Virus record (IMG/VR): IMGVR_UViG_3300036851_000202
Location: 1 to 52,335 of that record
Length of the DNA: 52,335 bases
Direction: 5' to 3' (one strand)
Source of the DNA: a virus
Both the position numbers and the translations under genes were made by a program. Below are positions 1 through 52,335 of this stretch, in pieces. The notes beneath the pieces are model-generated. The model did no database searches. It saw only the letters and a list, made by a program, of their open reading frames with translations, and was not told where the DNA came from. Position 1 is the first letter of the stretch; each line of letters begins with the position of its first letter.

Positions 1-127
1 GGCTTCAAGCAAACGGCCAGCCCAGAAAATCGTGTTACGCAAGTCGGGCCCGAGCGGTCGATCCTGCGCCTGCGGAGATTCGATCACTACGCGATAGTCA
101 TGCGTTCTCTTGTCGTCCAGATAGAGC
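1..127. repeat. 127-bp direct terminal repeat, left copy
   Basis: Identical base for base to the last 127 bases of the window. This is the usual overlap left when an assembler closes a circular or circularly permuted molecule; 127 is a common k-mer length. It lies inside the resolvase gene, so it is one stretch of the real genome counted twice. Confidence 0.97.
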
Positions 128-261
128 ATGTTCCGCGCCTGCGCGTTGGGAATCCACCCGTGGCGGCCGATGCATCCGGCTCGCAGCTCGCAGTAGCCGG
201 TGGATGCCGGGCCGGGATCGACGCCAAGCAGGCACACGTCCTCGAAGTCTTTGGATTTCAT
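1..261 (-). CDS. RuvC-like Holliday junction resolvase, N-terminal part (runs off the window start)
   Basis: Codons 1-87 of a 193-residue protein whose remainder is at 51888-52335; the two join through the terminal repeat. The ATG at 261 gives an N-terminus with GVDPGPASTGY (D15), the first RNase H-fold motif of RuvC resolvases, and VVIES (E61), the second acidic strand. The order and spacing fit phage RuvC-like proteins, which cut branched DNA during recombination and before packaging. It follows the gene ending at 290 by 28 bases and belongs to the leftward early operon. The family call is strong; substrate preference is not visible. Confidence 0.82.
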   Translation of the reverse strand, partial: MKSKDFEDVCLLGVDPGPASTGYCELRAGCIGRHGWIPNAQARNMLYLDDKRTHDYRVVIESPQAQDRPLGPDLRNTIFWAGRLLEA

Positions 262-289
262 GGGTTACTTGGGTTGCAGGTCGCGGGTG

Positions 290-601
290 TCACGTGCGCC
301 TGTTTCGGTCTTTCGCGTAATCGTCGTGGTTCAACTCGACGCCGTATCGCTTCGCCGCGATTTTGATTGGTTGTATGTGGTGCATGTTGTCGCATTCGCG
401 CCACAGCTTAACGATCCGAGCGGCAATTACCTCTTTTGGCTCGTCGATCTCTTCAACAGTGATGCGGTATCGCCGGACGCTGACGATGCCATTGAAGCAA
501 GACGGCTCTTGCTCTCGCCTCCAGTCGTGCGTTTGATAGCTCCAAAGCTTGTAGAATGTTTCGATGACCAGCGGGAATTCTGGTTTACTTTTGGATTTCA
601 T
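290..601 (-). CDS. hypothetical early protein, 103 aa
   Basis: No family recognised. The start is set at the ATG at 601, which overlaps the stop of the upstream gene in an ATGA; the open frame extends further upstream, but only as out-of-frame reading of that gene. The protein is charged with aromatic patches (YKLWSYQTHDW) and a basic tail, predicted soluble. Its place between a 77-aa gene and the resolvase suggests an accessory role in early DNA metabolism, which is inference only. Confidence 0.65.
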   Translation of the reverse strand: MKSKSKPEFPLVIETFYKLWSYQTHDWRREQEPSCFNGIVSVRRYRITVEEIDEPKEVIAARIVKLWRECDNMHHIQPIKIAAKRYGVELNHDDYAKDRNRRT

Positions 602-831
602 GCGATTGCCCTCCGCTGTTTGGCCTTGCGTTCCGCTTCCGCGTCGTCTCTGGCGGCCTGACGAATCCAGGCTGCGCGGTCTGGTGTTAGCTCCATGAAG
701 CACATCATCACATTCAGCTTCTTGTCCTCAAAGTGTTCCACGCACTCGCGTAGCTTGGGCAGCTTGCCGATAACGCGGTGATGCGACTGAATGAACTCCC
801 AGAGGTCGTTGGCTGTGATTGCTTGCGTCAT
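598..831 (-). CDS. hypothetical early protein, 77 aa
   Basis: Small soluble helical protein starting MTQAITANDLWEFIQSHH, with a charged A/E/R/K-rich C-terminus. No family recognised. Its stop overlaps the next start in ATGA, so the two are probably translationally coupled. It is the first leftward gene after the plus-strand HNH gene, with a dyad at 860-875 upstream. Confidence 0.65.
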   Translation of the reverse strand: MTQAITANDLWEFIQSHHRVIGKLPKLRECVEHFEDKKLNVMMCFMELTPDRAAWIRQAARDDAEAERKAKQRRAIA

Positions 832-859
832 GGCGTCACCTTGGGCCGGCTGGGGTTAG

Positions 860-936
860 GTCGCAGAAGTGCGACTGAAAGCACCTGTTTAGGCCAATAG
901 TGTGATATACTGTACGAATACAAACCGGAGGCTCGA
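860..936. promoter_or_regulatory. divergent intergenic region with dyad and likely promoter for the HNH gene
   Basis: A perfect inverted repeat, GTCGCA-4-TGCGAC, sits at 860-875. Further right a TATACT box (about 906-911) and an AT-rich stretch precede a GGAG ribosome site just before the ATG at 937. The same GTCGCA half-site occurs in opposite arrangement around the -10 of the early promoter near 10.73 kb, which hints at a shared regulator but could be chance. Confidence 0.4.
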
Positions 937-1338
937 ATGGATGCTTATTGGCAGGCTGCCCTAGCGAACCGCAGCGGCGACAAGATTCGGGATGCTCAGT
1001 TGCGGCGCAAGGCGGCGAAGTCCAAGCCGAAGCCGCCCAAGAGGACGCGCCAGAAGCCGCCAGCGTTCGCCGGGACTTACCGCGAGTACATCGACTCGCC
1101 GCAATGGGCGAAGAAAAAACGGAAGGCCAAGAAGTTCTACGGTGGTAAGTGCTGCCGATGCGGAGCCACGCGAGATTTGCAGGTCCACCATCGCCACTAC
1201 CGGACGCTGTTCCGGGAGTCGATGAAAGACCTTGAAGTCCTTTGTGGAGGATGCCACGCAAACGAACACGAGGGGACGAAGTTTGGTGCAATGGACCCCA
1301 TGACGGCCGAGTTTGTAGCGATGGCACGCGGCATGTAA
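937..1338 (+). CDS. HNH endonuclease
   Basis: 133 residues. A basic N-terminal half leads into an HNH fold: CCRC at residues 72-75, VHHRHY with H84/H85, and CGGCH at 103-107, the zinc-bound beta-beta-alpha metal arrangement of this family. It is likely a free-standing homing-type nuclease. It is the only rightward gene inside the long leftward early operon, has its own promoter-like sequence and GGAG site, and its stop abuts the stop of the convergent replication gene at 1339. Position and orientation suggest an independent insertion. Confidence 0.8.
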   Translation: MDAYWQAALANRSGDKIRDAQLRRKAAKSKPKPPKRTRQKPPAFAGTYREYIDSPQWAKKKRKAKKFYGGKCCRCGATRDLQVHHRHYRTLFRESMKDLEVLCGGCHANEHEGTKFGAMDPMTAEFVAMARGM

Positions 1339-2118
1339 TCATCGAGCACCTCCGGCCAGGACGGCGCCGATCGGGAGGGTGGTCGCCGCCAGAACGTCCT
1401 CAAAGCCCGCCCGGCGGCCGCGTAGGACGGTTCGCAGCCAGCCCGCCGGGTTGTCGATCTTGCCGCCAGTCACGCGGAAGGACTCGATGGCTTGCTCGAG
1501 GTCGTCATCGCTGAGGTCTCGAGACCCGTAGAGCATCGCGACCTTGGCAACCAGCTTGAAACTATCCAGGTTGCCGCAATCAACCCAAACTGCCAGCCTT
1601 TCCGCCATCGCGCGCGCCCGCGTATCCTTCAAGAAAGAGAACTCTCTAGCGCCATTACCATTAACCGAAGGTGAAGCAGAAGATGATGATGAAGATGAAG
1701 GGGTTGGACGGCTGTTCAACCTTCCGCCAGCCTGAAGGTTGGAACTAAGGTTATCCTTCCCGGTCAATGCAGGGTTGCCGCCAAGGTGGCCCCCGGCTGC
1801 TCGAGCTGCTCGTGTCGCCTCATCGGCAACCATCCGTCTCGAGAATACCTCCCCGGCATCCGTCCGGCTGAAAACCTTGGCGCCCTCGAGCTCCGCCAGC
1901 CATGAGGCTGTCTGCCGCGGTGTGGCGCCAACCATCCGGCTAAGGGCTTGCGTCTCGAGGGGGTTCCCCTTGACGTTTAGATGCCCATACGGCTCGCCCT
2001 GGTGCATGATGCAGAGCATGTCCATCCACAGGCCACGGGCGCCGACGGAACAGGTCCGCAACGCAGTATCCCGCAGCCAATCGCCGGGGTAAAACTGAAA
2101 TGAAGGTCGTTTTGCCAC
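1339..2118 (-). CDS. DUF1376-like phage replication protein
   Basis: 259 residues from a GTG start. The N-terminal 90 residues (FQFYPGDWLRDTALR, GLWMDMLC) match the DUF1376/YdaU-type winged-helix domain of phage replication initiation proteins. A serine-rich linker (about 140-150) separates it from a basic C-terminal domain. Such proteins bind the phage origin and recruit the host helicase. No phage helicase or DNA polymerase is recognisable elsewhere, so replication probably relies on host enzymes recruited here. No obvious iteron cluster was seen in the gene. Confidence 0.7.
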   Translation of the reverse strand: MAKRPSFQFYPGDWLRDTALRTCSVGARGLWMDMLCIMHQGEPYGHLNVKGNPLETQALSRMVGATPRQTASWLAELEGAKVFSRTDAGEVFSRRMVADEATRAARAAGGHLGGNPALTGKDNLSSNLQAGGRLNSRPTPSSSSSSSASPSVNGNGAREFSFLKDTRARAMAERLAVWVDCGNLDSFKLVAKVAMLYGSRDLSDDDLEQAIESFRVTGGKIDNPAGWLRTVLRGRRAGFEDVLAATTLPIGAVLAGGAR

Positions 2119-2135
2119 TCTCGGCCAAGCTCCGT

Positions 2136-2393
2136 CTATCCTTGCCGCTGTCGTTCTTTCAGCTTCCAGAACCGCCTTACACGCTGCTGCTCGAGCTTTG
2201 CCGCCTTCCGGTGCTCAAATCGTCGCCGCGTTTCCTCATACTCCCGCCAAAACTCCGCCTTCCGCCGACGGCTTTCCTTTCGGCGCCGGTTGTGGCAGAT
2301 CTTGCAATAAGGCGTGAGTCGATCGGCCGTGTCCCGGTGACTGTAGAAATCACCAGGCGGCTTATCGTGCCCACAGCCTTTGCAGCGTTTCAT
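2136..2393 (-). CDS. small zinc-finger protein, endonuclease VII/HNH-like
   Basis: 85 residues. CKGCG at 4-8 and CKIC at about 30-33 make a four-cysteine treble-clef knuckle, followed by a very basic helical C-terminus. The layout (CxxC, a FYSHRDTADRLTPYC-type middle, basic tail) resembles phage recombination endonuclease VII-like proteins, but the later catalytic segment is not visible. It could be a DNA-binding protein only. Confidence 0.6.
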   Translation of the reverse strand: MKRCKGCGHDKPPGDFYSHRDTADRLTPYCKICHNRRRKESRRRKAEFWREYEETRRRFEHRKAAKLEQQRVRRFWKLKERQRQG

Positions 2394-2440
2394 CGGCCTG
2401 TCGTCCTTGTTTCCATGCCGCCAACGATCCTTGCGAGCCC

Positions 2441-2662
2441 CTACGGTGCGTCGGCGAATAGCCGGGGTTGTGATGCCTCAATCGCCCTATCAAGCAGCGC
2501 CAGCTTGTCAGGGCCGCCGGCAACGTCGATGCCGTACAGAACGCCCATCGCCGTGCGCGTGTTCTCAGGCACGTATGGCAAGCGCTCAGCGGCTTCCGCG
2601 AACGAACAGCCACCAGCGATTAGCCGGCGGGCTTCTGTCAGCATGTTGGCAATTTGCGTCAT
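2441..2662 (-). CDS. hypothetical early protein, 73 aa
   Basis: Small helical protein; the middle (SFAEAAERLPYVPENT) reads like a helix-turn-helix. Start placed at the ATG at 2662, which overlaps the upstream stop in ATGA. The C-terminus has QPRLF, loosely like the pentapeptide that binds the DNA polymerase sliding clamp. No family assigned. Confidence 0.6.
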   Translation of the reverse strand: MTQIANMLTEARRLIAGGCSFAEAAERLPYVPENTRTAMGVLYGIDVAGGPDKLALLDRAIEASQPRLFADAP

Positions 2663-2907
2663 CCGAATAAGCTCGCTTGTCTCACGGGTTCCTTCACACT
2701 CTCCACCGCTACATGCCATTCCCCATCCCGCTCGATGACCTTGCCGGCGAGCGCCAGGCCCAGCAGCGCGTTGGCCAGGTGCGGGAGCTTCTGGGGGAGA
2801 TCGGCTGGCGGTTCACGCAGGCCGGCTAGGGTCAGTTCCGACCACAATTGCGTTGTACTCGCTGGTGCTGTCCCCCGGACGAATTGGAGCAAGGCATCGT
2901 TAGGCAT
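2659..2907 (-). CDS. hypothetical early protein with C-terminal QASLF, 82 aa
   Basis: Start placed at the ATG at 2907 because upstream reading overlaps the preceding gene. The middle resembles a small winged helix (KLPHLANALLGLALAGKVIE followed by a beta hairpin). The last residues, RQASLFG, fit the QxxLF sliding-clamp binding consensus, suggesting contact with the host beta clamp; this is inference from a short motif. Confidence 0.6.
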   Translation of the reverse strand: MPNDALLQFVRGTAPASTTQLWSELTLAGLREPPADLPQKLPHLANALLGLALAGKVIERDGEWHVAVESVKEPVRQASLFG

Positions 2908-3172
2908 TGGCAGCCTCCGGTGCGTCTGGCGGAAGGCATCCCGTATGCACGCCGCCGGAAAGCTGCTGGCCATCTTCGATGTACATGCACAGCGAAACAG
3001 AATCACCGTGCGCGAACCGCTTGCCGCATACGCAACAAGTCCGCTTTAGTTCGATCCACAGATAGCCGCTGCCTTTGCTGTCCAGCGATTCCGTGCATAT
3101 CCTGTGTGAAACGATTTGGATTTCCGTTTCGACGGTGATTCGCCTTGACCGCTTTGCTTTGACATGGCTCAT
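2900..3172 (-). CDS. hypothetical protein with CxxC zinc-ribbon-like motif, 90 aa
   Basis: Contains TCCVCGKRF (residues about 45-53), HGDSVSLC and a further HTGC, a plausible four-ligand zinc site in a 90-residue soluble protein. No family recognised. It overlaps its downstream neighbour by 8 bases and its own start overlaps the upstream stop in ATGA, so it is firmly part of the early operon. Confidence 0.6.
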   Translation of the reverse strand: MSHVKAKRSRRITVETEIQIVSHRICTESLDSKGSGYLWIELKRTCCVCGKRFAHGDSVSLCMYIEDGQQLSGGVHTGCLPPDAPEAANA

Positions 3173-3513
3173 TCATCGCCCTCCTCGTCTTGCCGCTGGG
3201 CAAACACCTTGGACGCCGTATATCGCCGCAACTTGCGCGTGAACTCATCGCCCTCTGCCAGGAACAGCAGATAGCCCACGGGGACGCTGCCGATCTCCTC
3301 GCCTTGATGCTTGCCCCATTGAAGCGTTTGCTTCTCGAATCGTGCGGCCTCGGTTTCGCTCATCGGCTCCATGCGCGGGTCAACGGGCCGTGTCGGCATT
3401 TGGCCTGCCGCATGCGCCGCCAGTAGTTCCCAGAACCGTTGCGGCTTGTCGCCAATGAACGCGATGATTTCTTCCGCGTCCTGACGGGCGGTGATGTTGT
3501 CGGCGATGCTCAT
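3169..3513 (-). CDS. ExoX C-terminal/DUF3820-like protein
   Basis: 114 residues from the ATG at 3513. The C-terminal part (LQWGKHQGEEIGSVPVGYLL and onward) matches the small domain at the end of exonuclease X-like proteins and DUF3820, where a GKxxG turn precedes a VPxxYLxxL helix. No nuclease core is present, so it may be a DNA-processing partner of the Fe-S nuclease and Erf protein encoded just upstream. Confidence 0.65.
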   Translation of the reverse strand: MSIADNITARQDAEEIIAFIGDKPQRFWELLAAHAAGQMPTRPVDPRMEPMSETEAARFEKQTLQWGKHQGEEIGSVPVGYLLFLAEGDEFTRKLRRYTASKVFAQRQDEEGDE

Positions 3514-3541
3514 CCTGCCCTCGCTGTCCGGTTGTGGGGGC

Positions 3542-3817
3542 TTACTCGTCCTCGATCGACGGTGGTTCCGTGTCCACATCCGGGTCAGGCACGTCGCAGC
3601 CCCAGGCATGGGCCGTGCGTTGAAAGCTGGCCATCATCGTGGGAAAGATCGGCTCGTCGGACACGGGTGCCATCGCCCTGAGCGTTGACAGCGCCGCCAC
3701 AAGCGTTTTCTTCGCCGGCTCAGTCAGCGTGCGCGTGACCTTGCCGTTGGCGTCCACATCGACGCTGACGATCTTCCGGGGTGCCTTGGTCTTCGCTTCA
3801 GTTGCCGTCGCTGCCAT
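3542..3817 (-). CDS. hypothetical early protein, 91 aa
   Basis: Start at the ATG at 3817, overlapping the end of the nuclease gene by 20 bases. A basic N-terminus leads to a beta-like segment (KIVSVDVDANGKVTRTL) and an acidic C-terminus. No family recognised. The coupling to the nuclease gene suggests co-expression in recombination. Confidence 0.6.
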   Translation of the reverse strand: MAATATEAKTKAPRKIVSVDVDANGKVTRTLTEPAKKTLVAALSTLRAMAPVSDEPIFPTMMASFQRTAHAWGCDVPDPDVDTEPPSIEDE

Positions 3818-4895
3818 TGGATTCGTTCTCCTTGGAAAGGGTGTAAATCGACGCGGGGGCCTTACGTTCCGTCCGCGGCTTGTTCCGGCCGTAGCGAATC
3901 TCGCCATCGACCAAATCGCCGTGCTTGTCCGTGTGAGCCGTGAGGGCTTTCGCGAGCGAGTCCCGCTTGCCGTCGATGACCACGAGTTGCCGCAACGCGC
4001 CTACCGGGTCGCGTGCCACGTCGGCGATCGGTTGACCGGCGGCCGGGCAAATGCAAGCGGCATCGCACTGACCGCACTTCTCGCTCGTTGGCCACGTCGG
4101 CGGCTGGTTATCCGGGTCGTCAATGTCGTATGGCAGCACGCTCGTTAGGTGATGCTGGATCGCCATCCTCACGCGGGCATTGATTCGCGGCAGATCGCGT
4201 GTCCGGTCAAAGACCACTGGATACGTCAGCCGATTCGTGCGCGTGTTCCACACGGAAACCTCTACCGCGTCGATCGTGTCCCAATTCGTCAGGACCAGCA
4301 GCGAGTACATTTGGAACTGGAAATCGTTCGCCACGCTGGCCGCCGTGTGCTGACCGTGGCCGCTCTTGTAGTCGATGTAGTGCAGCAGCTTTGGCGACGG
4401 TCCAGCGTGCAGGAAGTCGAGTTCGCCAGTTGCCTTGACGCCGAGCTCGTTGAAGTCGCAAGCGAGTTGGCCTCCCTTGCCGATATCCTCACCGCCGTCG
4501 AAAGCCAGGATGTTGGACGGGTTCAGATCCTTGAGGTAGCAGGCCCAGGACCAGGCAGAAGCTACCGCCGCGTTGATAACGAGCGGCTGCAAGTCGGGCC
4601 GGCTGGCGTGCAATTCATCCACGAGCATTTGTTTTAGCTGGCCGGCGTAGTAGTCGCCGTTCGTTTCGACATAGGCTCGCGTCACGCGCCCGAAGGCGTC
4701 GTGGACCTCTTGCCCCACGCGAGCGGCTTCGCCGATGTTCAGCTTGCGGGCGTGATAGGCAGCGGCCTTGAACGGGCACGATGCCGCGAGTTGCATGGAG
4801 GTACGGTCAAGCACCTGGAGCGGCGGCTTTAGGTCGATGTCAATGAAGCTGCCGAGCGCTTCCCGCATTGCCTCGGGCGATGGTTTCTTAGGCAT
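3798..4895 (-). CDS. PD-(D/E)XK nuclease with Fe-S cluster (RecB/AddB/Cas4-like)
   Basis: 365 residues from the ATG at 4895. The core reads H65 (GQEVHDAF), ATGELD with D160, then HYIDYKSG giving D175-Y-K177, and FQMYS with Q195: the ordered motifs of the RecB-type PD-(D/E)XK superfamily. C40 near the N-terminus plus C274, C277 and C283 form the split four-cysteine set that holds a 4Fe-4S cluster in AddB and Cas4. It is probably a DNA-end resection exonuclease that makes single strands for the Erf annealase encoded immediately upstream (8-base overlap), a phage exonuclease/annealase pair. Confidence 0.85.
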   Translation of the reverse strand: MPKKPSPEAMREALGSFIDIDLKPPLQVLDRTSMQLAASCPFKAAAYHARKLNIGEAARVGQEVHDAFGRVTRAYVETNGDYYAGQLKQMLVDELHASRPDLQPLVINAAVASAWSWACYLKDLNPSNILAFDGGEDIGKGGQLACDFNELGVKATGELDFLHAGPSPKLLHYIDYKSGHGQHTAASVANDFQFQMYSLLVLTNWDTIDAVEVSVWNTRTNRLTYPVVFDRTRDLPRINARVRMAIQHHLTSVLPYDIDDPDNQPPTWPTSEKCGQCDAACICPAAGQPIADVARDPVGALRQLVVIDGKRDSLAKALTAHTDKHGDLVDGEIRYGRNKPRTERKAPASIYTLSKENESNGSDGN

Positions 4896-5823
4896 TGACG
4901 AACTCCCAGCCTGGGGCGTCCTCGGGATTGCAACCAACGGCTTCGCAGACCTTCACAAAGTCCGCCCGCGTCCAGTTCTGCGCCTTGCTGGCATCGAAGT
5001 CCCGCTTGGCGGCCCAGTTGACGTACGTGTGGAATTTCTTATTCCAGGTCGGTACGTCGGCATCGGCCTGCGGATGATCTGCCCGCCAGTGAGCCAGGGC
5101 AAATGCGCATTGCTCTTTGGTGATTTCAGGCGGCTTCTCCGGCTGACGCTGGCCGCGCGGCGCGGGCTTGGCCGGCGCATTCGGCGATGCCTGCGGGTTG
5201 TCGTAAGCGGGCCGGTTGCCGTCCAAGTCCGTGTCCGCAATCGTCAAGTTGAAGATCCGGCAAATTAGAATCCGCTGACCGTAGGTGCCGGTGCTGATTG
5301 CCCCCTGCACTTCGTTCATACTGCTCTTGCCGCCCTTCGCGCCAGTGCCGTCCACTGGCAGGTCGATGAAGTGCCGCTCCTCGTGGCCCTCGATATGCAG
5401 CACGCGGCAGACGGTTCGCTTCCAACTTTCCCGCGGGCAGTCCTCTTCCGAGAATGACAACGCGAATCCATGCTTGCCGTAGATCGGTTTTGCCTGCGAG
5501 TTGATATGCTCTAGCTTCGCGTAGGTGCTGCGCGTGTGGCTGTTCTCAGACTCGCGGACGATACACGGCATTTCGTTTTGACAATCATTCATAGCCTTGG
5601 CAAATGCCGACTTGGCGCGGTTCGCCTGCCAGCGTTCGTGCAGGTCCGTAAGCGCTGTAAGCTGCTCGGTCGATAGCCCGCGCTCCACCGCAGCCGCCAA
5701 GAGCGACATAGGCGTTGCCGATTCCTCGCGCAAGGCTGGCGTTTCGTACTGGCCAGTTTCGATTTCCGATTCCATGCTGCCCTCTTGTAAAAGTCCTACC
5801 GCCCGCTCGGGTGTGCCGATCAT
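4888..5823 (-). CDS. erf: Erf-family single-strand annealing protein
   Basis: 311 residues. The central region shows the ERF pattern: YAKLEHINSQAKPIYGKHGF, a conserved strand-rich stretch, then GAISTGTYGQRILICRIFNL and an acidic TDLDG. The C-terminal 80 residues, after a proline-rich linker, form a separate helical domain. ERF proteins form rings that anneal complementary strands and circularise or recombine phage DNA. The ATG at 5823 overlaps the upstream stop in ATGA with GGAGG upstream; an internal ATG at 5775 with AGAGGG is an alternative start. Confidence 0.88.
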   Translation of the reverse strand: MIGTPERAVGLLQEGSMESEIETGQYETPALREESATPMSLLAAAVERGLSTEQLTALTDLHERWQANRAKSAFAKAMNDCQNEMPCIVRESENSHTRSTYAKLEHINSQAKPIYGKHGFALSFSEEDCPRESWKRTVCRVLHIEGHEERHFIDLPVDGTGAKGGKSSMNEVQGAISTGTYGQRILICRIFNLTIADTDLDGNRPAYDNPQASPNAPAKPAPRGQRQPEKPPEITKEQCAFALAHWRADHPQADADVPTWNKKFHTYVNWAAKRDFDASKAQNWTRADFVKVCEAVGCNPEDAPGWEFVNA

Positions 5824-6050
5824 GGGGCCTCCGGTTTGGTCTGGTTCGTTCGCAAAAGCCGAGCGCGCCACGCCTCCCATTCCTCCGGCGTTTTCAGCCA
5901 CTGCAGCGGGTCGCGATTTGGTCCGTTTGGCAGAGCCAGCGCGATGAGGATTTCCAGCGTCTCGCCGATCGTCAGCTTGCCGGTTTCCCTGCCATCGGTG
6001 CGGACGTTGAAATCGCCGCTGTCGAGAACTTGCACTTCGATAGTTTTCAC
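5820..6050 (-). CDS. hypothetical early protein, 76 aa
   Basis: Started at the GTG at 6050 because upstream reading overlaps the previous gene in a low-quality frame. KTIEVQVLDSGDFNVRT suggests a beta sheet, followed by a helix with TPEEWEAWRARLL. No family recognised. Its stop overlaps the erf start. Confidence 0.55.
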   Translation of the reverse strand: MKTIEVQVLDSGDFNVRTDGRETGKLTIGETLEILIALALPNGPNRDPLQWLKTPEEWEAWRARLLRTNQTKPEAP

Positions 6051-6076
6051 GCCACAGCCCTTTCCATCCTGGGTGC

Positions 6077-6328
6077 CTAAGACCGATGAGACTTCTGTCC
6101 GCGCATCCACTCCTGCTGCTCCCGCTCGTCCACATGCACGCGGAACGGCCGCGACTCCACGCCTTCCTCCAGGTCGAACAGCGTCACGTTCCCCTGCCCG
6201 TCGTACGTGCGCAGGAATCGCGGATCGTGGCCTACGTGCGGTAGCGGGCGCCGGCCTTGCTGCCATGCTTCGTGGGCCTGGATGTCGGCTTGCTGCTCGG
6301 CGTGAAGGCGGAAGTTGTTGGTGTTCAT
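6077..6328 (-). CDS. hypothetical early protein, 83 aa
   Basis: Start at the ATG at 6328, overlapping the stop of the HNH gene in ATGA. Soluble, rich in charged residues and histidine; DPRFLRTYDGQGNVTLFDL suggests a small beta-rich domain. No family recognised. Confidence 0.55.
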   Translation of the reverse strand: MNTNNFRLHAEQQADIQAHEAWQQGRRPLPHVGHDPRFLRTYDGQGNVTLFDLEEGVESRPFRVHVDEREQQEWMRGQKSHRS

Positions 6329-6864
6329 GCGGCCTCCATTCCGTCTGCTTTCCTGTGGCATCGCTTGCAGAGCCAAGTGATGTCGAGTCGGACTTCCAGC
6401 GCATATCCCTTGTGATGATGGGCCTCGACTGGGCCTGCGCACTGGCACAACGAGCACCCGTCCGGGCGAATCAGCCTTCCGCGACGAACCGCTTCCCGCA
6501 CTGCATTACGAGCGAGTATTTTGTCCCTATCACGCTTGTATCGAATCGCTGAGTATCCCTTCCAGGTTCTCTTTACTTTCTTTGGCTTTCGACGCCTGTT
6601 GGTGGAGGTCCACTTGCACCGCGCAGAGCATAAGGACCGCCGTTGGTTTGCAGTCTGGAATATCGCACCGCAGATTGTGCAGCTCTTCTGGATTACTGGT
6701 CCGTTGGCGCGCTGCCTCCTCCCGGCCGCCTTGCGACCAGCGATACCATGCCGCTTCATCTCACCACGGACAATTCTCTCAGTCGTTCCGTGCTTGGCGG
6801 CTATTTCCCTTTGCGTCAGCCCTCCTTCGTAGTCCGCTCGTAATTGCTCAGCAATAAATCTCAT
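6325..6864 (-). CDS. HNH endonuclease with N-terminal helix-turn-helix
   Basis: 179 residues from the ATG at 6864. Residues 1-45 read as a helix-turn-helix (GLTQREIAAKHGTTERIVRG). A zinc knuckle follows (CTICGAIF, CSARC), then a basic linker and an HNH unit: CSLCQCAGPVEAHHHKGY and WLCKRCH. The multi-knuckle layout is typical of phage homing-type nucleases. It is embedded in the operon with ATGA overlaps at both ends, so it is co-translated with the early genes. Confidence 0.75.
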   Translation of the reverse strand: MRFIAEQLRADYEGGLTQREIAAKHGTTERIVRGEMKRHGIAGRKAAGRRQRANGPVIQKSCTICGAIFQTANQRRSLCSARCKWTSTNRRRKPKKVKRTWKGYSAIRYKRDRDKILARNAVREAVRRGRLIRPDGCSLCQCAGPVEAHHHKGYALEVRLDITWLCKRCHRKADGMEAA

Positions 6865-7046
6865 TGGCTTACTCCCGCCGGTGAGGGCTGTTGGGCTGTT
6901 GCTTCTCTGACTGCCTTGGCGATGGCGCGCCCCATTGGGAGCGGCCATTCACCACTGAAGGCAAGCGAAAGGCCATCGGCAACGGCGGCAGAGTAGGTTC
7001 GGGCCGACGTGGCGGAGGTAGTGGCCGACGCGGTTGGTGTGGGCAC
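6861..7046 (-). CDS. doubtful small protein, 61 aa
   Basis: Its stop overlaps the HNH start in ATGA, which favours a real coding end, but the N-terminal half is Ser/Thr/Ala-rich and overlaps the 40-aa frame at 6949-7071. The true start may be internal (ATG at 6935). No function can be assigned. Confidence 0.3.
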   Translation of the reverse strand: MPTPTASATTSATSARTYSAAVADGLSLAFSGEWPLPMGRAIAKAVREATAQQPSPAGVSQ

Positions 7047-7071
7047 AGGTGACTTTGGTGTAGAGCTTCAT
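6949..7071 (-). CDS. small zinc-ribbon-like protein, 40 aa
   Basis: A 40-residue frame with VTCAHTNRVGHYL and LLCRRC, giving Cys/His and CxxC pairs about 18 residues apart, like a minimal zinc ribbon. No clear ribosome site, and it conflicts with the overlapping 61-aa frame. Kept as the better of the two by composition. Confidence 0.4.
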   Translation of the reverse strand: MKLYTKVTCAHTNRVGHYLRHVGPNLLCRRCRWPFACLQW

Positions 7072-7153
7072 GGGTTTCGCTAGTGATTGGTGGCGGGACC
7101 GACACAGGAGCGACAATGTGTGCCTGGCCGTCACATGCCGGCCCCGCCGTGAT

Positions 7154-7456
7154 TTAGGCCGCGTCTTCTTCGGCGTGGAAGTCAAACTGAAGCTGGTTCT
7201 TCGGCGTCCTCCGCGCTCGAATCGTGTCGATCTTCCGGGCCGGAGTCTTGCGCGTCGTGACCGGCTGGATCACCACGTCATCCGGGTCTTCGGGGTGTGG
7301 CTGAATCGTCAGCTTCAACGTCACTTCCCGCTTGTCGCCAAGGCTCGGGCGCTGCTTGCAGTCGTGAACGGCCGCTTCAAGTTGCTGCTGAAAATCGTCG
7401 GCCAATCCAGGCGACAACTGGTGCAGCGTTTTCAGACTGAGTTCCATCGTTTGCAT
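7154..7456 (-). CDS. hypothetical early protein, 100 aa
   Basis: AGGA upstream of the ATG at 7456. The N-terminal helix (LSLKTLHQLSPGLADDFQQQ) is followed by a strand segment (REVTLKLTIQPHPEDPDDVV) and a C-terminus ending NQLQFDF. No family recognised; predicted soluble. Confidence 0.65.
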   Translation of the reverse strand: MQTMELSLKTLHQLSPGLADDFQQQLEAAVHDCKQRPSLGDKREVTLKLTIQPHPEDPDDVVIQPVTTRKTPARKIDTIRARRTPKNQLQFDFHAEEDAA

Positions 7457-7482
7457 CGGTCAATCCTTTCGTGAAACAGGTT

Positions 7483-7566
7483 TCAACGTCGTCTCTGCGT
7501 AATCCGCGCCAGCCCGAGCCCCGCCACAATGGCCGGCACGATCAGGGCTAGGGCGATGAGGTTCAC
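7483..7566 (-). CDS. 27-aa single-pass membrane peptide
   Basis: GTG start at 7566 overlapping the upstream stop (GTGA). The peptide is one hydrophobic helix (NLIALALIVPAIVAGLGLA) ending in a basic RITQRRR, i.e. N-out/C-in by the positive-inside rule. It is probably translationally coupled to the 75-aa protein. Function unknown; one of several tiny membrane proteins in this genome. Confidence 0.5.
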   Translation of the reverse strand: MNLIALALIVPAIVAGLGLARITQRRR

Positions 7567-7790
7567 TTTCGGTACTCCTGCTCTCTTGCTTCAGCTTCCT
7601 GCCTGACGCGCTGGCTCAATACTGCGGCGTCGTACCAACTGAATGACAACTCGGGGTTGACTGCGAACCTGCCGAGCGTCCGCAGAACCTCTTGCCTGTT
7701 TTCGTCGGTGAACGCGAATGCGTACCTTTCGCTTCCCTTGACCAGAACCAGGAAGTTGATGTACTCGCCGGTTTCAATGCGAATGCTCAT
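7563..7790 (-). CDS. hypothetical early protein, 75 aa
   Basis: Start at the ATG at 7790 inside an ATATGA overlap with the upstream 31-aa peptide. Beta-rich N-terminus (IRIETGEYINFLVLV) and helical C-terminus ending REQEYRK. No family recognised. Confidence 0.6.
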   Translation of the reverse strand: MSIRIETGEYINFLVLVKGSERYAFAFTDENRQEVLRTLGRFAVNPELSFSWYDAAVLSQRVRQEAEAREQEYRK

Positions 7791-7882
7791 ATCCGCCTCT
7801 CCAGCCAAGCGAGTTCGATTCCGATTGCTGCGACCGTGACCAGCCCAACGCAAGCCAGCCACACCTCCCATTGCTCGACCAT
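7787..7882 (-). CDS. 31-aa single-pass membrane peptide
   Basis: ATG at 7882 preceded by AAAGGAG. A hydrophobic stretch (VWLACVGLVTVAAIGIELA) is flanked by acidic N-terminal and basic C-terminal residues (WLERRI). Its stop overlaps the next start. Unknown function. Confidence 0.5.
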   Translation of the reverse strand: MVEQWEVWLACVGLVTVAAIGIELAWLERRI

Positions 7883-7918
7883 CTTGCGACTCCTTTCGCG
7901 GGACCACGCCGGTTTGCG

Positions 7919-7984
7919 TCATGCGCCCCGGCTGATCCGCTCCATCGTGCTGACGGTCCCCGCCAGCCATCCTGGTTCGTCCAT
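7919..7984 (-). CDS. possible 21-aa peptide
   Basis: Short open frame from the ATG at 7984 in the space between two better genes; no clear ribosome site. Listed only because the neighbouring tiny frames look real. Confidence 0.2.
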   Translation of the reverse strand: MDEPGWLAGTVSTMERISRGA

Positions 7985-7992
7985 GAATCCAA

Positions 7993-8502
7993 CTACTCCG
8001 TGTGTCCAAAACAAAGCTTCTGCCTCGAATATGGTTCCGCCGCTTCTGGCATCCGCTCCGGCCGCATCACGAACGCCAGCAGCCCGCCTTCCGTCTCACC
8101 GTCAGGCTCGAATCCGGCACGCTCGTACGTGTAGCCCCAGTGCTTCACGCCTCTGCGGATAATGGGCGTCACTTCCTCGCGGTCAATGAACGTCACCATG
8201 CCGATTGCTGGCGGCTCCCATTTGCTGCGCGTAACGGCCACGGCCTGACGTATCATGTCGCTCGCGATACCAGGCCCCTCTTTGCGGAAGCAACTGCATA
8301 CCCACGCGCCGGGCCAGCGGTGCTTGACGTATTCGGCGAACGGCCACGAGGACACCCATAAGGCATCGCGGTTGCGGCTCAGCAAAACAATGCAGCGGCC
8401 GGGCGGAACGAATTGCGGCGTCCCCGGCTTCTGGCGGTTGTAGTGCCGGTCGGCAATGGGCAAGGCCCGCTTGTCGGCGCGATGGCTTAGAGTCCAGATC
8501 AT
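7993..8502 (-). CDS. conserved phage protein, acyltransferase-like (weak)
   Basis: 169 residues from the ATG at 8502. Contains ADRHYNRQKPGTPQFVPPGR, an ALWVSSWPF segment, CSCFRKEG, and a C-terminal strand-helix pattern (GYTYERAGFEPDGETEGGL). This layout recurs in phage and actinobacterial proteins and looks GNAT-like at the end (xxxGFxxxG), but no acetyl-CoA loop is clear. Function unknown. Confidence 0.55.
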   Translation of the reverse strand: MIWTLSHRADKRALPIADRHYNRQKPGTPQFVPPGRCIVLLSRNRDALWVSSWPFAEYVKHRWPGAWVCSCFRKEGPGIASDMIRQAVAVTRSKWEPPAIGMVTFIDREEVTPIIRRGVKHWGYTYERAGFEPDGETEGGLLAFVMRPERMPEAAEPYSRQKLCFGHTE

Positions 8503-8507
8503 TGCAA

Positions 8508-9371
8508 TTACGCAGCGGAAATGATTCGTGATGACAGGCCGCTGGACAGGTAGTTTTGTGCCTGTTCGCAGGTCTCGGTATTTGGCGGGCACTCTAAGGC
8601 AAAGAGCTTCCCGGTACTCGGGCAGGCACAGACCAGGACGCTCGCGCCGTCGGCGCGATAGAGCGATTCGCGCGTTCCTTCGATATCGTTGCGCCGCTTG
8701 TCGATGCGCGTGGCGTTGATGCCAGCTAGATATTTGGGCCAGCCGAAACGCTCGATTCGCAGCCGCTTCACTTCCTCGTTCTTCTCGCCGCGAAGCTGCT
8801 CGATCGTTTGCGTCTGCGGGGCCATTACGATCTGCTCGTCAACGGCCACGCCGCGCAGTCGCCAGAGCTGCCATCCGTCCTGGTATTCCAGTGCAGGGCC
8901 GTCCTCGCGGTGCAACTGGCCGCGTTCATTGCGGGCCATCGCGCTGTGCCGTTCGGAAATCCAACAAAGCTTGGTGTGAGGCAGGAACCAACCGGCGCTG
9001 TGGCAGATTTCGGTGAGGCCGTCTAGCTTGGCGGTTTGCTCGGTCAGTCCACAGACCTCGCGAAAGTAATCGTAAAAGCCGATCCAGTTCGCGTCATGCT
9101 GGCCGTATCCCGAAGCCCAGACCGAATCCCCTATATTCGGCGCGTCCTTCATGGACAGCACCACGGCTCGCGTCAGCCCTTGGGAGAGCGGTGATCCGCA
9201 CCAGACGACATGAGGGGCGTCCATACCTGCGCGCTTGTAAGCGAGTGCTACGGCGGCCTCAGCGCGTGGCCTGTCGGCGGGCTCAGTGCATAGGCCGATC
9301 TTGGTCCAGCGTTCAATAAACTCAGGAAACCTTGCGAGTTGCTCTGGCGTAAGGCTCTCTATGCGCTTCAT
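8508..9371 (-). CDS. DUF6745-like protein
   Basis: 287 residues. The C-terminal half has the family pattern HREDGPALEYQDGWQLWRLRG, in which H-x-x-DGPA precedes a D-G-x-x-x-W strand pair, and later KYLAGINATRIDKRRNDIEG. The biochemical role of these proteins is unknown. The first eight residues (MKRIESLT) are repeated at the start of the HNH gene inserted directly upstream, and the ATGA overlap is preserved. Confidence 0.65.
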   Translation of the reverse strand: MKRIESLTPEQLARFPEFIERWTKIGLCTEPADRPRAEAAVALAYKRAGMDAPHVVWCGSPLSQGLTRAVVLSMKDAPNIGDSVWASGYGQHDANWIGFYDYFREVCGLTEQTAKLDGLTEICHSAGWFLPHTKLCWISERHSAMARNERGQLHREDGPALEYQDGWQLWRLRGVAVDEQIVMAPQTQTIEQLRGEKNEEVKRLRIERFGWPKYLAGINATRIDKRRNDIEGTRESLYRADGASVLVCACPSTGKLFALECPPNTETCEQAQNYLSSGLSSRIISAA

Positions 9372-9838
9372 CGAAGTGACTCCAAGCCGTGAGCCTTCTC
9401 GTAAGATCCTCGAGCGCTTTTTGCGTCCTCGATGTCAGAGAAAAGGCCAAGGTGAACGTGTCGGTAGTTGACGCAGATTCCAGCGGCCCACTTACGTGCG
9501 CGGCGATGCCATGTCACGCCGCGGACGCCAGCCGCCGGGCGGTTGCGAAGATTGGTGGACCGATTAACGTCCCTGAGATTCGCGAGCCGATTGTCAGACT
9601 TGTCTCCATTGATGTGGTCAATGTCGCCGATTGGAGAAGCGCCGTGAACGAAGAGCCAAGCCAGCCTATGCGCCCAGTGCCTTCCCCCGCACGCACGAAT
9701 GACGATGTACCCGCGAGGGTCGCGCGAACCAGCCACCTGACCGGCCAGGAAGTGCGGTGGCATCCAGGTAAACTGGCCAGTCTCCGCATCATAAGCCAGT
9801 CGTGAACGCAGGACGGTTAGCGATTCGATGCGCTTCAT
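9368..9838 (-). CDS. HNH homing-type endonuclease with AP2 DNA-binding domain
   Basis: 156 residues. N-terminal region (RLAYDAETGQFTWMP, YIVIRACGGRHWAHRLAW) leads to HNH_3 motifs GDIDHINGDKSDNRLANLR (H-N-N type), then an AP2-like domain (GVRGVTWHRRARKWAAGI, VHLGLFSDIEDA). This is the classic free-standing phage homing nuclease. Its start copies the first eight codons of the downstream DUF6745-like gene and both junctions keep ATGA overlaps, so the insertion left translation of its neighbours intact. Confidence 0.85.
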   Translation of the reverse strand: MKRIESLTVLRSRLAYDAETGQFTWMPPHFLAGQVAGSRDPRGYIVIRACGGRHWAHRLAWLFVHGASPIGDIDHINGDKSDNRLANLRDVNRSTNLRNRPAAGVRGVTWHRRARKWAAGICVNYRHVHLGLFSDIEDAKSARGSYEKAHGLESLR

Positions 9839-10116
9839 GTGCTGCCCTCGCTGAGATATAGGCTGGCCCGGCGATTGACGACGGTGTACGACACCTCGCC
9901 ATTGCGTTTCAGCAGCCGCAAAATCCTGTCCGCAGAGCCCGGCGCGATGTGACCGACTTGCTGCCGCACGTAGGCGTCGAGGTCCGAGGAATGGAATTGC
10001 TCGCCGGCGTGAACGGCCAGGTAGTGCCGCACATGGCTGGCGATGGCTCCGCTGACGCGGGTGATCTGCTCGCGCTGGGCGGTGAAACCAAGCTCGCGTT
10101 GGGTGAGCGTTGGCAT
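9835..10116 (-). CDS. hypothetical winged-helix-like early protein, 93 aa
   Basis: Start at the ATG at 10116 overlapping the upstream TAA (TAATG). Helices with SSDLDAYVRQQVGHIAPGSADRI and a final strand pair (NGEVSYTVVNRRASLY) match a small winged-helix shape, as in phage accessory DNA-binding proteins. No family named with confidence. Confidence 0.6.
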   Translation of the reverse strand: MPTLTQRELGFTAQREQITRVSGAIASHVRHYLAVHAGEQFHSSDLDAYVRQQVGHIAPGSADRILRLLKRNGEVSYTVVNRRASLYLSEGST

Positions 10117-10337
10117 TACTTGGACTCCACAATCACGCGAATCAGATCCTCTGCCCGATACCAATTCCGACCGCTGAATTTGTGCGGCACGAGTTGGCCG
10201 GAATGGCGAAGCTCGTGCAATTTGTTCTCGCCGATCCCCGCGTGGTGCATTACCGCGGCCGTGTCGAGCAGTTCGCCGGGGCGGAGGATTCCGATAACGT
10301 CACCCTGCCGGCGTTCGGTGATGCGGGCCACGGCCAC
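10116..10337 (-). CDS. excisionase/MerR-like helix-turn-helix protein
   Basis: 73 residues from the GTG at 10337, with GGAGG six bases upstream. LLDTAAVMHHAGIGENKLHE followed by LRHSGQLVPHKFSGRNWYRA is the HTH_17-type pattern seen in excisionases and small MerR-like regulators. Its place as the second gene of the early operon, close to the integrase and candidate attP, fits a directionality factor made when the leftward promoter opens. Transcriptional regulation is an alternative. Confidence 0.6.
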   Translation of the reverse strand: MAVARITERRQGDVIGILRPGELLDTAAVMHHAGIGENKLHELRHSGQLVPHKFSGRNWYRAEDLIRVIVESK

Positions 10338-10339
10338 GG

Positions 10340-10696
10340 CTAACCTCCAGCAAACTGACGAAACACATTGACGACATCGGTGCGCTGCCCCTGACGATCC
10401 TCGGCGATCATCCCGCGTTCGATCATCTTGGCCTCGATTGCCGGCCGTTCCTTTTTTGGTCGCTCTTGGATTGCAGCGCGAAAGCGGTGGTAGCATCGGG
10501 TGCAGAGTTGCCTCCGCCATGCCTCGCGCTCGCATTGAAGGCACTTGCCCTCTTTAGTGCGATCCTCGATTAGCTTCTGAACTTTCCGGCTGAGTTGAAT
10601 TTCCATCACGATCACACTTGCTTCTGGTCCGCAAATCATGTTGAGCAGCTCCGGGTTGATTTCGTCCCTGAGTGCTCCCTGCGTTTGATTATCCAT
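10340..10696 (-). CDS. first gene of early operon: four-cysteine zinc-finger protein
   Basis: 118 residues. C52, C55, C65 and C68 (CLQC...CTRC) form a zinc knuckle in a basic helical context. The N-terminus is acidic. It starts about 22 bases after the predicted transcription start. As the leading gene of the early transcript it could be a regulator, but no family is recognised. Confidence 0.65.
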   Translation of the reverse strand: MDNQTQGALRDEINPELLNMICGPEASVIVMEIQLSRKVQKLIEDRTKEGKCLQCEREAWRRQLCTRCYHRFRAAIQERPKKERPAIEAKMIERGMIAEDRQGQRTDVVNVFRQFAGG

Positions 10697-10718
10697 GCCT
10701 CATTCCGTTCACCGCGAT

Positions 10719-10782
10719 TGCGACGATCATAGTCGCATTTGCAACCACGTCAACTATATTTGCAACAGGTTGATTCGCAAAT
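10719..10782 (-). promoter_or_regulatory. leftward early promoter with overlapping operators
   Basis: On the minus strand TTGACG (10753-10748) and TATGAT (10731-10726) are 16 bases apart, a good sigma-70 promoter for the early operon. The -10 lies inside a dyad TGCGAC-7-GTCGCA (10719-10737). ATTTGCAAC repeats at 10737-10745 and 10758-10766, exactly 21 bases (two helical turns) apart, with an inverted GCAAAT at 10777-10782. This is what a repressor-controlled lysogeny switch looks like; the binding protein is not identified. Confidence 0.65.
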
Positions 10783-10849
10783 GATACCGCGTATGGCCGT
10801 AAGTCTTTATGCCATTGACAGTTAAAGAATTTCTGCAATTCTTGAAGCC

Positions 10850-11248
10850 ATGCCAGACACAAACGCTTTTGGCGAAGAAACGAATGTCACTGCGGACGCC
10901 ATGCGGGCGTTTGCCGACATGCTTCGGAAGATCGCCGACCAGCATGAAACGATCGGAAAAGCCCTGGAAACCAGCGGGGTTCCCTCCGTGCGCGTGAAGA
11001 ACCTGCCTACCGGCGTGCAGGGGCTGGAGAAGCTCGGGAAGTTCGCCGGGGCTGTTTCAACGGCCTGCCACGATGCATTATCTGCGTCGGCGGTTGAACC
11101 AATCGAGCACGGCTTGCTCCTGCTGAAGCAAGCACTTCGCCGCACAAAGGAGAAGGTAAACAGCCCGCATCCGAAAGCCAAGAAGGCGATCGGCATGGCC
11201 GCCAATCGGGGCGCAGGTCGGGGCGCTCCAAAGCCGAAAACGCAATAA
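10850..11248 (+). CDS. hypothetical helical protein in the lysogeny region, 132 aa
   Basis: Divergent from the early operon across the operator region. Mainly helical (ADAMRAFADMLRKIADQHET) with a basic low-complexity C-terminus (KAKKAIGMAANRGAGRGAPK). No helix-turn-helix is obvious, so calling it the repressor would be a guess from position alone. The ribosome site is weak and translation may be nearly leaderless. Confidence 0.6.
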   Translation: MPDTNAFGEETNVTADAMRAFADMLRKIADQHETIGKALETSGVPSVRVKNLPTGVQGLEKLGKFAGAVSTACHDALSASAVEPIEHGLLLLKQALRRTKEKVNSPHPKAKKAIGMAANRGAGRGAPKPKTQ

Positions 11249-11258
11249 ACTCCTATAC

Positions 11259-11297
11259 GCCCCGCTAGCTCAATTGGTCAGAGCATCTGACTCTTAA
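11259..11297 (+). other. candidate attP: 5' half of a tRNA-Lys(CUU) gene
   Basis: Thirty-nine bases match the 5' half of a tRNA: acceptor strand GCCCCGC, TA, D-arm GCTC-AATTGGTCA-GAGC, and an anticodon arm TCTGA with loop CTCTTAA (anticodon CTT). The sequence then diverges, with no 3' anticodon strand, T-arm or acceptor partner. It lies 54 bases before the integrase ATG. Temperate phages often carry a tRNA fragment as the shared core of attP; a 5' fragment is less usual than a 3' one. Confidence 0.7.
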
Positions 11298-11351
11298 CAA
11301 GCCCGGCGTGGCTTCGCATATCCATCCCGTCCGTTTTTGCCGAGAAAACGT

Positions 11352-12446
11352 ATGGATGCGAATCGAGAGAATGCGAATCAAGGGCCGTTTTCGGGGCGCG
11401 CTTCGGGGCGCTTGCGAGTGCTGATTCGCAGCAAGGGGCCGGGCCAGCCGTTCCATTTGTACTACGTCGATCCTGCCACTGGGAAGGAACGAACGAAGCG
11501 AACAGCCGCCATGACGCGCGACGACGCGCAGCGCGCGGCCGGCGTCTGGGAGCAAGAGCTGGTCGCCTACCGCGGCGAGCGCGACGACGGATGGAAGCTG
11601 TTTCGTGACAAGTTCAGGGATGAGCATGTAGCCTCACTATCGGACAAGACGCGGGCTGGGTACGGCACGGCGCTGAACCATTACGAGCGGCTGATGAATC
11701 CGCACACGCTGGCGGACCTGACGCCGGCCGCCCTCTCTCAATTCCAAGCGAAGTTGGTTGCCGAGAAGCGACCAGTGACCAGCATCGGCAACTACCTGAC
11801 GCACATGCGGACGGCTCTAAACTTCGCGGCCATGATCGGCATGATCGACAAGGCCCCGCGAATCAAGATGCCGAAACAGAATCGGCGGTCGTTCATGCGC
11901 GGGCGTCCGGTGACTGCCGCCGAGTACCGCCGGATGCTCCAAGCCGCGCCGCCAGATCTCCGCCGGCTAATGGAACTGCTTTGGCTTTCCGGCCTGCGCC
12001 TTAGCGAGGGACTGAAGATCTCCTGGGACTCACCGCCGATCGTGGCGAAGCTGGACGCCAAGCCCTACCCGCTGCTGATGTACTTCGCGGAAGGCCACAA
12101 GGCACGCCGGGACGACGCCGTACCGATGACGCCAGACCTCGCGGCTTGGTTGCGTAGGACGCCCGCCAAGGCCCGCGTGGGGTTCGTGGCCCCTGTGTCG
12201 CTAGAAACCCAGCCCCGCGTCTCTGAGGCTATCTCCGAAATCGGACGGGCCGCTGGCGTGGTTGTGAGCGATGACGGCAAGGCGGCATCGGCCCATGATC
12301 TGCGCCGGGCGTTCGGCACGCGATGGGCCCACAAGGTGATGCCGGCAGTCCTCCGCGTCTTGATGCGACACGGGGACATTCAGACCACGCTTAAATACTA
12401 CGTCGGAATCACCGCGACCGATGCCGGCGACGCGCTTTGGAAGTGA
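11352..12446 (+). CDS. int: tyrosine recombinase (integrase)
   Basis: 364 residues from the ATG at 11352 (an in-frame TTG at 11337 is possible). The SAM-like N-terminal core-binding domain spans about 80-170 and the catalytic domain about 185-360. Active-site residues are visible: R216 (SGLRLSE), K250, H315-x-x-R318 (AHDLRR), H340 (MRHGDIQTT) and the nucleophile Y349 or Y350. It would integrate the phage at a host tRNA-Lys gene through the adjacent candidate attP. Its 3' end overlaps a convergent small gene by 38 bases. Confidence 0.92.
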   Translation: MDANRENANQGPFSGRASGRLRVLIRSKGPGQPFHLYYVDPATGKERTKRTAAMTRDDAQRAAGVWEQELVAYRGERDDGWKLFRDKFRDEHVASLSDKTRAGYGTALNHYERLMNPHTLADLTPAALSQFQAKLVAEKRPVTSIGNYLTHMRTALNFAAMIGMIDKAPRIKMPKQNRRSFMRGRPVTAAEYRRMLQAAPPDLRRLMELLWLSGLRLSEGLKISWDSPPIVAKLDAKPYPLLMYFAEGHKARRDDAVPMTPDLAAWLRRTPAKARVGFVAPVSLETQPRVSEAISEIGRAAGVVVSDDGKAASAHDLRRAFGTRWAHKVMPAVLRVLMRHGDIQTTLKYYVGITATDAGDALWK

Positions 12447-12633
12447 CCCGGAAGGCGGCGATGCAGAGCGTCACATCGCCCCGCTTCTCTGCCATCCGGT
12501 TGTAATCGCGAATCACCGATTGCATTTCCTCTCGGTCGCCTTCGGTGTCCTCATAGCGACCTGCCAGCCACAGAACTTCGCGGTTGTCCGGGTCCGGGTC
12601 GAACAACCCTAGACGATATTTCCCCCTAACCAT
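12409..12633 (-). CDS. hypothetical protein, 74 aa
   Basis: ATG at 12633 with GGAGG upstream. The protein starts VRGKYRLGLFDPDPDNREV, beta-like, then has a charged helical middle and a basic tail. No family recognised. It is convergent with and overlaps the integrase end. Confidence 0.5.
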   Translation of the reverse strand: MVRGKYRLGLFDPDPDNREVLWLAGRYEDTEGDREEMQSVIRDYNRMAEKRGDVTLCIAAFRVTSKARRRHRSR

Positions 12634-12971
12634 GACCAACCTCCTGCCCACGTCACACGTCCATGAAAGACGGCTGGGTTCCTTTATGCCCCCAAGCTCC
12701 GGCGGATCAGCCGGAATTCCGAGAATGAAGATTGCGCAATGTACACGACCGTACTGCAAAATGCTTGTACGGTTTGCCGCAAAATCTCCCCCGGTGCGGG
12801 AGCGTTCCTATGCCAGCGTTACCGGGCCGGCTTGCGGGGTTCCGCGTCGTGGTGACGCTTCGGTTTGGGGTGAAGCTAGCGGGCGAAAAGGACACGTCTG
12901 GTCCATTTGAGTCAAACGGAAAAGATTATTTTCTGGTTGTCGAATTGCCTCACCGCTCGCGGCTGGGGATA
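12634..12971. promoter_or_regulatory. 338-base divergent intergenic region with a dyad
   Basis: No convincing gene on either strand; short frames here have poor composition. A near-perfect dyad at 12748-12773 has arms ACCGTAC and GTACGGT around an inner GCA/TGC. It could be an operator for the rightward membrane/pilin block or the leftward 74-aa gene. An in-frame ATG at 12810 might extend the next rightward gene into this region. Confidence 0.45.
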
Positions 12972-13235
12972 ATGGCGGGCATGAAACTCATCGGCAAAAT
13001 CGGCTTCTCTTTCGAGGTAACGGCGTCGGCGCTGGAGCGCATGGCTGAAGGCTTGCGGCAAGCGTCCCTGGCAATCGAAGGGTTTCGCCCGATTCTGGAG
13101 CGAGAGAGGCTCGACCTCTACCGTGGCGACTGGTGGAAACGCAGCAAAGGCCCGCCGGACTACATCGCGGACCTGCAAGAGCCCGAATGGTGGAACACTG
13201 GCGATGAGCCGCCAGAATGGGGCTGTGCAGCATGA
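12972..13235 (+). CDS. hypothetical protein, 87 aa
   Basis: Start uncertain: ATG at 12972 (GGGGAT upstream), with 12981 or an upstream 12810 possible. Sequence KLIGKIGFSFEVTASALERM suggests a strand then helices; the C-terminus is rich in Trp and acidic residues. Its TGA overlaps the next ATG. No family recognised. Confidence 0.5.
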   Translation: MAGMKLIGKIGFSFEVTASALERMAEGLRQASLAIEGFRPILERERLDLYRGDWWKRSKGPPDYIADLQEPEWWNTGDEPPEWGCAA

Positions 13236-13408
13236 TGGATGGGGACGAAGCGATTGCTGTCTGGGATGCTGCGGAGAAGGTCGTAAACGCGACCGCTTGG
13301 AAGCTGGTCGATGATCGGAAGGTGGAAGTATCGGCCGCAGAGTGGAATGCTGCCATGCTGGTCGCTAAGGCGTGGATGGAAGAGAACGAGCCTCCGCGCT
13401 GGCTGTAG
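13232..13408 (+). CDS. hypothetical protein, 58 aa
   Basis: Start at the ATG at 13232 in an ATGA overlap with the previous gene. Acidic and helical (DEAIAVWDAAEKVVNATAWK), ending in ENEPPRWL. No family recognised. Confidence 0.55.
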   Translation: MMDGDEAIAVWDAAEKVVNATAWKLVDDRKVEVSAAEWNAAMLVAKAWMEENEPPRWL

Positions 13409-13484
13409 CCGCCCCAATCTCCGCACGTCCGCGGCGAATAGGCTCCTACTTGCTTTTCAGGGGGCGGCGCGGGGTAATGCCTGG

Positions 13485-13931
13485 ATGTCGAATGCAGCTC
13501 GCGGATTTATCGGATGCCTTGCCTTTCTGGCCCTTTGCGGCGTGACTGTTCTTTCGATGTTCGCTTGCTGCGGCGGGCTCGGCGTTGTCGGCCTGCAAGA
13601 AGCGGCGAAGCAAGAGGCCCAGCTCGCGGCTAGGCCCAAGGCCAGTGAAGAACTTCAGCAACAGCGCAAGGCACTGATCGACAAGTACCGTGACGCGGGA
13701 ATGTTTGTACGAATCGAAGTACCAGGCGACGTGCCTCACGTATTTGTCGATCCGGTGGCGTGGTCACTCATAGACATCGAGGACAAAGAGGCGTTCGCTG
13801 GGGTGGTCGCCGCATACCACTACGGTCTGGATAAAGGCGTGATCGGCGATGCCCAAGACACCGTGAGGTTCTTCGATCGCACGACCGGAAAGGCTATCGC
13901 GTCCTACTCTCCTCCGCTCGGAATACGGTAA
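13485..13931 (+). CDS. membrane-anchored protein, 148 aa
   Basis: One hydrophobic N-terminal helix (about residues 7-38, FIGCLAFLALCGVTVLSMF, Cys- and Gly-rich) followed by a coiled-coil stretch (EELQQQRKALIDKYR) and a soluble beta-rich domain. Likely anchored in the inner membrane with the C-domain outside. Host-like composition; function unknown. First of three consecutive membrane or secreted genes. Confidence 0.6.
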   Translation: MSNAARGFIGCLAFLALCGVTVLSMFACCGGLGVVGLQEAAKQEAQLAARPKASEELQQQRKALIDKYRDAGMFVRIEVPGDVPHVFVDPVAWSLIDIEDKEAFAGVVAAYHYGLDKGVIGDAQDTVRFFDRTTGKAIASYSPPLGIR

Positions 13932-14014
13932 TCGGGCTCGGCCTTTCTAAGATTCGGCGCTGGCGAGCGAATTGGGACTAGCTTTTCTTTCTCGCTTGGG
14001 AGTAGGTTTGAGAT

Positions 14015-14227
14015 ATGGTCAACACTGAGGTCGCGAACGGATTCCAATTCTCGCTGCGGTCGCTGTTGATCCTGACGGCCGTTGCGGCGATTCTGCTGGG
14101 CCTCGGGCGAATGATCGTCCCGGCGGCGCTGGCGGTCGCACCGGACCTGACGATGCTGGCTTGGCTGGGCGGGCTTGTGGCACTCGCGGGAGCTGTAGCC
14201 CTAGTTTACTTCTACGCGAACCGATAG
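14015..14227 (+). CDS. planctomycete-type FSLRSLL membrane protein, 70 aa
   Basis: Residues 11-30 read FQFSLRSLLILTAVAAILLG, a start very common in planctomycete membrane proteins, followed by a second hydrophobic helix (about 45-68). Two-pass inner-membrane protein. It sits seven bases before the prepilin gene, so the two may act together. The host-type motif supports a planctomycete host or recent acquisition. Confidence 0.65.
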   Translation: MVNTEVANGFQFSLRSLLILTAVAAILLGLGRMIVPAALAVAPDLTMLAWLGGLVALAGAVALVYFYANR

Positions 14228-14234
14228 GTGGAAC

Positions 14235-15278
14235 ATGAGGCGCGGCGTCTCGCTCTTGGAAGTGCTGATTTCGATCCTCATTGTGAGCATCGGCCTGCTT
14301 GCGGCGCTGACGGTCTTCCCGGTCGCCAGTGCGATCGCCAAGAAGGGCGAGGTCGCCGACAACGTAGCAGTCATGGGCCGCAGTGCGATCCACGATTTCG
14401 ATACGCGAGGGATGAGGCAGCCGGCCCGGTGGATGGCCTGGAATCAGGCAGCCGGGGCTTACCAGAACTACGCGCCGACGTTCAACGAATCATTCTGCAT
14501 CGACCCTCGCGGAATGGCCGCCAACAGTGCCACGCCGCTGGCGATTGAAGCCTTCCCATATTCGGCGACGGCGGTTCAGCCGCGCATGCGACGACTCACG
14601 CTGGCGAGCGGTGCAGGCGGCCCGATGAGCTTGCCGCTGGCCAATTCAATCTTCCAACTGGACGATGATTTGACCGTGGTTCGCCCGGCCGATTCATCGC
14701 TGCCTGCCTTCGGCACGGTGACGGACGGCGTTCGCACGAGCAACGGGCATTTCTCTTGGATGGCAACCGTGGTTCCGCAACTGGAATTGCACAACGGCCC
14801 CGCCACTCCCATTCCGACTCTCCAGCAAGATTACATTCTCTCGGTCGTCATCTTCCACGATAGGCCAGGCGACATGCTGGCCGGCGACCCAATACACGAG
14901 CGGGTGGTCACTTGCGACTTCGCGGACGCTGGCGGGACTGGCTTCGCTGGCGGTGAAGTCTATCTGACGTGGGCGGCTCCGCAGACTCCCGCCAATGACA
15001 CGTTCGCCGAAGATGTGCAGCTTCACCTTCGCGCGGGCGAGTGGGTCATGCTCGCGCGCGGGGTACAGCATGCATCCGGCCCGGTCTTTCCGACGTTCCG
15101 CTGGTACAAGGTAGCAGATTGCGACCGCGAGCCGGAGTATCACGCGGCCGAGAGCCACTACGCCCTTGCGGCCTCGCTGGCCGGTCCTGATTGGGACACA
15201 TCGCCGGGCGAGACGATTGCCGTCCTTATGGAAGGCGTTGTTGGGGTGTACGAGAAGACGATCAGGCTCGACCGCTAA
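14235..15278 (+). CDS. type IV prepilin/pseudopilin-like protein
   Basis: 347 residues with a class III signal: MRRG then VSLLEVLISILIVSIGLL, i.e. prepilin peptidase cleavage after G4, glutamate at mature position 5 and a hydrophobic assembly helix. The rest is a large extracellular beta-rich domain. Closest in style to GspI/PilV-type minor pseudopilins of planctomycetes. Host peptidase and secretion machinery would be needed. On a phage it is most likely a cargo gene altering the lysogen's surface, pili or uptake. Its end overlaps the convergent gene by 17 bases. Confidence 0.8.
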   Translation: MRRGVSLLEVLISILIVSIGLLAALTVFPVASAIAKKGEVADNVAVMGRSAIHDFDTRGMRQPARWMAWNQAAGAYQNYAPTFNESFCIDPRGMAANSATPLAIEAFPYSATAVQPRMRRLTLASGAGGPMSLPLANSIFQLDDDLTVVRPADSSLPAFGTVTDGVRTSNGHFSWMATVVPQLELHNGPATPIPTLQQDYILSVVIFHDRPGDMLAGDPIHERVVTCDFADAGGTGFAGGEVYLTWAAPQTPANDTFAEDVQLHLRAGEWVMLARGVQHASGPVFPTFRWYKVADCDREPEYHAAESHYALAASLAGPDWDTSPGETIAVLMEGVVGVYEKTIRLDR

Positions 15279-15588
15279 TCAACCACTTTACAAGGCGACC
15301 AACGGCGTTTAAGGAGTCGGCCCGCTGTTTACATCCGCAGCGCGGCGCAAGGCCAAGCTTCCGCTTGAGCCAAGCCACTCGTCCGCAAGTGACGCCGGCT
15401 ACCGCAAGTGCAATGGTCGCCCATGCTCCAAATTCCCACCAGAATGGCCACGCGCGGCACTCCGCAAAAACCCTGGAGTCATCATGCGGAGTTGGTTTCG
15501 TTGTCCGTCCGCAGCGCACACATCGGACGCAGCGCCAGCCACCAGGCGCGGAGGTCTTGCACTCGCATTCTTTCCAAGAGCAATTCAT
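15262..15588 (-). CDS. zinc-ribbon membrane protein, 108 aa
   Basis: Start at the ATG at 15588, overlapping the upstream stop in ATGA. N-terminal cysteines (CSWKECEC, CVRCVRCG) suggest a zinc ribbon, then one hydrophobic helix (WATIALAVAGVTCGRVAWL), then a motif RCGCKQRADSLNAVG typical of small phage/planctomycete tail-region proteins. Last gene of the leftward tail operon. Function unknown. Confidence 0.6.
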   Translation of the reverse strand: MNCSWKECECKTSAPGGWRCVRCVRCGRTTKPTPHDDSRVFAECRAWPFWWEFGAWATIALAVAGVTCGRVAWLKRKLGLAPRCGCKQRADSLNAVGRLVKWLISGRA

Positions 15589-16214
15589 AGGGCAGACAGT
15601 GTTGCCGACACTCCCGATACGTCGCACGGAAACAAGGCGGTAGCTTCATCGCAGTTCGCGCCGCAATTCTGCCCGGTCGTCGTTTTTGTCATCGACAAAG
15701 AAGAAAAGTCCTCGCAGTTAACAGGATCGGTCCCGTGGTCGTACTCAAATACGAGAGCGCCGTTGTCCACGCCACATCGCGTGGAGCAATAGAAAATCTT
15801 CACGAATGACTTGTAGTTAGAACCTGACAGTTCATGAGACATCGCAATGAGATAGGTGCTGCCTAAACAAAAAATAGTAACGGGGTTAAGGGTGCCGGTC
15901 TTGCCCCATGTGCAAGCCGCGCCAGGATTGGGGCAATTTGTCGTCGTTGGGTTTGTCAGGACGTGAGTTGCGTTAAATGCGTCGGCGCAATGATACGCCG
16001 AATCGCCAGGAAACCCCGTCCCGTTGGCAAAGCCGGCGAGAACGACCTGCATATCTCCCTCGAAACTATCGGCGCATGTCGTGCATCCACCAGCGCAGCA
16101 GCACCACCAAAACAGCGGCGCGAGCGCGAACCACAGCGAAGCATCCGCCAGCCCAGCCACGGCGATGAGGCTGAATAGGAACCACAGTCGGATGATGCTG
16201 GCTTTGCGTTCCAT
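15585..16214 (-). CDS. cysteine-rich secreted protein, 209 aa
   Basis: A hydrophobic N-terminus (IRLWFLFSLIAVAGLADASL and a second stretch) suggests export or anchoring. About 15 cysteines follow, some clustered (CCCAGGCTTC), so the mature form is probably disulphide-bonded. Its position at the end of the tail operon suggests a virion-surface or host-surface protein. No family recognised. Confidence 0.55.
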   Translation of the reverse strand: MERKASIIRLWFLFSLIAVAGLADASLWFALAPLFWWCCCAGGCTTCADSFEGDMQVVLAGFANGTGFPGDSAYHCADAFNATHVLTNPTTTNCPNPGAACTWGKTGTLNPVTIFCLGSTYLIAMSHELSGSNYKSFVKIFYCSTRCGVDNGALVFEYDHGTDPVNCEDFSSLSMTKTTTGQNCGANCDEATALFPCDVSGVSATLSAL

Positions 16215-16949
16215 TTAGGCTACCGGGCATTCGATCCAAGTGAGGTATGGCTTTCGGTGCAGCCTCGCAACTCCTACCCACTTCCCGCTGCCTGCGCTAA
16301 TCCCGCGGTTGTAAACACTGGTGATATTGAACGTCGTGTCTGTCTCGCTGCCGGGCGTTCCGCTCCATACGCTGACGGTCCCGGTCGCACCCTTAGCATG
16401 GCTGGCGTCTGTTTTGCCAAGCCACTCCTGCGGGCTCTTCTCAATATTCACCCACAGCAACTGCTCCCCCGTCCCCGGCGGCGTGAACAGCAGCCGCACG
16501 TCGCCCCAGAAGCGGTCCCCTACTAGCACATCCGCACCGCTGCTGACGTAGGCCCAGAGGTCGGTGGTCGCGCCCACGTTGATGAGGGCCGGGCAGCGGC
16601 CGGAGATTTGGGCGAGGCCGATAGCGTTAGCGTCGTTCGCGATGCCTTCCAAGAGTACAGCGAAGGCTCGCGTTTCGTCAGGGACTTCGGCAGTGAACCA
16701 CGGTGCTTGTCGGTCCAGTGTCGTCAGGGCGTGCGTATCGAACTCCACGATCTCGCCCGCGCGTAGCAGCGTCCCGGTTCCGTTCTTCACCTTGACAAGA
16801 TCTGTCCCGAGGTGGCCGACGTTGCCGCCGCCCCCCTTTCCAAGCCGCCGCTGCAGCCGATATTCATCCGCCGACTCCAGGACGGAATTGGCGATATCGG
16901 CCACACCGAACGGGCCGGGGAATGGGCTGCCAGGTCCGACGCGTGCCAT
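16215..16949 (-). CDS. tail-associated structural protein, 244 aa
   Basis: Begins MARVGPGSPFPGPFGVADI, with a repeated strand pattern and little helix. It lies three genes after the tape measure, spaced by a few bases, where siphoviruses keep tail-tip and receptor-binding genes. No enzyme motif seen. Role inferred from position and composition. Confidence 0.55.
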   Translation of the reverse strand: MARVGPGSPFPGPFGVADIANSVLESADEYRLQRRLGKGGGGNVGHLGTDLVKVKNGTGTLLRAGEIVEFDTHALTTLDRQAPWFTAEVPDETRAFAVLLEGIANDANAIGLAQISGRCPALINVGATTDLWAYVSSGADVLVGDRFWGDVRLLFTPPGTGEQLLWVNIEKSPQEWLGKTDASHAKGATGTVSVWSGTPGSETDTTFNITSVYNRGISAGSGKWVGVARLHRKPYLTWIECPVA

Positions 16950-16952
16950 GCT

Positions 16953-17579
16953 TTAGCCTTTCACGTCGAGCAACAGTTCCGTCTTACCGATCTGGCCGAG
17001 CACTGCCGTTACGCTGGCGGCGTCCGTGATTGCTACCGTCATGCGGATATCGAGCGTTGAGCCGGGGGCAAGGCTGGTCGGCGTGATTACGAAATCCTTG
17101 TTGGCGTCGGTCAGGCTATTGATCGACTGTGCCGCGGTGGCGCAAATGTCGGAACCGATCCCGGCCTCGTCGTCGGACAGGTAAACCTCGAAATCCACGG
17201 TTGCCGTGCCGTCCGATACGGTCGTGAACATGCCGGCGTGAACGCGGATCGTGACGGATTGACCAGCCACGTATTCAGTCGGCAGGGTATAGGTCGTGCG
17301 GGCGCGTTGCGTAACGGTCGTGGTCTTTGCGTCCGACGTGCGGATGACCGGCGAAGCGCTGCCGAACGTCCCGCCGATCAACGCAAGGTCATCTGTCGCG
17401 GCCGTGCCGGGGAGATCGGTATGCAGAGCATCCCACACGCGCCACGTATGCAGCTCGATTGGATAGCGGGCGTTTTCCTCTTGCACGAGCTGCGCCCGCG
17501 TGAGCGCCTGCGGGGTACCGGTTGCCAGGATGCTGCCCTGCACCAACAAATCGCCGATGACCTGATTTGCAATCGCCAT
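16953..17579 (-). CDS. tail tip/receptor-binding-like structural protein, 208 aa
   Basis: Thr/Ala/Val-rich beta protein (TTVTQRARTTYTLPTEYVAG, VDFEVYLSDDEAG) of the kind found in tail-tip or fibre parts. The N-terminus (NQVIGDLLVQGSILATGTPQ) resembles an attachment segment. Function inferred from location. Confidence 0.5.
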   Translation of the reverse strand: MAIANQVIGDLLVQGSILATGTPQALTRAQLVQEENARYPIELHTWRVWDALHTDLPGTAATDDLALIGGTFGSASPVIRTSDAKTTTVTQRARTTYTLPTEYVAGQSVTIRVHAGMFTTVSDGTATVDFEVYLSDDEAGIGSDICATAAQSINSLTDANKDFVITPTSLAPGSTLDIRMTVAITDAASVTAVLGQIGKTELLLDVKG

Positions 17580-17582
17580 GAT

Positions 17583-18380
17583 TTATCCTCCAAAGCCGAG
17601 GGCCGATGCGAGATCGACGCGCTCGTACACGCGCTCGATGTAAATGAACTCCGGCTGCTTGACCGCCTTGCCGCCGTCAACCGCGTCCTTCCACTTGATC
17701 CAGGCAACGTCCCAGCCGTCCTTCTCAATTCCGGTGATGGCCCCGATGACTTGATCCTGCAGGTTTTCCGAGCACGCGAATTGATAGCCGACCTCGGCTT
17801 CCGCTTCCGAGCCGTCCGAGCCGGTAGATCCCAGATAGAGCACTTCGCCGGGGTCGCAGGTCAGCATTGTTTCGCTGTTGACCTTGCCTGTCAGGCGGGC
17901 CAGGGTCTTCGCCATCGCGATCGTGACGACGCCTTGCGGGTGCTTGTACGTGACGTTCAGCTTCAGCGCCGGAATCACGATGTCCGCGCCTTCCACGTCG
18001 TCGCCATTCACGCCGATGAGCTGCTTGTAATCGGGCGGCGCGGTGCCGTAGCTGTTGACCGTTTCCTTCGATGCCTTGATGTGGAAGCTCCCGCCGGTTG
18101 TATCAAACGAGAAGGTCCATTGGCCGGTCGGCGGCTTGTTTCCCTTGCGCGCGTAGGGGATGGTCACAAGCCACTGATTGAAGCCGTTCGGATCGACGCG
18201 AATATCTTGCCGGTAGAGTGAGCCGTAGATGGTCGGATAAATCGAGCCGGTAACAGACATCGCGTAGGCGTGGACGAAACTCTCGTCCTGAGTGCCGCTG
18301 GCGCGAAAGCGGAGCGTGATCGTCGGCGGTTCGCCCGTCGAGTCGCGGCTATTCGGTAATTCGGCCCACTGGAAACTCAT
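17583..18380 (-). CDS. tail protein after tape measure (distal tail-like), 265 aa
   Basis: Starts MSFQWAELPNSRDSTGEPPT; beta-rich throughout. Its ATG overlaps the tape measure stop. In siphoviruses the gene after the tape measure usually encodes the distal tail or tail-tip hub protein. No domain identified by motif. Confidence 0.55.
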   Translation of the reverse strand: MSFQWAELPNSRDSTGEPPTITLRFRASGTQDESFVHAYAMSVTGSIYPTIYGSLYRQDIRVDPNGFNQWLVTIPYARKGNKPPTGQWTFSFDTTGGSFHIKASKETVNSYGTAPPDYKQLIGVNGDDVEGADIVIPALKLNVTYKHPQGVVTIAMAKTLARLTGKVNSETMLTCDPGEVLYLGSTGSDGSEAEAEVGYQFACSENLQDQVIGAITGIEKDGWDVAWIKWKDAVDGGKAVKQPEFIYIERVYERVDLASALGFGG

Positions 18381-19978
18381 GTGAATTTGCGGTTGAGTTT
18401 TTCCTTCAGCGTGACGTGATCCTGGTGCAGCACGTCCAGCTTTTCGACGGTCTTTTCGGTCGCCTTTGCAATCCGCTGGGCAGGTCCGCCGCCACCCTGC
18501 CCGGCCGCCAGCAGAGCCGCACCGGAGAAGGTCACGGTCGAAAACTTGGCCTCGGCCAGCGATTCAGCACTCACGTCAGGGCGCCGGCCAGGCCCCGCAC
18601 CAGCGGCGGACGCGGCGAAGGCACGCATGGCGGCCAGCTCCGCCCGTAGTTGATCCAGTTCGGCACGGGCTTCGTCTGCCCCGCCGATCGCCGACTTCAG
18701 GAATGAGTCGAGTGATCCTTCGGCCTTGCGCTGCTGGGCGCTTGCCGCCGCGCCGACTGCCGCAGTTGCCGAGCCGATGACTGCACTGCCAGCCGCCCCT
18801 AGACTAGGTAGCCCGCCCGCGCCGAGCGCCCCGGCTGCACCGCCCAGCGCCCCGGCGATGGCCCCTCCGCCCGGCAGCGATCCTAGAGCAGCCCCCAGGC
18901 CGCCCATCGCTGTACTGATTCCAGCAGCAACGCCGCGCCACATGCTTTCGATTTGCCGCATGGCGTCCGCGAAGGCATCGACCATGCCCGATACGAAAGC
19001 ATCCCAGAGGGCGGCAGCGCCTTTGATTACGACGTCGAACGCGCCAGCCAGGTCGCCTTGCAGGATCTTGCTGGAAAACACCAGCACGGCATCCCCGAGT
19101 GCTCCGAATTGGGCCATGATGCCGTCAACCGCCTCCAGAAACGCCAGCCGCATGCTGCCGGCGGCGATTTCCACGGCAAGCTGAAACTGCCCGGCAATCA
19201 GGGCGTCGGCAATCCCACCCAGGGCTTCGCCGATCGTCCCGAGCACCGGGACCATCTGCACCAGGGCATCAAGCGTGTTCTGGATTCCGCCGCCTTGCAG
19301 CCAGCGGTTGAATGCCCCGCCAATGTTCCTGACGATCTCCAGCACGGGCAGGATGGCCGGGGCGAGGGCGGAACCGATCTCGAATGCGGTAGCCCCGATG
19401 ACGCTCTGCACGGCGTCCCAAGCGTCCCCAAGGCGGTCGGCCATTTCCACAGCCTCATCGGACGGCGCGAGCCCCAAGTCGCGGGCCTCTTTGCGGAGGG
19501 CTGCAAGGTTCTCGATCATGGGCAGCAGCTTGGTTCCCGACTTGCCCCAATTCTCAATGGCCGCCTGAGTGCGTTTGGCCGGGTCTTGAATGGCCGCGAT
19601 CTTGGCTGCCACTTCATCGAAGGTTCCTTTGATCCCCTTCTTTTGCATCATGCGGATGGCTGTTTCCACGTCCTCGATGCTGGCCCCCGATTGCTCCGCG
19701 GCAAACTTCAGCTCCCCGAGCGAGCTGGCCGCCACGCCCGTACGCGCGGACATATCAGCGAGAGCGCTGCCGGCGCTCATAAAGTGCTTAACGGCATTGA
19801 GAAGGTGTTGGCCGATCCGCACGCCCATATCGGCAACCAGCTTCCCGATGCTGACGATGCCGCTGCCGAACGTCTTCAGGATGTTACTGGCCGCCGCGAG
19901 GCCGCTGGCCCATGCGCCCTTCTTGACGAAGAGCTCCACGAATGCCCGGCCCGCCTGGATATCCCCTCTGCCTGCCAT
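18377..19978 (-). CDS. tail tape measure protein
   Basis: 533 residues. Helical and Gly/Ala-rich, with hydrophobic segments in the middle (about 205-300 and 345-400) and a coiled C-terminus (KATEKTVEKLDVLHQDHVTL). This profile, with tail chaperones immediately upstream, marks the protein that sets tail length; at about 1.5 Angstrom per residue a tail near 80 nm is expected. No lysozyme or peptidase domain seen in it. Confidence 0.85.
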   Translation of the reverse strand: MAGRGDIQAGRAFVELFVKKGAWASGLAAASNILKTFGSGIVSIGKLVADMGVRIGQHLLNAVKHFMSAGSALADMSARTGVAASSLGELKFAAEQSGASIEDVETAIRMMQKKGIKGTFDEVAAKIAAIQDPAKRTQAAIENWGKSGTKLLPMIENLAALRKEARDLGLAPSDEAVEMADRLGDAWDAVQSVIGATAFEIGSALAPAILPVLEIVRNIGGAFNRWLQGGGIQNTLDALVQMVPVLGTIGEALGGIADALIAGQFQLAVEIAAGSMRLAFLEAVDGIMAQFGALGDAVLVFSSKILQGDLAGAFDVVIKGAAALWDAFVSGMVDAFADAMRQIESMWRGVAAGISTAMGGLGAALGSLPGGGAIAGALGGAAGALGAGGLPSLGAAGSAVIGSATAAVGAAASAQQRKAEGSLDSFLKSAIGGADEARAELDQLRAELAAMRAFAASAAGAGPGRRPDVSAESLAEAKFSTVTFSGAALLAAGQGGGGPAQRIAKATEKTVEKLDVLHQDHVTLKEKLNRKFT

Positions 19979-19982
19979 CTGA

Positions 19983-20453
19983 TTACTCCTTGGGGATAAT
20001 CAGCTTGCCGCCGTTGGCGACGATGGCTGCAACCGCCTCATCGACTCCAGGCACATAGGGCATCGGCATGGCTGCGAGGTTGGTCATTTGTCCGCGCTTC
20101 ACATATTCCGCGAGGTTGAGTTTCGTTTCGTCGCTGAACAAGGCCCACACCAACTGCGCCTGGTGAACCGCCATCAGCCGATCATGCCGCTGCCGGCCAA
20201 CCGCCATGCTGAACAGTTCCCGGCAGGTCAATCCTTCGGACCTGGTTCCAACGATTCCGGCGAGTTCGTAGCACCATTCAACGATGTCAAAGCCGCCTGA
20301 ATCTTCCGATCCATTTCCTTCTCCGCCGCCGTCAGCAGCTTCTGCTCCAGCGCCGGGTCGTTCAGTTTCGCCATCGCCAGGGCCGTCGCCTTGGCCGTCA
20401 CGGCTGCTTGCTTGTCGGCGAGGGAACGCAGCAGCGATCGTTTCCGCTCGGGG
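19983..20453 (-). CDS. tail assembly chaperone, T-frame (expressed by -1 frameshift from G)
   Basis: Overlaps the end of the G gene in the -1 frame. The domain starting FDIVEWCYELAGIVGTRSEG and LTCRELFSMAVGR has the T-type chaperone look (x-x-CxxLAG...LTxREL...MAxGR) seen downstream of G in siphoviruses. In this frame there is no ATG or TTG before that domain and only a GTG near 20469 without a ribosome site, so synthesis as a G-T fusion is the simplest reading. The 5' boundary is placed at the slippery run. Confidence 0.65.
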   Translation of the reverse strand, partial: PRAETIAAAFPRRQASSRDGQGDGPGDGETERPGAGAEAADGGGEGNGSEDSGGFDIVEWCYELAGIVGTRSEGLTCRELFSMAVGRQRHDRLMAVHQAQLVWALFSDETKLNLAEYVKRGQMTNLAAMPMPYVPGVDEAVAAIVANGGKLIIPKE

Positions 20454-20734
20454 AAAAAATCGAGCCACGCATCGGTGAGGGCTTTCGTCGCGTGGCCCAG
20501 CGGGTCGCCGAAAATCGCCTCGGCAAATTGCCGGTCTGTCGTGCCGTTCGCCTGACCGCGGCAGAGAACCCACAGCACGTCGAGCAACAGGACTGGATCG
20601 GCGTCGAGCTTATTGAAAAACTCGCCGTCCATCGCCCCCATGTTGATCTCGCAAACCGTCCGCACTTCGCGAATGGTCGGGGCGTCGATCTTGATTTGCC
20701 AATCGCGTCCGTTGGCATCCTTGAAACACGGCAT
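20228..20734 (-). CDS. tail assembly chaperone G
   Basis: 168 residues, between the decoration-like and tape measure genes. N-terminal half (FKDANGRDWQIKIDAPTIRE, LDADPVLLLDVLWVL) followed by a helical region; typical of gpG-like chaperones that coat the tape measure before tube assembly. Residues 92-94 (D-F-F) are encoded by GATTTTTTC, a slippery run for -1 frameshifting. Confidence 0.7.
   Translation of the reverse strand: MPCFKDANGRDWQIKIDAPTIREVRTVCEINMGAMDGEFFNKLDADPVLLLDVLWVLCRGQANGTTDRQFAEAIFGDPLGHATKALTDAWLDFFPERKRSLLRSLADKQAAVTAKATALAMAKLNDPALEQKLLTAAEKEMDRKIQAALTSLNGATNSPESLEPGPKD
20453..20459 (-). promoter_or_regulatory. candidate -1 frameshift site (T TTT TTC)
   Basis: On the minus strand the heptamer T-TTT-TTC is in the G reading phase, matching X-XXY-YYZ, and a slip leads into the T frame, which is open to 19983. 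It is the only canonical heptamer I found in the overlap, but it lies about 220 bases before the G stop, earlier than in most tail chaperone pairs. A weaker site nearer the end cannot be excluded. Confidence 0.45.
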
Positions 20735-20742
20735 GGAAGCTC

Positions 20743-21156
20743 CTATGGGACTGCCACGCCAGCGTTCTTGACGACGAGCGATAGTTGGCTAGCTGTGATG
20801 CCGACGCCAAGCACGCAGACGTAATGGCCTGAGGCAAGATCGGCTACAGGCGCAATCCCTCCCGCCGTTGCCGACTGGACATAAACCGTTCCCACCGTGA
20901 CGGTAAAGCCAGGATCAAGCGTTCCGCCGCCGATGGCCACCTTGACCGGCTGGCCCGAAACACCGCCATTTAGCGCGATGCCCTTGACCGTAGCGGTCGC
21001 GGCGCTGGCGTTGGCGTCGGCGAGTTTGAACGTGTTGGTGGTCGTGTCGAGATAAACCGTCTGGCCGGCTGTGACCGTGGCCCCAAGAATGCCGTCAGTG
21101 GAAATGGTGCCGGAGTCCGCCAGCACTTCCGTGGCAACTACTGTTACATCAGCCAT
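20743..21156 (-). CDS. capsid decoration/DUF2190-like structural protein
   Basis: 137 residues, Ala/Val/Thr/Gly-rich beta protein (GATVTAGQTVYLDTTTNTFK, GQPVKVAIGGGTLDPGF), closely in the style of DUF2190 head decoration proteins, although it sits between the tail tube and tail chaperone genes. A second protein of this style is at 22853-23233. It may be a tail-tube or head accessory protein. Confidence 0.55.
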   Translation of the reverse strand: MADVTVVATEVLADSGTISTDGILGATVTAGQTVYLDTTTNTFKLADANASAATATVKGIALNGGVSGQPVKVAIGGGTLDPGFTVTVGTVYVQSATAGGIAPVADLASGHYVCVLGVGITASQLSLVVKNAGVAVP

Positions 21157-21174
21157 GATGGCGTTCCTTTTGCG

Positions 21175-21600
21175 TTAGACGTTCAGTTGCGGGGCGCGGC
21201 CGGAGGAGTCGGTCGGGGTCGCCGTAAACTCAAAAGTGTTCTGGCCTTTGAGCGGCATCCCGTTTTTGACCGACAGCGTGCAGTCGCCGTCATATCCGAG
21301 CCCGCTGGAATAGCTCTTGGTGCGCAGGGCGACCGCCGCGCCAGTGCGCTGGGCCGCCAGCAACGCAACGAGCGTCGTATCGTCGGTCTTCAGGATCATC
21401 GTCCAAGTAATCGTCGCCTTCAGGGCAACAACATCTTCGGTGACGATCGGCACGCTGGACCCCGCGCCGCGGACGGTGGTTTCCGCCTTCTCCGGCTCAG
21501 TCGTGTAATCCAGGTCGGTCGCGTTGGTTACTTGGGTTGCCGCCGTGGAACCAGCAGTCCCGTAATACAGAAGACCCTGCCAGCCGCTTTTGCTCGCCAT
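21175..21600 (-). CDS. major tail tube protein
   Basis: 141 residues. WQGLLYYGTAGSTAATQVTN, DYTTEPEKAETTVRG and a conserved C-terminal beta stretch (FEFTATPTDSSGR) match siphovirus tail tube proteins, which polymerise into the tail lumen. Position just after the head-tail connectors and before the chaperones is canonical, and there is no neighbouring sheath gene. Confidence 0.8.
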   Translation of the reverse strand: MASKSGWQGLLYYGTAGSTAATQVTNATDLDYTTEPEKAETTVRGAGSSVPIVTEDVVALKATITWTMILKTDDTTLVALLAAQRTGAAVALRTKSYSSGLGYDGDCTLSVKNGMPLKGQNTFEFTATPTDSSGRAPQLNV

Positions 21601-21603
21601 GAT

Positions 21604-21996
21604 TTATTCTCCGATGCTCCCCACCCAATCTTGGGCGAAGCGCGGGACGTTTCTTTCCAGTGCCGGCCCCATGTAGGACCGCTCGGGGTAATCCTGACCG
21701 CGAAACTCCTCGCCAAATTCATGCGCTGCCCCCGCCTCGCCGACGATGGAATGCATCGGGCCGATGACCGCGCCTTCCTTGTTGGCGTCAAATCGAACCG
21801 CCCGGCGCAGATATGCCCCGCGGTGGGTGTGCGGCGGGGTACCAGGGGAGGACGGCCCCTCGGCAGTGACCAGGGAAGCCTTCGCGTCCTTGCTGATTCG
21901 CGCCGCGGCGTGGCTGAAGTTGCGAAACGCGGCCCCCTCGGCGGCCTTGGCGATCCGCTTGGTCGTGTCTTCGCTATGAAACAGGAAGCCGATCAT
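21604..21996 (-). CDS. HK97 gp10-like tail completion protein
   Basis: 130 residues from the ATG at 21996. Basic N-terminal helix and the typical C-terminal signature AAHEFGEEFRGQDYPERSY followed by MGPALE, as in HK97 gp10/Mu gpG morphogenesis proteins that finish the neck-tail joint. ATGA overlap with the upstream gene. Confidence 0.7.
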   Translation of the reverse strand: MIGFLFHSEDTTKRIAKAAEGAAFRNFSHAAARISKDAKASLVTAEGPSSPGTPPHTHRGAYLRRAVRFDANKEGAVIGPMHSIVGEAGAAHEFGEEFRGQDYPERSYMGPALERNVPRFAQDWVGSIGE

Positions 21997-22475
21997 GGGT
22001 CTGTGCTGGCGTCGAATGTCAGGCGGATGATTCCGGTGTACTGGTTGAACTCCCGCAGGTGCTTGTGCATGACCGCAGCGATAATTTCCGTGCTCTTCCA
22101 TCGCGGCGGGTTAGTGGCGGTCAGCGCGCAGGGGGTAAAGTGTTCGGTGACTTCCTCGATCAGTGCCACCAATTCATCAACCGCTTCCAGGGTCAACCGG
22201 CCGTCGTCATTGCTGGCGTCGGCTGGCTCAAACTTCTTGCGAAATACGATGTCCGTCGCTGGTTCGTAGGCGACACTGCCGCCGCTCGTTTCCAGGTCGG
22301 TGACTACCCGCGACACGGGGACTACATCGCAGATGAGAATGCCGCGTTGGGCCTCGTCATCCAGCGCTAAATCCCAGTCCGCGTAACTCCTTTCAGCGGT
22401 AAATTCCAGGGCGAAGGCATGGCCGTTCAGTTCCGCGGTCACTGCATCGGCGGTTTGGATCAGCACCGCGGTCAT
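21993..22475 (-). CDS. tail terminator-like protein, 160 aa
   Basis: Length and position between the head-closure and gp10-like genes suggest the tail terminator (lambda gpU/HK97 gp11-like). Contains a long central helix (EAVDELVALIEEVTEHFTP) between beta segments, as in that fold. Motif evidence is weak. Confidence 0.55.
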   Translation of the reverse strand: MTAVLIQTADAVTAELNGHAFALEFTAERSYADWDLALDDEAQRGILICDVVPVSRVVTDLETSGGSVAYEPATDIVFRKKFEPADASNDDGRLTLEAVDELVALIEEVTEHFTPCALTATNPPRWKSTEIIAAVMHKHLREFNQYTGIIRLTFDASTDP

Positions 22476-22849
22476 CAGGCCACTTTCTTCGTGTGAACCT
22501 TCAAGAGGAGTCCCGACGTGTCCATCCGCTCATAGCAAGGCCGTTTGCCGATGGGCAGCACTTCGTAGGTTTCCTCATTGCCGTTGATCGTCACCGTCCA
22601 CAAGTCGCGCGGCCGCGGCACAACCAGGTCGCCGCCGATGGTCAAATCCGTCGCCGTGAACGTCCAGTCGTGAGCCAGAATCGTGGTCAAGACGTTGTTG
22701 GCGTCGATGACCTCGTATTCCTGCATCACCACCGTTGCGGTCAGGGATGCCGTTTGCTGGCTTCCCTGCTTGTAGGTTCCGACGTGGCCGGCCACCGTCT
22801 TCAGCTTGGCGCCGAGCCAGGCGGCTCCGCGTTGCATCAGGGTCGGCAT
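22475..22849 (-). CDS. head closure/head-tail joining protein, 124 aa
   Basis: Beta-rich (ATVVMQEYEVIDANNVLTTI, VPRPRDLWTVTINGNEETYE) with length and gene order fitting head-closure proteins. Shares one base with the next gene. Role inferred from order. Confidence 0.55.
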   Translation of the reverse strand: MPTLMQRGAAWLGAKLKTVAGHVGTYKQGSQQTASLTATVVMQEYEVIDANNVLTTILAHDWTFTATDLTIGGDLVVPRPRDLWTVTINGNEETYEVLPIGKRPCYERMDTSGLLLKVHTKKVA

Positions 22850-22852
22850 CGG

Positions 22853-23233
22853 TTAGTTCACGTTGTGATACGGGGCGTGAATGGCCTTGGCGGTCGAGTT
22901 CGCCCCGCCGCCGCCGCTCGCCGCGATCCAACCGAACACGGCATTGTTGGTCGAAACGGTCGTCACCTTGTTATTGGTGTCGTCCCAGTAAACCTTCTTG
23001 CCGTTGGCGGCGTTGTTCAGGTTCACCACGTCATAGACGCCGCCGCCGACGGCGAGGGCGCCGAGTTCGTTGTTGGCGATGGGGCGATGGGCGATACAAG
23101 CCACGGCTCCTTCACCTGCGGTATTCGCGGTGACGCTGCCCAGCAGGACCACTTGGCCCTCAGTGATTGCGCCAGCGGCGGGCGTGTAATCGACCATCGT
23201 CGGAGCGCCATGCCGAAAGGTTGCTTCAGCCAT
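22853..23233 (-). CDS. DUF2190-like capsid cement protein
   Basis: 126 residues; DYTPAAGAITEGQVVLLGSV, NELGALAVGGGVYDVV and KKVYWDDTNNKVTT follow the DUF2190 pattern of a small beta barrel that decorates the capsid. In the standard order it would follow the capsid gene; here two extra genes intervene. Confidence 0.7.
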   Translation of the reverse strand: MAEATFRHGAPTMVDYTPAAGAITEGQVVLLGSVTANTAGEGAVACIAHRPIANNELGALAVGGGVYDVVNLNNAANGKKVYWDDTNNKVTTVSTNNAVFGWIAASGGGGANSTAKAIHAPYHNVN

Positions 23234-23236
23234 GAT

Positions 23237-24511
23237 TTAGACCTCCAGAGGAATTGCAGCCGGTGGACGAACCACGGCCAAAGTGTCGGTAACGGAAATC
23301 AGCTCTGCGCCGGAAGCGAGAAACTCGTCAACCGCCTCCTGCACCTCGAAGTCGAGATTGTTCGCGTAGTCGTGAAATGCGATCAGCCCGCCCGGCTTGA
23401 GAACAGCCTGCGCCTTGCGGATATCGGCCCTGACGGATTCCAGGTCGTGCGCACCGTCGATGAATGCCAAGTCGTATTCAGGCAGCGGTATCTCCGCGTC
23501 GGGATGGCATACGATGACCTTGCCAGCAACCCCGTAGCGTTCCAGGTTCTTGTCAAACATCGCGCGGGTATCGTGCCGGCAAATCGTTGCGCCGCGGCTG
23601 TCGAAGTAATCGACCGCTGTCACGGATTCGGCCGCGCGGGCAATACAGATTGTCGAGCGACCGCAGTAGCTCCCGATCTCCAGTACACGCTTGCCGGCAG
23701 ACAGCTCCGCCAATTTCTTGCCCTCAGCCGGCAAGAGCCAGCCGGGCACGTCATGGGGAAAGGCACCCGGGACCGGACTGACGCGCACCACCTCTTTGTC
23801 GAAGGCGTCCTGCCGCGAGTCGCGAACCAGCGAGAATTCCACGTCGCCGGTATGAACTAGGTTGATCTTTCGCGTGGCCCCGATCTTCAGGCCGAGTTCG
23901 TGGCAGAGACGCGAGAAAAACCAATCCTCCGGCTCTGTTTGGGCCTGATAACGGTTGCACGCGCGGTTAAACACGATGCGGTCGTTGATCTGGAAATGGA
24001 CCTCGCGGCACCACTCCTGATTCCACTTAGCTAACCAGCAGCCGGTATTGAGCAACAGCGGTCTGCCAAGGTCGTCGCTGGTGAAGGTTTCCGGCAGTTC
24101 GTAGCAATCGTGGATCGACAAACGGGCGTGCGGCATCCAGGTATCGTTTTCCCGGTGCAGTGCCAGGCTCGTCATGCCGCGGGTATCCTTGATCGGCACG
24201 GCCGCCCCGAGCACGTCGAGCTGCTTCGCTTCCAACTCGTCAATCAGTTTGTCAAGCCAGAAGTCTTCCGGCCCGATATCGTCATGGAGCATGGCGAAGT
24301 AATCGACGCGCCCGCCCTGGTGGACAAGGTTTAGCGCCGCGCACCAAAGCTGGTTGAAGTTGGACGCCAGCAGTGAGCCGTTCTGGTAGGCGTTCCAGAC
24401 TTGTTGCATGTCCGCGCAGGCGCGCCAGAAGCCACGGCCAGCGGCTGCGGTCTGCTTTCCGTAGCCGGGCATTCCAAGGAAGATTCGGCGGTCTGGTGAT
24501 GGCGTGCTCAT
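23237..24511 (-). CDS. fused glycosyltransferase-like and SAM methyltransferase protein
   Basis: 424 residues. N-terminal 1-240: FAMLHDDIGPEDFW with an acidic HDD centre, and EPEDWFF later, resemble GT-A glycosyltransferases that use a DxD metal site. C-terminal 265-424: RVLEIGSYCGRSTICIA (SAM motif I), AVDYFD, AFIDGAHD and LKPGGLIAFHDY form a class I methyltransferase of the MT24 type. Sitting inside the head module it is a likely candidate for modifying virion or host glycans. The two domains are clearly one frame. Confidence 0.75.
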   Translation of the reverse strand: MSTPSPDRRIFLGMPGYGKQTAAAGRGFWRACADMQQVWNAYQNGSLLASNFNQLWCAALNLVHQGGRVDYFAMLHDDIGPEDFWLDKLIDELEAKQLDVLGAAVPIKDTRGMTSLALHRENDTWMPHARLSIHDCYELPETFTSDDLGRPLLLNTGCWLAKWNQEWCREVHFQINDRIVFNRACNRYQAQTEPEDWFFSRLCHELGLKIGATRKINLVHTGDVEFSLVRDSRQDAFDKEVVRVSPVPGAFPHDVPGWLLPAEGKKLAELSAGKRVLEIGSYCGRSTICIARAAESVTAVDYFDSRGATICRHDTRAMFDKNLERYGVAGKVIVCHPDAEIPLPEYDLAFIDGAHDLESVRADIRKAQAVLKPGGLIAFHDYANNLDFEVQEAVDEFLASGAELISVTDTLAVVRPPAAIPLEV

Positions 24512-24759
24512 TTGGCGGGTGCGGTAACTTCAGATTGCTTGGCGACACCATGAACCTTGCTGGCAGGCTTCAGGAGCGACACGTAACCACGGCCGCCCTT
24601 GCTCTTTGGGCCGGTCAGGTAGGCGGCGGCGGCATCCGGCAAATCGACAACGGTTCCTGCCGTCAAATGCTCGGGATCGAGGGAAAGCGATGCGCCGAAA
24701 TCGGCATTGCACCGCCGCGCATCGGACATGCCAAGGTTGCTGAGCAATTCGTACTTCAT
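24508..24759 (-). CDS. hypothetical small head-module protein, 83 aa
   Basis: ATG at 24759 with AGAGG upstream. Contains a strand-like centre (EHLTAGTVVDLPDAAAAYLT) and a lysine/glycine-rich tail. Such small genes after the capsid gene are common and mostly unknown. ATGA overlap with the glycosyltransferase gene. Confidence 0.5.
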   Translation of the reverse strand: MKYELLSNLGMSDARRCNADFGASLSLDPEHLTAGTVVDLPDAAAAYLTGPKSKGGRGYVSLLKPASKVHGVAKQSEVTAPAK

Positions 24760-24775
24760 CGAAAGGTTCCTCTCT

Positions 24776-24811
24776 GACAAGGTGAAGCCGCCCGCCGGGG
24801 TTCACCTTGTC
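24776..24811 (-). other. 11-bp stem-loop after the capsid gene
   Basis: Perfect inverted repeat GACAAGGTGAA / TTCACCTTGTC with a 14-base loop in the 85-base gap after the capsid stop. No T-run follows, so it is more likely an RNA processing or stability element that keeps capsid mRNA high relative to downstream genes than a full terminator. Confidence 0.6.
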
Positions 24812-24844
24812 GGGAGAACCCGCGGACGGGCAGCCTGTTAGTGG

Positions 24845-27034
24845 TTACGATGAGCCGCCGTCCGCATGGACGCCGCCACGGTACTCTTGGAAGTTCACGC
24901 CAACGTCCGAGTAGCCGCGCATCTGAACGCCAAGCACGTTGAATTCGGCGTCGGCCGTTTCGACGGTCGGCATCACGTTGCCGTTGAGGGCGGCGATCGC
25001 GATGACCGGCAGGACGTTCGGATCGGCCAGCAGCCACCAGGCAGTCGAGGTATTGCCCGTGTACGTGGAATTGCTGATGTACGGCGAGCTTTCCAGGCGG
25101 AACCGCCCGCGGAACACGTTGATGTTGGACATGCCGGCCGAAGCGCCGGAAACGATGACCGATTGCGGGTCCAGCAAGGCGCTGGCCGTCGCCTTGAGCG
25201 CCGACGGGACAAGGACAATCGCCGCCTCCATCCCCAGAGGAGTGCCGTCAGGGTTGGTCTGGTTGAGGAAAATCGTCTCGGTTGCAGCCAATCCGGCGAG
25301 CGTCATATCCGCAACGCCGGTATTGATGTTGCTATTGCCGGACGCGAAGAACGACGTCGAGACACCGGACAGGAATTCTGTCCAGAAGATGTGATTTAAG
25401 AGCTTCATCGCACCGTTTCCGAGCTTCATCGGAACGTCGGTCAGGGCTCCGGTGTCATCGTTGATGATGTCCTGCCGCGTAATGGCCAGCATCTTCGCGT
25501 AGGTATCGGCCTTGTTGGTGTAGCTCAGCTCGCCGAGCGTGCCGTGCTTGATTTCGCCGTCGCCGGCAACCTGCTCATACCGCACGGAATCCGTCAGGCT
25601 GACGGTGGTAGCGGTCTTGAAGTCGCGGACGTTCTGAATCTTCGCGATCCGCAGCGGCGTCTGATCTACGGCATTCCAGCCGCGGAATACGAACTTGTTG
25701 GCGACGTTGGAAACGATGTCGGAAATGTCGATCGTGCTGAAGCCCGCAGCGTGGATGTGCTGCCGCGGGGCAGTCATGCGGAAGGCCGCCCGCTGAACCT
25801 CCAGCGTCACGTCCATGTTTCCGTCGTTGAAGCCGTTGGCCTGGGCGCAGAGCAAGAAGAGCTGCTTGAGCCCGATTCGCCCGCGGAACCGCTTGTGCGC
25901 GGCATCCAGCACCTTCTCGTCAAACTGCTTCTCGATATCGGGCAGGTTGCCGGCCTGGCAGAGTGCCGCCTCCAGCACGTCGTTGGTGAGCTGCCCGTCG
26001 CGCTTCGAGGAGAACACGCCGACGCCCGGCGCCATCGTCGTAGCTTCGAGCAATTCCAGACGGAACTTGTCAACGCCCCATTTGCCGTCGATGCCCTGCT
26101 GGGCCAGTTCCTTGATGGCCTTGATTTCATACGGCCGCTTGTCGCAGGCGTTGAGGGCAATATCGGTGATCGCGTCAATGCGGTCGGTTTCGGCCTGCTT
26201 GGCATCAATGCCCTCGTCGAGCTTGACCCGCTTTTTCGGCGGAGTCACCAACTGACTCGTCGTGAAGTTGGCTTCGATCTTCTCTTGCTGCTCGGTCGTG
26301 GCGTTTTCCACGTCGATCCCCATGCTTTCGGCCCATGCTTTGACTTCGGCTTTCATAACTGTCTCCTTGGTAGAAGCGGCCGAAGCCGCGATGGTGACTT
26401 GGGTATCGTCGTCAGCGCCGTGAGAAACGAATGCAAGCCCCTTGAGCGTGCCGACGCGGGTCACGTACATGGGGCCGTCAAAGGTCTGGCCGTTGGCCTC
26501 GACCGTCTTGCCGGCCTTGACCTCCTGAACCTTCTCGGGATTGACTTCAAGACTCGATTGCCACACGTAGCCGTCGCGGGCGCTGTCCACCACTTCATCG
26601 CGGGCGGCGGTAGCGGCGGAGGCGGTTCCGTTGGCGACGAGAGATTTGCCGTCGTTTGCTACGGCGAAATTGCCGACACGCTTGGTGCGGTCGTGGTCGA
26701 GATTGGCGACAAGCACTTTGCTGGGCTTCAGGCCCGCAAGATCGATGACCACTGGCAAATCCCAGCCTTCGATGTCGAGTTTGCCGCCCGTGTAGAATGT
26801 GCTGGTGAACTTGGCCGGACCTTTGCTGGCGCCTTCGCCTTCCGCCGCGCTGATTGTCACGGGTGCGGAGAGGGCGATGATCGCTGGTCGTTTGCCTTTC
26901 GCCATGGCTTGCTCCTTCAATTTGGCCTGACACATGACGACGGCTTGCCCTTGGTCGTGACCTTCGTCCATGACCATCGGCACACAGCGCCGCATGTAGT
27001 CCTCGCGCGATTCGCCGGGCTTAGGAGTGGGCAT
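24845..27034 (-). CDS. fused prohead protease and major capsid protein
   Basis: 729 residues. The opening PKPGESREDYMRRCVPMVMD is the short motif at the head of many such proteins. Residues about 50-230 form the protease part (FTSTFYTGGKLDIEG, LDHDRTKRVG with a histidine in the expected place); about 230-330 is a charged scaffold-like delta region; 380-729 is a capsid domain (RDFKTATTVSLTDSVRYEQV, RQDIINDDTG, SNINVFRGRF). This protease-scaffold-capsid fusion is known in Mu-like and related phages; maturation would cleave the polyprotein. Confidence 0.8.
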   Translation of the reverse strand: MPTPKPGESREDYMRRCVPMVMDEGHDQGQAVVMCQAKLKEQAMAKGKRPAIIALSAPVTISAAEGEGASKGPAKFTSTFYTGGKLDIEGWDLPVVIDLAGLKPSKVLVANLDHDRTKRVGNFAVANDGKSLVANGTASAATAARDEVVDSARDGYVWQSSLEVNPEKVQEVKAGKTVEANGQTFDGPMYVTRVGTLKGLAFVSHGADDDTQVTIAASAASTKETVMKAEVKAWAESMGIDVENATTEQQEKIEANFTTSQLVTPPKKRVKLDEGIDAKQAETDRIDAITDIALNACDKRPYEIKAIKELAQQGIDGKWGVDKFRLELLEATTMAPGVGVFSSKRDGQLTNDVLEAALCQAGNLPDIEKQFDEKVLDAAHKRFRGRIGLKQLFLLCAQANGFNDGNMDVTLEVQRAAFRMTAPRQHIHAAGFSTIDISDIVSNVANKFVFRGWNAVDQTPLRIAKIQNVRDFKTATTVSLTDSVRYEQVAGDGEIKHGTLGELSYTNKADTYAKMLAITRQDIINDDTGALTDVPMKLGNGAMKLLNHIFWTEFLSGVSTSFFASGNSNINTGVADMTLAGLAATETIFLNQTNPDGTPLGMEAAIVLVPSALKATASALLDPQSVIVSGASAGMSNINVFRGRFRLESSPYISNSTYTGNTSTAWWLLADPNVLPVIAIAALNGNVMPTVETADAEFNVLGVQMRGYSDVGVNFQEYRGGVHADGGSS

Positions 27035-28598
27035 GGTTCACTCCGTTTGCGTGGCCGTTGAGAAGCCCGCGGCGTTTCATGGTCTGCAAGGCGGCCATGA
27101 CCGATTCATCCGTCACTGGCTGCGAAGATTGACCGGGAGCGCCGCCCTGCTGAACTGGCGGCAGAATCACGTCGAGCAGCCGTTTGCGCATTTCGTCGGT
27201 GCTGATGCCGAAGGATTGGGCCGACTTCTCCAGCTCATCCTCAAAGTCGAGACCGGCATCGCTGTAGAGCGTGTGCAAAAACACCTGCCCGCTCTTGAGC
27301 TTGGCCTGATTGGCGTTGGCTTCCGCCTCTACGTCCGCCACGCGATGCTTCGGCCAGTCCCATAAATGCAGGCGGGCTCCAGCGCCAACAGCGCCGGGAT
27401 TCCCGCCAAGCCAGCCGAAGCGGGCGATGGCCAGATCAAGCCAGGCGTTGAATAGCTTGGAAAGTACGAGTGAGCCGCATTCCATCCGCTGCACGTCAAG
27501 CGAGTCGTAATACGTGCCGTGATCCAGGCGGCCAGAGGCATAGTTGTAATCGGATGAATCTGCGGCGGCCTTGTTGCGCGGCATATTGACCGCGCGGCCC
27601 ATTTCGTTGATGAGCGATTTGTTGAAGTCCGCGTGTGTAGCGCTGGGAAACTTCGGGTCTTGGAAGTTCGGCTTCCAACCCACGGGCAGGAAGTTCATCA
27701 AGCCCTTCTCGATGTCCATCGTGCTGAAGGGGGCGACGAAATCGGCCTCATCGGGAGCCTGATTCGTCTCCATCATCAGCGTCAGCAAGGCCGCACGTTC
27801 GGCAGCCGACAGCGTAGCTTCGCGCCAGCGGCGGGCCGCGGCTCCGCAGTTGAGGGCGCTGCCAAGTTCCGGCGTGCCGCGGTGCTGGCCCGGCCGCCGC
27901 ATTCGGAACCAGTGCAGGACGCTGGCCGCCGGAACGCTTTCCGGCGTCAAATCAAGGAAGGTGCTGTTGGTCGTGCCGGGGTGCTCATTCAGCACGTCGT
28001 AGAAAATCGGGTTGCCGAACTCGTCAAACCAAACGCCGTCGATCCTGTTTTCTTCCGCGAACGGCAGGTAGGGCGTCTGGATTTGTTCGGCCTCGTAGAG
28101 CACTAAATCCATCGGGATCGGATGGTTGACGCCGGGGTTGCGGCGCAGCACGCCGAAGCCTTCCCCGTCAACGTGCTTGGCGTGGGCCATGCACCAGAGC
28201 TTGCGGCGCAGGCCGACTGCCTCGCTCCACAGATGCCAGGTCAGCTCGACCATCTGATTGAAGCCTTGCGAGCCGGTCTGCATTCGCAGAGTCGGGCCGA
28301 CGCCGATCAAATCGTTCGTGATCGTCTGGGCGATGCCGTCGCTGAAGGCGTTGTTGGCGACTTCGTACCGCGAGCGGCTGATGAGCGTGTGCCGAATCTC
28401 TTTCGAGTTGGCCGAATCGGCGTCTAGGCGGTCGGCGTTGCTCCAGTAGTTCTTGAACTCGTCGGTTGTGCGGGCCGCGTCGTAACTCGCCTTGAGTTGA
28501 AGAAAACGCGCCTGCCACATAGCAACCTGCGCGGCGGCGACATTGGCCTTCGCGGGCTTGCGTTTGCTTTTCGATTTGGTGGTCTTCGTGGCCATCAA
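27021..28598 (-). CDS. portal protein (lambda gpB family)
   Basis: 525 residues with a Lys-rich N-terminus. Family signs: RSRYEVANNAFSDGIAQTIT, a middle VLHWFRMRRPGQHRGTPELG and MNMPRNKAA-like NMPRNKAAADSSDYNYASGR. Forms the dodecameric DNA channel of the head. Its C-terminal part overlaps the capsid gene by 14 bases. Confidence 0.9.
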   Translation of the reverse strand: MMATKTTKSKSKRKPAKANVAAAQVAMWQARFLQLKASYDAARTTDEFKNYWSNADRLDADSANSKEIRHTLISRSRYEVANNAFSDGIAQTITNDLIGVGPTLRMQTGSQGFNQMVELTWHLWSEAVGLRRKLWCMAHAKHVDGEGFGVLRRNPGVNHPIPMDLVLYEAEQIQTPYLPFAEENRIDGVWFDEFGNPIFYDVLNEHPGTTNSTFLDLTPESVPAASVLHWFRMRRPGQHRGTPELGSALNCGAAARRWREATLSAAERAALLTLMMETNQAPDEADFVAPFSTMDIEKGLMNFLPVGWKPNFQDPKFPSATHADFNKSLINEMGRAVNMPRNKAAADSSDYNYASGRLDHGTYYDSLDVQRMECGSLVLSKLFNAWLDLAIARFGWLGGNPGAVGAGARLHLWDWPKHRVADVEAEANANQAKLKSGQVFLHTLYSDAGLDFEDELEKSAQSFGISTDEMRKRLLDVILPPVQQGGAPGQSSQPVTDESVMAALQTMKRRGLLNGHANGVNHAHS

Positions 28599-28819
28599 CC
28601 GGCTGCCGGTGGGATCGTCTTGCGGGCTCGCATTCCGCCGAGGCTGTTGGCGTTGTCCGACGCCAGTTCGCCTTTGATTTCCGCGCGGAGTTCGCGCAGT
28701 TCTTTCAGCGTGTAGCTCTGGACCGACTGCCCGCCGACGCTCACGCTCGCGACACCATCGGTCATTGCCGAACGGATCGCGGTTTCAATCGTCGTGAGGT
28801 CGGAAGTGGTCCAGGCCAT
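28595..28819 (-). CDS. gpW-like head-tail joining protein
   Basis: 74 residues; TIETAIRSAMTDGVASVSVG followed by GQSVQSYTLKELRELRAEI is the helix-hairpin-helix pattern of gpW-family connectors. Located between terminase region and portal as in lambda (A-W-B). Overlaps the portal start in ATGA. Confidence 0.7.
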   Translation of the reverse strand: MAWTTSDLTTIETAIRSAMTDGVASVSVGGQSVQSYTLKELRELRAEIKGELASDNANSLGGMRARKTIPPAAG

Positions 28820-28830
28820 TACGTCAAGCC

Positions 28831-28866
28831 AAAAGAAAAACGGGGCACGCTTTCACGCGCCCCGTT
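28831..28866 (-). terminator. rho-independent terminator
   Basis: On the minus strand AACGGGGC and GCCCCGTT pair in an eight-base stem followed by TTTTTCTTTT. It lies after the zinc-ribbon gene and before the gpW/portal genes, so it would split the leftward late transcript unless antitermination or a second promoter (28867-28956) operates. Confidence 0.7.
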
Positions 28867-28956
28867 AAAGGCTCGATCGTTAACGCGATCTCAGAGGGTG
28901 GCCGCCCTGCCGATGTCGCGAGCCGCGCTAGGCGGCCCCTTGTCTCAATGATTGAT

Positions 28957-29262
28957 TCAACCGGCTTCCTTGTGGAGTGTCAAATGTGCCTGTCCAGAAC
29001 TGGACGATTCATCGCCAACCTCGCGCACGATAGTTGCTGGCGGCTGCTTGCTGTAGAACTTCCGTCCGCACTTCTTGTTGCGGCATTCGACATAGCGGAA
29101 CGTCGTGGCCTCACCCTGCCGCGTCCCGGTGGCGAACATCGCGCAGCCGCAGTACGGGCAAACGTCGGCCGGCTTGCCAGCGATCTGCATTGGCTGTTGG
29201 CCCGCAGCATCCGCCGCCATTTGCCGCGCCGTCGGTCGTTCGTGGGGAGCGGGTCGGGTCAA
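28957..29262 (-). CDS. zinc-ribbon protein, 101 aa
   Basis: TTG start at 29262 chosen because it overlaps the upstream TGA (TTGA) with GGGAGAG six bases before. VCPYCGCAMFA and VECRNKKCGRKF form a CxxC...CxxxxC zinc ribbon like Ogr/Delta-type phage activators, but other zinc-ribbon roles are possible. Followed by the terminator. Confidence 0.6.
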   Translation of the reverse strand: MTRPAPHERPTARQMAADAAGQQPMQIAGKPADVCPYCGCAMFATGTRQGEATTFRYVECRNKKCGRKFYSKQPPATIVREVGDESSSSGQAHLTLHKEAG

Positions 29263-30020
29263 CGGTTTCTCTCCCAAGCCCGCACGCCCGCCGGGCTCAG
29301 CGTCTGGTTGTAATACCCCTGCATCGGAACCTTGAACGGAATGTCGCCATATTTCCGCAGGGCCGCAAAGAGCATTGCGTTGTTCGGCAGTTCTCCAGCC
29401 TCTGCCAGCCGGCCAACGTGGTCCCGGCTTTCCAAGCGGATAATCGTTTGGCTGGCGATTTCCTCAATGGCGACAAGCACGAGCTCGTAACAGTTCGCCG
29501 CGGCGAGGTCGTAGAACAGCGTCGGATTCAGGCAGTAGAATCCGTGGTCGATCCAGCCGGTAAATGGGGACTCGTGAATCATCAGCCCGCCGTCTATGCA
29601 GTGGTCGTGCATCGTGCGGAACACTTGGCCGATGTTGAAAATGTGCTCGGCCGTGCCGTGATTTATCACCACGTTGAAACCAATCGGATACGTTTCCTTT
29701 GACAGGCCGCACTCTGGACATACCGGACCGTTGCGAATCTCGCCGCAGCACCACATGAATTCGCCAAGGTCAAGCGGCTGGTTCAGGTCTTGCTTAATGG
29801 CTTGAGGTCCACCATTGAAATCAACTGAAAACACGAACTCTGGGGCGAACAGCGAAGCATAAAGCGCCTTGCAGGCCGCGAAGCCGTCGCCCTCAAATGG
29901 AAAGTCTGGCTCAATGTCCCCGTACCAATTAGCTTCCCCAATCTCCAGCAGCGAACCGCCGGGCGGGAGGCGGTCTTTGAGGCTTGTAAGCAGGCGGTAG
30001 TGAGTGGCGGAAATGGCCAT
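29259..30020 (-). CDS. SAM-dependent methyltransferase-like protein with zinc insert
   Basis: 253 residues from the ATG at 30020. GGSLLEIGEANWYG is a SAM-binding motif I; VVINHGTAEHIFNIGQVFRT and GGLMIHESPFTG are later class I methyltransferase strands. A cysteine insert (CCGEIRN, CPECG) sits near the middle. It stands next to a sugar epimerase, so a role in modifying a sugar or virion glycan is plausible. Confidence 0.65.
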   Translation of the reverse strand: MAISATHYRLLTSLKDRLPPGGSLLEIGEANWYGDIEPDFPFEGDGFAACKALYASLFAPEFVFSVDFNGGPQAIKQDLNQPLDLGEFMWCCGEIRNGPVCPECGLSKETYPIGFNVVINHGTAEHIFNIGQVFRTMHDHCIDGGLMIHESPFTGWIDHGFYCLNPTLFYDLAAANCYELVLVAIEEIASQTIIRLESRDHVGRLAEAGELPNNAMLFAALRKYGDIPFKVPMQGYYNQTLSPAGVRAWERNR

Positions 30021-30175
30021 TAGATGACGTAGAACGTGAAGTAGAGTAGGTCGTCTTGGGCAAGCCACAATCGGGCGTGCTCGGTCATCAGACCCTCAGG
30101 AGCCAGCCCCATGCTGACATACCGTAAGTGCTGCCGGAGAATCTCGCGCGTTTGATTTCTGTCGTAGGTTGTCAT
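30020..30175 (-). CDS. hypothetical small protein, 51 aa
   Basis: ATG at 30175 overlapping the epimerase stop in ATGA; its TAA shares a base with the next ATG. TYDRNQTREILRQHLRYVSM is helical; C-terminus hydrophobic (LLYFTFYVI). No family recognised. Confidence 0.55.
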   Translation of the reverse strand: MTTYDRNQTREILRQHLRYVSMGLAPEGLMTEHARLWLAQDDLLYFTFYVI

Positions 30176-30864
30176 GCCAAATACTCCTCCAGTTTCCGCG
30201 TGACAGGATAATCCGACTTCCGCGGCCGCTGCGACACTTCGCCGGGCGATGCCTCCGCCCACTGAACCGCCTTAGCCGGGAACATGCAGGCCAGTTCGTG
30301 AATCGAGACCAGCCGCTCGGAGCAAACGCAACTGGTCCCCGGCTTGATGTTCAGGAACGCATTCACCACGTCATCGACGTGAACGAAATCCTTGAGCTGC
30401 TCGCCGCCTTCGACTCGCAGAACGTCCGCCGCCTTGAACACGTCAACCACGCCATGCCCACCAGGCCCGTACACATTCGCGATCTGCAAGATGGAATCGC
30501 CGGGACGCATGCAGAGTTCCGCTGCCCGCTTGCTGACGGTGTAAGGGCTCGGGCCTTCGTTCATGGTGCTGGCAAGGATGACGGGGCAGCTTGCTTGCCG
30601 CACGATGTTGAGCGTGCCGCCGACGTTGACGCGGACGGTTTCGGCCGGGGCGGCGCAGCTCTTGCCGATTGAACTGATGGCGGCGAGGTGATAGATGAAA
30701 TCGTATCGCTCTGGCACATAGCCGCTGGCTACATCGCAACAATGCGTCAGCTTGTAATTGCACAACTGCAGGTCGAGAACCTCCACGAAATCGCCACGCT
30801 TAGCAAGCGCCGCGACCAAATGCCGCCCGATGAATCCGCTGCCGCCGGTGACTAGGACGCGCAT
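30172..30864 (-). CDS. NAD-dependent sugar epimerase/dehydratase (extended SDR)
   Basis: 230 residues. TGGSGFIG at 6-13 binds the dinucleotide, IYHLAAISS follows, and S99-T100, Y108 and K112 (SPYTVSKRAAE) form the catalytic set. VYGPGG and DFVHVDDV are later family marks. It probably converts a nucleotide sugar. At 230 residues it is shorter than the usual 300 or so, with the C-terminal substrate domain trimmed. Neighbouring methyltransferase and the glycosyltransferase in the same operon suggest one glycan pathway. Confidence 0.85.
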   Translation of the reverse strand: MRVLVTGGSGFIGRHLVAALAKRGDFVEVLDLQLCNYKLTHCCDVASGYVPERYDFIYHLAAISSIGKSCAAPAETVRVNVGGTLNIVRQASCPVILASTMNEGPSPYTVSKRAAELCMRPGDSILQIANVYGPGGHGVVDVFKAADVLRVEGGEQLKDFVHVDDVVNAFLNIKPGTSCVCSERLVSIHELACMFPAKAVQWAEASPGEVSQRPRKSDYPVTRKLEEYLA

Positions 30865-31061
30865 TCTGTCGCCTCCGGCTTGCAGAACACGGGCGCATTG
30901 TCCAGTGACACGAAGATGTATTGCAGCGCCGCTTCGTACGCTTCGCGCTCGCGAGGCGACAAGCTATCGCCTTTGCCAGCCAGTGCCGTAAGCGTCACTT
31001 CTGCGGCGCGAAAGTAAATCTCGGCCAACTTCAGTTCTTCATCGGTCAAGTCAATAACCAT
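30852..31061 (-). CDS. hypothetical small helical protein, 69 aa
   Basis: Acidic helical protein (TDEELKLAEIYFRAAEVTLT) directly after the large terminase gene and overlapping the epimerase by 13 bases. Size would suit a small terminase subunit, but no helix-turn-helix is visible, so this is not claimed. Confidence 0.55.
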   Translation of the reverse strand: MVIDLTDEELKLAEIYFRAAEVTLTALAGKGDSLSPREREAYEAALQYIFVSLDNAPVFCKPEATECAS

Positions 31062-31063
31062 TT

Positions 31064-33169
31064 CTATCTCCCAGAGGCTTTTGCCATATCCCGCGCAGTT
31101 TGTCGCTGATCCGGCGGCGGGCGGGATGATTTTGCGGCTCCAAGCACGCGAATTCCGTTGAGTGCTGCGCCAACATCGCTGTAGTAGCTCGCGTCGAGCC
31201 AGTCCATTTCACGCGCCTTAGGAATGAACACGCGGCGCACAACTCCCTTGTATTCTTCCTCGACCTCGATTTCTGCGCAGATATGCTTGGCGTACTGCTC
31301 GTGCTGAGTGAGCGGCGTATCGTCGTCGCCCCAGATGAACATGCAGCCCGGCTTGTCCGTCGCGGTCATCCATCTCGCGTGCTCCCATGCCTTCCAGTAA
31401 TCGGTGTCGGCGTGTACCGCCCAGATGCCGACTGGGTTATCACGGTCGAAATACCACCGCTCCCCACCGCCAGGCTTTCTGTTGGTCGTCCTGGCGATGC
31501 ATGGGCGAAACTTTCCTTTTGTCGATGCACCGGCAGACTGCCCAATGCCCTTGATCGCATAGACGCCCATCCCAAGCGACTTCACCGCCATCATCACCGC
31601 GTCGGATTCGTATCGCGAGTCGAATACGGACACGATCTGGCTCAGGGGCTCGCCGTTTGCCTGCAGGTACTCAGCGGCCCGAAACTCTTCCTCTCGCCTG
31701 CGCACGGCGTTGTAAATCGCCCGGTTCAGCCCTTCGTTGCTGCCGTGCTTAACGCCTGCCACATCCATGATCCCATAGTCGATCGTGTAGCCAGTTCCAT
31801 CCGGCTTAAAGGCGCGAACCACCCAATGGAAGCCCTTCGTTTTTCCAACATCGCAGCCGTGCGATAGAACGGTGCAGCCGGGCGGGATAGTTTTGTTGGC
31901 ATAGCCAGACTTCTGCTTCTGGATCATCTGGGGATTGATGCCGGATTCAATGCGTCCATCGTCTTCTGGCGGGTCGTTTTGATATTCCGTCAGGAAGCTC
32001 GGCATCCCGTGGTCGGTGATGAAGTCGTAGCAGTTCTGCAGGGCCGAGACTTGCATCTGCGATCCATCAGGGAGGATTGACCGCGTGTAGTCGTTCTCAT
32101 TGCTGACGACGGCCCCGAGGTGCATTTCGTCGAATCGTTCAAGCAGGAACTGATGCGCCTTGCGGCCGTGCTTATCAATTGGCCGTCCGTCATCGTCGAA
32201 CGTCTCGCGGCCTGCCCGCCGCAGTCCCATGTACTCATCCCACAGAGACTGATTGGCCGGCCATTCCTTGATCTTTCGCAGCCGCACCCCCGACCACTGC
32301 TTTTGCTTTGGGTCGGAATACTTGAACGCCACAGAGTGCCGGCTGGGGATCGTGCACAGCATGACCGCGCCGAATGGCTCGCCAGGGCCACCGAGACCGC
32401 TGATGTTCTCATCGACCGTCTTCTCGATCTTCGCTGCAATCGTGCCGCCGTCTTTTGAGGACAGAGAATCGCGATCATCCAAGTCATCTAGCAGGCAGAA
32501 CCTGGGTCGAACGTCGTAGAGGTTGAATCCCTGAATGTCGTTGGACGTGATGCCCATACCTGCAAGCATTCCGGCCATCCCACCCTCATCATCGAAGCTC
32601 GGCAGGATGATATGATCGGCAGCCCATTCCAGGAAGACAGGCCGACCACCGACCGTGACGTTGTGAGCGCGTGCAGGGGCCGGTGCGACGTGACGGGCAA
32701 TAATGCACTCCAGCCCGTAGTCGTCGAATAGTGGCGATCCTTCCCGGGCACTCCGCAGTTTATTTTTGATCGCGTCCAAGCTATCGCCTGCCTTCTTGCC
32801 GGTCGCGTTGATGAGCAGGGACAGCGGCACAAACGGAACTAGTAGGCCATCGCGTTCGATCTTTTGGAGACTGTACTTCAGGCATAAGTAGCGGGCGATG
32901 CTGGTCTTTCCGTCGTGCCGCGGGGCCGCAAATGTCTTCAGCAGCCCATATTGCAGGGCGTGTGAAATCTCTTCCACGATGTGTCGTTGATCGTCAGTAA
33001 ACGGAAACCGGAAGACGCCCGGAACGTACCGTCGCAACCACTCGCAATCGTCCGCCTCGCAGGCTGCCCGGCGATTGGGGTCTTTGGTGGTATGGACTGA
33101 CAGATCCCGCTCTGCAGCACGCTTTACAGCGGCTTTGGTGGCCTGTCGTTCGCGTTCGGTCTGGGTCAT
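31064..33169 (-). CDS. terL: terminase large subunit
   Basis: 701 residues. An ATPase motif APRHDGKTS lies at 82-90 and FCLLDDLDD at about 224-232 serves as Walker B. The C-terminal nuclease half has VFDSRYESDAV and a final DWLDASYYSD. It pumps DNA into the prohead and cuts it. Its length is greater than the common 450-600 residues. No small subunit is recognisable nearby; an inverted-repeat region just upstream may be the recognition site. Confidence 0.88.
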   Translation of the reverse strand: MTQTERERQATKAAVKRAAERDLSVHTTKDPNRRAACEADDCEWLRRYVPGVFRFPFTDDQRHIVEEISHALQYGLLKTFAAPRHDGKTSIARYLCLKYSLQKIERDGLLVPFVPLSLLINATGKKAGDSLDAIKNKLRSAREGSPLFDDYGLECIIARHVAPAPARAHNVTVGGRPVFLEWAADHIILPSFDDEGGMAGMLAGMGITSNDIQGFNLYDVRPRFCLLDDLDDRDSLSSKDGGTIAAKIEKTVDENISGLGGPGEPFGAVMLCTIPSRHSVAFKYSDPKQKQWSGVRLRKIKEWPANQSLWDEYMGLRRAGRETFDDDGRPIDKHGRKAHQFLLERFDEMHLGAVVSNENDYTRSILPDGSQMQVSALQNCYDFITDHGMPSFLTEYQNDPPEDDGRIESGINPQMIQKQKSGYANKTIPPGCTVLSHGCDVGKTKGFHWVVRAFKPDGTGYTIDYGIMDVAGVKHGSNEGLNRAIYNAVRRREEEFRAAEYLQANGEPLSQIVSVFDSRYESDAVMMAVKSLGMGVYAIKGIGQSAGASTKGKFRPCIARTTNRKPGGGERWYFDRDNPVGIWAVHADTDYWKAWEHARWMTATDKPGCMFIWGDDDTPLTQHEQYAKHICAEIEVEEEYKGVVRRVFIPKAREMDWLDASYYSDVGAALNGIRVLGAAKSSRPPPDQRQTARDMAKASGR

Positions 33170-33170
33170 G

Positions 33171-33290
33171 CCGGTAGGTAGGTACTATCCTGGCTTAGCG
33201 CGCGGTGCGGGAAATAGAGGCGTAAAATCTTCCCTTGGAAGTACCTTTGACTACCGGGGGGGGTCTGCCTCAATCCACCCCCCGATACTT
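33171..33290. promoter_or_regulatory. stacked inverted repeats upstream of terL (possible cos/pac or leader)
   Basis: Imperfect inverted repeat: CCGGTAG-n-GGTACT-n-CC at 33171-33190 against its complement at 33237-33257. A second hairpin (GGGGGGT / ACCCCCC) follows across the end of the next gene. Such a structured region beside terL could be the packaging site or a translational leader. No experimental signal can be read from sequence alone. Confidence 0.45.
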
Positions 33291-33599
33291 GGCCACGTAT
33301 TCAATCCGCCTGAAGTCCACACGATCCCCGCTGGCCGTCGCTGTGACCTCCAGGGCGTACTTCGTGCCTGCCGTGAGCGTTGTCCCGTCCTCGATCGTGC
33401 CGCGATACAGCCCGTCGCTGCTCGCCACGTAGGCCATACTGCCACTTGCCACGTTCGCTCCTCCCGCTGCGGGCTTCAGTGCGAAGGCCACTGTGGCGTC
33501 ATTGATGTACGCGGCCAGCACGTTGTCATAGAGCCCGTCCCATTCAACGAGGTTATCGCTGCCGATGTAGAGGTGGCCTGCCCGCAGTCCTGCGCTCAT
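33270..33599 (-). CDS. structural protein, 109 aa
   Basis: Beta-rich small protein (GHLYIGSDNLVEWDGLYDNV, TLTAGTKYALEVTATASGDR) typical of phage virion accessory proteins. ATGA overlap with the upstream gene. No family recognised. Confidence 0.6.
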   Translation of the reverse strand: MSAGLRAGHLYIGSDNLVEWDGLYDNVLAAYINDATVAFALKPAAGGANVASGSMAYVASSDGLYRGTIEDGTTLTAGTKYALEVTATASGDRVDFRRIEYVAKYRGVD

Positions 33600-33850
33600 A
33601 GATCAACCGATCCTTCCTCTGAATTGGCAAGGCTAAGCCTGCCGCCTAGTGCTTGCTCCAGGTCAACGCTGCCGGCGAGGGCTGAGGCTAGGGCGACGTT
33701 GCCGCGGAAGGCGATTGCCGTATCGACTCTTCCTGCCAGCCTAGGGCGCAGGGCGACGATTCCGCCGAGATCGCTATCCAGAATGACCAGCACTTCCGTC
33801 AGCATGAACGGAGGCGCAACCAACAGCGGACTTATCAGGCTCACGCTCAT
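33596..33850 (-). CDS. structural protein with strand repeats, 84 aa
   Basis: Composed of short repeating strands (GGIVALRPRLAGRVDTAIAF, NVALASALAGSVDLEQALG), probably a beta solenoid piece of a tail appendage. ATGA overlaps at both ends. Confidence 0.55.
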   Translation of the reverse strand: MSVSLISPLLVAPPFMLTEVLVILDSDLGGIVALRPRLAGRVDTAIAFRGNVALASALAGSVDLEQALGGRLSLANSEEGSVDL

Positions 33851-36198
33851 GTGGCAGCCCCCACGTCATCATCATCGCCAGCGCTCGTGTAAACCTGCGT
33901 CGTCACAACGCTCGTTCCGTTGTCCGCATACGTCTTGATTTCGTCGCTGTCCTTGGTGACGCGCTTGAAGAATCGCCGCCACACCTGCACCAGCATTTCG
34001 CGGAAATTCGCCGCAACGCCAGCGGGTGCAGTGGTTGCTATCGAATCGAGCCCGTCGCTGGCCAACTTGTAGCCGGTTGTGACGGTCACGCTCCCCACGC
34101 TTCCGCTCAGATTCCCCGTGATGTTGCCAACAATGTCCATCGTCTGATTTGGCAGGTTGATCGCCGTCAGGTGATCCCCATCGCCACCGGCCTCGGTCAG
34201 TCCAGCGCCGGCAACGCCCACTGTCGCAATGAGCGCGTCAAGATCGGCGTTTGTCGCGTAGCTCGCCGCCACCAGCGTTCGCGCCTCAAACTCTGCAACG
34301 GTGGGCAAGTCCGCGAGTTGCGTATCCAGGTTCGCCGAAGCCAGTCCCATCGCCGCCCGAATCGTCGCGTCCAGGTCCAGCGTGGTTGAATCCTCGTCCA
34401 GGGCGGTCAGCGTGCGAGCGGCAGCAGCCCAAATGTCGCCTACGTTATGGCTGCTCCGGCTGCTAACGGTCGCATTGAGGTTCGTGTTGACAAGCGCCCA
34501 AATCGAGTCGCTGTCGCTGGCCGGGTCGCCAATCGCCTGGCCGAACGTGCCTTGTGTTTGATGGGCGGTCGCATCTTCGTCCCACACGGCATCGACCTCA
34601 GCCGCCAGCGCCGTGGCATAGAGCGTGCCGCCGAATCGCAGGGCGTCCGACTTCATATTGCCGTCTGCCGTGAGGGCGGCTGGCAGGCGGGATTGAATGT
34701 CAGCAATTTCGGTATCAAGGAAATTGTCAACGGTGTCGAGCGCGGAGGCGGTCGCGAGACTTGCCCCGGCGTGATCCTTGGCCAGCACGTTTTCACCGAA
34801 TGATCCAGCGGCAACGTGACCGGCCCGCGCCTCGTCCCATACTGCGTCGGCAACTTCTCCCGCCGTTGGGGCTGAACCGCCCGCCGCTGCCGTGTCGCTG
34901 AAGATCTTGTAAGTGATCGTCCCGGTAGGTGTCGTGGTCCAAGTGGCCACTGTTGCCGTGTCCGTTGCCGACACGTAATCCGTGATGAGCCTGGATTGCC
35001 CCACCCCTGCCGAGCCGCCCGTGATAAGAACACGCGATCCGATCAATTCGTCATCGGCGAAGCCCGCGGCAGCCCGCAGTTGGATGGTAGTTCCTGTGGC
35101 GGCTTGGGCTGTGCCTTGGTCAACGATATTTGTCCAGGGGACCGCCCCGGCAGTGTCGTCAAACGCAAGCTCTAGATTGTCCGCTGCCGCCGAGTCGCCG
35201 CTGATTTGCGTAGCATTGGCCGTGATTGGCGTCGTCAGGGTAAATGCGCTGGCGACCAGGGTAATGCCACCAGTGCCGTCCAGCAGCGATTCGAGATTGT
35301 TAGCCGCCGTGGCATCTCCAGACAGCTTCGCAACGTCGATGCCCACGATATCATTCGAGGCATTCGTAGCAGATACAGCGCCCGTGAGCGTCGTAGCTCC
35401 CGTAACGGTCAGGGCACCGAAGGTCGTTGTCCCGGCATTGCTCCCGGCGATGAAGTGGCCGCCTGACGCACCGGGAACGATGTTGGCGATGTAGAGTGCC
35501 TTGCCGATCGAACTGGCCACGGTGAAGTCGCCGGCCGTCGCGTCCTGCCAGACGCCTGTTGCGATTGCCGCTGCGGTGAGTTGGTTCGTGACGGTGGTTG
35601 CTGTGTTGACAAGATTGATCGTGGTAGCCGACAAGTTTACCGTACTGCCAGGCGTTCCGACGTTGGCCCAATCAATGCCTGTCTCACCGGTCGCCGAAAC
35701 GTCCAGCGTGCGGCCGGCTGTCGTAGGGACAAGCGGCAGGGCCACCGTGGTCAGCGCGTTCCACAGCTTCACGTTCACATCTGGCGTGCCTGCCGTACCG
35801 GGGGTGAGCCAAGCGGTCCCGAGGAGCTGCAGGACATTCGCCCCAGCGACGGATGACCCGGCCGCCCCTGCCCAAGCATTGGCGCTGGCAGCAAATAGCG
35901 CGTCGTAAACCGCCTCCTCCAGCACATGAATCTCTTTGATCGGGCAGGCGTTCACCGTGTCGTCGATGACGATTTCCAGCGTCCCGACCGTGTTGACGTC
36001 GGTGGCCGTGAGCGACAGCGAGTAGTGACCGGTGTTGCGGTGCGTGAGCGTAGCCGAGCCGTTTAAGGCTGCTGGCGCACCGCCGTTTTTGCTCGCCTTG
36101 AAGTCGCCGACAACGCCGCCCGTGACCGCTACGCCGTCCGCGTCCAGCACGGGGCCAACGGTGACGATGATCGCTGTTGATTGACGCGCGTAGATCAT
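33847..36198 (-). CDS. tail fibre-like repeat protein
   Basis: 783 residues from the ATG at 36198 (ATGA overlap). Ala/Thr/Gly/Asp-rich beta protein. The C-terminal half carries copies of a VADAVWDEARAGHVAAGSFG module (also VDAVWDEDATAHQTQGTFGQ), known from phage fibre and appendage proteins, and ends in a coiled region. Likely a long fibre or side appendage. Confidence 0.7.
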   Translation of the reverse strand: MIYARQSTAIIVTVGPVLDADGVAVTGGVVGDFKASKNGGAPAALNGSATLTHRNTGHYSLSLTATDVNTVGTLEIVIDDTVNACPIKEIHVLEEAVYDALFAASANAWAGAAGSSVAGANVLQLLGTAWLTPGTAGTPDVNVKLWNALTTVALPLVPTTAGRTLDVSATGETGIDWANVGTPGSTVNLSATTINLVNTATTVTNQLTAAAIATGVWQDATAGDFTVASSIGKALYIANIVPGASGGHFIAGSNAGTTTFGALTVTGATTLTGAVSATNASNDIVGIDVAKLSGDATAANNLESLLDGTGGITLVASAFTLTTPITANATQISGDSAAADNLELAFDDTAGAVPWTNIVDQGTAQAATGTTIQLRAAAGFADDELIGSRVLITGGSAGVGQSRLITDYVSATDTATVATWTTTPTGTITYKIFSDTAAAGGSAPTAGEVADAVWDEARAGHVAAGSFGENVLAKDHAGASLATASALDTVDNFLDTEIADIQSRLPAALTADGNMKSDALRFGGTLYATALAAEVDAVWDEDATAHQTQGTFGQAIGDPASDSDSIWALVNTNLNATVSSRSSHNVGDIWAAAARTLTALDEDSTTLDLDATIRAAMGLASANLDTQLADLPTVAEFEARTLVAASYATNADLDALIATVGVAGAGLTEAGGDGDHLTAINLPNQTMDIVGNITGNLSGSVGSVTVTTGYKLASDGLDSIATTAPAGVAANFREMLVQVWRRFFKRVTKDSDEIKTYADNGTSVVTTQVYTSAGDDDDVGAAT

Positions 36199-37388
36199 GC
36201 GGCACACCCCATGAGGACTCGGCGGCGACGATTGCCGCCCACGGATGGCGTCAGGTTCAGCGAGTTGTCAAAGTTGTAGGTCAGCACGGCCCCGTTCCTG
36301 AACAGTGGCCCGAACCGATTCCCGCCGGGGTCTTGGTACGTCTGCACGTAGTTTCCAGTGCCTGCCGAATAGGCCGTGTCGCCAGCCGACCACGTTGTTC
36401 CGCCGTCCGTCGATTTGGTGTAGTAAATGCCGACCGTCGTTCCCAGCGTTTCCGAGCCGTCCCGCTTGCCCGTGTAGCAAACGTAGATGTCGTCCGTGTT
36501 ATTGTCGATGTAAACGGTCGCGTGATAGCAATCGTCGATGTTGGTCGCGATGGCTGTCAGTTCGGTGATCGAGCCGGAGCCGTTGATGTCGAAAACACGG
36601 ATGTCGGCGGTGACTCCCGCCGGGTCGCGTTCGGTCACAACCACGGCGATCAAATGCCCATCGCTGTGCCGGATTGCGCCGGAGAACGGGTACTGAGAAG
36701 TGCCGTCAGAGCTCAAGGCCGTGACTGTGGCGATCGTGCTGCTTTCCGCGTTCGTGTCAGCGGAGTCGTCGTGCGTCTTCAGCGTCCAGGCCGTTGCGGA
36801 GTGGTCGTAGTACAGGCAGTCGATGTCGTTCGCATCGGCGTAGTTGCCAGGGAACAACATCGCGAAGTCGTTCGCTGCGACCTCGTGAAGGTTTGTGCGG
36901 ACGGTCCAGTTCACGCCGCCATCTGTCGAGCGGTAGGTGCCTGTTTCGGCAGCGGCGTCGATGCAAAAAACGATGTAGAGATTGCCGCCGCGTGCCTTCG
37001 TGATGCTGAGGTGAGCGGAAACGGACAGCGCTCCGCTTGTTTGCGTTACCACCGTGCGCAGAGTTCCCAGCGTGTCGCCGTTCGTGTCGAGCGTGATATA
37101 GAAAACATCGTCCGTGCCGGTGTCCGACCAGGCGATGTGAATCAGCGTCCCACTGTCGCCCGGAGTCCGCTGGTCGAAATAGCAGGCGTGCATGTGGACG
37201 GTGCCGGTCGAGATATTGACCGCCGCGCCCCAGGTCTGCCCGCTGTCCGTCGTCTTGTAGTATTTCAGGTCGGACGAGCTATCAATAAAAACAGCGTACC
37301 CGACCAACGCAGACACCCAGATAATTGGGCGCTGCGCCTTGCCGTTCTGGGCCGAAGCCGTGCTCGATACTACGGTGATGTCTGCCAT
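36195..37388 (-). CDS. BNR/Asp-box beta-propeller protein (sialidase-like fold)
   Basis: 397 residues with at least three Asp-box motifs: YKTTDSGQTWG, YRSTDGGVNWT and TKSTDGGTTWS, spaced as blades of a beta propeller. Sialidases and many other glycan-binding proteins have this fold; the catalytic arginine triad cannot be confirmed by eye. Between the fibre and RTX genes, a glycan-binding or -cutting virion part is most likely. Confidence 0.75.
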   Translation of the reverse strand: MADITVVSSTASAQNGKAQRPIIWVSALVGYAVFIDSSSDLKYYKTTDSGQTWGAAVNISTGTVHMHACYFDQRTPGDSGTLIHIAWSDTGTDDVFYITLDTNGDTLGTLRTVVTQTSGALSVSAHLSITKARGGNLYIVFCIDAAAETGTYRSTDGGVNWTVRTNLHEVAANDFAMLFPGNYADANDIDCLYYDHSATAWTLKTHDDSADTNAESSTIATVTALSSDGTSQYPFSGAIRHSDGHLIAVVVTERDPAGVTADIRVFDINGSGSITELTAIATNIDDCYHATVYIDNNTDDIYVCYTGKRDGSETLGTTVGIYYTKSTDGGTTWSAGDTAYSAGTGNYVQTYQDPGGNRFGPLFRNGAVLTYNFDNSLNLTPSVGGNRRRRVLMGCAA

Positions 37389-37391
37389 TGG

Positions 37392-38039
37392 CTATAGAAT
37401 CGTCTCAGCATTCCCCGTGTCGTCAGGCCCAAAGTACGCCGTGTCGTTCCCGCCGTCCCCGTTAAGCGTGTCGGCGTCGTCATCGTCCAGCGGGCTGAGC
37501 AGGAATGAATCGAGCACGCCGTTGTCGGACCAGTCGGCCAGCAGCGCGAGCATGGCCGCATCGTCGGTGTCGTCCGCCGTCGCCGTGCCGTTGAACAGCA
37601 GGTCATCGCCGCCGCCGGCGCTGAGGATGTCTGGCCCGTCTCCGGCAATCAGCACGTCGTTACCGTTGCCGCCGAAGAGGCGGTCAAACCCGTCGCCGCC
37701 GGAAACCAGATCGTTGCCGCTGTAGGCCGCCAGATAGTCGTCACCGCCCTCGCCGTAGAGCCGTGCGTCTTTCGGCACGTTGCTCATTTGCAGCGTGTCG
37801 TTGCCGTCCCGGCCGCACATAATGACATCGCCGGTGACGGTCAGGTTTTGGAATGAGCCGTTCAAGCGGACCCGCAAAAGGTCGGGGTTGAAGAAACTGG
37901 CGAGCGAGACTTGCATCACGTCGTTGCCGCTGGTGCCGACCATAATCAGGTCGCCCGAGACGACTTGCACTGAGCCGTCCGCATAGCCGTCGCAGAGGGC
38001 CAGCAGGCAGCGGGATTCCAGTTGCTCGAAAGTGCGCAT
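37392..38039 (-). CDS. secreted RTX calcium-binding protein with planctomycete export motif
   Basis: 215 residues. The N-terminus RTFEQLESRCLLAL is the LExRxLL sorting motif found on many planctomycete exported proteins. Residues about 90-165 hold repeats such as YGEGGDDYL, SGGDGFDRL, FGGNGNDVL and SAGGGDDLL, the GGxGxDxL nonapeptides that bind calcium. AGAAGGAG lies before the ATG. It may coat the virion tail tip or be secreted as a lysogen surface protein. The motif ties the phage to a planctomycete host. Confidence 0.85.
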   Translation of the reverse strand: MRTFEQLESRCLLALCDGYADGSVQVVSGDLIMVGTSGNDVMQVSLASFFNPDLLRVRLNGSFQNLTVTGDVIMCGRDGNDTLQMSNVPKDARLYGEGGDDYLAAYSGNDLVSGGDGFDRLFGGNGNDVLIAGDGPDILSAGGGDDLLFNGTATADDTDDAAMLALLADWSDNGVLDSFLLSPLDDDDADTLNGDGGNDTAYFGPDDTGNAETIL

Positions 38040-38068
38040 GGGTTGGCTCCTTCTGTTAAACTGATGGA

Positions 38069-38287
38069 ATGATTACCCTCACCGAAACCGAACTCGAAAT
38101 GGCCGGGCGGTTGCCAACCATCCTGCTGTCTCTCGCCAAATGGCATGAAGACTGTACGCGCGTCATGGATGCCAGCGGGCGTCCGCGAGAAGAGCTAGAG
38201 GCCGAGTGGCAGCAGCATATCGACCGGGCCAAGGAACTGCGGCAGGCAGCGGTGCAATTGCTGATGGAGCCGGTCGCTATACAGTAG
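38069..38287 (+). CDS. hypothetical small protein, 72 aa
   Basis: Rightward gene between two leftward ones, starting 30 bases from the RTX start. Helical and charged (TLTETELEMAGRLPTILLSL, WQQHIDRAKELRQAAVQLL). No family recognised. Its ribosome site is weak and its expression would need a promoter within the RTX gene. Confidence 0.5.
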   Translation: MITLTETELEMAGRLPTILLSLAKWHEDCTRVMDASGRPREELEAEWQQHIDRAKELRQAAVQLLMEPVAIQ

Positions 38288-38295
38288 GTCGCCAT

Positions 38296-38874
38296 TTACC
38301 GTCTCTCCATCGCCGCATACCACGCCTGCACGCGCAGGGCGGCATCTTCGGTCGTCATTGCATTGCAGCGGACCAGGGCTTTAGCGATCGCCTTCACCGA
38401 ATCTGGCCCGCAGTTTGTCAGGCCGACGAGCTGCTTCGGAAAGCCCTCGAGCAGCCCGCCTACCGTGAACATCCCGGCCGCTTCAAGCATGTTCGTCGTC
38501 CGCATTGGCAGGTTTAGCCAAGTCACATGCTTGGCCGCCAGCGTGCCGTTCGTCGGTCCCGGAACCGTCGTTTCCTTGGCCCGTAGTTCGTATTCAAGCG
38601 CCAGTTGATCCACCACTAGGTGCAGCTTGTCCCATTGGCCGATCCTGAGCAGAGCTTCAAGCCGCGGAAGGGCTTCGGCGACAAAGACGGCTGGCAGATC
38701 GTAGCTGGCCGCGCGATTGGAGACAGGGTTACGCTGACTGCGGACGATTGCCGCGCGGTCCAGTGCGTCCCCGCGACGTGCTTGCCCTTCGCCAGCCTTG
38801 ATGGCGCGTTCTGTCATCCCGGCATCGTGCGGCTGATTGGCAAGCCACGGGTGGATTTGGTTCTGGTGTGCCAT
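38296..38874 (-). CDS. RNA polymerase alpha C-terminal-domain-like protein
   Basis: 192 residues. Residues 117-170 (LNLPMRTTNMLEAAGMFTVG, LLEGF..., NCGPDSVKAI) match the bacterial RpoA C-terminal domain, including R125 and N128 (E. coli R265, N268), and the NxGxxS turn. E. coli K298 is replaced by aspartate. The rest is an unrelated basic N-terminal segment and helical middle, with no alpha N-terminal domain, so it cannot replace alpha. It could bind UP elements, sigma or activators and redirect transcription, or only use the helix-hairpin-helix fold to bind DNA. Confidence 0.7.
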   Translation of the reverse strand: MAHQNQIHPWLANQPHDAGMTERAIKAGEGQARRGDALDRAAIVRSQRNPVSNRAASYDLPAVFVAEALPRLEALLRIGQWDKLHLVVDQLALEYELRAKETTVPGPTNGTLAAKHVTWLNLPMRTTNMLEAAGMFTVGGLLEGFPKQLVGLTNCGPDSVKAIAKALVRCNAMTTEDAALRVQAWYAAMERR

Positions 38875-38948
38875 GATTGTTAAAGGGCAGCCAAACTGTG
38901 TTGAAACACGTTAGCCTCGGGAATCCTCACTGCTTGGCCGCCCGTAAA

Positions 38949-39218
38949 CTACGGTTCCCCCGTACAAACTTTCCCGCTCTCGCACTTCGCGCACTTGTGC
39001 ATTTCGCCGCCGCACTCGGGGCAGTAGGCCACGGGCTTGACGAACGGCTTGCCCTGCGCCATGTCGCGGAGGAATGAGTTGGTGCTGTCGGTAATCGTCA
39101 CCGGGCAGGGGATTGTCACGTCGCCAACAGGTTCGCCGAGGTCCAAGTCGGAATCACTGTCCTCGTCGGGCGGAATGATATCCGTGCCTTCAGTGTCGCT
39201 GTCGTCTGGGTCGATCAT
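38949..39218 (-). CDS. acidic zinc-ribbon protein, 89 aa
   Basis: The N-terminal 30 residues are very acidic (PPDEDSDSDLDLGEP). The C-terminus has YCPECGGEMHKCAKCESG, a CxxC...CxxC ribbon. Its ATG overlaps the upstream stop. No family recognised; an acidic plus zinc-ribbon layout suits a regulator or adaptor. Confidence 0.6.
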   Translation of the reverse strand: MIDPDDSDTEGTDIIPPDEDSDSDLDLGEPVGDVTIPCPVTITDSTNSFLRDMAQGKPFVKPVAYCPECGGEMHKCAKCESGKVCTGEP

Positions 39219-39691
39219 GGCACTTCACTCCCCGGCAGTTTGGCCAATGGGTTGCGACCGAACTTCAGGTAGGTTTCCACGGCTGTCTGCCGCACCTGAA
39301 GGTCTTGGACGTTGCGAATGTTGATCTGCTGCGTATTGTCAACTCGGGTACTAATGTCCGACACGTTTTTGATTTCTTGCTGCAACGTCTTGTCGAGCGA
39401 CCCCAGACGCAATTCGATCTTCCCGTCCACTGCGGCGAGCTGATCCTTAGCGCCCCGGAATTGAGTTTCGATTTCTGCAAACTGCACCTGCATGGCGGCG
39501 AGTTGCGCTTGGACAGCGGACTTGGCGTCCTCCAGTTCCTTCACGCGAACGGATACCTTGTCGTTCTCGCTTTCCGCGTTGATTAAGCCCGCATACATCG
39601 GTGTGATGACCGCGGACACGCCGGCCACTAGAGCCAGGATGGATAGAACCGGCGTCCATGTTTTTCCGTTGCCGTGTTCTGAGTCAGCCAC
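39215..39691 (-). CDS. membrane-anchored coiled-coil protein (spanin/lysis candidate)
   Basis: 158 residues; the GTG at 39691 is chosen because AGGAGG lies five bases upstream. One transmembrane helix (about 14-38, VLSILALVAGVSAVITPMYA) precedes a long coiled coil (KELEDAKSAVQAQLAAMQVQ and beyond). This type II layout suits an inner-membrane spanin or a lysis adaptor, but also structural anchors. Next to several tiny membrane genes. Confidence 0.55.
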   Translation of the reverse strand: MADSEHGNGKTWTPVLSILALVAGVSAVITPMYAGLINAESENDKVSVRVKELEDAKSAVQAQLAAMQVQFAEIETQFRGAKDQLAAVDGKIELRLGSLDKTLQQEIKNVSDISTRVDNTQQINIRNVQDLQVRQTAVETYLKFGRNPLAKLPGSEVP

Positions 39692-39815
39692 CTCCACCTC
39701 CTACCGCGCGGGCCGCGAGGTCAATTAGCAAGCCGATCAATCCCCAGCCAAGCCTGAAGCCACAGCCGATAATCACAGACCAAGCGAATGTTCGCCAACT
39801 GATTTCTGTGGTCAT
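39684..39815 (-). CDS. 43-aa single-pass membrane protein (holin-like candidate)
   Basis: ATG at 39815. Contains an amphipathic/hydrophobic segment FAWSVIIGCGFRLGWGLIGL continuing LLIDLAARAV and a glycine tail. Small, one membrane pass, located in a cluster of membrane genes. Overlaps the coiled-coil gene by 8 bases, which suggests coupling. Confidence 0.5.
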   Translation of the reverse strand: MTTEISWRTFAWSVIIGCGFRLGWGLIGLLIDLAARAVGGGGG

Positions 39816-39860
39816 TGTTTCTGGCCTCTCGTTTGCACACCCCGCGGGTAGAGGTATGCG

Positions 39861-40007
39861 ATGGCTGCAATTCTCAAGTTCGGGACTTCCGCTGCCGATG
39901 CTTTACGCATGGCAGAGCGTTGGATTTACTTCCTGGCAGGTATTGGCCTCATGGTGGTCCTCGGCCTGGCAGGCTGGTTTGTAGGTCGCTTGCTTCAACT
40001 CTTTTGA
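39861..40007 (+). CDS. 48-aa membrane peptide on the opposite strand
   Basis: ATG at 39861 with AGAGG upstream. The hydrophobic segment WIYFLAGIGLMVVLGLAGWF is a clear transmembrane helix with a short cytoplasmic N-terminus. It overlaps the 3' end of the leftward gene at 39949-40317, so its transcript would be antisense to the leftward membrane cluster. A possible antiholin-like or regulatory role is inference. Confidence 0.5.
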   Translation: MAAILKFGTSAADALRMAERWIYFLAGIGLMVVLGLAGWFVGRLLQLF

Positions 40008-40317
40008 CGCATAGCGGGCAGGGACAGCGATTGGCGAACTCCGCCGCGCTCCTGCTAGTGAACGTCAGTCGCTCATTTAGCAGCGGACAATTCGGATCGG
40101 CGTGATAGTCCGGGCCCAGAGCCGCACCGACGTAGGTAACTGGCAGGGCCGCGTGGGCTTGCTCCGAGACGGGCTGGACAATCGCCTCGGGCCATGCCTG
40201 TAGCGTCAGGATGACGCTGCCAGCGACATTCGCCGCACGCCACCAGTTGCTTCCGCTCCGGCGCGCGGCGAGTTCCCCCAGGATGATGGCGGCCCAAGCG
40301 AATAGGATTGCTGTCAT
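39949..40317 (-). CDS. membrane protein with C-terminal metal-site-like motif, 122 aa
   Basis: Two N-terminal hydrophobic helices (AILFAWAAIILGELAA and AANVAGSVILTLQAWPE), then an exposed domain with YHADPNCPLL and CPCPLC, reminiscent of a small Cys/His metal site. ATGA overlap with the upstream gene. Function unknown. Confidence 0.55.
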   Translation of the reverse strand: MTAILFAWAAIILGELAARRSGSNWWRAANVAGSVILTLQAWPEAIVQPVSEQAHAALPVTYVGAALGPDYHADPNCPLLNERLTFTSRSAAEFANRCPCPLCVKRVEASDLQTSLPGRGPP

Positions 40318-40607
40318 TTTCTGTCACCCATAAACCAAGTAGCAACCGACCCGCCGATGGCGCTGATGCCGGAAGCTATGCCGATGACTAGCACCTGCCA
40401 CCGCTCTACCGCCGCCATTCGCTGTTCTAAGCCTGGCCGACCTTCGGGGCCGTCCACCTTGCGCTTGATATCTGCCATGTCGCGCCTCAGTTCCCACCAC
40501 TCCTCTTGCGTCGGTTGCCAGACGGGTTGCGGGTTTCCCCCATCGGTACGGGAACCCGCATGCGGATTTATCGGGTAGCTTCGCGGCGATTCTTCGGCGG
40601 GTTCCAC
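40314..40607 (-). CDS. small membrane-tailed protein (holin-like candidate), 97 aa
   Basis: Soluble N-terminal half with a coiled stretch (WWELRRDMADIKRKVDGPEG) and one C-terminal transmembrane helix (VLVIGIASGISAIGGSVATW) ending in DRK. This is the layout of some phage holins and of putative membrane proteins in lysis cassettes. No family certain. Confidence 0.5.
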   Translation of the reverse strand: MEPAEESPRSYPINPHAGSRTDGGNPQPVWQPTQEEWWELRRDMADIKRKVDGPEGRPGLEQRMAAVERWQVLVIGIASGISAIGGSVATWFMGDRK

Positions 40608-40627
40608 GGGGCTTCATGCTCCACCTG

Positions 40628-40957
40628 TTAAGGCTGCTGCGAAATCATGCCGGCAGTCGGCGGCGGTAGCGGGCCACCGTTCGGAGCCGGGGTAATCGTC
40701 GTACTCGCCACCCATCCATCCGCGCCGATCACAATGACCATCGTGAGCGGGTTGCTGTAGTCGGCCTCGAATCGCGACTCGATAACGAGCTTGTAGGAAT
40801 GGCCCGCTTCAGACGGGCTGAAGTTGGCACTACTGACCGATGGGCCAATCTCGTCCTGGCTGATCTGCACGGTGTCCTTGAACCATGTTCGACGCTGGCC
40901 TTCGATCGGCTGCGTTGGGTCCATCGCGGGCATCCAACTGGCGGATATGTAGGGCAT
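40628..40957 (-). CDS. hypothetical protein, 109 aa
   Basis: Start at the ATG at 40957, since upstream reading is poor. Beta-rich (GHSYKLVIESRFEADYSNPL, VIVIGADGWVASTTITPAP); no signal peptide. May be a structural part. No family recognised. Confidence 0.5.
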   Translation of the reverse strand: MPYISASWMPAMDPTQPIEGQRRTWFKDTVQISQDEIGPSVSSANFSPSEAGHSYKLVIESRFEADYSNPLTMVIVIGADGWVASTTITPAPNGGPLPPPTAGMISQQP

Positions 40958-41033
40958 CGGTTGTTCCCTTAAATTCCCACCTAGACGGCGCGACAACATG
41001 CCGGCCGCCCGGTGGGACGGCGATACTGCGGGG

Positions 41034-41471
41034 TTACTGATCAATCACTTGGCCGGATGGCAGAACGAGCCTTCCGTCCGGCAAGCGATAAACGGTCTCT
41101 TGGCGAATGGCTTGCGTCTGGCCGCTGTAGCTGTAGCCCTGCGAATAGCTTAGGGACGGTTGCTCGGCATAGACCACGGGCGCCGGCTGCTGGATGACGA
41201 TCGGCTGGGGAGCCGGGACATAGATCGGCTGCGGAGCGTAGAACGACTGGGCGAAGAACGGGGCCGAATAGCCGTAGCGAAAGCTCTGGCTGTAGTACGG
41301 CGCAACAAACCGCAAGTCCTGCCGGAATGCGGCGTGATACTGCGGAGCGACAACGACAGCCCCAACGCGCGGGCGAAAGGGCGTGGCTCGGATGCGGACC
41401 ACTCCACCATGCGCGGCGGCAGTCGATGCCAATCCGGCGACGAGCGAAAGGGCGAGTAGGAAGCGTTTCAT
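41034..41471 (-). CDS. secreted Tyr/Pro/Gln-rich protein
   Basis: 145 residues; a clean signal peptide (KRFLLALSLVAGLASTAAAH). The mature part has runs of Y, P, Q and V (APQPIYVPAPQPIVIQQPAP), with no fold seen. Its ATG overlaps the cytochrome-like gene stop in ATGA. Low-complexity exported proteins like this are common in planctomycetes. Confidence 0.6.
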   Translation of the reverse strand: MKRFLLALSLVAGLASTAAAHGGVVRIRATPFRPRVGAVVVAPQYHAAFRQDLRFVAPYYSQSFRYGYSAPFFAQSFYAPQPIYVPAPQPIVIQQPAPVVYAEQPSLSYSQGYSYSGQTQAIRQETVYRLPDGRLVLPSGQVIDQ

Positions 41472-42313
41472 TCTTGGTTCTCCTTGGGAGGAAGTTGTAA
41501 TTCGAGTCCGCCTGGCGGCTTGCCGAAGTTGTTATCCGCTGGTGGCATTGGCGCGGGCGGTGGCTGTTCGTTGCCCAAGCGCGGACGGGCCAAGAGCGAA
41601 TGCAGGCTGGAAATCACCACCGTCTTTTGCGCCGCCGTGAGGTTGCCGCCGGGTGGCATCTTGCCGCTGATAACCGCCGTGCTGGAGAGTTCAATAGTCG
41701 GCTGGTCGATGTCCACCGAACCGTCAAGGATGATGTGCTTTGGCGCGCCCTTCGTCCCGCGGCCGTCGTGGCAGGCAGCGCAGGACATGGCTTGGACGAG
41801 CTGCTGCGGGCCTTGCTGTTGGAGTTGTTGGGGCGGTGGCGGCTGCACGATGCGCGGCTGGCCGTTCACAATCTGGACAGAGAACTGCTGCTGTTGCGGC
41901 CCGTTATTGGATGAGAGCGCCTGAGCAGCAAGGCTGAACACCTGAGCGTTCGCCTCCCGCCGCGACTGCGCTTCCATGTACGCGAGTTGCTGCGAGCTAC
42001 GCTCACGCTCGGATTCGATGATGAGCTGCTGATTCACACCGATCTGCTCAAGTGCCCGGACGTTCCGATCCTGGAGCAAGATCGAGTCGTCGCGGTAGCT
42101 GGCGGTCTGCACCCCGTACACAGATTGGCCTTGCTGAGAGTAAGGAAAAATGTTGTTAAACAAAAAGTTGGTAGTGTAGTTCGCAGGGGCATAGGCCACG
42201 GGCTTGACGTAGTAGCGGCAGTAGTTTCCACGCCGCCCGCAGCGACCGCAGGCGCTCGCCTCACACGCCAACGACGCCACCAACGCGAGAGCAATCACAA
42301 CAACGCGGACCAT
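41468..42313 (-). CDS. secreted c-type cytochrome-like protein
   Basis: 281 residues from the ATG at 42313. Signal or lipoprotein start (VRVVVIALALVASLACEASA; SLAC could be a lipobox). Gln/Tyr-rich middle. The C-terminal domain has CAACH at 178-182, the covalent haem site, and GKMPPGG with M219 as the probable axial ligand, then a helix. This is the standard planctomycete cytochrome c domain. Haem attachment needs the host maturation system. A haem protein is highly unusual in a phage. Confidence 0.75.
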   Translation of the reverse strand: MVRVVVIALALVASLACEASACGRCGRRGNYCRYYVKPVAYAPANYTTNFLFNNIFPYSQQGQSVYGVQTASYRDDSILLQDRNVRALEQIGVNQQLIIESERERSSQQLAYMEAQSRREANAQVFSLAAQALSSNNGPQQQQFSVQIVNGQPRIVQPPPPQQLQQQGPQQLVQAMSCAACHDGRGTKGAPKHIILDGSVDIDQPTIELSSTAVISGKMPPGGNLTAAQKTVVISSLHSLLARPRLGNEQPPPAPMPPADNNFGKPPGGLELQLPPKENQE

Positions 42314-42323
42314 ACAGAATTCC

Positions 42324-42863
42324 TTATGCAACGTGCTTCCAGGTTTTGCCTTGCGTAATTTCCCAGACGTATCGTGGCAGCATTTTTGGGTATTTCCTTG
42401 CGATGTCACATGGACGCATGCCGGATGCGTGCAGCCGGCGAATCTCCCTCACGTCGCTTTCCGTAAGTTTCGCCATCCATTGCCTTTCGCCCCTTGGCTG
42501 AGTTCCGTGCTTGGTCCTGTCATCGCAGTTTTCGATATGTGTTCCCCACGCTACGTTTGTCGCTCGGTTGTTGGCCTTGTTTCCGTCCAGATGCCTGCAT
42601 TCCATTCCGTCCGGTCGCGGCCCAACAAATGCTTCCAAAACTACGTGGTGAATCTTTCTTCTGAACTGACCTGACTCATTGCATAGGGTGACATCGCGGT
42701 ACTCTCCACTTGCACACCCGACTAACCGTTTCCATTTGCAGAACGTGATCCCATTCGGTCCTCCGTGGCGACAACTCCAAACCGTTCCGTCGTCGCCAAC
42801 GGCATATCCCTGAAAACCAACTACCTCCCTAAACTCGACTCCGGGTACATTTGGAATATCCAC
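42324..42863 (-). CDS. HNH homing endonuclease (NUMOD4-HNH type)
   Basis: 179 residues from the GTG at 42863, with AGGAG upstream. NUMOD4-like start (FREVVGFQGYAVGDDGTVWS), then HNH with HHVVLEAFVGPRPDG, CRHLDGNKANNRATNVAWGT, and a C-terminal helix-turn-helix (SDVREIRRLHASGMRPCDIA). Inserted between the two CxxCH genes, like a mobile homing gene. Cuts DNA at a specific site. Confidence 0.85.
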   Translation of the reverse strand: MDIPNVPGVEFREVVGFQGYAVGDDGTVWSCRHGGPNGITFCKWKRLVGCASGEYRDVTLCNESGQFRRKIHHVVLEAFVGPRPDGMECRHLDGNKANNRATNVAWGTHIENCDDRTKHGTQPRGERQWMAKLTESDVREIRRLHASGMRPCDIARKYPKMLPRYVWEITQGKTWKHVA

Positions 42864-42894
42864 AGCTCGTTCTCCTAAACGGGTTGCTGGCTAG

Positions 42895-42918
42895 ACCCCG
42901 CTGTTCTCGCAGCGGGGT
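42895..42918. terminator. 9-bp hairpin between haem-motif gene and HNH gene
   Basis: ACCCCGCTG and CAGCGGGGT pair perfectly around a six-base loop. The plus-strand side is followed by TGTTTCATTTCTTG, so it looks like a terminator for rightward transcription; on the minus strand it is an intergenic stem 3' of the haem-motif gene. It may mark the insertion edge of the HNH gene. Confidence 0.45.
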
Positions 42919-42922
42919 TGTT

Positions 42923-44599
42923 TCATTTCTTGTATTCCTTTGAGACTCCGTAAGCGGCTGCGGCATACACTCGCAGCCAATCCTTTCGCGGAATCCTTAG
43001 CCCTCGCTTCAGGCCCTCGATGGCCGGATCAACGAAGGTCACTGGCTTGCCGTCAATCATCACGTCGATGCGGCGGTTTGGCAGTAATTGATTCAGGACG
43101 TGGCGGCCCTCGCCGGCCTTGGAGCGATAGCCCAATTCAAGACAGGCCTGATCCGCCCCGACGTTCGCCTCAGTGATGCTTTTGGCGTACCAAAAATCGT
43201 TAAATTGCTTAGAGAAATTCTCGTGAGCCTTCTCAACGACACCCACAGCCCCGCGCACTCCGCTTCCCCGAGTGGCACGAAAGACGGCATCGGCGTAGTC
43301 ATCGCGAGACTCCTGCAATCCCTGCTGGAATGAGTCTCCGGCGGCATACAGGCCAGCCACGCGGTCAACTGTTGCAAACCTACCGTCCTTGCTAGAAAGG
43401 TCGTCGAACAGATCGAGTTCGCCGATGCCGCCGCCAAGAAGAATCGGGACTTCATTACGTACCGCCTGCACGCCTCCAGTTGGCCCGTGACACCTAATGC
43501 ACGAGGCCATCGGATACAACTGCTTCTCGTGAGGGTCGGGCACACGGTGGTCGCTCACCAGATTCGGCGGCGCGACATCGACCAACTTGCCAGCGCCGTC
43601 TGTGAGCAAATATCCGAGCGTGCCGTTGGCGCGATGAAAAATGATTTCCTTGCCGCGGGCTCGATCAACTCCGTCAACAAGGTTGTAAATTGCGTGCCGC
43701 GAAGCATCGACATCCTCAGCGAAAATGTCGTAGGTGATGCGAGCCCGGCCGACTGCGCCTTGAACTTGCTCGACAGTTCGCGGCTTGCCGGTGACACCAG
43801 ATTGGAAAATTGCTGCGCGGTCGTCGCCTTCGACCTTGCGGGAGAGGAAAACGTCTAACCCAACGAGCTTAAAAATCTCTCGCTCGTCAAGCCGGTGGCC
43901 ATCACGGATAAAGCCGATAGCGTGATAGTAGAGCCCGCCCTCGATCGTACTGCTGAGCCGTCTGAGGAAATCATCAGCCCGCACAAGCGGAGCAAAGCAC
44001 GAAGTCTCTTGCTCAAGTAAGGTGTACCCCTGCGCGACGTGGGGGGCCGGGATAAATTTCCGCCCATGATAGGTTTTCCCGTCGATGTGAACGTAGGGCT
44101 GGCTCGCCACTGACCCACCAAGAGACAGAGGAACTTCGGCGTGAAAGTACGGTTCCTGAATCGCCAGGGCGTTCCAGCAGATCAGCAGCCGACGCAGGTC
44201 GTCCGGCTTGGGGGCCAGCTTCCGCAAGTCCCACACGATCATCCGGCCGCCATAGAGAACTTCCGGCAGCACGATCAATGACGACTGATTGCAAGCTGAA
44301 TTCACCACGAGCGAGTTCGCCTCTACCCAGGTCGAGTCGCCCCACTCTGGAATGGCAATCCATCGCAGGTACGGGATGCTGGCGGGGTCCGTCTGCTGCC
44401 GCATCTTCAGGTCGAGCACTGCCCAGGCTACAAAGTCGGTCGTATCAGGGACTCGCGTGTATTCGTAGGGACCGGCCGGGACTGCCGGGGCGCTGATTCG
44501 CGGCGCAGGGGCCCACTGCGCAGGATCGAAGCCCGGCAACGGCCGCGAAAGTGAAGGGTCGATTTGGCCGACTAGCGCGACCATCAATAACTCCCACAT
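42923..44599 (-). CDS. secreted protein with CxxCH haem motif, 558 aa
   Basis: Hydrophobic start (WELLMVALVGQ) suggests export, though it is short. Most of the protein has no recognised fold. C367-I-R-C370-H371 (SCIRCHGPTGG) is a haem c site and lies in a context like planctomycete cytochrome-containing secreted proteins. A single CxxCH could also be chance, but the neighbouring gene has the same kind of motif, which raises its weight. Confidence 0.55.
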   Translation of the reverse strand: MWELLMVALVGQIDPSLSRPLPGFDPAQWAPAPRISAPAVPAGPYEYTRVPDTTDFVAWAVLDLKMRQQTDPASIPYLRWIAIPEWGDSTWVEANSLVVNSACNQSSLIVLPEVLYGGRMIVWDLRKLAPKPDDLRRLLICWNALAIQEPYFHAEVPLSLGGSVASQPYVHIDGKTYHGRKFIPAPHVAQGYTLLEQETSCFAPLVRADDFLRRLSSTIEGGLYYHAIGFIRDGHRLDEREIFKLVGLDVFLSRKVEGDDRAAIFQSGVTGKPRTVEQVQGAVGRARITYDIFAEDVDASRHAIYNLVDGVDRARGKEIIFHRANGTLGYLLTDGAGKLVDVAPPNLVSDHRVPDPHEKQLYPMASCIRCHGPTGGVQAVRNEVPILLGGGIGELDLFDDLSSKDGRFATVDRVAGLYAAGDSFQQGLQESRDDYADAVFRATRGSGVRGAVGVVEKAHENFSKQFNDFWYAKSITEANVGADQACLELGYRSKAGEGRHVLNQLLPNRRIDVMIDGKPVTFVDPAIEGLKRGLRIPRKDWLRVYAAAAYGVSKEYKK

Positions 44600-44618
44600 T
44601 GACCGGGCTCCCCGGTGT

Positions 44619-44876
44619 TCAACTCCCGAACCAACTCCGCACGATCAACGCCACGCTTCCCACAAGCATCAAGGCGAGACTGCCGAAGATGACGAACGCT
44701 TCGTAGTCGATGTTCGCGGCGTAGGTTAGGAAGCGTTTCCAGAGGCTCAGCTTGAGTCCCTTCCGGTCCGCCGGTTCGGTCCACAGGCTGTCTTTCGGCG
44801 GCGGCAATGTGCAGTCGGCCAGCACGCTGCCGCTGTCAATCTCACCCTCCGGCACTGTCCAGATTTGATCGTTCAT
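44619..44876 (-). CDS. small protein with C-terminal membrane helix, 85 aa
   Basis: Start at the ATG at 44876, overlapping the metalloprotease stop in ATGA. Soluble N-terminal 50 residues, then a transmembrane helix (AFVIFGSLALMLVGSVALIV) and a short tail. Could anchor or assist the protease encoded just before it. Confidence 0.55.
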   Translation of the reverse strand: MNDQIWTVPEGEIDSGSVLADCTLPPPKDSLWTEPADRKGLKLSLWKRFLTYAANIDYEAFVIFGSLALMLVGSVALIVRSWFGS

Positions 44877-45610
44877 TGCCACACCTTGCTCCCGCTCAGA
44901 GTGACCTTCTTGCCGCCAAGCTCTGCGGAAATCTCGCACGTAAAGCGGTCGCCCTTGGGCAGCGCTTTCATCGTGCAGACCAGCATTTCGCCTGGCGGCG
45001 GCTCTGGTGACGGTGCCAGCTCCGCCGGTCCGAACATCTTCATGGCGATACTCGCCTCATCCGCTTGAGGCTCCCAAATTTGTGGGTTGTACCGCTTGTT
45101 CATCAGGTCAGGAGTACCGTCATCGTCCAAGTGCGGGAAGCCAATGATATGGCCCCACTCATGCGCGCCGACGTGGGCCAACCCGATCGTGTTCCTCTCC
45201 GGCACGCCGAAGACCTCCACGAACTGCTCCATGTCCAGCCGCATCCGTTGCTGCTTTTGCCCTGTGTAGAGTTCGGCATCGGCAAGAATCCCGAGCGGCC
45301 CGTCGATGGTCGTGACCTTCACCAGCACATTGGCCGACGCTTTCGTAACGGCCTGCTTAGGCCGGTGCTTGCATACCTTGGACCACGCGGAGAACGCCGA
45401 TTGCAGCACAGATTCCGTCTTGCCGTCTGACCAACCGGCAATCCTCCCTTCCAGCCACCACGTCCAATCAGGAGACGGAATGGGGTAGAGCTTGCCGTCT
45501 AGGCGAAATTCTTCTTTGACTCCGCAGTAGTGGATTTCCTCTGCGAAGTCACCGGTTGCGCGAGCGATTTGCGGAACAGACCGCCTCGGCTTGCTGGATT
45601 TTTTTGCCAC
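44873..45610 (-). CDS. matrixin-type metalloprotease
   Basis: 245 residues. H150-E151-W-G-H154-I-I-G-F-P-H160 is the metzincin HExxHxxGxxH zinc site, with the Met-turn near M170 (PDLMNKRY). A C-terminal proline-rich linker (ELAPSPEPPPGE) leads to a small extra domain. No clear signal peptide (basic start KKSSKPRR). Matrixins cut proteins outside the cell; here the role could be lysis through a protein-containing envelope, capsule cutting, or degrading host factors. Rare in phages. Confidence 0.8.
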   Translation of the reverse strand: MAKKSSKPRRSVPQIARATGDFAEEIHYCGVKEEFRLDGKLYPIPSPDWTWWLEGRIAGWSDGKTESVLQSAFSAWSKVCKHRPKQAVTKASANVLVKVTTIDGPLGILADAELYTGQKQQRMRLDMEQFVEVFGVPERNTIGLAHVGAHEWGHIIGFPHLDDDGTPDLMNKRYNPQIWEPQADEASIAMKMFGPAELAPSPEPPPGEMLVCTMKALPKGDRFTCEISAELGGKKVTLSGSKVWQ

Positions 45611-45613
45611 GGA

Positions 45614-46114
45614 CTACCCCGCCGGAAAGAGTTTCTTCAGCAGGTCCAGGGCGCCCGTCAGGAAGCCCGCCAACTGCGGGGCCAACTTGAGCAGCGTGAA
45701 AATGCCACGCAGCCCGCTGAAGTCAATCACGGCCTGAGACGTTCCGCCTGCGGTCAGGCACTGGGCGATCTGCGATTCCGCAGCGGCCTCTTCCTCGGTC
45801 GGCGTCACGAGCTCCAGGCCGCCACTGGCCGCAGCCGGTGCGGGAATCACCTTGGCGGCGATTTGCTTGACCAGCTCCACAAGCTGCATGACCAGCGGCC
45901 ACACTTCGGCCAGCTTCGGTCCAAACGCGAGCAGGGTCTTCAACAGGTCGATGTACTTCATTTGCACTTCCTCACTTGAAAACAGGATTGGTTCAGTTAA
46001 CGGGTTGACATACACTTCCCCGCCGTACATCTCGGCGTAGGACTCGGCGAGTGCTTGCGATCGTGCGGGGATCTTGTCGGGGCTGCCTTTGCGGGTGTAG
46101 TAGTAGGTCGTCAC
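45614..46114 (-). CDS. hypothetical protein, 166 aa
   Basis: Starts at a GTG right after the first tRNA; a good ribosome site before an internal ATG (45961) offers a 115-aa alternative. The C-terminal half is amphipathic (LLKTLLAFGPKLAEVWPLVM, FTLLKLAPQLAGFLTGALDL), resembling membrane-associated helices. No family recognised. Confidence 0.5.
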   Translation of the reverse strand: MTTYYYTRKGSPDKIPARSQALAESYAEMYGGEVYVNPLTEPILFSSEEVQMKYIDLLKTLLAFGPKLAEVWPLVMQLVELVKQIAAKVIPAPAAASGGLELVTPTEEEAAAESQIAQCLTAGGTSQAVIDFSGLRGIFTLLKLAPQLAGFLTGALDLLKKLFPAG

Positions 46115-46120
46115 TGTAAA

Positions 46121-46212
46121 AACTTCTGGATGGAATCGAACCACCGACAAGTCCTGTCGCTACCAGGACACCACGGGAGCGACCCGCTGCTCTGCCACTG
46201 AGCTACAGAAGC
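46121..46212 (-). tRNA. abnormal tRNA with an extra hairpin (anticodon uncertain)
   Basis: Reads as a tRNA on the minus strand: acceptor GCTTCTG / CAGAAGT (last pair G-U, discriminator T, no encoded CCA), D-arm GCTC-AGTGGCA-GAGC and T-arm GGTGG-TTCGATT-CCATC. Between them are two hairpins, not one: GCGGG.CCCGT with a 5-base loop (7 bases if the top pair opens) and GTCCTG-GTAGCGA-CAGGAC. Either the second is a long variable arm or it is the anticodon arm (loop with T33, R37, A38, anticodon AGC) and the first is an insertion. Identity cannot be settled by eye. Confidence 0.55.
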
Positions 46213-46217
46213 CAAAT

Positions 46218-46508
46218 TCACTTCACGTCCTCCAACACGGTCTGCGCCTTGACAATCTCCGCGGCCAGTTCCCGCCCCTGGTCGCTGCCTTCCTTCTCCA
46301 GCAGCGCGGCAATCTTCGTGGCCCGCTCGTTATCGAGCCACACGCCGGGGACAGCATCCGCGCCGATCTTCTCGGCTTTCTTCACCGCCTGGTCGTAGCG
46401 CAGGTCAACAGCGCCGACGTGCTCGCCGTGGATGATGGCGGGCGCGGCGAACGGCTCGGGGATGATTACCGTGCCGGATTCGGATGGTGGTTTGCGGCGA
46501 GACGGCAC
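46218..46508 (-). CDS. hypothetical protein, 96 aa
   Basis: Five bases separate it from the tRNA. Mixed sequence: VIIPEPFAAPAIIHGEHVGA then a charged helix (QAVKKAEKIGADAVPGVWLD). No family recognised; predicted soluble. Confidence 0.55.
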   Translation of the reverse strand: MPSRRKPPSESGTVIIPEPFAAPAIIHGEHVGAVDLRYDQAVKKAEKIGADAVPGVWLDNERATKIAALLEKEGSDQGRELAAEIVKAQTVLEDVK

Positions 46509-46614
46509 GGCGAAACCGTTATGGTTTCACCCTGCCGGGCAGGATGCCGCGTCAGAGTGCGAATCGTTTAACCGGCGGCCAAGATGGCGCACCGGAGCAA
46601 TTGCTAGGGGAATC

Positions 46615-46881
46615 CTAAACCTTGACGGGGGTTGATGTCAACGCGAAGCCGTGCCAGTACCGCAGTTTCTCGTTCAGCGTCAGTTTGGAATCCTCGTCCA
46701 ATTGGTCCGTTGCGAATGTCACGCAGATACTTCCGCTGGTCACGTCAATAGCGATGTCCTTGACTTCAGTACCGCCGTCCGTGAATGCGCTAATTTCATC
46801 ATCCGAGACAACCGAATCCCACAGGCTGTCGCCGACGCGAGGCACGATGGGAAGCCGAACGTTGCGGCTGGCGTAAGCCAT
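46615..46881 (-). CDS. hypothetical protein, 88 aa
   Basis: Beta-rich and acidic (EVKDIAIDVTSGSICVTFAT), Trp-containing C-terminus. No family recognised. A 106-base gap after it (46509-46614) holds two short hairpins (about 46508-46530 and 46533-46545) but no gene. Confidence 0.55.
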   Translation of the reverse strand: MAYASRNVRLPIVPRVGDSLWDSVVSDDEISAFTDGGTEVKDIAIDVTSGSICVTFATDQLDEDSKLTLNEKLRYWHGFALTSTPVKV

Positions 46882-46935
46882 GCCGTCCGTTCCTACAAGA
46901 AAAACCGGAATGTGCTAGTTCGCAAACCCAAGCGG

Positions 46936-47121
46936 TTACGGTCGTCGCGAGCGGGCCGCGATGTCCCAGCCAGCAGTGAGCGCGACCAAGCCGCCCATGC
47001 CCGCAATGACGTAGCCGAGCACCGATTGGTAGTAGATGCCGTAGGCCACGCCAAACGCGCAAACGACTAGGTTGACGAGCAGCTCCGGCCAGGGCGGCCC
47101 GCGCCGGCGAACTTTCGTCAT
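46936..47121 (-). CDS. small two-pass membrane protein, 61 aa
   Basis: Two hydrophobic stretches (LLVNLVVCAFGVAYGIYYQS and LGYVIAGMGGLVALTAGWDI) with basic ends (KVRRRG, AARSRR). Basic residues on both ends suggest both termini inside. Unknown function. Confidence 0.6.
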   Translation of the reverse strand: MTKVRRRGPPWPELLVNLVVCAFGVAYGIYYQSVLGYVIAGMGGLVALTAGWDIAARSRRP

Positions 47122-47124
47122 GGC

Positions 47125-47298
47125 TCACCCCTTCGCCTGATTGCCCCGGTTCGACTTCCCCTTCGCGGCCCGCTTCTTCGCCTTAGCCTTCTTGCTGGGC
47201 AGCTTCTTCGGGTCCACCTTCAGGATGCCTGAGACGAAGGCGTCGAAGGGGAGGGGGACGTGGAGGGTCTGTCCAGGTGTCCTAGTCGGTTTCTTCAT
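47125..47298 (-). CDS. small basic protein, 57 aa
   Basis: ATG at 47298. TLHVPLPFDAFVSGILKVDP followed by a Lys/Ala-rich tail (KKAKAKKRAAKGK), as in DNA- or RNA-binding tails. Three bases from the next gene. Too short for a reliable family call. Confidence 0.55.
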   Translation of the reverse strand: MKKPTRTPGQTLHVPLPFDAFVSGILKVDPKKLPSKKAKAKKRAAKGKSNRGNQAKG

Positions 47299-47356
47299 GG
47301 AATCCGGCCTTAAAGGCTGTTCAGTTATCGCCTTCCGTCAAACGGGCGATTATGGT

Positions 47357-47372
47357 AAAAGACTGGTCTTTT
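47357..47372. promoter_or_regulatory. 16-bp palindrome in a divergent promoter region
   Basis: AAAAGACTGGTCTTTT (7-base arms, 2-base centre) lies between the divergent genes starting at 47298 and 47399. A second, weaker repeat ATCGCC...GGCGAT (47328-47350) precedes it. Likely an operator for one or both genes. Confidence 0.5.
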
Positions 47373-47398
47373 CCTCACCTGTCCCCAAGGATTCCGCC

Positions 47399-47971
47399 AT
47401 GACGCCTGAAGCGATTAAAGACCGCGCCAAGCGAATCATCGTGGAGTTGGTTCGCCAAGCCGGCGGTGTATTCTACAACAAGACCAACCTTTACAAGGCG
47501 TTCTGGCGGGCGCATCTCGCCTACGCCGAAACCAATCCCGGCTATCTATCCGCTTGGCCCATCGTGAAGATGCCGGAGGGGCCGGGGATCGACCGATTCA
47601 ACCGCCTCTGCGGCGAGATGCTGGAGGACGGTTGGCTGGACCTCCGCGAGCAGCAATCCGGTCCTCACACGGGAATGGTCTTTGACTTGGGCGAAACTCC
47701 GCCCCCCTGTGCGCTGGACAAGAACGCCGTGGCGGCAATCAGGGCTGGAGTAGCAGTAGCCGGCAAGTGGGCCGCCACCGTGAGCGATGAATCCCACCGC
47801 GATTCGCGAGCGTGGAACCAGGCGGCAATGGGCAAGGAGCTGGACGTTTACAGCGACTTGCTATCCAACGAAGAACTGGCCGAATTGGACAAGGGCCTAG
47901 AGTCGCTTGCTGCGGCGGCAGGATATGCACTATCGGATCGAACGAAAATGAGCGTCAACCCAGTGGGTTAG
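47399..47971 (+). CDS. Panacea/DUF4065-like protein (antitoxin-type fold, tentative)
   Basis: 190 residues from the ATG at 47399. IIVELVRQAGGVFYNKTNLY, KAFWRAHLAYAETNPG and the surface-type AWPIVKMPEGPG resemble the SocA/Panacea layout in which a Lxxxxxxah...GP(x) pair occurs. The C-terminal helices (LSNEELAELDKGLESLAAAA) are extra. A toxin partner is not visible. The 3' end overlaps the convergent 47930-48307 gene. Confidence 0.4.
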   Translation: MTPEAIKDRAKRIIVELVRQAGGVFYNKTNLYKAFWRAHLAYAETNPGYLSAWPIVKMPEGPGIDRFNRLCGEMLEDGWLDLREQQSGPHTGMVFDLGETPPPCALDKNAVAAIRAGVAVAGKWAATVSDESHRDSRAWNQAAMGKELDVYSDLLSNEELAELDKGLESLAAAAGYALSDRTKMSVNPVG

Positions 47972-48307
47972 CTCGGTTTCGGTCTTGTACTCGATCTGCT
48001 CAAGTTCCTTCAGCGCACGCAGGTCGCCGTCGCTGAGATCCCGCCGCGCAGATCGAATTGACAGGTAGCGAACGACGCCCAGATAGAGACCTAACTGCAG
48101 CCCGGAGTACAAATACTCCGAGAAGTATCGAGTCATAAAGGCGATGGCCAGTTCCCTTGGACCGGCGCAGTGCAGCGAGTCGGTCGCCATGAATTCATCG
48201 AAGTCATGCACCACGCGAAAGCGGCGAGGATCGCCGTTCGTGCGGGTAATAGCGTGGTCGATGATCGTGCGAAACTGAATCCGAAAATCCGCCGATGGAA
48301 CGTGCAT
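47930..48307 (-). CDS. hypothetical protein, 125 aa
   Basis: ATG at 48307, 28 bases after the 3' end of the leucine-type tRNA. Helical (FRIQFRTIIDHAITRTNGDP, LSDGDLRALKELEQIEYKTE) with a Tyr-rich middle. No family recognised. Confidence 0.55.
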   Translation of the reverse strand: MHVPSADFRIQFRTIIDHAITRTNGDPRRFRVVHDFDEFMATDSLHCAGPRELAIAFMTRYFSEYLYSGLQLGLYLGVVRYLSIRSARRDLSDGDLRALKELEQIEYKTETELTHWVDAHFRSIR

Positions 48308-48334
48308 CTTCGCTTGTCCTCGCTACAATGTAAG

Positions 48335-48431
48335 TGCGGCGGACGGGACTCGAACCCGTATGAGGGCCTTGCTAAGGGGACCACTCGCCCGATCCCAAAT
48401 CGGGTGCGGCTACCAGTTTCGCCACCGCCGC
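48335..48431 (-). tRNA. leucine-type class II tRNA carrying a UGG (proline) anticodon
   Basis: 97 bases on the minus strand: acceptor GCGGCGG / CCGCCGC, discriminator A, D-arm GGCGAAACTGGTAGCC as in tRNA-Leu, anticodon stem CCCGA / TCGGG with loop TTTGGGA, long variable arm with CCTT-AGC-AAGG, T-arm ACGGG-TTCGAGT-CCCGT. The loop centre is TGG, which reads CCA proline codons. A single base change from TAG, a leucine anticodon, would explain it. Leucyl-tRNA synthetase ignores the anticodon in well-studied bacteria and needs A73, present here, so leucine charging is plausible. Confidence 0.75.
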
Positions 48432-48680
48432 GCTTTCTCATTCACAACGTGCATCCTGTTGCACTTCTTCTTGGTGCGGGTCGCGGCGGCCTAGCCGCGG
48501 CCCCACCAACGGGCCAACTAGACGGATTGTAGGGCCTTCCACCACCCAATTCAATGGCCGTCCTGATATCTGTCGGCCGGACCACGCCGCGGATGAACTC
48601 CGGCCGGCTCTTGACCTCCCACGTGGTGCTGATAAAGTTTATCAGTGGAGTTGACATGAATCCGTGTTAGGAGAGTGACC
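48432..48680. promoter_or_regulatory. regulatory interval with operator-like palindrome for the winged-helix gene
   Basis: A perfect palindrome CTGATAAAGTTTATCAG (48629-48645) overlaps a possible -10 (TAAAGT, 48633-48638), with TTGACC 16 bases upstream; AGGAGA precedes the ATG at 48681. A regulator binding here could switch that gene, perhaps by autoregulation. A 71-aa minus-strand frame in this interval lacks a ribosome site and is not accepted. Confidence 0.5.
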
Positions 48681-49559
48681 ATGCCCAGAAATGATCCTGA
48701 ACTCCCGGTGGCGCAAGCTGGTAGCCGACGCAAGCGGAGTCCGATGTACCCCTCTCTCACGCTTGAGCAGGCCCTGCAACGCGCTGAAGTGCTTCACGAC
48801 AAGTGCGGCGAACACACCTCAACGCTTGAAGAGGCGGCGGTGGCTTGGGGGCAAAGCCCGACGAGCAGTGGCGTGCTACAGGCGGTTTCCGCCTTGAAAC
48901 AGTACGGATTGCTGGCGGATGAGGGAAGCCGCGAAGATCGCCTTGTCCGCCTGACCGATGCGGCCCTGGACATTCTGATCCATGAGCCTGGATCGGCAGA
49001 GAGGCGTCGGCTCATTCAAGAAGCTGCTCTCACCCCGAAATTGCACCGGGAACTATGGGACAAATTCGGAGGCTCCCTGCCACCAAACGACGGGCCGCTT
49101 CGCCTTTACCTATTGCGACAGCGTGAGGAAAGCACATTTAACCATGCCCATGTGGACAGTTTTATCAGCGATTTCCGCGAGACGATAGCCTTTGCGAAGC
49201 TGGTGCCGATGTCTATAATCGCGATGGCAGATGACAGCGAGTCCGAGAGTAGCGAGTCGAGCGGTTCCATGAGCCTATCGTCAGAGAGTTCCAGCGTCAG
49301 CAGTGTAAGTAGCGCTGGCAGTTTTAGCAGTTCCACCCGTAATTTGCCGACGAATCCTGCTGGGAAGCAGGCTGGGCAAGTATTGCGAATCCCCGTGACG
49401 CTGCCGACCCTAAAGGTAGCCTGGCTCGAAGTTCCCGAGCGGATGACTGAGGCGGAATTCAGCACGCTTCGTGATGCACTGAACCTGTTTCATGATGCCC
49501 TTGTAGTGTCGCCGCAGGTGCCCGCTGATCCGCAGCAGCCGGGGCCGGCTGCTACTTAG
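48681..49559 (+). CDS. winged-helix-type protein with serine-rich linker
   Basis: 292 residues; AGGAGA upstream. The N-terminal 120 residues (YPSLTLEQALQRAEVLHDKC, WGQSPTSSGVLQAVSALKQY, GLLADEGSREDRLVRLTDAA) match a domain found in stand-alone wHTH proteins of planctomycetes and other bacteria. A serine/acid-rich stretch (about 190-230, SESSESSGSMSLSSESSSVS) links to a C-terminal helical part. It may be the lysogeny repressor or a regulator; no direct evidence. Confidence 0.6.
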   Translation: MPRNDPELPVAQAGSRRKRSPMYPSLTLEQALQRAEVLHDKCGEHTSTLEEAAVAWGQSPTSSGVLQAVSALKQYGLLADEGSREDRLVRLTDAALDILIHEPGSAERRRLIQEAALTPKLHRELWDKFGGSLPPNDGPLRLYLLRQREESTFNHAHVDSFISDFRETIAFAKLVPMSIIAMADDSESESSESSGSMSLSSESSSVSSVSSAGSFSSSTRNLPTNPAGKQAGQVLRIPVTLPTLKVAWLEVPERMTEAEFSTLRDALNLFHDALVVSPQVPADPQQPGPAAT

Positions 49560-49623
49560 CTGATTGGCCGCCTTCCTGGCCGTTCCGCTCGCCTACTGGC
49601 ACATAGTTCGATGTCGAACATAA

Positions 49624-49824
49624 CTACTTTGCCTTCGCAGGTGGTTGAATAACGGTCAACCCGTCCGGGTGCAAAATGACGACGGTAATTTTAGCCCCGT
49701 CCTCTCTGGTCTGAACAGTGAGCGGACCCGAGCACGTCTCGAATGTGACCGGCCGATCCTTGAGCTGACTGGCGGAGTGGTTTCGCAGCTTACGCGCTTT
49801 CGCTGACTCGTCCTTGCGGCTCAT
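49624..49824 (-). CDS. hypothetical protein, 66 aa
   Basis: Good ribosome site (GGAAGGA) before the ATG at 49824. A basic N-terminus and a beta-like end (DRPVTFETCSGPLTVQTRED, KITVVILHPDGLTVI). Final gene of the leftward early operon after crossing the contig join; convergent with the winged-helix gene. Confidence 0.55.
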   Translation of the reverse strand: MSRKDESAKARKLRNHSASQLKDRPVTFETCSGPLTVQTREDGAKITVVILHPDGLTVIQPPAKAK

Positions 49825-49846
49825 GGCGGTTCCTTCCTGGGTGCGG

Positions 49847-50038
49847 TCAGTGGGCGTTCATGGACGTAGCTTTGTTCTCTGTGATTTCCACGCCTGTTCG
49901 TCTCTCAACTTCGCGCGGGTCGCCGCCGCACTCCCTGACGAGAGATTCCTGGTATCCCCAGCCGACCCGAGAGTTCGCTTCGTTCACTGGATTCCACGGC
50001 CAGCCGTTGATTGTGACTTCATCGTTTCCGGCCATCAC
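49847..50038 (-). CDS. hypothetical protein, 63 aa
   Basis: Starts with two Met codons; GNDEVTINGWPWNPVNEANS suggests a beta-turn-rich, soluble small protein. No family recognised. Confidence 0.5.
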   Translation of the reverse strand: MMAGNDEVTINGWPWNPVNEANSRVGWGYQESLVRECGGDPREVERRTGVEITENKATSMNAH

Positions 50039-50065
50039 TCCACTCCTACGTCGTTGGGGGTTGGG

Positions 50066-50218
50066 TCAATTCCGGCAGTCTCGCCACGACAGCACAATCG
50101 CAATGCAGCACCCGATCAGCGCACCGATCAATGCGGCCGCTTGCCCGAACAGACCGCCAATGCCGCAACCAAGGGCGTATGCCCCGACGATTGTGCAAAA
50201 GACTTCACTGGCTTTCAT
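50066..50218 (-). CDS. 50-aa membrane protein
   Basis: From the ATG at 50218, in ATGA overlap. Gly- and Ala-rich hydrophobic helices (FCTIVGAYALGCGIGGLFGQ and LIGALIGCCIAIVLSW) could form a hairpin. A further small early membrane protein. Confidence 0.55.
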   Translation of the reverse strand: MKASEVFCTIVGAYALGCGIGGLFGQAAALIGALIGCCIAIVLSWRDCRN

Positions 50219-50424
50219 CGCTTCCCTCGCTTCGGGCGGGCGGCGCGGACCAAGCGGCGGTAGTCGGCTTCGCGGATGACGACGACGCGGCACAACTCGC
50301 CTCTGATATGCGGGCGGCCACCGCCTCGGGGGATTCTTGGCGGCGAGCCATTCCCGATGAGTCCGAACATCCGGCCATCGCGAACCTCGCCCCACGCACG
50401 CACCGCTTCGACCTTACGCTTCAT
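50215..50424 (-). CDS. hypothetical basic protein, 69 aa
   Basis: Charged protein with a strand-rich centre (ELCRVVVIREADYRRLVRAA) and basic ends. ATGA overlaps at both edges. No family recognised. Confidence 0.5.
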   Translation of the reverse strand: MKRKVEAVRAWGEVRDGRMFGLIGNGSPPRIPRGGGRPHIRGELCRVVVIREADYRRLVRAARPKRGKR

Positions 50425-50561
50425 GGGTTGGGCCTTTCGTTGTGAGGGCGGCTAAATGTGGCGCACCGGCACAACGACCAGACGACGTAGTTTCCGTCTA
50501 GCCTCGCGTCTCGCTCGCCGCACTTCGGGCAGATTTCGTGGATGGTTCGCTTGATGCTCAT
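50421..50561 (-). CDS. small zinc-ribbon protein, 46 aa
   Basis: From the ATG at 50561. HEICPKCGERDARLDGNYVV and SLCRC provide four cysteines spaced like a zinc ribbon. It overlaps the 3' end of the 248-aa frame by about 110 bases, so one of the two ends is uncertain. Confidence 0.5.
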   Translation of the reverse strand: MSIKRTIHEICPKCGERDARLDGNYVVWSLCRCATFSRPHNERPNP

Positions 50562-51198
50562 GCGTTCCTTTCGATTTGACAAGCTCGCAGAGGAAAGCGA
50601 CAGCGGCTTCGCGGGAGGGCCAGTAGTGCTCATCGCCGAGGTCTGGGTTGTCGTCCCACAGCTCGGTTACGCGATTCGCCGCACCCGCCCTACCATCGGT
50701 GATCCACCACTGGCCATCGCGACCGGAAAACAGGCTTGGCTCAATCCAGTACCGCCTGCCCTTCCACTCTTTCATCATCGCGTCAATTTCCCTGCTGGCG
50801 GCAATCTCAATATCGAGCATTTCGACCACACTGATTCCTCGCCGCATAGACTCGCTCTCCAGGTACTGCACCCATCGACGATCTGGTAGCGGCGTTGACC
50901 CTGCCTGCTCCGCTGGCGGCGCGGCGGCTGGGGATTCCAGGGCCAGTAGCGCTTCAATAGTGTCGCTGTCCGTGATTGGCGGAACTGTGGCTAGAAACTC
51001 TGCGCCGGTCAGCGTGGCGGCTGGGGTGGCGAGAGCGGCGCGAAGCTCACGAGCGCATCGCCTCAGACCAGTCGCTCGGTCCCATCGGTGGCTGCATTCC
51101 TGCGGCGGAAGGTTTACTGTGGACTTGTCTATCGAGTCCGCTTCGGACTCCCACGCTTCAATCAGCCGCTCCGCTGCGGCCTGGGGGTTCTCAGTCAT
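50452..51198 (-). CDS. hypothetical protein, 248 aa
   Basis: Soluble helical protein (TENPQAAAERLIEAWESEAD) with a Trp-rich centre (RYWIEPSLFSGRDGQWWITD) and a very basic C-terminal 35 residues that overlap the small zinc-ribbon gene. No family recognised. Confidence 0.55.
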   Translation of the reverse strand: MTENPQAAAERLIEAWESEADSIDKSTVNLPPQECSHRWDRATGLRRCARELRAALATPAATLTGAEFLATVPPITDSDTIEALLALESPAAAPPAEQAGSTPLPDRRWVQYLESESMRRGISVVEMLDIEIAASREIDAMMKEWKGRRYWIEPSLFSGRDGQWWITDGRAGAANRVTELWDDNPDLGDEHYWPSREAAVAFLCELVKSKGTHEHQANHPRNLPEVRRARREARRKLRRLVVVPVRHI

Positions 51199-51386
51199 GG
51201 GCGGTTCTCCGTGATCCTGATTCGCTGCTCGTGATCGACGATGATGCTTTCGTGTTGTTGCTGGACGGCTGACGTTAGGCGGCTCTCGGCCTCCCGGTCA
51301 CGATACGCAGAGGCGATCCTGGCCCCCCGCCATCGCGTCGAGCTGGGCGCGGGCGGCGGTGAGCTGGGATTCGGCGGACTCGGCAC
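51195..51386 (-). CDS. doubtful small protein, 63 aa
   Basis: Its stop overlaps the next ATG (ATGA), but the only start is a GTG in a proline-rich shadow overlapping the coiled-coil gene by 89 bases. Included with low weight. Confidence 0.25.
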   Translation of the reverse strand: MPSPPNPSSPPPAPSSTRWRGARIASAYRDREAESRLTSAVQQQHESIIVDHEQRIRITENRP

Positions 51387-51870
51387 GGCGGCGAAGGATT
51401 TGCACTCGCTGCGTCACAGTCAGCGGTACGCCCCCTTTGGCATGACCGACTTCGCGCCAAGTCTCGATGCCGGCCACCGTTAGGATGTTCGCTGCGTCGC
51501 TCCACTCTGTTTCAAGGTATTCCAGATTGCTCTCGGCGTGCTTTCGCTCTGCCACCGCCGCATCCCGCTCCGCCTTGAGGCGGTCCCGCTGCCGCACCAG
51601 CTCCCTGACCGACTCGGCATAGTTGCCGTCCTCGCGGATAGCCAGCACGTCGCCAGCGTCGGCGAGTGCGCCTTGGATGCTGGAGAGGGTGGAGGCTAGG
51701 CGGTTGCGATCGGCCTCGGCTGCCGCGAGTTGCTTCAGGCGGGCTTCGAGTTCCTTGATACACCTAGCGCCTTCAATGCTCAGTTTGTCGGATCGCCTCA
51801 CAAGGTCGCCGGCAATCTTGATTGGTTCGCGTGGCGGCTCGGGCTTTCGGTCGTAGCAGGCGGTGCTCAC
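51298..51870 (-). CDS. coiled-coil protein, 190 aa
   Basis: From the GTG at 51870 with GGAG upstream. Long heptad regions (CIKELEARLKQLAAAEADRN, ELVRQRDRLKAERDAAVAER, RRAESAESQLTAARAQLDAM) predict an extended coiled coil. Lies directly after the resolvase gene. No family recognised. Confidence 0.6.
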   Translation of the reverse strand: MSTACYDRKPEPPREPIKIAGDLVRRSDKLSIEGARCIKELEARLKQLAAAEADRNRLASTLSSIQGALADAGDVLAIREDGNYAESVRELVRQRDRLKAERDAAVAERKHAESNLEYLETEWSDAANILTVAGIETWREVGHAKGGVPLTVTQRVQILRRRAESAESQLTAARAQLDAMAGGQDRLCVS

Positions 51871-51887
51871 TATGCGTCTCCAGGTTG

Positions 51888-52335
51888 CTAAAGTGGGGAA
51901 AGTTTCGCGGGCTGTTGGCTCGCGTACAGCGCGGCTGCAAGCGCTGATAACTCGTGTTCGGTGAATCCCGCCAGCGGGCTCGGCACGCGGATCTGCCTTG
52001 CCCCGGAACACCGCGGGCATTTCTTGGGTCCTCGCACGCCTGGCACTTGGCCAGTGGCCTGGCACTCCGCGCAGGACTCGTGCCGCGTATCGCCGAATTG
52101 ATTCTTCAGCGCTATTTTCACGCCGACATTCGTACCACCGTTGCCAGTCAGCCACAGGCTCACGTCGCGCTCTTCGACCTCGCGGACATCGCGGCCGTTG
52201 GCAATCGCGGCTTCAAGCAAACGGCCAGCCCAGAAAATCGTGTTACGCAAGTCGGGCCCGAGCGGTCGATCCTGCGCCTGCGGAGATTCGATCACTACGC
52301 GATAGTCATGCGTTCTCTTGTCGTCCAGATAGAGC
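51888..52335 (-). CDS. RuvC-like resolvase, C-terminal part (continues from the window start)
   Basis: C-terminal 149 codons of the resolvase whose first part is at 1-261; the first 127 bases here repeat the window start. WAGRLLEAAIANGRDVREVE and NVGVKIALKNQFG match the family core. An inserted CxxCxxxG/CxxCxG zinc knuckle (C133, C136, C151, C154) follows, then AGFTEHELSALAAALYAS in place of the usual final acidic/His motif. A GTG at 52295 would be only an internal codon. Confidence 0.8.
   Translation of the reverse strand, partial: LYLDDKRTHDYRVVIESPQAQDRPLGPDLRNTIFWAGRLLEAAIANGRDVREVEERDVSLWLTGNGGTNVGVKIALKNQFGDTRHESCAECQATGQVPGVRGPKKCPRCSGARQIRVPSPLAGFTEHELSALAAALYASQQPAKLSPL
52209..52335. 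repeat. 127-bp direct terminal repeat, right copy
   Basis: Same sequence as 1-127. Joining the two copies makes a 52,208-bp circle. Confidence 0.97.

Follow-up and report, generated by a model that had tools for sequence, protein, structure and literature searches.

Lysis by double-stranded-DNA phages, as described, proceeds through a holin, a peptidoglycan hydrolase and a spanin. The planctomycete wall was long held to be proteinaceous, peptidoglycan being shown later (PMC4432640), and P. limnophila and G. obscuriglobus possess peptidoglycan sacculi that are sensitive to lysozyme (PMC4432640). A survey of lytic proteins does not mention planctomycetes (PMC12596118). The parts of the cassette described here are known; for their combination, exchangeable proteases with CxxCH partners in a late cassette of planctomycete phages, as for matrixins in phage lysis and for planctomycete-phage lysis genes generally, we found no report in the open-licence literature.

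The window, that is, the whole stretch of DNA analysed, is a single viral record of 52,335 bases with tailed-phage gene content. We put at about one in two the probability that the matrixin encoded in it supplies the enzyme of a late lysis-type cassette in planctomycete phages, attacking envelope proteins on release.

Results

A matrixin gene in a tailed phage

The minus-strand gene at 44873-45610 (GTG start, TGA stop) encodes an M10A-type matrixin of 245 aa. Pfam Peptidase_M10 (PF00413) matched residues 57-175 with E = 9.8e-9 and a score of 35.7 bits (gathering cut-off, 24). The preliminary description had named a full HExxHxxGxxH site and a Met-turn, and both could be placed exactly: the zinc site reads HEWGHIIGFPH at residues 150-160 (codons 45131-45163), and the Met-turn, PDLM, has its methionine at residue 170 (codon 45101-45103). 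The three zinc-ligand histidines, the catalytic glutamate and the Met-turn methionine were invariant in an alignment of 18 phage matrixins. The six frames of the window contain the HExxHxxGxxH pattern a single time, and 0 of 200 first-order Markov simulations of the window contain it; a chance HExxH match was rejected on this ground. The codon-position GC of the gene (0.60/0.46/0.72) is like that of neighbouring phage genes; chromosomal contamination as its source was rejected, since the cassette has phage genes to either side and the module is present in further phage records.

An AlphaFold (AF2) model built from the 18-sequence alignment had a mean pLDDT of 68, with the catalytic helices above 80. 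Its best structure matches were MMP-13, MMP-2, MMP-8 and karilysin (target TM approximately 0.6), the MMPs and bacterial karilysin including 3wv3_A (E = 5.5e-6) and 2xs4_A (E = 1e-5). Within the protein, Pfam returned M10 and a sub-threshold reprolysin match only; it gave no peptidoglycan-cleaving or peptidoglycan-binding domain, and the matrixin was therefore not filed as an endolysin. By Pfam score, zinc site, Met-turn and fold the gene product is a matrixin, and its proteolytic activity is predicted.

Inspection of hydropathy and of the N-terminus, by which all signal-peptide and transmembrane (TM) calls in this work were made, revealed neither a signal peptide nor a TM segment in the window matrixin. 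A cysteine-switch-like residue, Cys29 (codon 45524-45526), aligned with a cysteine in all 18 phage matrixins, in an alignment that is weak in part. Its context in the window is HYCGVK, and several other phage matrixins have PRCG-like contexts, near the cysteine switch of MMPs. Since the cysteine is invariant and PRCG-like contexts occur elsewhere, cysteine-switch latency of the enzyme is plausible. Separately, one phage matrixin (L220, 9704-10474) has an N-terminal peptidoglycan-binding-like domain followed by KRCGVADF, close to the MMP prodomain and cysteine switch, with a second matrixin gene just upstream (8006-9352).

Genome layout and probable host

Open reading frames were called by a simple longest-ORF rule, which leaves start codons and some small genes uncertain. 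On the minus strand, early genes (about 10.5 to 1 kb, then 52 to 46 kb, if the record is circularly permuted) lead into the cassette at 46-37 kb, beyond which follow fibre-like genes, terminase, portal, a capsid-protease fusion and the tape measure, down to approximately 15.5 kb. The cassette thus lies between the early genes and the gene for the terminase large subunit (31064-33169, minus strand; GpA nuclease domain), and a BNR-repeat protein, a probable fibre with weak BNR matches (36195-37388, minus), stands between it and the packaging genes. An integrase is encoded on the plus strand at 11.3-12.4 kb.

The major capsid/protease fusion protein (24845-27034, minus) served as the query for finding relatives, and returned 172 loci drawn from viral and genome contigs. 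The great majority of the genome contigs among them bear the label Planctomycetota, a few having odd MAG labels, so the host of the phage is most likely a planctomycete. This agrees with the host of unusual envelope that had been proposed from the window alone.

Several genes outside the cassette are recorded here in their own right. The gene at 23237-24511 (minus), located between the capsid and neck genes, encodes a C-terminal Methyltransf_24 domain and a glycosyltransferase-like N-terminal part; it is found in 30 related loci with identity of up to 70%, and its location is unusual for such an enzyme. A host-type gene with a prepilin N-methylation motif (14235-15278, plus) adjoins the integrase and may represent an attachment-site boundary or captured host DNA. 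The early region includes a DUF6745 protein (8508-9371, minus; E = 6e-29).

Genes packed around the matrixin

Four genes form a tight unit, in the order hydrophobic-helix protein, matrixin, small membrane protein and CytL, followed by an HNH gene and CytS, all on the minus strand. Directly upstream of the matrixin, after a 3 nt gap, lies a small protein with hydrophobic/amphipathic C-terminal helices (45614-46114; start codon uncertain). The matrixin stop overlaps the start (ATGA) of a protein of holin-like size (85 aa; 44619-44876) that has a single TM segment at its C-terminus, and 19 nt after this gene begins CytL (42923-44599), which is 558 aa long, has a weak export signal at its N-terminus and contains one CxxCH motif (CIRCH). 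Pfam gave no cytochrome domain in the window CytL despite the CxxCH, and its structure model was poor (pLDDT 46). Between CytL and CytS stands a free-standing, probably mobile HNH-type endonuclease gene (42324-42863); HNH_3 was among the Pfam matches of proteins from the window and the matrixin-bearing record G450, and similar ORFs occur in relatives L032 and L139. CytS (41468-42313) looks exported, carries one CxxCH (CAACH) and has a weak Cytochrome_CBB3 match (E = 0.005, below cut-off). The same family was significant (E = 3e-7) in two proteins of the L227/L230/L266 set, consistent with the CxxCH CytS of L227 and L230.

The cassette continues with a small exported protein (41034-41471), a small protein with an N-terminal TM segment (39949-40317), and a spanin/holin-like protein with an N-terminal TM segment and a coiled coil (39215-39697), which lies 5 kb from the matrixin and weakly matches PHROG 214 (Rz-like spanin; E = 0.0065). 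Two further minus-strand products of this region were noted. One (38296-38874) scores above cut-off with PF03118 over a domain resembling the C-terminal domain of the alpha subunit of bacterial RNA polymerase, and is possibly a transcription modifier; the other (37392-38039) is small, contains calcium-binding repeats of the RTX type (PF00353) and carries an N-terminal motif, FEQLESRCLL, reminiscent of exported proteins of planctomycetes.

The matrixin module in other phages

No close relatives of the matrixin were found among INPHARED phages, and single-sequence matrixin patterns retrieved none from viral and genome contigs; distant relatives came only with an alignment. Using the window matrixin aligned with two planctomycete chromosomal matrixins as the query, we obtained 29 viral loci. 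In five records (G450, G458, G461, G466 and G467) a CytL homologue follows the matrixin, and the exported CxxCH protein CytS comes next where read. With the window, the matrixin/CytL/CytS set is therefore present in three lineages that differ in their structural genes. One (G450/L219) has T7/SU10-like genes and a matrixin with fused C-terminal hydrophobic helices; in the other (G458/G461/G466/G467) the matrixin has an N-terminal TM anchor, and in G458 TerS and TerL come after the matrixin cassette. Helices similar to those of the 45614-46114 protein are the ones fused to the L219 matrixin, and others adjoin a subtilisin in L266; the likeness is one of composition and character only, and homology of the 45614-46114 protein to the L219 C-terminal region or to L266 4129-4530 was rejected for want of BLAST support.

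Other occurrences lie in different surroundings. In a 343-kb viral contig (L273), CytL and CytS homologues (9284-12270 and 13843-14550, minus) are adjacent without a matrixin, and an exported protein near them looks papain-like (YCAWC motif). Large marine phage contigs (L221, L222, L228, L232 and similar) encode matrixins with twin-arginine-type (Tat-like) signals; many of these genes have close by a DUF1501-like Tat protein or else a small protein with a C-terminal TM segment, and the matrixins look more like exported cargo. Among planctomycete chromosomal matrixins, those at L216 9119-9967 and L217 9422-10360 are cytoplasmic-looking, have a peptidoglycan-binding-like N-terminal region and each adjoin a convergent lipoprotein-like gene. 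The chromosomal matrixins L177 and L178 were considered as prophage genes and rejected, as their flanks look chromosomal.

Different proteases occupy the same slot

We then used CytL as a query against 392 Planctomycetota genomes. In a planctomycete provirus (G428/L266) a subtilisin (Pfam S8, E = 1.6e-58) stands in the place of the matrixin, the order being a small hydrophobic-helix protein, the subtilisin and CytL, and then, further downstream, TerL and portal. The four longer relatives found by capsid protein whose cassette is comparable (G017, G019, G021 and G029) encode a C1 papain-type protease between the early genes and TerL; the Cys-His-Asn triad is visible in these proteins, two of which score above the Pfam cut-off. 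The papain gene of G017 recurs in L249/L250 and L251/L252, accompanied there by a lipoprotein and small TM proteins; TerS, TerL and a different portal lie downstream of the cassette in L249, and in L251 the cassette stands between large structural genes. An N-terminal TM segment, present in the L227 and L230 matrixins, is absent from the window and L219 matrixins, the subtilisin and the papain proteins. In G019, a lipoprotein with a trypsin-like GDSGSP motif (L185 668-1813, minus) directly follows the papain-type protease.

In some other capsid relatives (e.g. G030) the early genes abut TerL, with no protease in the available sequence, and a motif scan covering 2.6 Mb of sequence from capsid relatives gave no matrixin motif. 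Across the gathered loci, protease motifs appeared only in the cassettes or in loci fetched for them, a few spurious matches aside. Predicted proteases of three unrelated classes (matrixin, subtilisin and papain-type) therefore fill one late slot. Position, small membrane partners and a protease that has no signal peptide, or else an N-terminal TM anchor, are constant while the catalytic class changes, which suits a late enzyme that would need only to degrade protein once let into the envelope, the part played by the hydrolase of a lysis cassette.

The same comparison bears on two other explanations. The preliminary description had also allowed for a cargo enzyme: the protease and the two cytochrome-like proteins might be a cargo or moron cluster of host-derived, exported function that modifies the infected or lysogenic cell without lysing it. 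Longer CytL paralogues occur in planctomycete chromosomes, pointing to a host origin of CytL, and matrixins occur there too; the window has an integrase; and a precedent for protease cargo exists in Bacteroides, where a siphovirus-like prophage equipped with an amidase and a holin also encodes a C10 protease (PMC2873492). Cargo would, however, hardly be expected to change its class of protease while keeping position and partners across lineages with different structural genes. The protease also mostly lacks a signal peptide, and its gene lies tight against that of a small TM protein in late-strand direction, beside terminase or fibre genes; we hold this explanation to be improbable but a serious rival. 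A virion-associated or maturation protease, processing phage structural proteins or aiding genome entry, would fit the position of the cassette in G450 and L251, among late structural genes and beside tail or fibre genes. The window nevertheless already has a capsid-protease fusion, and the protease is neither fused to nor conserved with any structural gene, its partners being membrane and exported proteins; this role appears very improbable. The reading as a late enzyme acting on the envelope accommodates both the constant partners and the changing class.

Search for a peptidoglycan hydrolase

The preliminary description had seen no endolysin and called for a search of the remaining genes for an ordinary lysin, and that search bore the observation out. 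No peptidoglycan-hydrolase family was present among the best 25 of 31 Pfam families matched by the window and G450 proteins, nor among the best 25 families for G458, G461 and the provirus, nor among the best 25 for the papain-bearing relatives. Six-frame searches of the window for Amidase_2, M23, SLT and M15_4 gave no matches. Amidase_2 and M15_4 were likewise without a six-frame match in 25 of 25 virus records; M23 matched only in the cellular genome G428 and in no virus record, and SLT had no match above cut-off in the virus records, with two sub-threshold matches (G481 and G482).

A control set of 99 genes, taken from further capsid relatives in which no protease is visible, likewise contained no recognisable lysin, which weakens the proposal that a lysin is absent because the protease has replaced it: the lack of a recognised lysin extends over the whole set and is in itself no proof of replacement. 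It may stem from undetected lysins or from incomplete contigs, many of the relatives compared being contig fragments. These results bear on an accessory role, in which the principal lytic enzyme is an unrecognised, strongly diverged peptidoglycan hydrolase, and the matrixin serves only to strip outer-layer proteins or to free progeny from debris or matrix. Many window genes have no family assignment, and this, the protease-less relatives and the reported lysozyme sensitivity of planctomycete peptidoglycan (PMC4432640) all favour such a division of labour; no set, however, had a peptidoglycan-hydrolase family among its best families, none of the four lysin families had an above-cut-off match in any virus record, and the conserved slot is held by a protease rather than by another enzyme. 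We regard the accessory role as less likely, but as a serious rival.

Discussion

Taken together, the cassettes suggest that planctomycete phages may open their hosts by cutting envelope proteins. In the mechanism we propose, the matrixin would build up in the cytoplasm during late infection, a cysteine switch between Cys29 and the zinc keeping it latent, until one of the small, holin-like membrane proteins opens or depolarises the inner membrane. The matrixin would then reach the envelope and degrade structural or outer-layer proteins, and the cell would burst. In the L227/L230 lineage, export would fall to the matrixin's own N-terminal TM anchor, in the manner of SAR endolysins. In this scheme any broad-specificity protease would serve, and the exchange of one catalytic class for another would thereby be accounted for.

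A stronger form, which we find possible but doubtful, is that the protease, be it matrixin, subtilisin or papain-type, actually replaces the endolysin, kept latent by a cysteine switch (matrixins) or by inner-membrane anchoring, with the exported CxxCH redox proteins possibly helping as a trigger; these proteins have no obvious role in lysis. The early suggestion that the matrixin replaces or aids an endolysin is thus borne out in part. The conserved late cassette with its small membrane proteins, in a slot shared with papain-type and subtilisin proteases, speaks for it strongly if circumstantially; the main objection is that the peptidoglycan of the tested planctomycetes is lysozyme-sensitive (PMC4432640), so that a protease alone may not suffice and may act with an unseen peptidoglycan hydrolase. 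To our knowledge, matrixins do not cut peptidoglycan.

If these phages do rely on exchangeable general proteases, this would reveal what holds the planctomycete envelope together and, at the same time, a new mode of phage lysis. It would also provide enzymes for opening planctomycetes, and would mean that annotation seeking peptidoglycan hydrolases misses lysis genes in the phages of a whole host phylum. The cassette is a concrete, testable gene set.

Among known systems, the best matches to the matrixin in a viral structure library were MMP-like enzymes of insect viruses (ascovirus, granulovirus and entomopoxvirus); these are eukaryotic viruses, and the likeness is one of fold only, with no sign of common viral ancestry. 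With MMPs and karilysin (MEROPS M10A) the window protein shares the HExxHxxGxxH zinc site, the Met-turn, the fold and a single conserved cysteine N-terminal of the catalytic domain, at approximately 20% identity and without a recognised MMP prodomain or hemopexin domain. Whereas MMPs and karilysin are secreted, the window matrixin has no signal peptide, is phage-encoded and shares its operon with genes for membrane and CxxCH proteins. The Bacteroides prophage-like insertion Bfgi2 (PMC2873492) shares the presence of a papain-clan (C10) protease in a siphovirus-like element, but it has an ordinary amidase and holin, whereas the planctomycete phages show no lysin. PeiW and PeiP of Methanothermobacter (pro)viruses (named in PMC12596118) are likewise peptidases for lysis of a host with an unusual wall, lysis being putative here; they are specialised for pseudomurein peptide bonds, whereas the planctomycete-phage proteases belong to general families. 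From the canonical holin-endolysin-spanin cassette the present one differs in having a protein-cutting protease of varying class instead of a peptidoglycan hydrolase, extra exported CxxCH proteins, and holin and spanin roles that are putative. With that cassette, as in lambda S-R-Rz and SAR endolysin systems, it shares a hydrolase without a signal peptide or with an N-terminal TM anchor (L227/L230), adjacent small TM proteins, a lipoprotein (in the papain cassettes), a TM/coiled-coil protein and a terminase nearby.

What the first reader, a model, noticed from the sequence alone, without database searches (positions are those of the whole stretch)
48335..48431. Leucine-type tRNA with a proline (UGG) anticodon
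The cloverleaf is a textbook class II tRNA-Leu (A73, D-arm GGCGAAACTGGTAGCC, long variable arm), but the loop TTTGGGA puts TGG at positions 34-36. One base (A35 to G) separates it from UAG. If LeuRS charges it, the phage could place leucine at CCA codons in phage or host proteins. Alternatively it may be a dead or edited gene.
Basis: partly seen in the sequence, partly recalled or inferred. Interest (0 to 1): 0.82.

Follow-up and report, generated by a model that had tools for sequence, protein, structure and literature searches.

The report
Mobile leucine tRNA reading proline codons
A bacterial virus carries an intact leucine-type transfer RNA whose decoding triplet reads proline codons, and the same odd tRNA turns out to be cargo of IS1595-family transposons in several bacterial phyla and phages, so the mismatch is conserved rather than an error and could make cells insert the wrong amino acid.

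Summary
On the minus strand, 48431-48335, lies a complete 7/5 cloverleaf (Rfam 51.8 bits) with a class II leucine body (A73, A14, A15-U48, G18G19, A20a, C2-G71, 28-nt variable arm) and a UGG (Pro) anticodon. It is not a one-off or an assembly error: scans found 13 further Leu-body, NGG-anticodon tRNAs in phage contigs and five bacterial phyla. Twelve of the 13 are tied to IS1595-family transposons (transposase and/or terminal inverted repeats). In five elements the tRNA sits between inverted repeats bounded by perfect 8-bp target duplications. A scan by inverted repeat alone again recovered UGG class II tRNAs. Hosts keep their own tRNA-Pro(UGG) and tRNA-Leu. The window copy has no recognisable transposase or inverted repeat, so it looks like a freed or domesticated copy. 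Most likely it is a mobile missense-suppressor tRNA, charged by LeuRS and placing leucine at some CCA codons; charging and effect are inferred, not shown. Closest known kin are allo-tRNAs (serine-type, 8/4 or 9/3 stems, odd anticodons), one of which was reported overlapping a transposon gene. The Leu-type 7/5 version inside IS1595 elements was not found in the held literature.

The parts
48335..48431 (-). tRNA gene: class II leucine-type body with UGG (proline) anticodon; CCA end not encoded
   Evidence: Rfam RF00005 51.8 bits; cloverleaf fit with every stem paired
48395..48397 (-). anticodon U34 G35 G36 (T48397, G48396, G48395), preceded by U33 and followed by G37
   Evidence: sequence and stem-defined 7-nt loop TTTGGGA
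48360..48387 (-). variable arm, 28 nt, longer than the 13-17 nt of ordinary bacterial tRNA-Leu
   Evidence: host tRNA-Leu for comparison
48335..48335 (-). discriminator base A73
48471..48509 (-). hairpin upstream of the tRNA, loop containing CTAGG; several relatives have comparable hairpins with CCTTAGG or CCTAGG loops
   Evidence: fold -27.4 kcal/mol, z -1.75, so only modestly above shuffles; relatives
48526..48554 (-). sigma-70-like promoter candidate reading towards the tRNA (TTGAAT-17-TACAAT)
   Evidence: consensus match only

Best explanation
This is an intact, mobile missense-suppressor tRNA: a tRNA-Leu(UAG)-like molecule whose anticodon has become UGG. It belongs to a family of Leu-bodied, Pro-anticodon class II tRNAs that spread as cargo of IS1595-family transposons; the phage carries a copy without recognisable transposon ends. 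Shown: the cloverleaf, the leucine identity elements, the conserved Pro anticodon across unrelated loci, and the position inside transposons in relatives. Inferred: host LeuRS charges it (LeuRS does not need the anticodon in E. coli); Leu-tRNA(UGG) then competes with the host tRNA-Pro(UGG) at CCA (and perhaps CCG) codons and inserts leucine at some of them; and this mistranslation, perhaps only when the element or phage is expressed, is what is selected.
For: Cloverleaf and score. All leucine determinants listed for E. coli (A73, A15-U48, G18G19, A20a, U54:A58; anticodon not needed: PMC9976931) and the anti-SerRS pair C2-G71 are present. Thirteen further Leu-body NGG tRNAs. Twelve of the 13 linked to IS1595 transposase or TIR, against 0 of 22 control tRNA loci from the same genomes (Fisher 2e-8). 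TIR plus exact 8-bp TSD around the tRNA in L005, L014, L032, L089 and L154. A TIR-first scan finds UGG class II tRNAs again. Strong covariation. Hosts keep their own tRNA-Leu and, in four of five genomes, a matched tRNA-Pro(UGG), so the element's tRNA is an extra, conflicting decoder.
Against: No aminoacylation or proteome data. The window phage does not avoid CCA (18% of Pro codons, the highest A-ending share among its four-codon boxes), and transposases of tRNA-bearing elements are CCA-rich (21/61 versus 3/39), which sits badly with strong mistranslation. Some relatives have C1-G72 (L004, L020, L154), a proline-type end, and L076, L086, L089 and L164 have A37. The window copy has neither transposase nor TIR, so its transposon origin rests on family resemblance only.
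Confidence: 0.5

Rival explanations
1. The tRNA does not act in translation. It is an element RNA (structural, regulatory or toxin-antitoxin-like) that uses the tRNA fold and the conserved UGG loop for stability, processing or partner binding.
For: The review of allo-tRNAs reports transposon-linked, untranslatable tRNA-like RNAs and a toxin-antitoxin guess (PMC7609411). A complete 1.15-kb element (L154) holds only the tRNA and a Panacea-antitoxin gene. UGG also occurs in a Ser-like body (L200), so the loop rather than the amino acid could be the conserved part. CCA is not avoided.
Against: All canonical tRNA contacts (U8, A14, G18G19, U33, TTCRA) and a 7/5 fold are kept, several copies encode CCA, and the anticodon varies only within NGG in the Leu-body set (which was selected for NGG, so this last point is weak outside the TIR-first scan).
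Confidence: 0.22
2. It is a normal proline donor: ProRS charges it through G35, G36 and A73, so it simply adds CCA decoding capacity.
For: G35, G36 and A73 are proline determinants (PMC9976931). Three relatives have C1-G72. Window and transposase CCA use is not low.
Against: The window tRNA has G1-C72 instead of G72 and A15-U48 instead of the G15-C48 Levitt pair, plus a class II arm. Leucine determinants are complete, so LeuRS should at least compete.
Confidence: 0.12
3. A neutral relic: a copy left by a transposon, still folded but without use to this phage.
For: No transposase, no TIR, no close relatives of the locus; CCA not encoded.
Against: Perfect stems, a promoter-like site and an upstream hairpin as in relatives; encoded CCA is also absent from tRNA-Leu genes of the Phycisphaeraceae genome examined, so its absence need not be decay.
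Confidence: 0.12
4. A counter-defence or lysogeny aid: a tRNA that replaces a host tRNA cut by a tRNA nuclease or lost when the prophage integrates (tRNA-dependent lysogeny).
For: Phage tRNAs are known to support lysogeny this way and are proposed to counter tRNA-degrading defence (PMC10865867). The window encodes a tyrosine integrase.
Against: The integrase (11337-12446) is about 36 kb from the tRNA on this linear contig, and a Leu-charged tRNA would not replace tRNA-Pro. Relatives travel in transposons.
Confidence: 0.04

Closest known systems
Allo-tRNAs (Mukai et al. 2017, reviewed in PMC7609411)
   Same: Class II tRNAs whose anticodon does not match the body's amino acid; environmental and Acidobacterial; one case reported overlapping a transposon-related gene. 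Two IS1595 loci here (L221, L224) carry UAU tRNAs that look like this group.
   Different: Allo-tRNAs are serine-type (G73) with 8/4 or 9/3 stems. This one is leucine-type (A73) with canonical 7/5 stems and UGG, and its relatives lie inside defined IS1595 elements.
Ordinary bacterial tRNA-Leu(UAG)
   Same: D-arm, A73, class II arm, acceptor end; one base in the anticodon away.
   Different: G35 instead of A35, C22 instead of A22, variable arm 28 nt instead of 13-17.
Engineered tRNA-Ser(UGG) Pro-to-Ser mistranslators in yeast (PMC6827378) and fly (PMC11373654)
   Same: Class II body whose synthetase ignores the anticodon, given a proline UGG anticodon.
   Different: Man-made, eukaryotic and serine; here natural, bacterial, mobile and leucine-type.
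IS1595 (ISXO2) family transposons
   Same: Relatives' elements have the IS1595 transposase (PF12762, PF12760), inverted repeats and 8-bp target duplications.
   Different: A tRNA as recurrent cargo was not found described in the held literature; the window copy lacks the transposon.
Nematode class II tRNAs with Gly or Ile anticodons charged with leucine (from memory, not looked up)
   Same: Leu-chargeable class II body with a foreign anticodon.
   Different: Eukaryotic and not known to me as mobile-element cargo.

Membership tests
Bacterial tRNA-Leu by identity | A73, A14, A15-U48, G18G19, A20a, U54:A58 | tested here: met
   read from the cloverleaf; determinant list from PMC9976931
Bacterial tRNA-Leu by identity | C2-G71 pair (against SerRS) and long variable arm | tested here: met
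   PMC9976931
Bacterial tRNA-Leu by identity | Leucine anticodon with A35 | tested here: not met
   anticodon is UGG; not an identity element for E. coli LeuRS
Bacterial tRNA-Leu by identity | Charged with leucine | not testable with these tools
   needs an aminoacylation assay
Bacterial tRNA-Pro | G35, G36, A73 | tested here: met
Bacterial tRNA-Pro | G72, G15-C48, short variable loop | tested here: not met
   C72, A15-U48 and a 28-nt arm
Allo-tRNA | 8/4 or 9/3 acceptor/T branch and serine identity (G73) | tested here: not met
   7/5 branch and A73
Allo-tRNA | Class II body with mismatched anticodon | tested here: met
IS1595-borne Leu-body NGG tRNA family (described here) | Leu D-arm, A73, class II arm, NGG anticodon | tested here: met
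IS1595-borne Leu-body NGG tRNA family (described here) | Lies inside IS1595 TIRs or next to IS1595 transposase | tested here: not met
   true for 12 of 13 relatives, not for the window
tRNA-dependent lysogeny system | Phage tRNA complements the host tRNA disrupted at attB | not tested
   attachment site unknown; integrase is far from the tRNA

The most novel reading that the evidence does not exclude
IS1595-type transposons carry mistranslating tRNAs as an addiction or conflict device: a Leu- or Ser-charged tRNA(UGG) acts as an RNA toxin by corrupting proline codons, restrained by co-carried genes such as the Panacea-antitoxin protein found alone with the tRNA in the 1.15-kb L154 element. Phages pick up such tRNAs.
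Probability: 0.15. Interest if true: 0.95.

Novelty: new variant of a known kind. Interest (0 to 1): 0.74.

Why it matters
It gives a mobile, cross-phylum carrier for genetic-code-breaking tRNAs. Allo-tRNAs with odd anticodons had no settled function or vehicle; finding a leucine-type, proline-reading version inside defined IS1595 transposons, and UAU allo-type tRNAs next to IS1595 transposases, makes the question testable. If charged with leucine, such elements would spread mistranslation between bacteria and phages. Such tRNAs are named tRNA-Pro or missed altogether by a standard finder.

Tried and rejected
Group I introns and truncated tRNA halves: most of the 32 genome hits to the first pattern were intron-split tRNA-Leu genes or clostridial 5' halves and were removed by cloverleaf score (true members score 21 or more, the best false one 18.7). 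Panacea in the window: the neighbour 47399-47971 looked like one by eye, but Pfam and BLASTP gave nothing. Transposon remnant in the window: no TIR beyond chance, no transposase by profile search of all six frames. Recoding of the transposase (CCA at leucine positions): no clear case of a CCA codon at a position that is leucine in the other transposases of the small alignment, so no support. Depletion of CCA in the phage: not seen. Close relatives of the window locus: none by terminase (two at 34% identity), none by the neighbour protein. Upstream CCTTAGG/CTAGG hairpins recur but were not tested further. Pattern scans of 396 Acidobacteriota and 392 Planctomycetota genomes found only the two already-known copies, which shows rarity.

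Full report
Observation. Minus-strand bases 48431-48335 form a complete tRNA: RF00005 at 51.8 bits, missed by ARAGORN. All 20 stem pairs form; the loop TTTGGGA gives U33, UGG at 34-36 and G37. The record is an IMG/VR virus contig with portal, head protease/major head and tape-measure genes. Its terminase has distant relatives (25-33% identity) in 33 of 294 Planctomycetota genomes, which suggests but does not prove a planctomycete host; no other phylum was searched as a control.

Identity. Leucine determinants in E. coli are A73, A15-U48, G18G19, A20a and the D-T loop contacts, not the anticodon (PMC9976931). All are present, as is C2-G71, an antideterminant against SerRS. Proline determinants G72 and G15-C48 are absent. 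Against a mixed set of bacterial tRNAs the nearest isotype is Leu. Differences from host tRNA-Leu are G35, C22 and a 28-nt variable arm; the tRNA-Leu genes of genomes that carry relatives have A22 and 13-17 nt.

It is a family. A pattern for a Leu D-arm plus UGG and G37 gave true members in three viral contigs and six bacterial genomes (one of them, L037, is cut by a contig end). An AGG form (L043) came. A scan for a Leu D-arm with a variable arm of 26 or more and any anticodon, with the window counted in, gave seven full cloverleafs: six NGG and one ordinary UAA. Fourteen members, compared over their 69-position core without the variable arm, pair in 98.9% of stem cells, with 16 of 20 pairs changed on both sides, so selection keeps the fold while the sequence drifts. 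The D-arm and anticodon were part of the search; A73 and the class II arm were not required by the first search and are nevertheless always present.

It is transposon cargo. In ten of the 13 other loci an IS1595 transposase (PF12762, PF12760) or its remnant lies within about 1.6 kb of the tRNA. Two more (L003, L004) have an exact TIR instead. The thirteenth (L037) is truncated. TIRs CGGAAGTATGTACTTTACGCAA (or close variants) with exact 8-bp target duplications enclose the tRNA in L005 (CAGATTTG), L014 (TTCTAATA), L032 (TTAAATAA), L089 (AATTTTTT) and L154 (TACCGTAG). Where only one TIR is visible next to the tRNA, the tRNA is on its inner side. Twenty-two ordinary tRNA loci from the same genomes have no such transposase and no TIR with two or fewer mismatches. 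Searching by TIR alone recovered UGG class II tRNAs again (L143/L144/L151/L159 type, L154, L164), so the anticodon is not produced by the search; the other tRNAs near a TIR-like match were ordinary class I genes outside or far from it. Among 30 IS1595 transposase loci of Acidobacteriota, four besides L014 have class II tRNAs: UGG in a Ser-like body (L200), UGC in a Leu-like body (L198), and UAU 90-92 nt tRNAs with G73 (L221, L224) that resemble allo-tRNAs. Five other viral IS1595 transposases have none, so the cargo is common in one branch, not universal.

The window copy. No transposase by profile search of six frames and no TIR above chance. It shares the body, the C22 variant (with L003, L005 and L014), the extra-long arm (as in L003, L007, L043) and an upstream hairpin with a CTAGG loop. 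I infer a freed or domesticated copy.

How it works. LeuRS should charge it; U34 reads CCA and perhaps CCG; a normal tRNA-Pro(UGG) was found in four of the five bacterial genomes checked, so only part of the CCA codons would become leucine. None of this is measured. Against strong mistranslation, the phage uses CCA freely and tRNA-bearing transposases are rich in CCA (genomic codon bias was not controlled for). A non-translational role therefore stays open; the L154 element, which has only a Panacea-antitoxin gene and the tRNA, makes a toxin-antitoxin-like role worth testing.

Known work. Allo-tRNAs are serine-type class II tRNAs with 8/4 or 9/3 stems and 35 anticodons; a UAU pseudogene overlapping a transposon-related gene led to a guess of transposon or toxin-antitoxin association (PMC7609411; the primary paper is not held). 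No held paper found links IS1595 to tRNA cargo or reports a Leu-type 7/5 UGG tRNA; absence from this library is not proof of absence. I rate it a new variant of a known kind.

Noticed in passing
window 46121-46212 (-): Second irregular tRNA (Rfam 43.8 bits): U73, 92 nt, long variable hairpin, anticodon arm two bases short (5-nt loop or 4-bp stem), called Ala(CGC) by ARAGORN.
   Followed up: partly
window 24953-25039 (+): ARAGORN tRNA-Leu(gag) call lies antisense in the head protease/major head gene and is not supported by Rfam; a false positive.
   Followed up: yes
L071, L072, L082, L085, L088 (and cousins L067, L070, L077, L087, L094): Phage tRNA-like genes with near-perfect leucine acceptor, D and T arms and long variable region but no proper anticodon stem (AGTCAGGTGGCGGAATTGGTAGACGC...).
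   Followed up: no
L154 701-1849: Complete 1.15-kb element with TIRs and TSD TACCGTAG holding only a SocA/Panacea antitoxin gene and a UGG class II tRNA.
   Followed up: partly
L121 7897-7969 (+): Class I tRNA with GCU (Ser) anticodon and a body that looks Arg-like by eye, just upstream of the AGG Leu-body tRNA of L043.
   Followed up: no
L164 240-313 (-): tRNA with an 8-nt anticodon loop (TTTCGTAA) beside the UGG class II tRNA inside an element end.
   Followed up: no
L183 about 1460-1538 (-): Leu-body tRNA with a four-base anticodon call (ccaa) at the end of an 11-tRNA array in an Acidobacterium genome.
   Followed up: no
L221 1005-1190 (-), L224 1006-1177 (-): Tandem irregular tRNAs (UAU allo-like plus an Ala-anticodon tRNA) about 300 bp from IS1595 transposases in two Acidobacteriota genomes.
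   Followed up: partly
L030, L033 and other clostridial loci: Repeated truncated tRNA-Leu 5' halves (GATTTGGGCAGCGTTACTACAGTGG) in tandem near tRNA-Leu(UAG).
   Followed up: no
L120 about 1184-1256 (-): 73-nt tRNA-like sequence with a 9-bp end stem directly upstream of the L003 tRNA.
   Followed up: no
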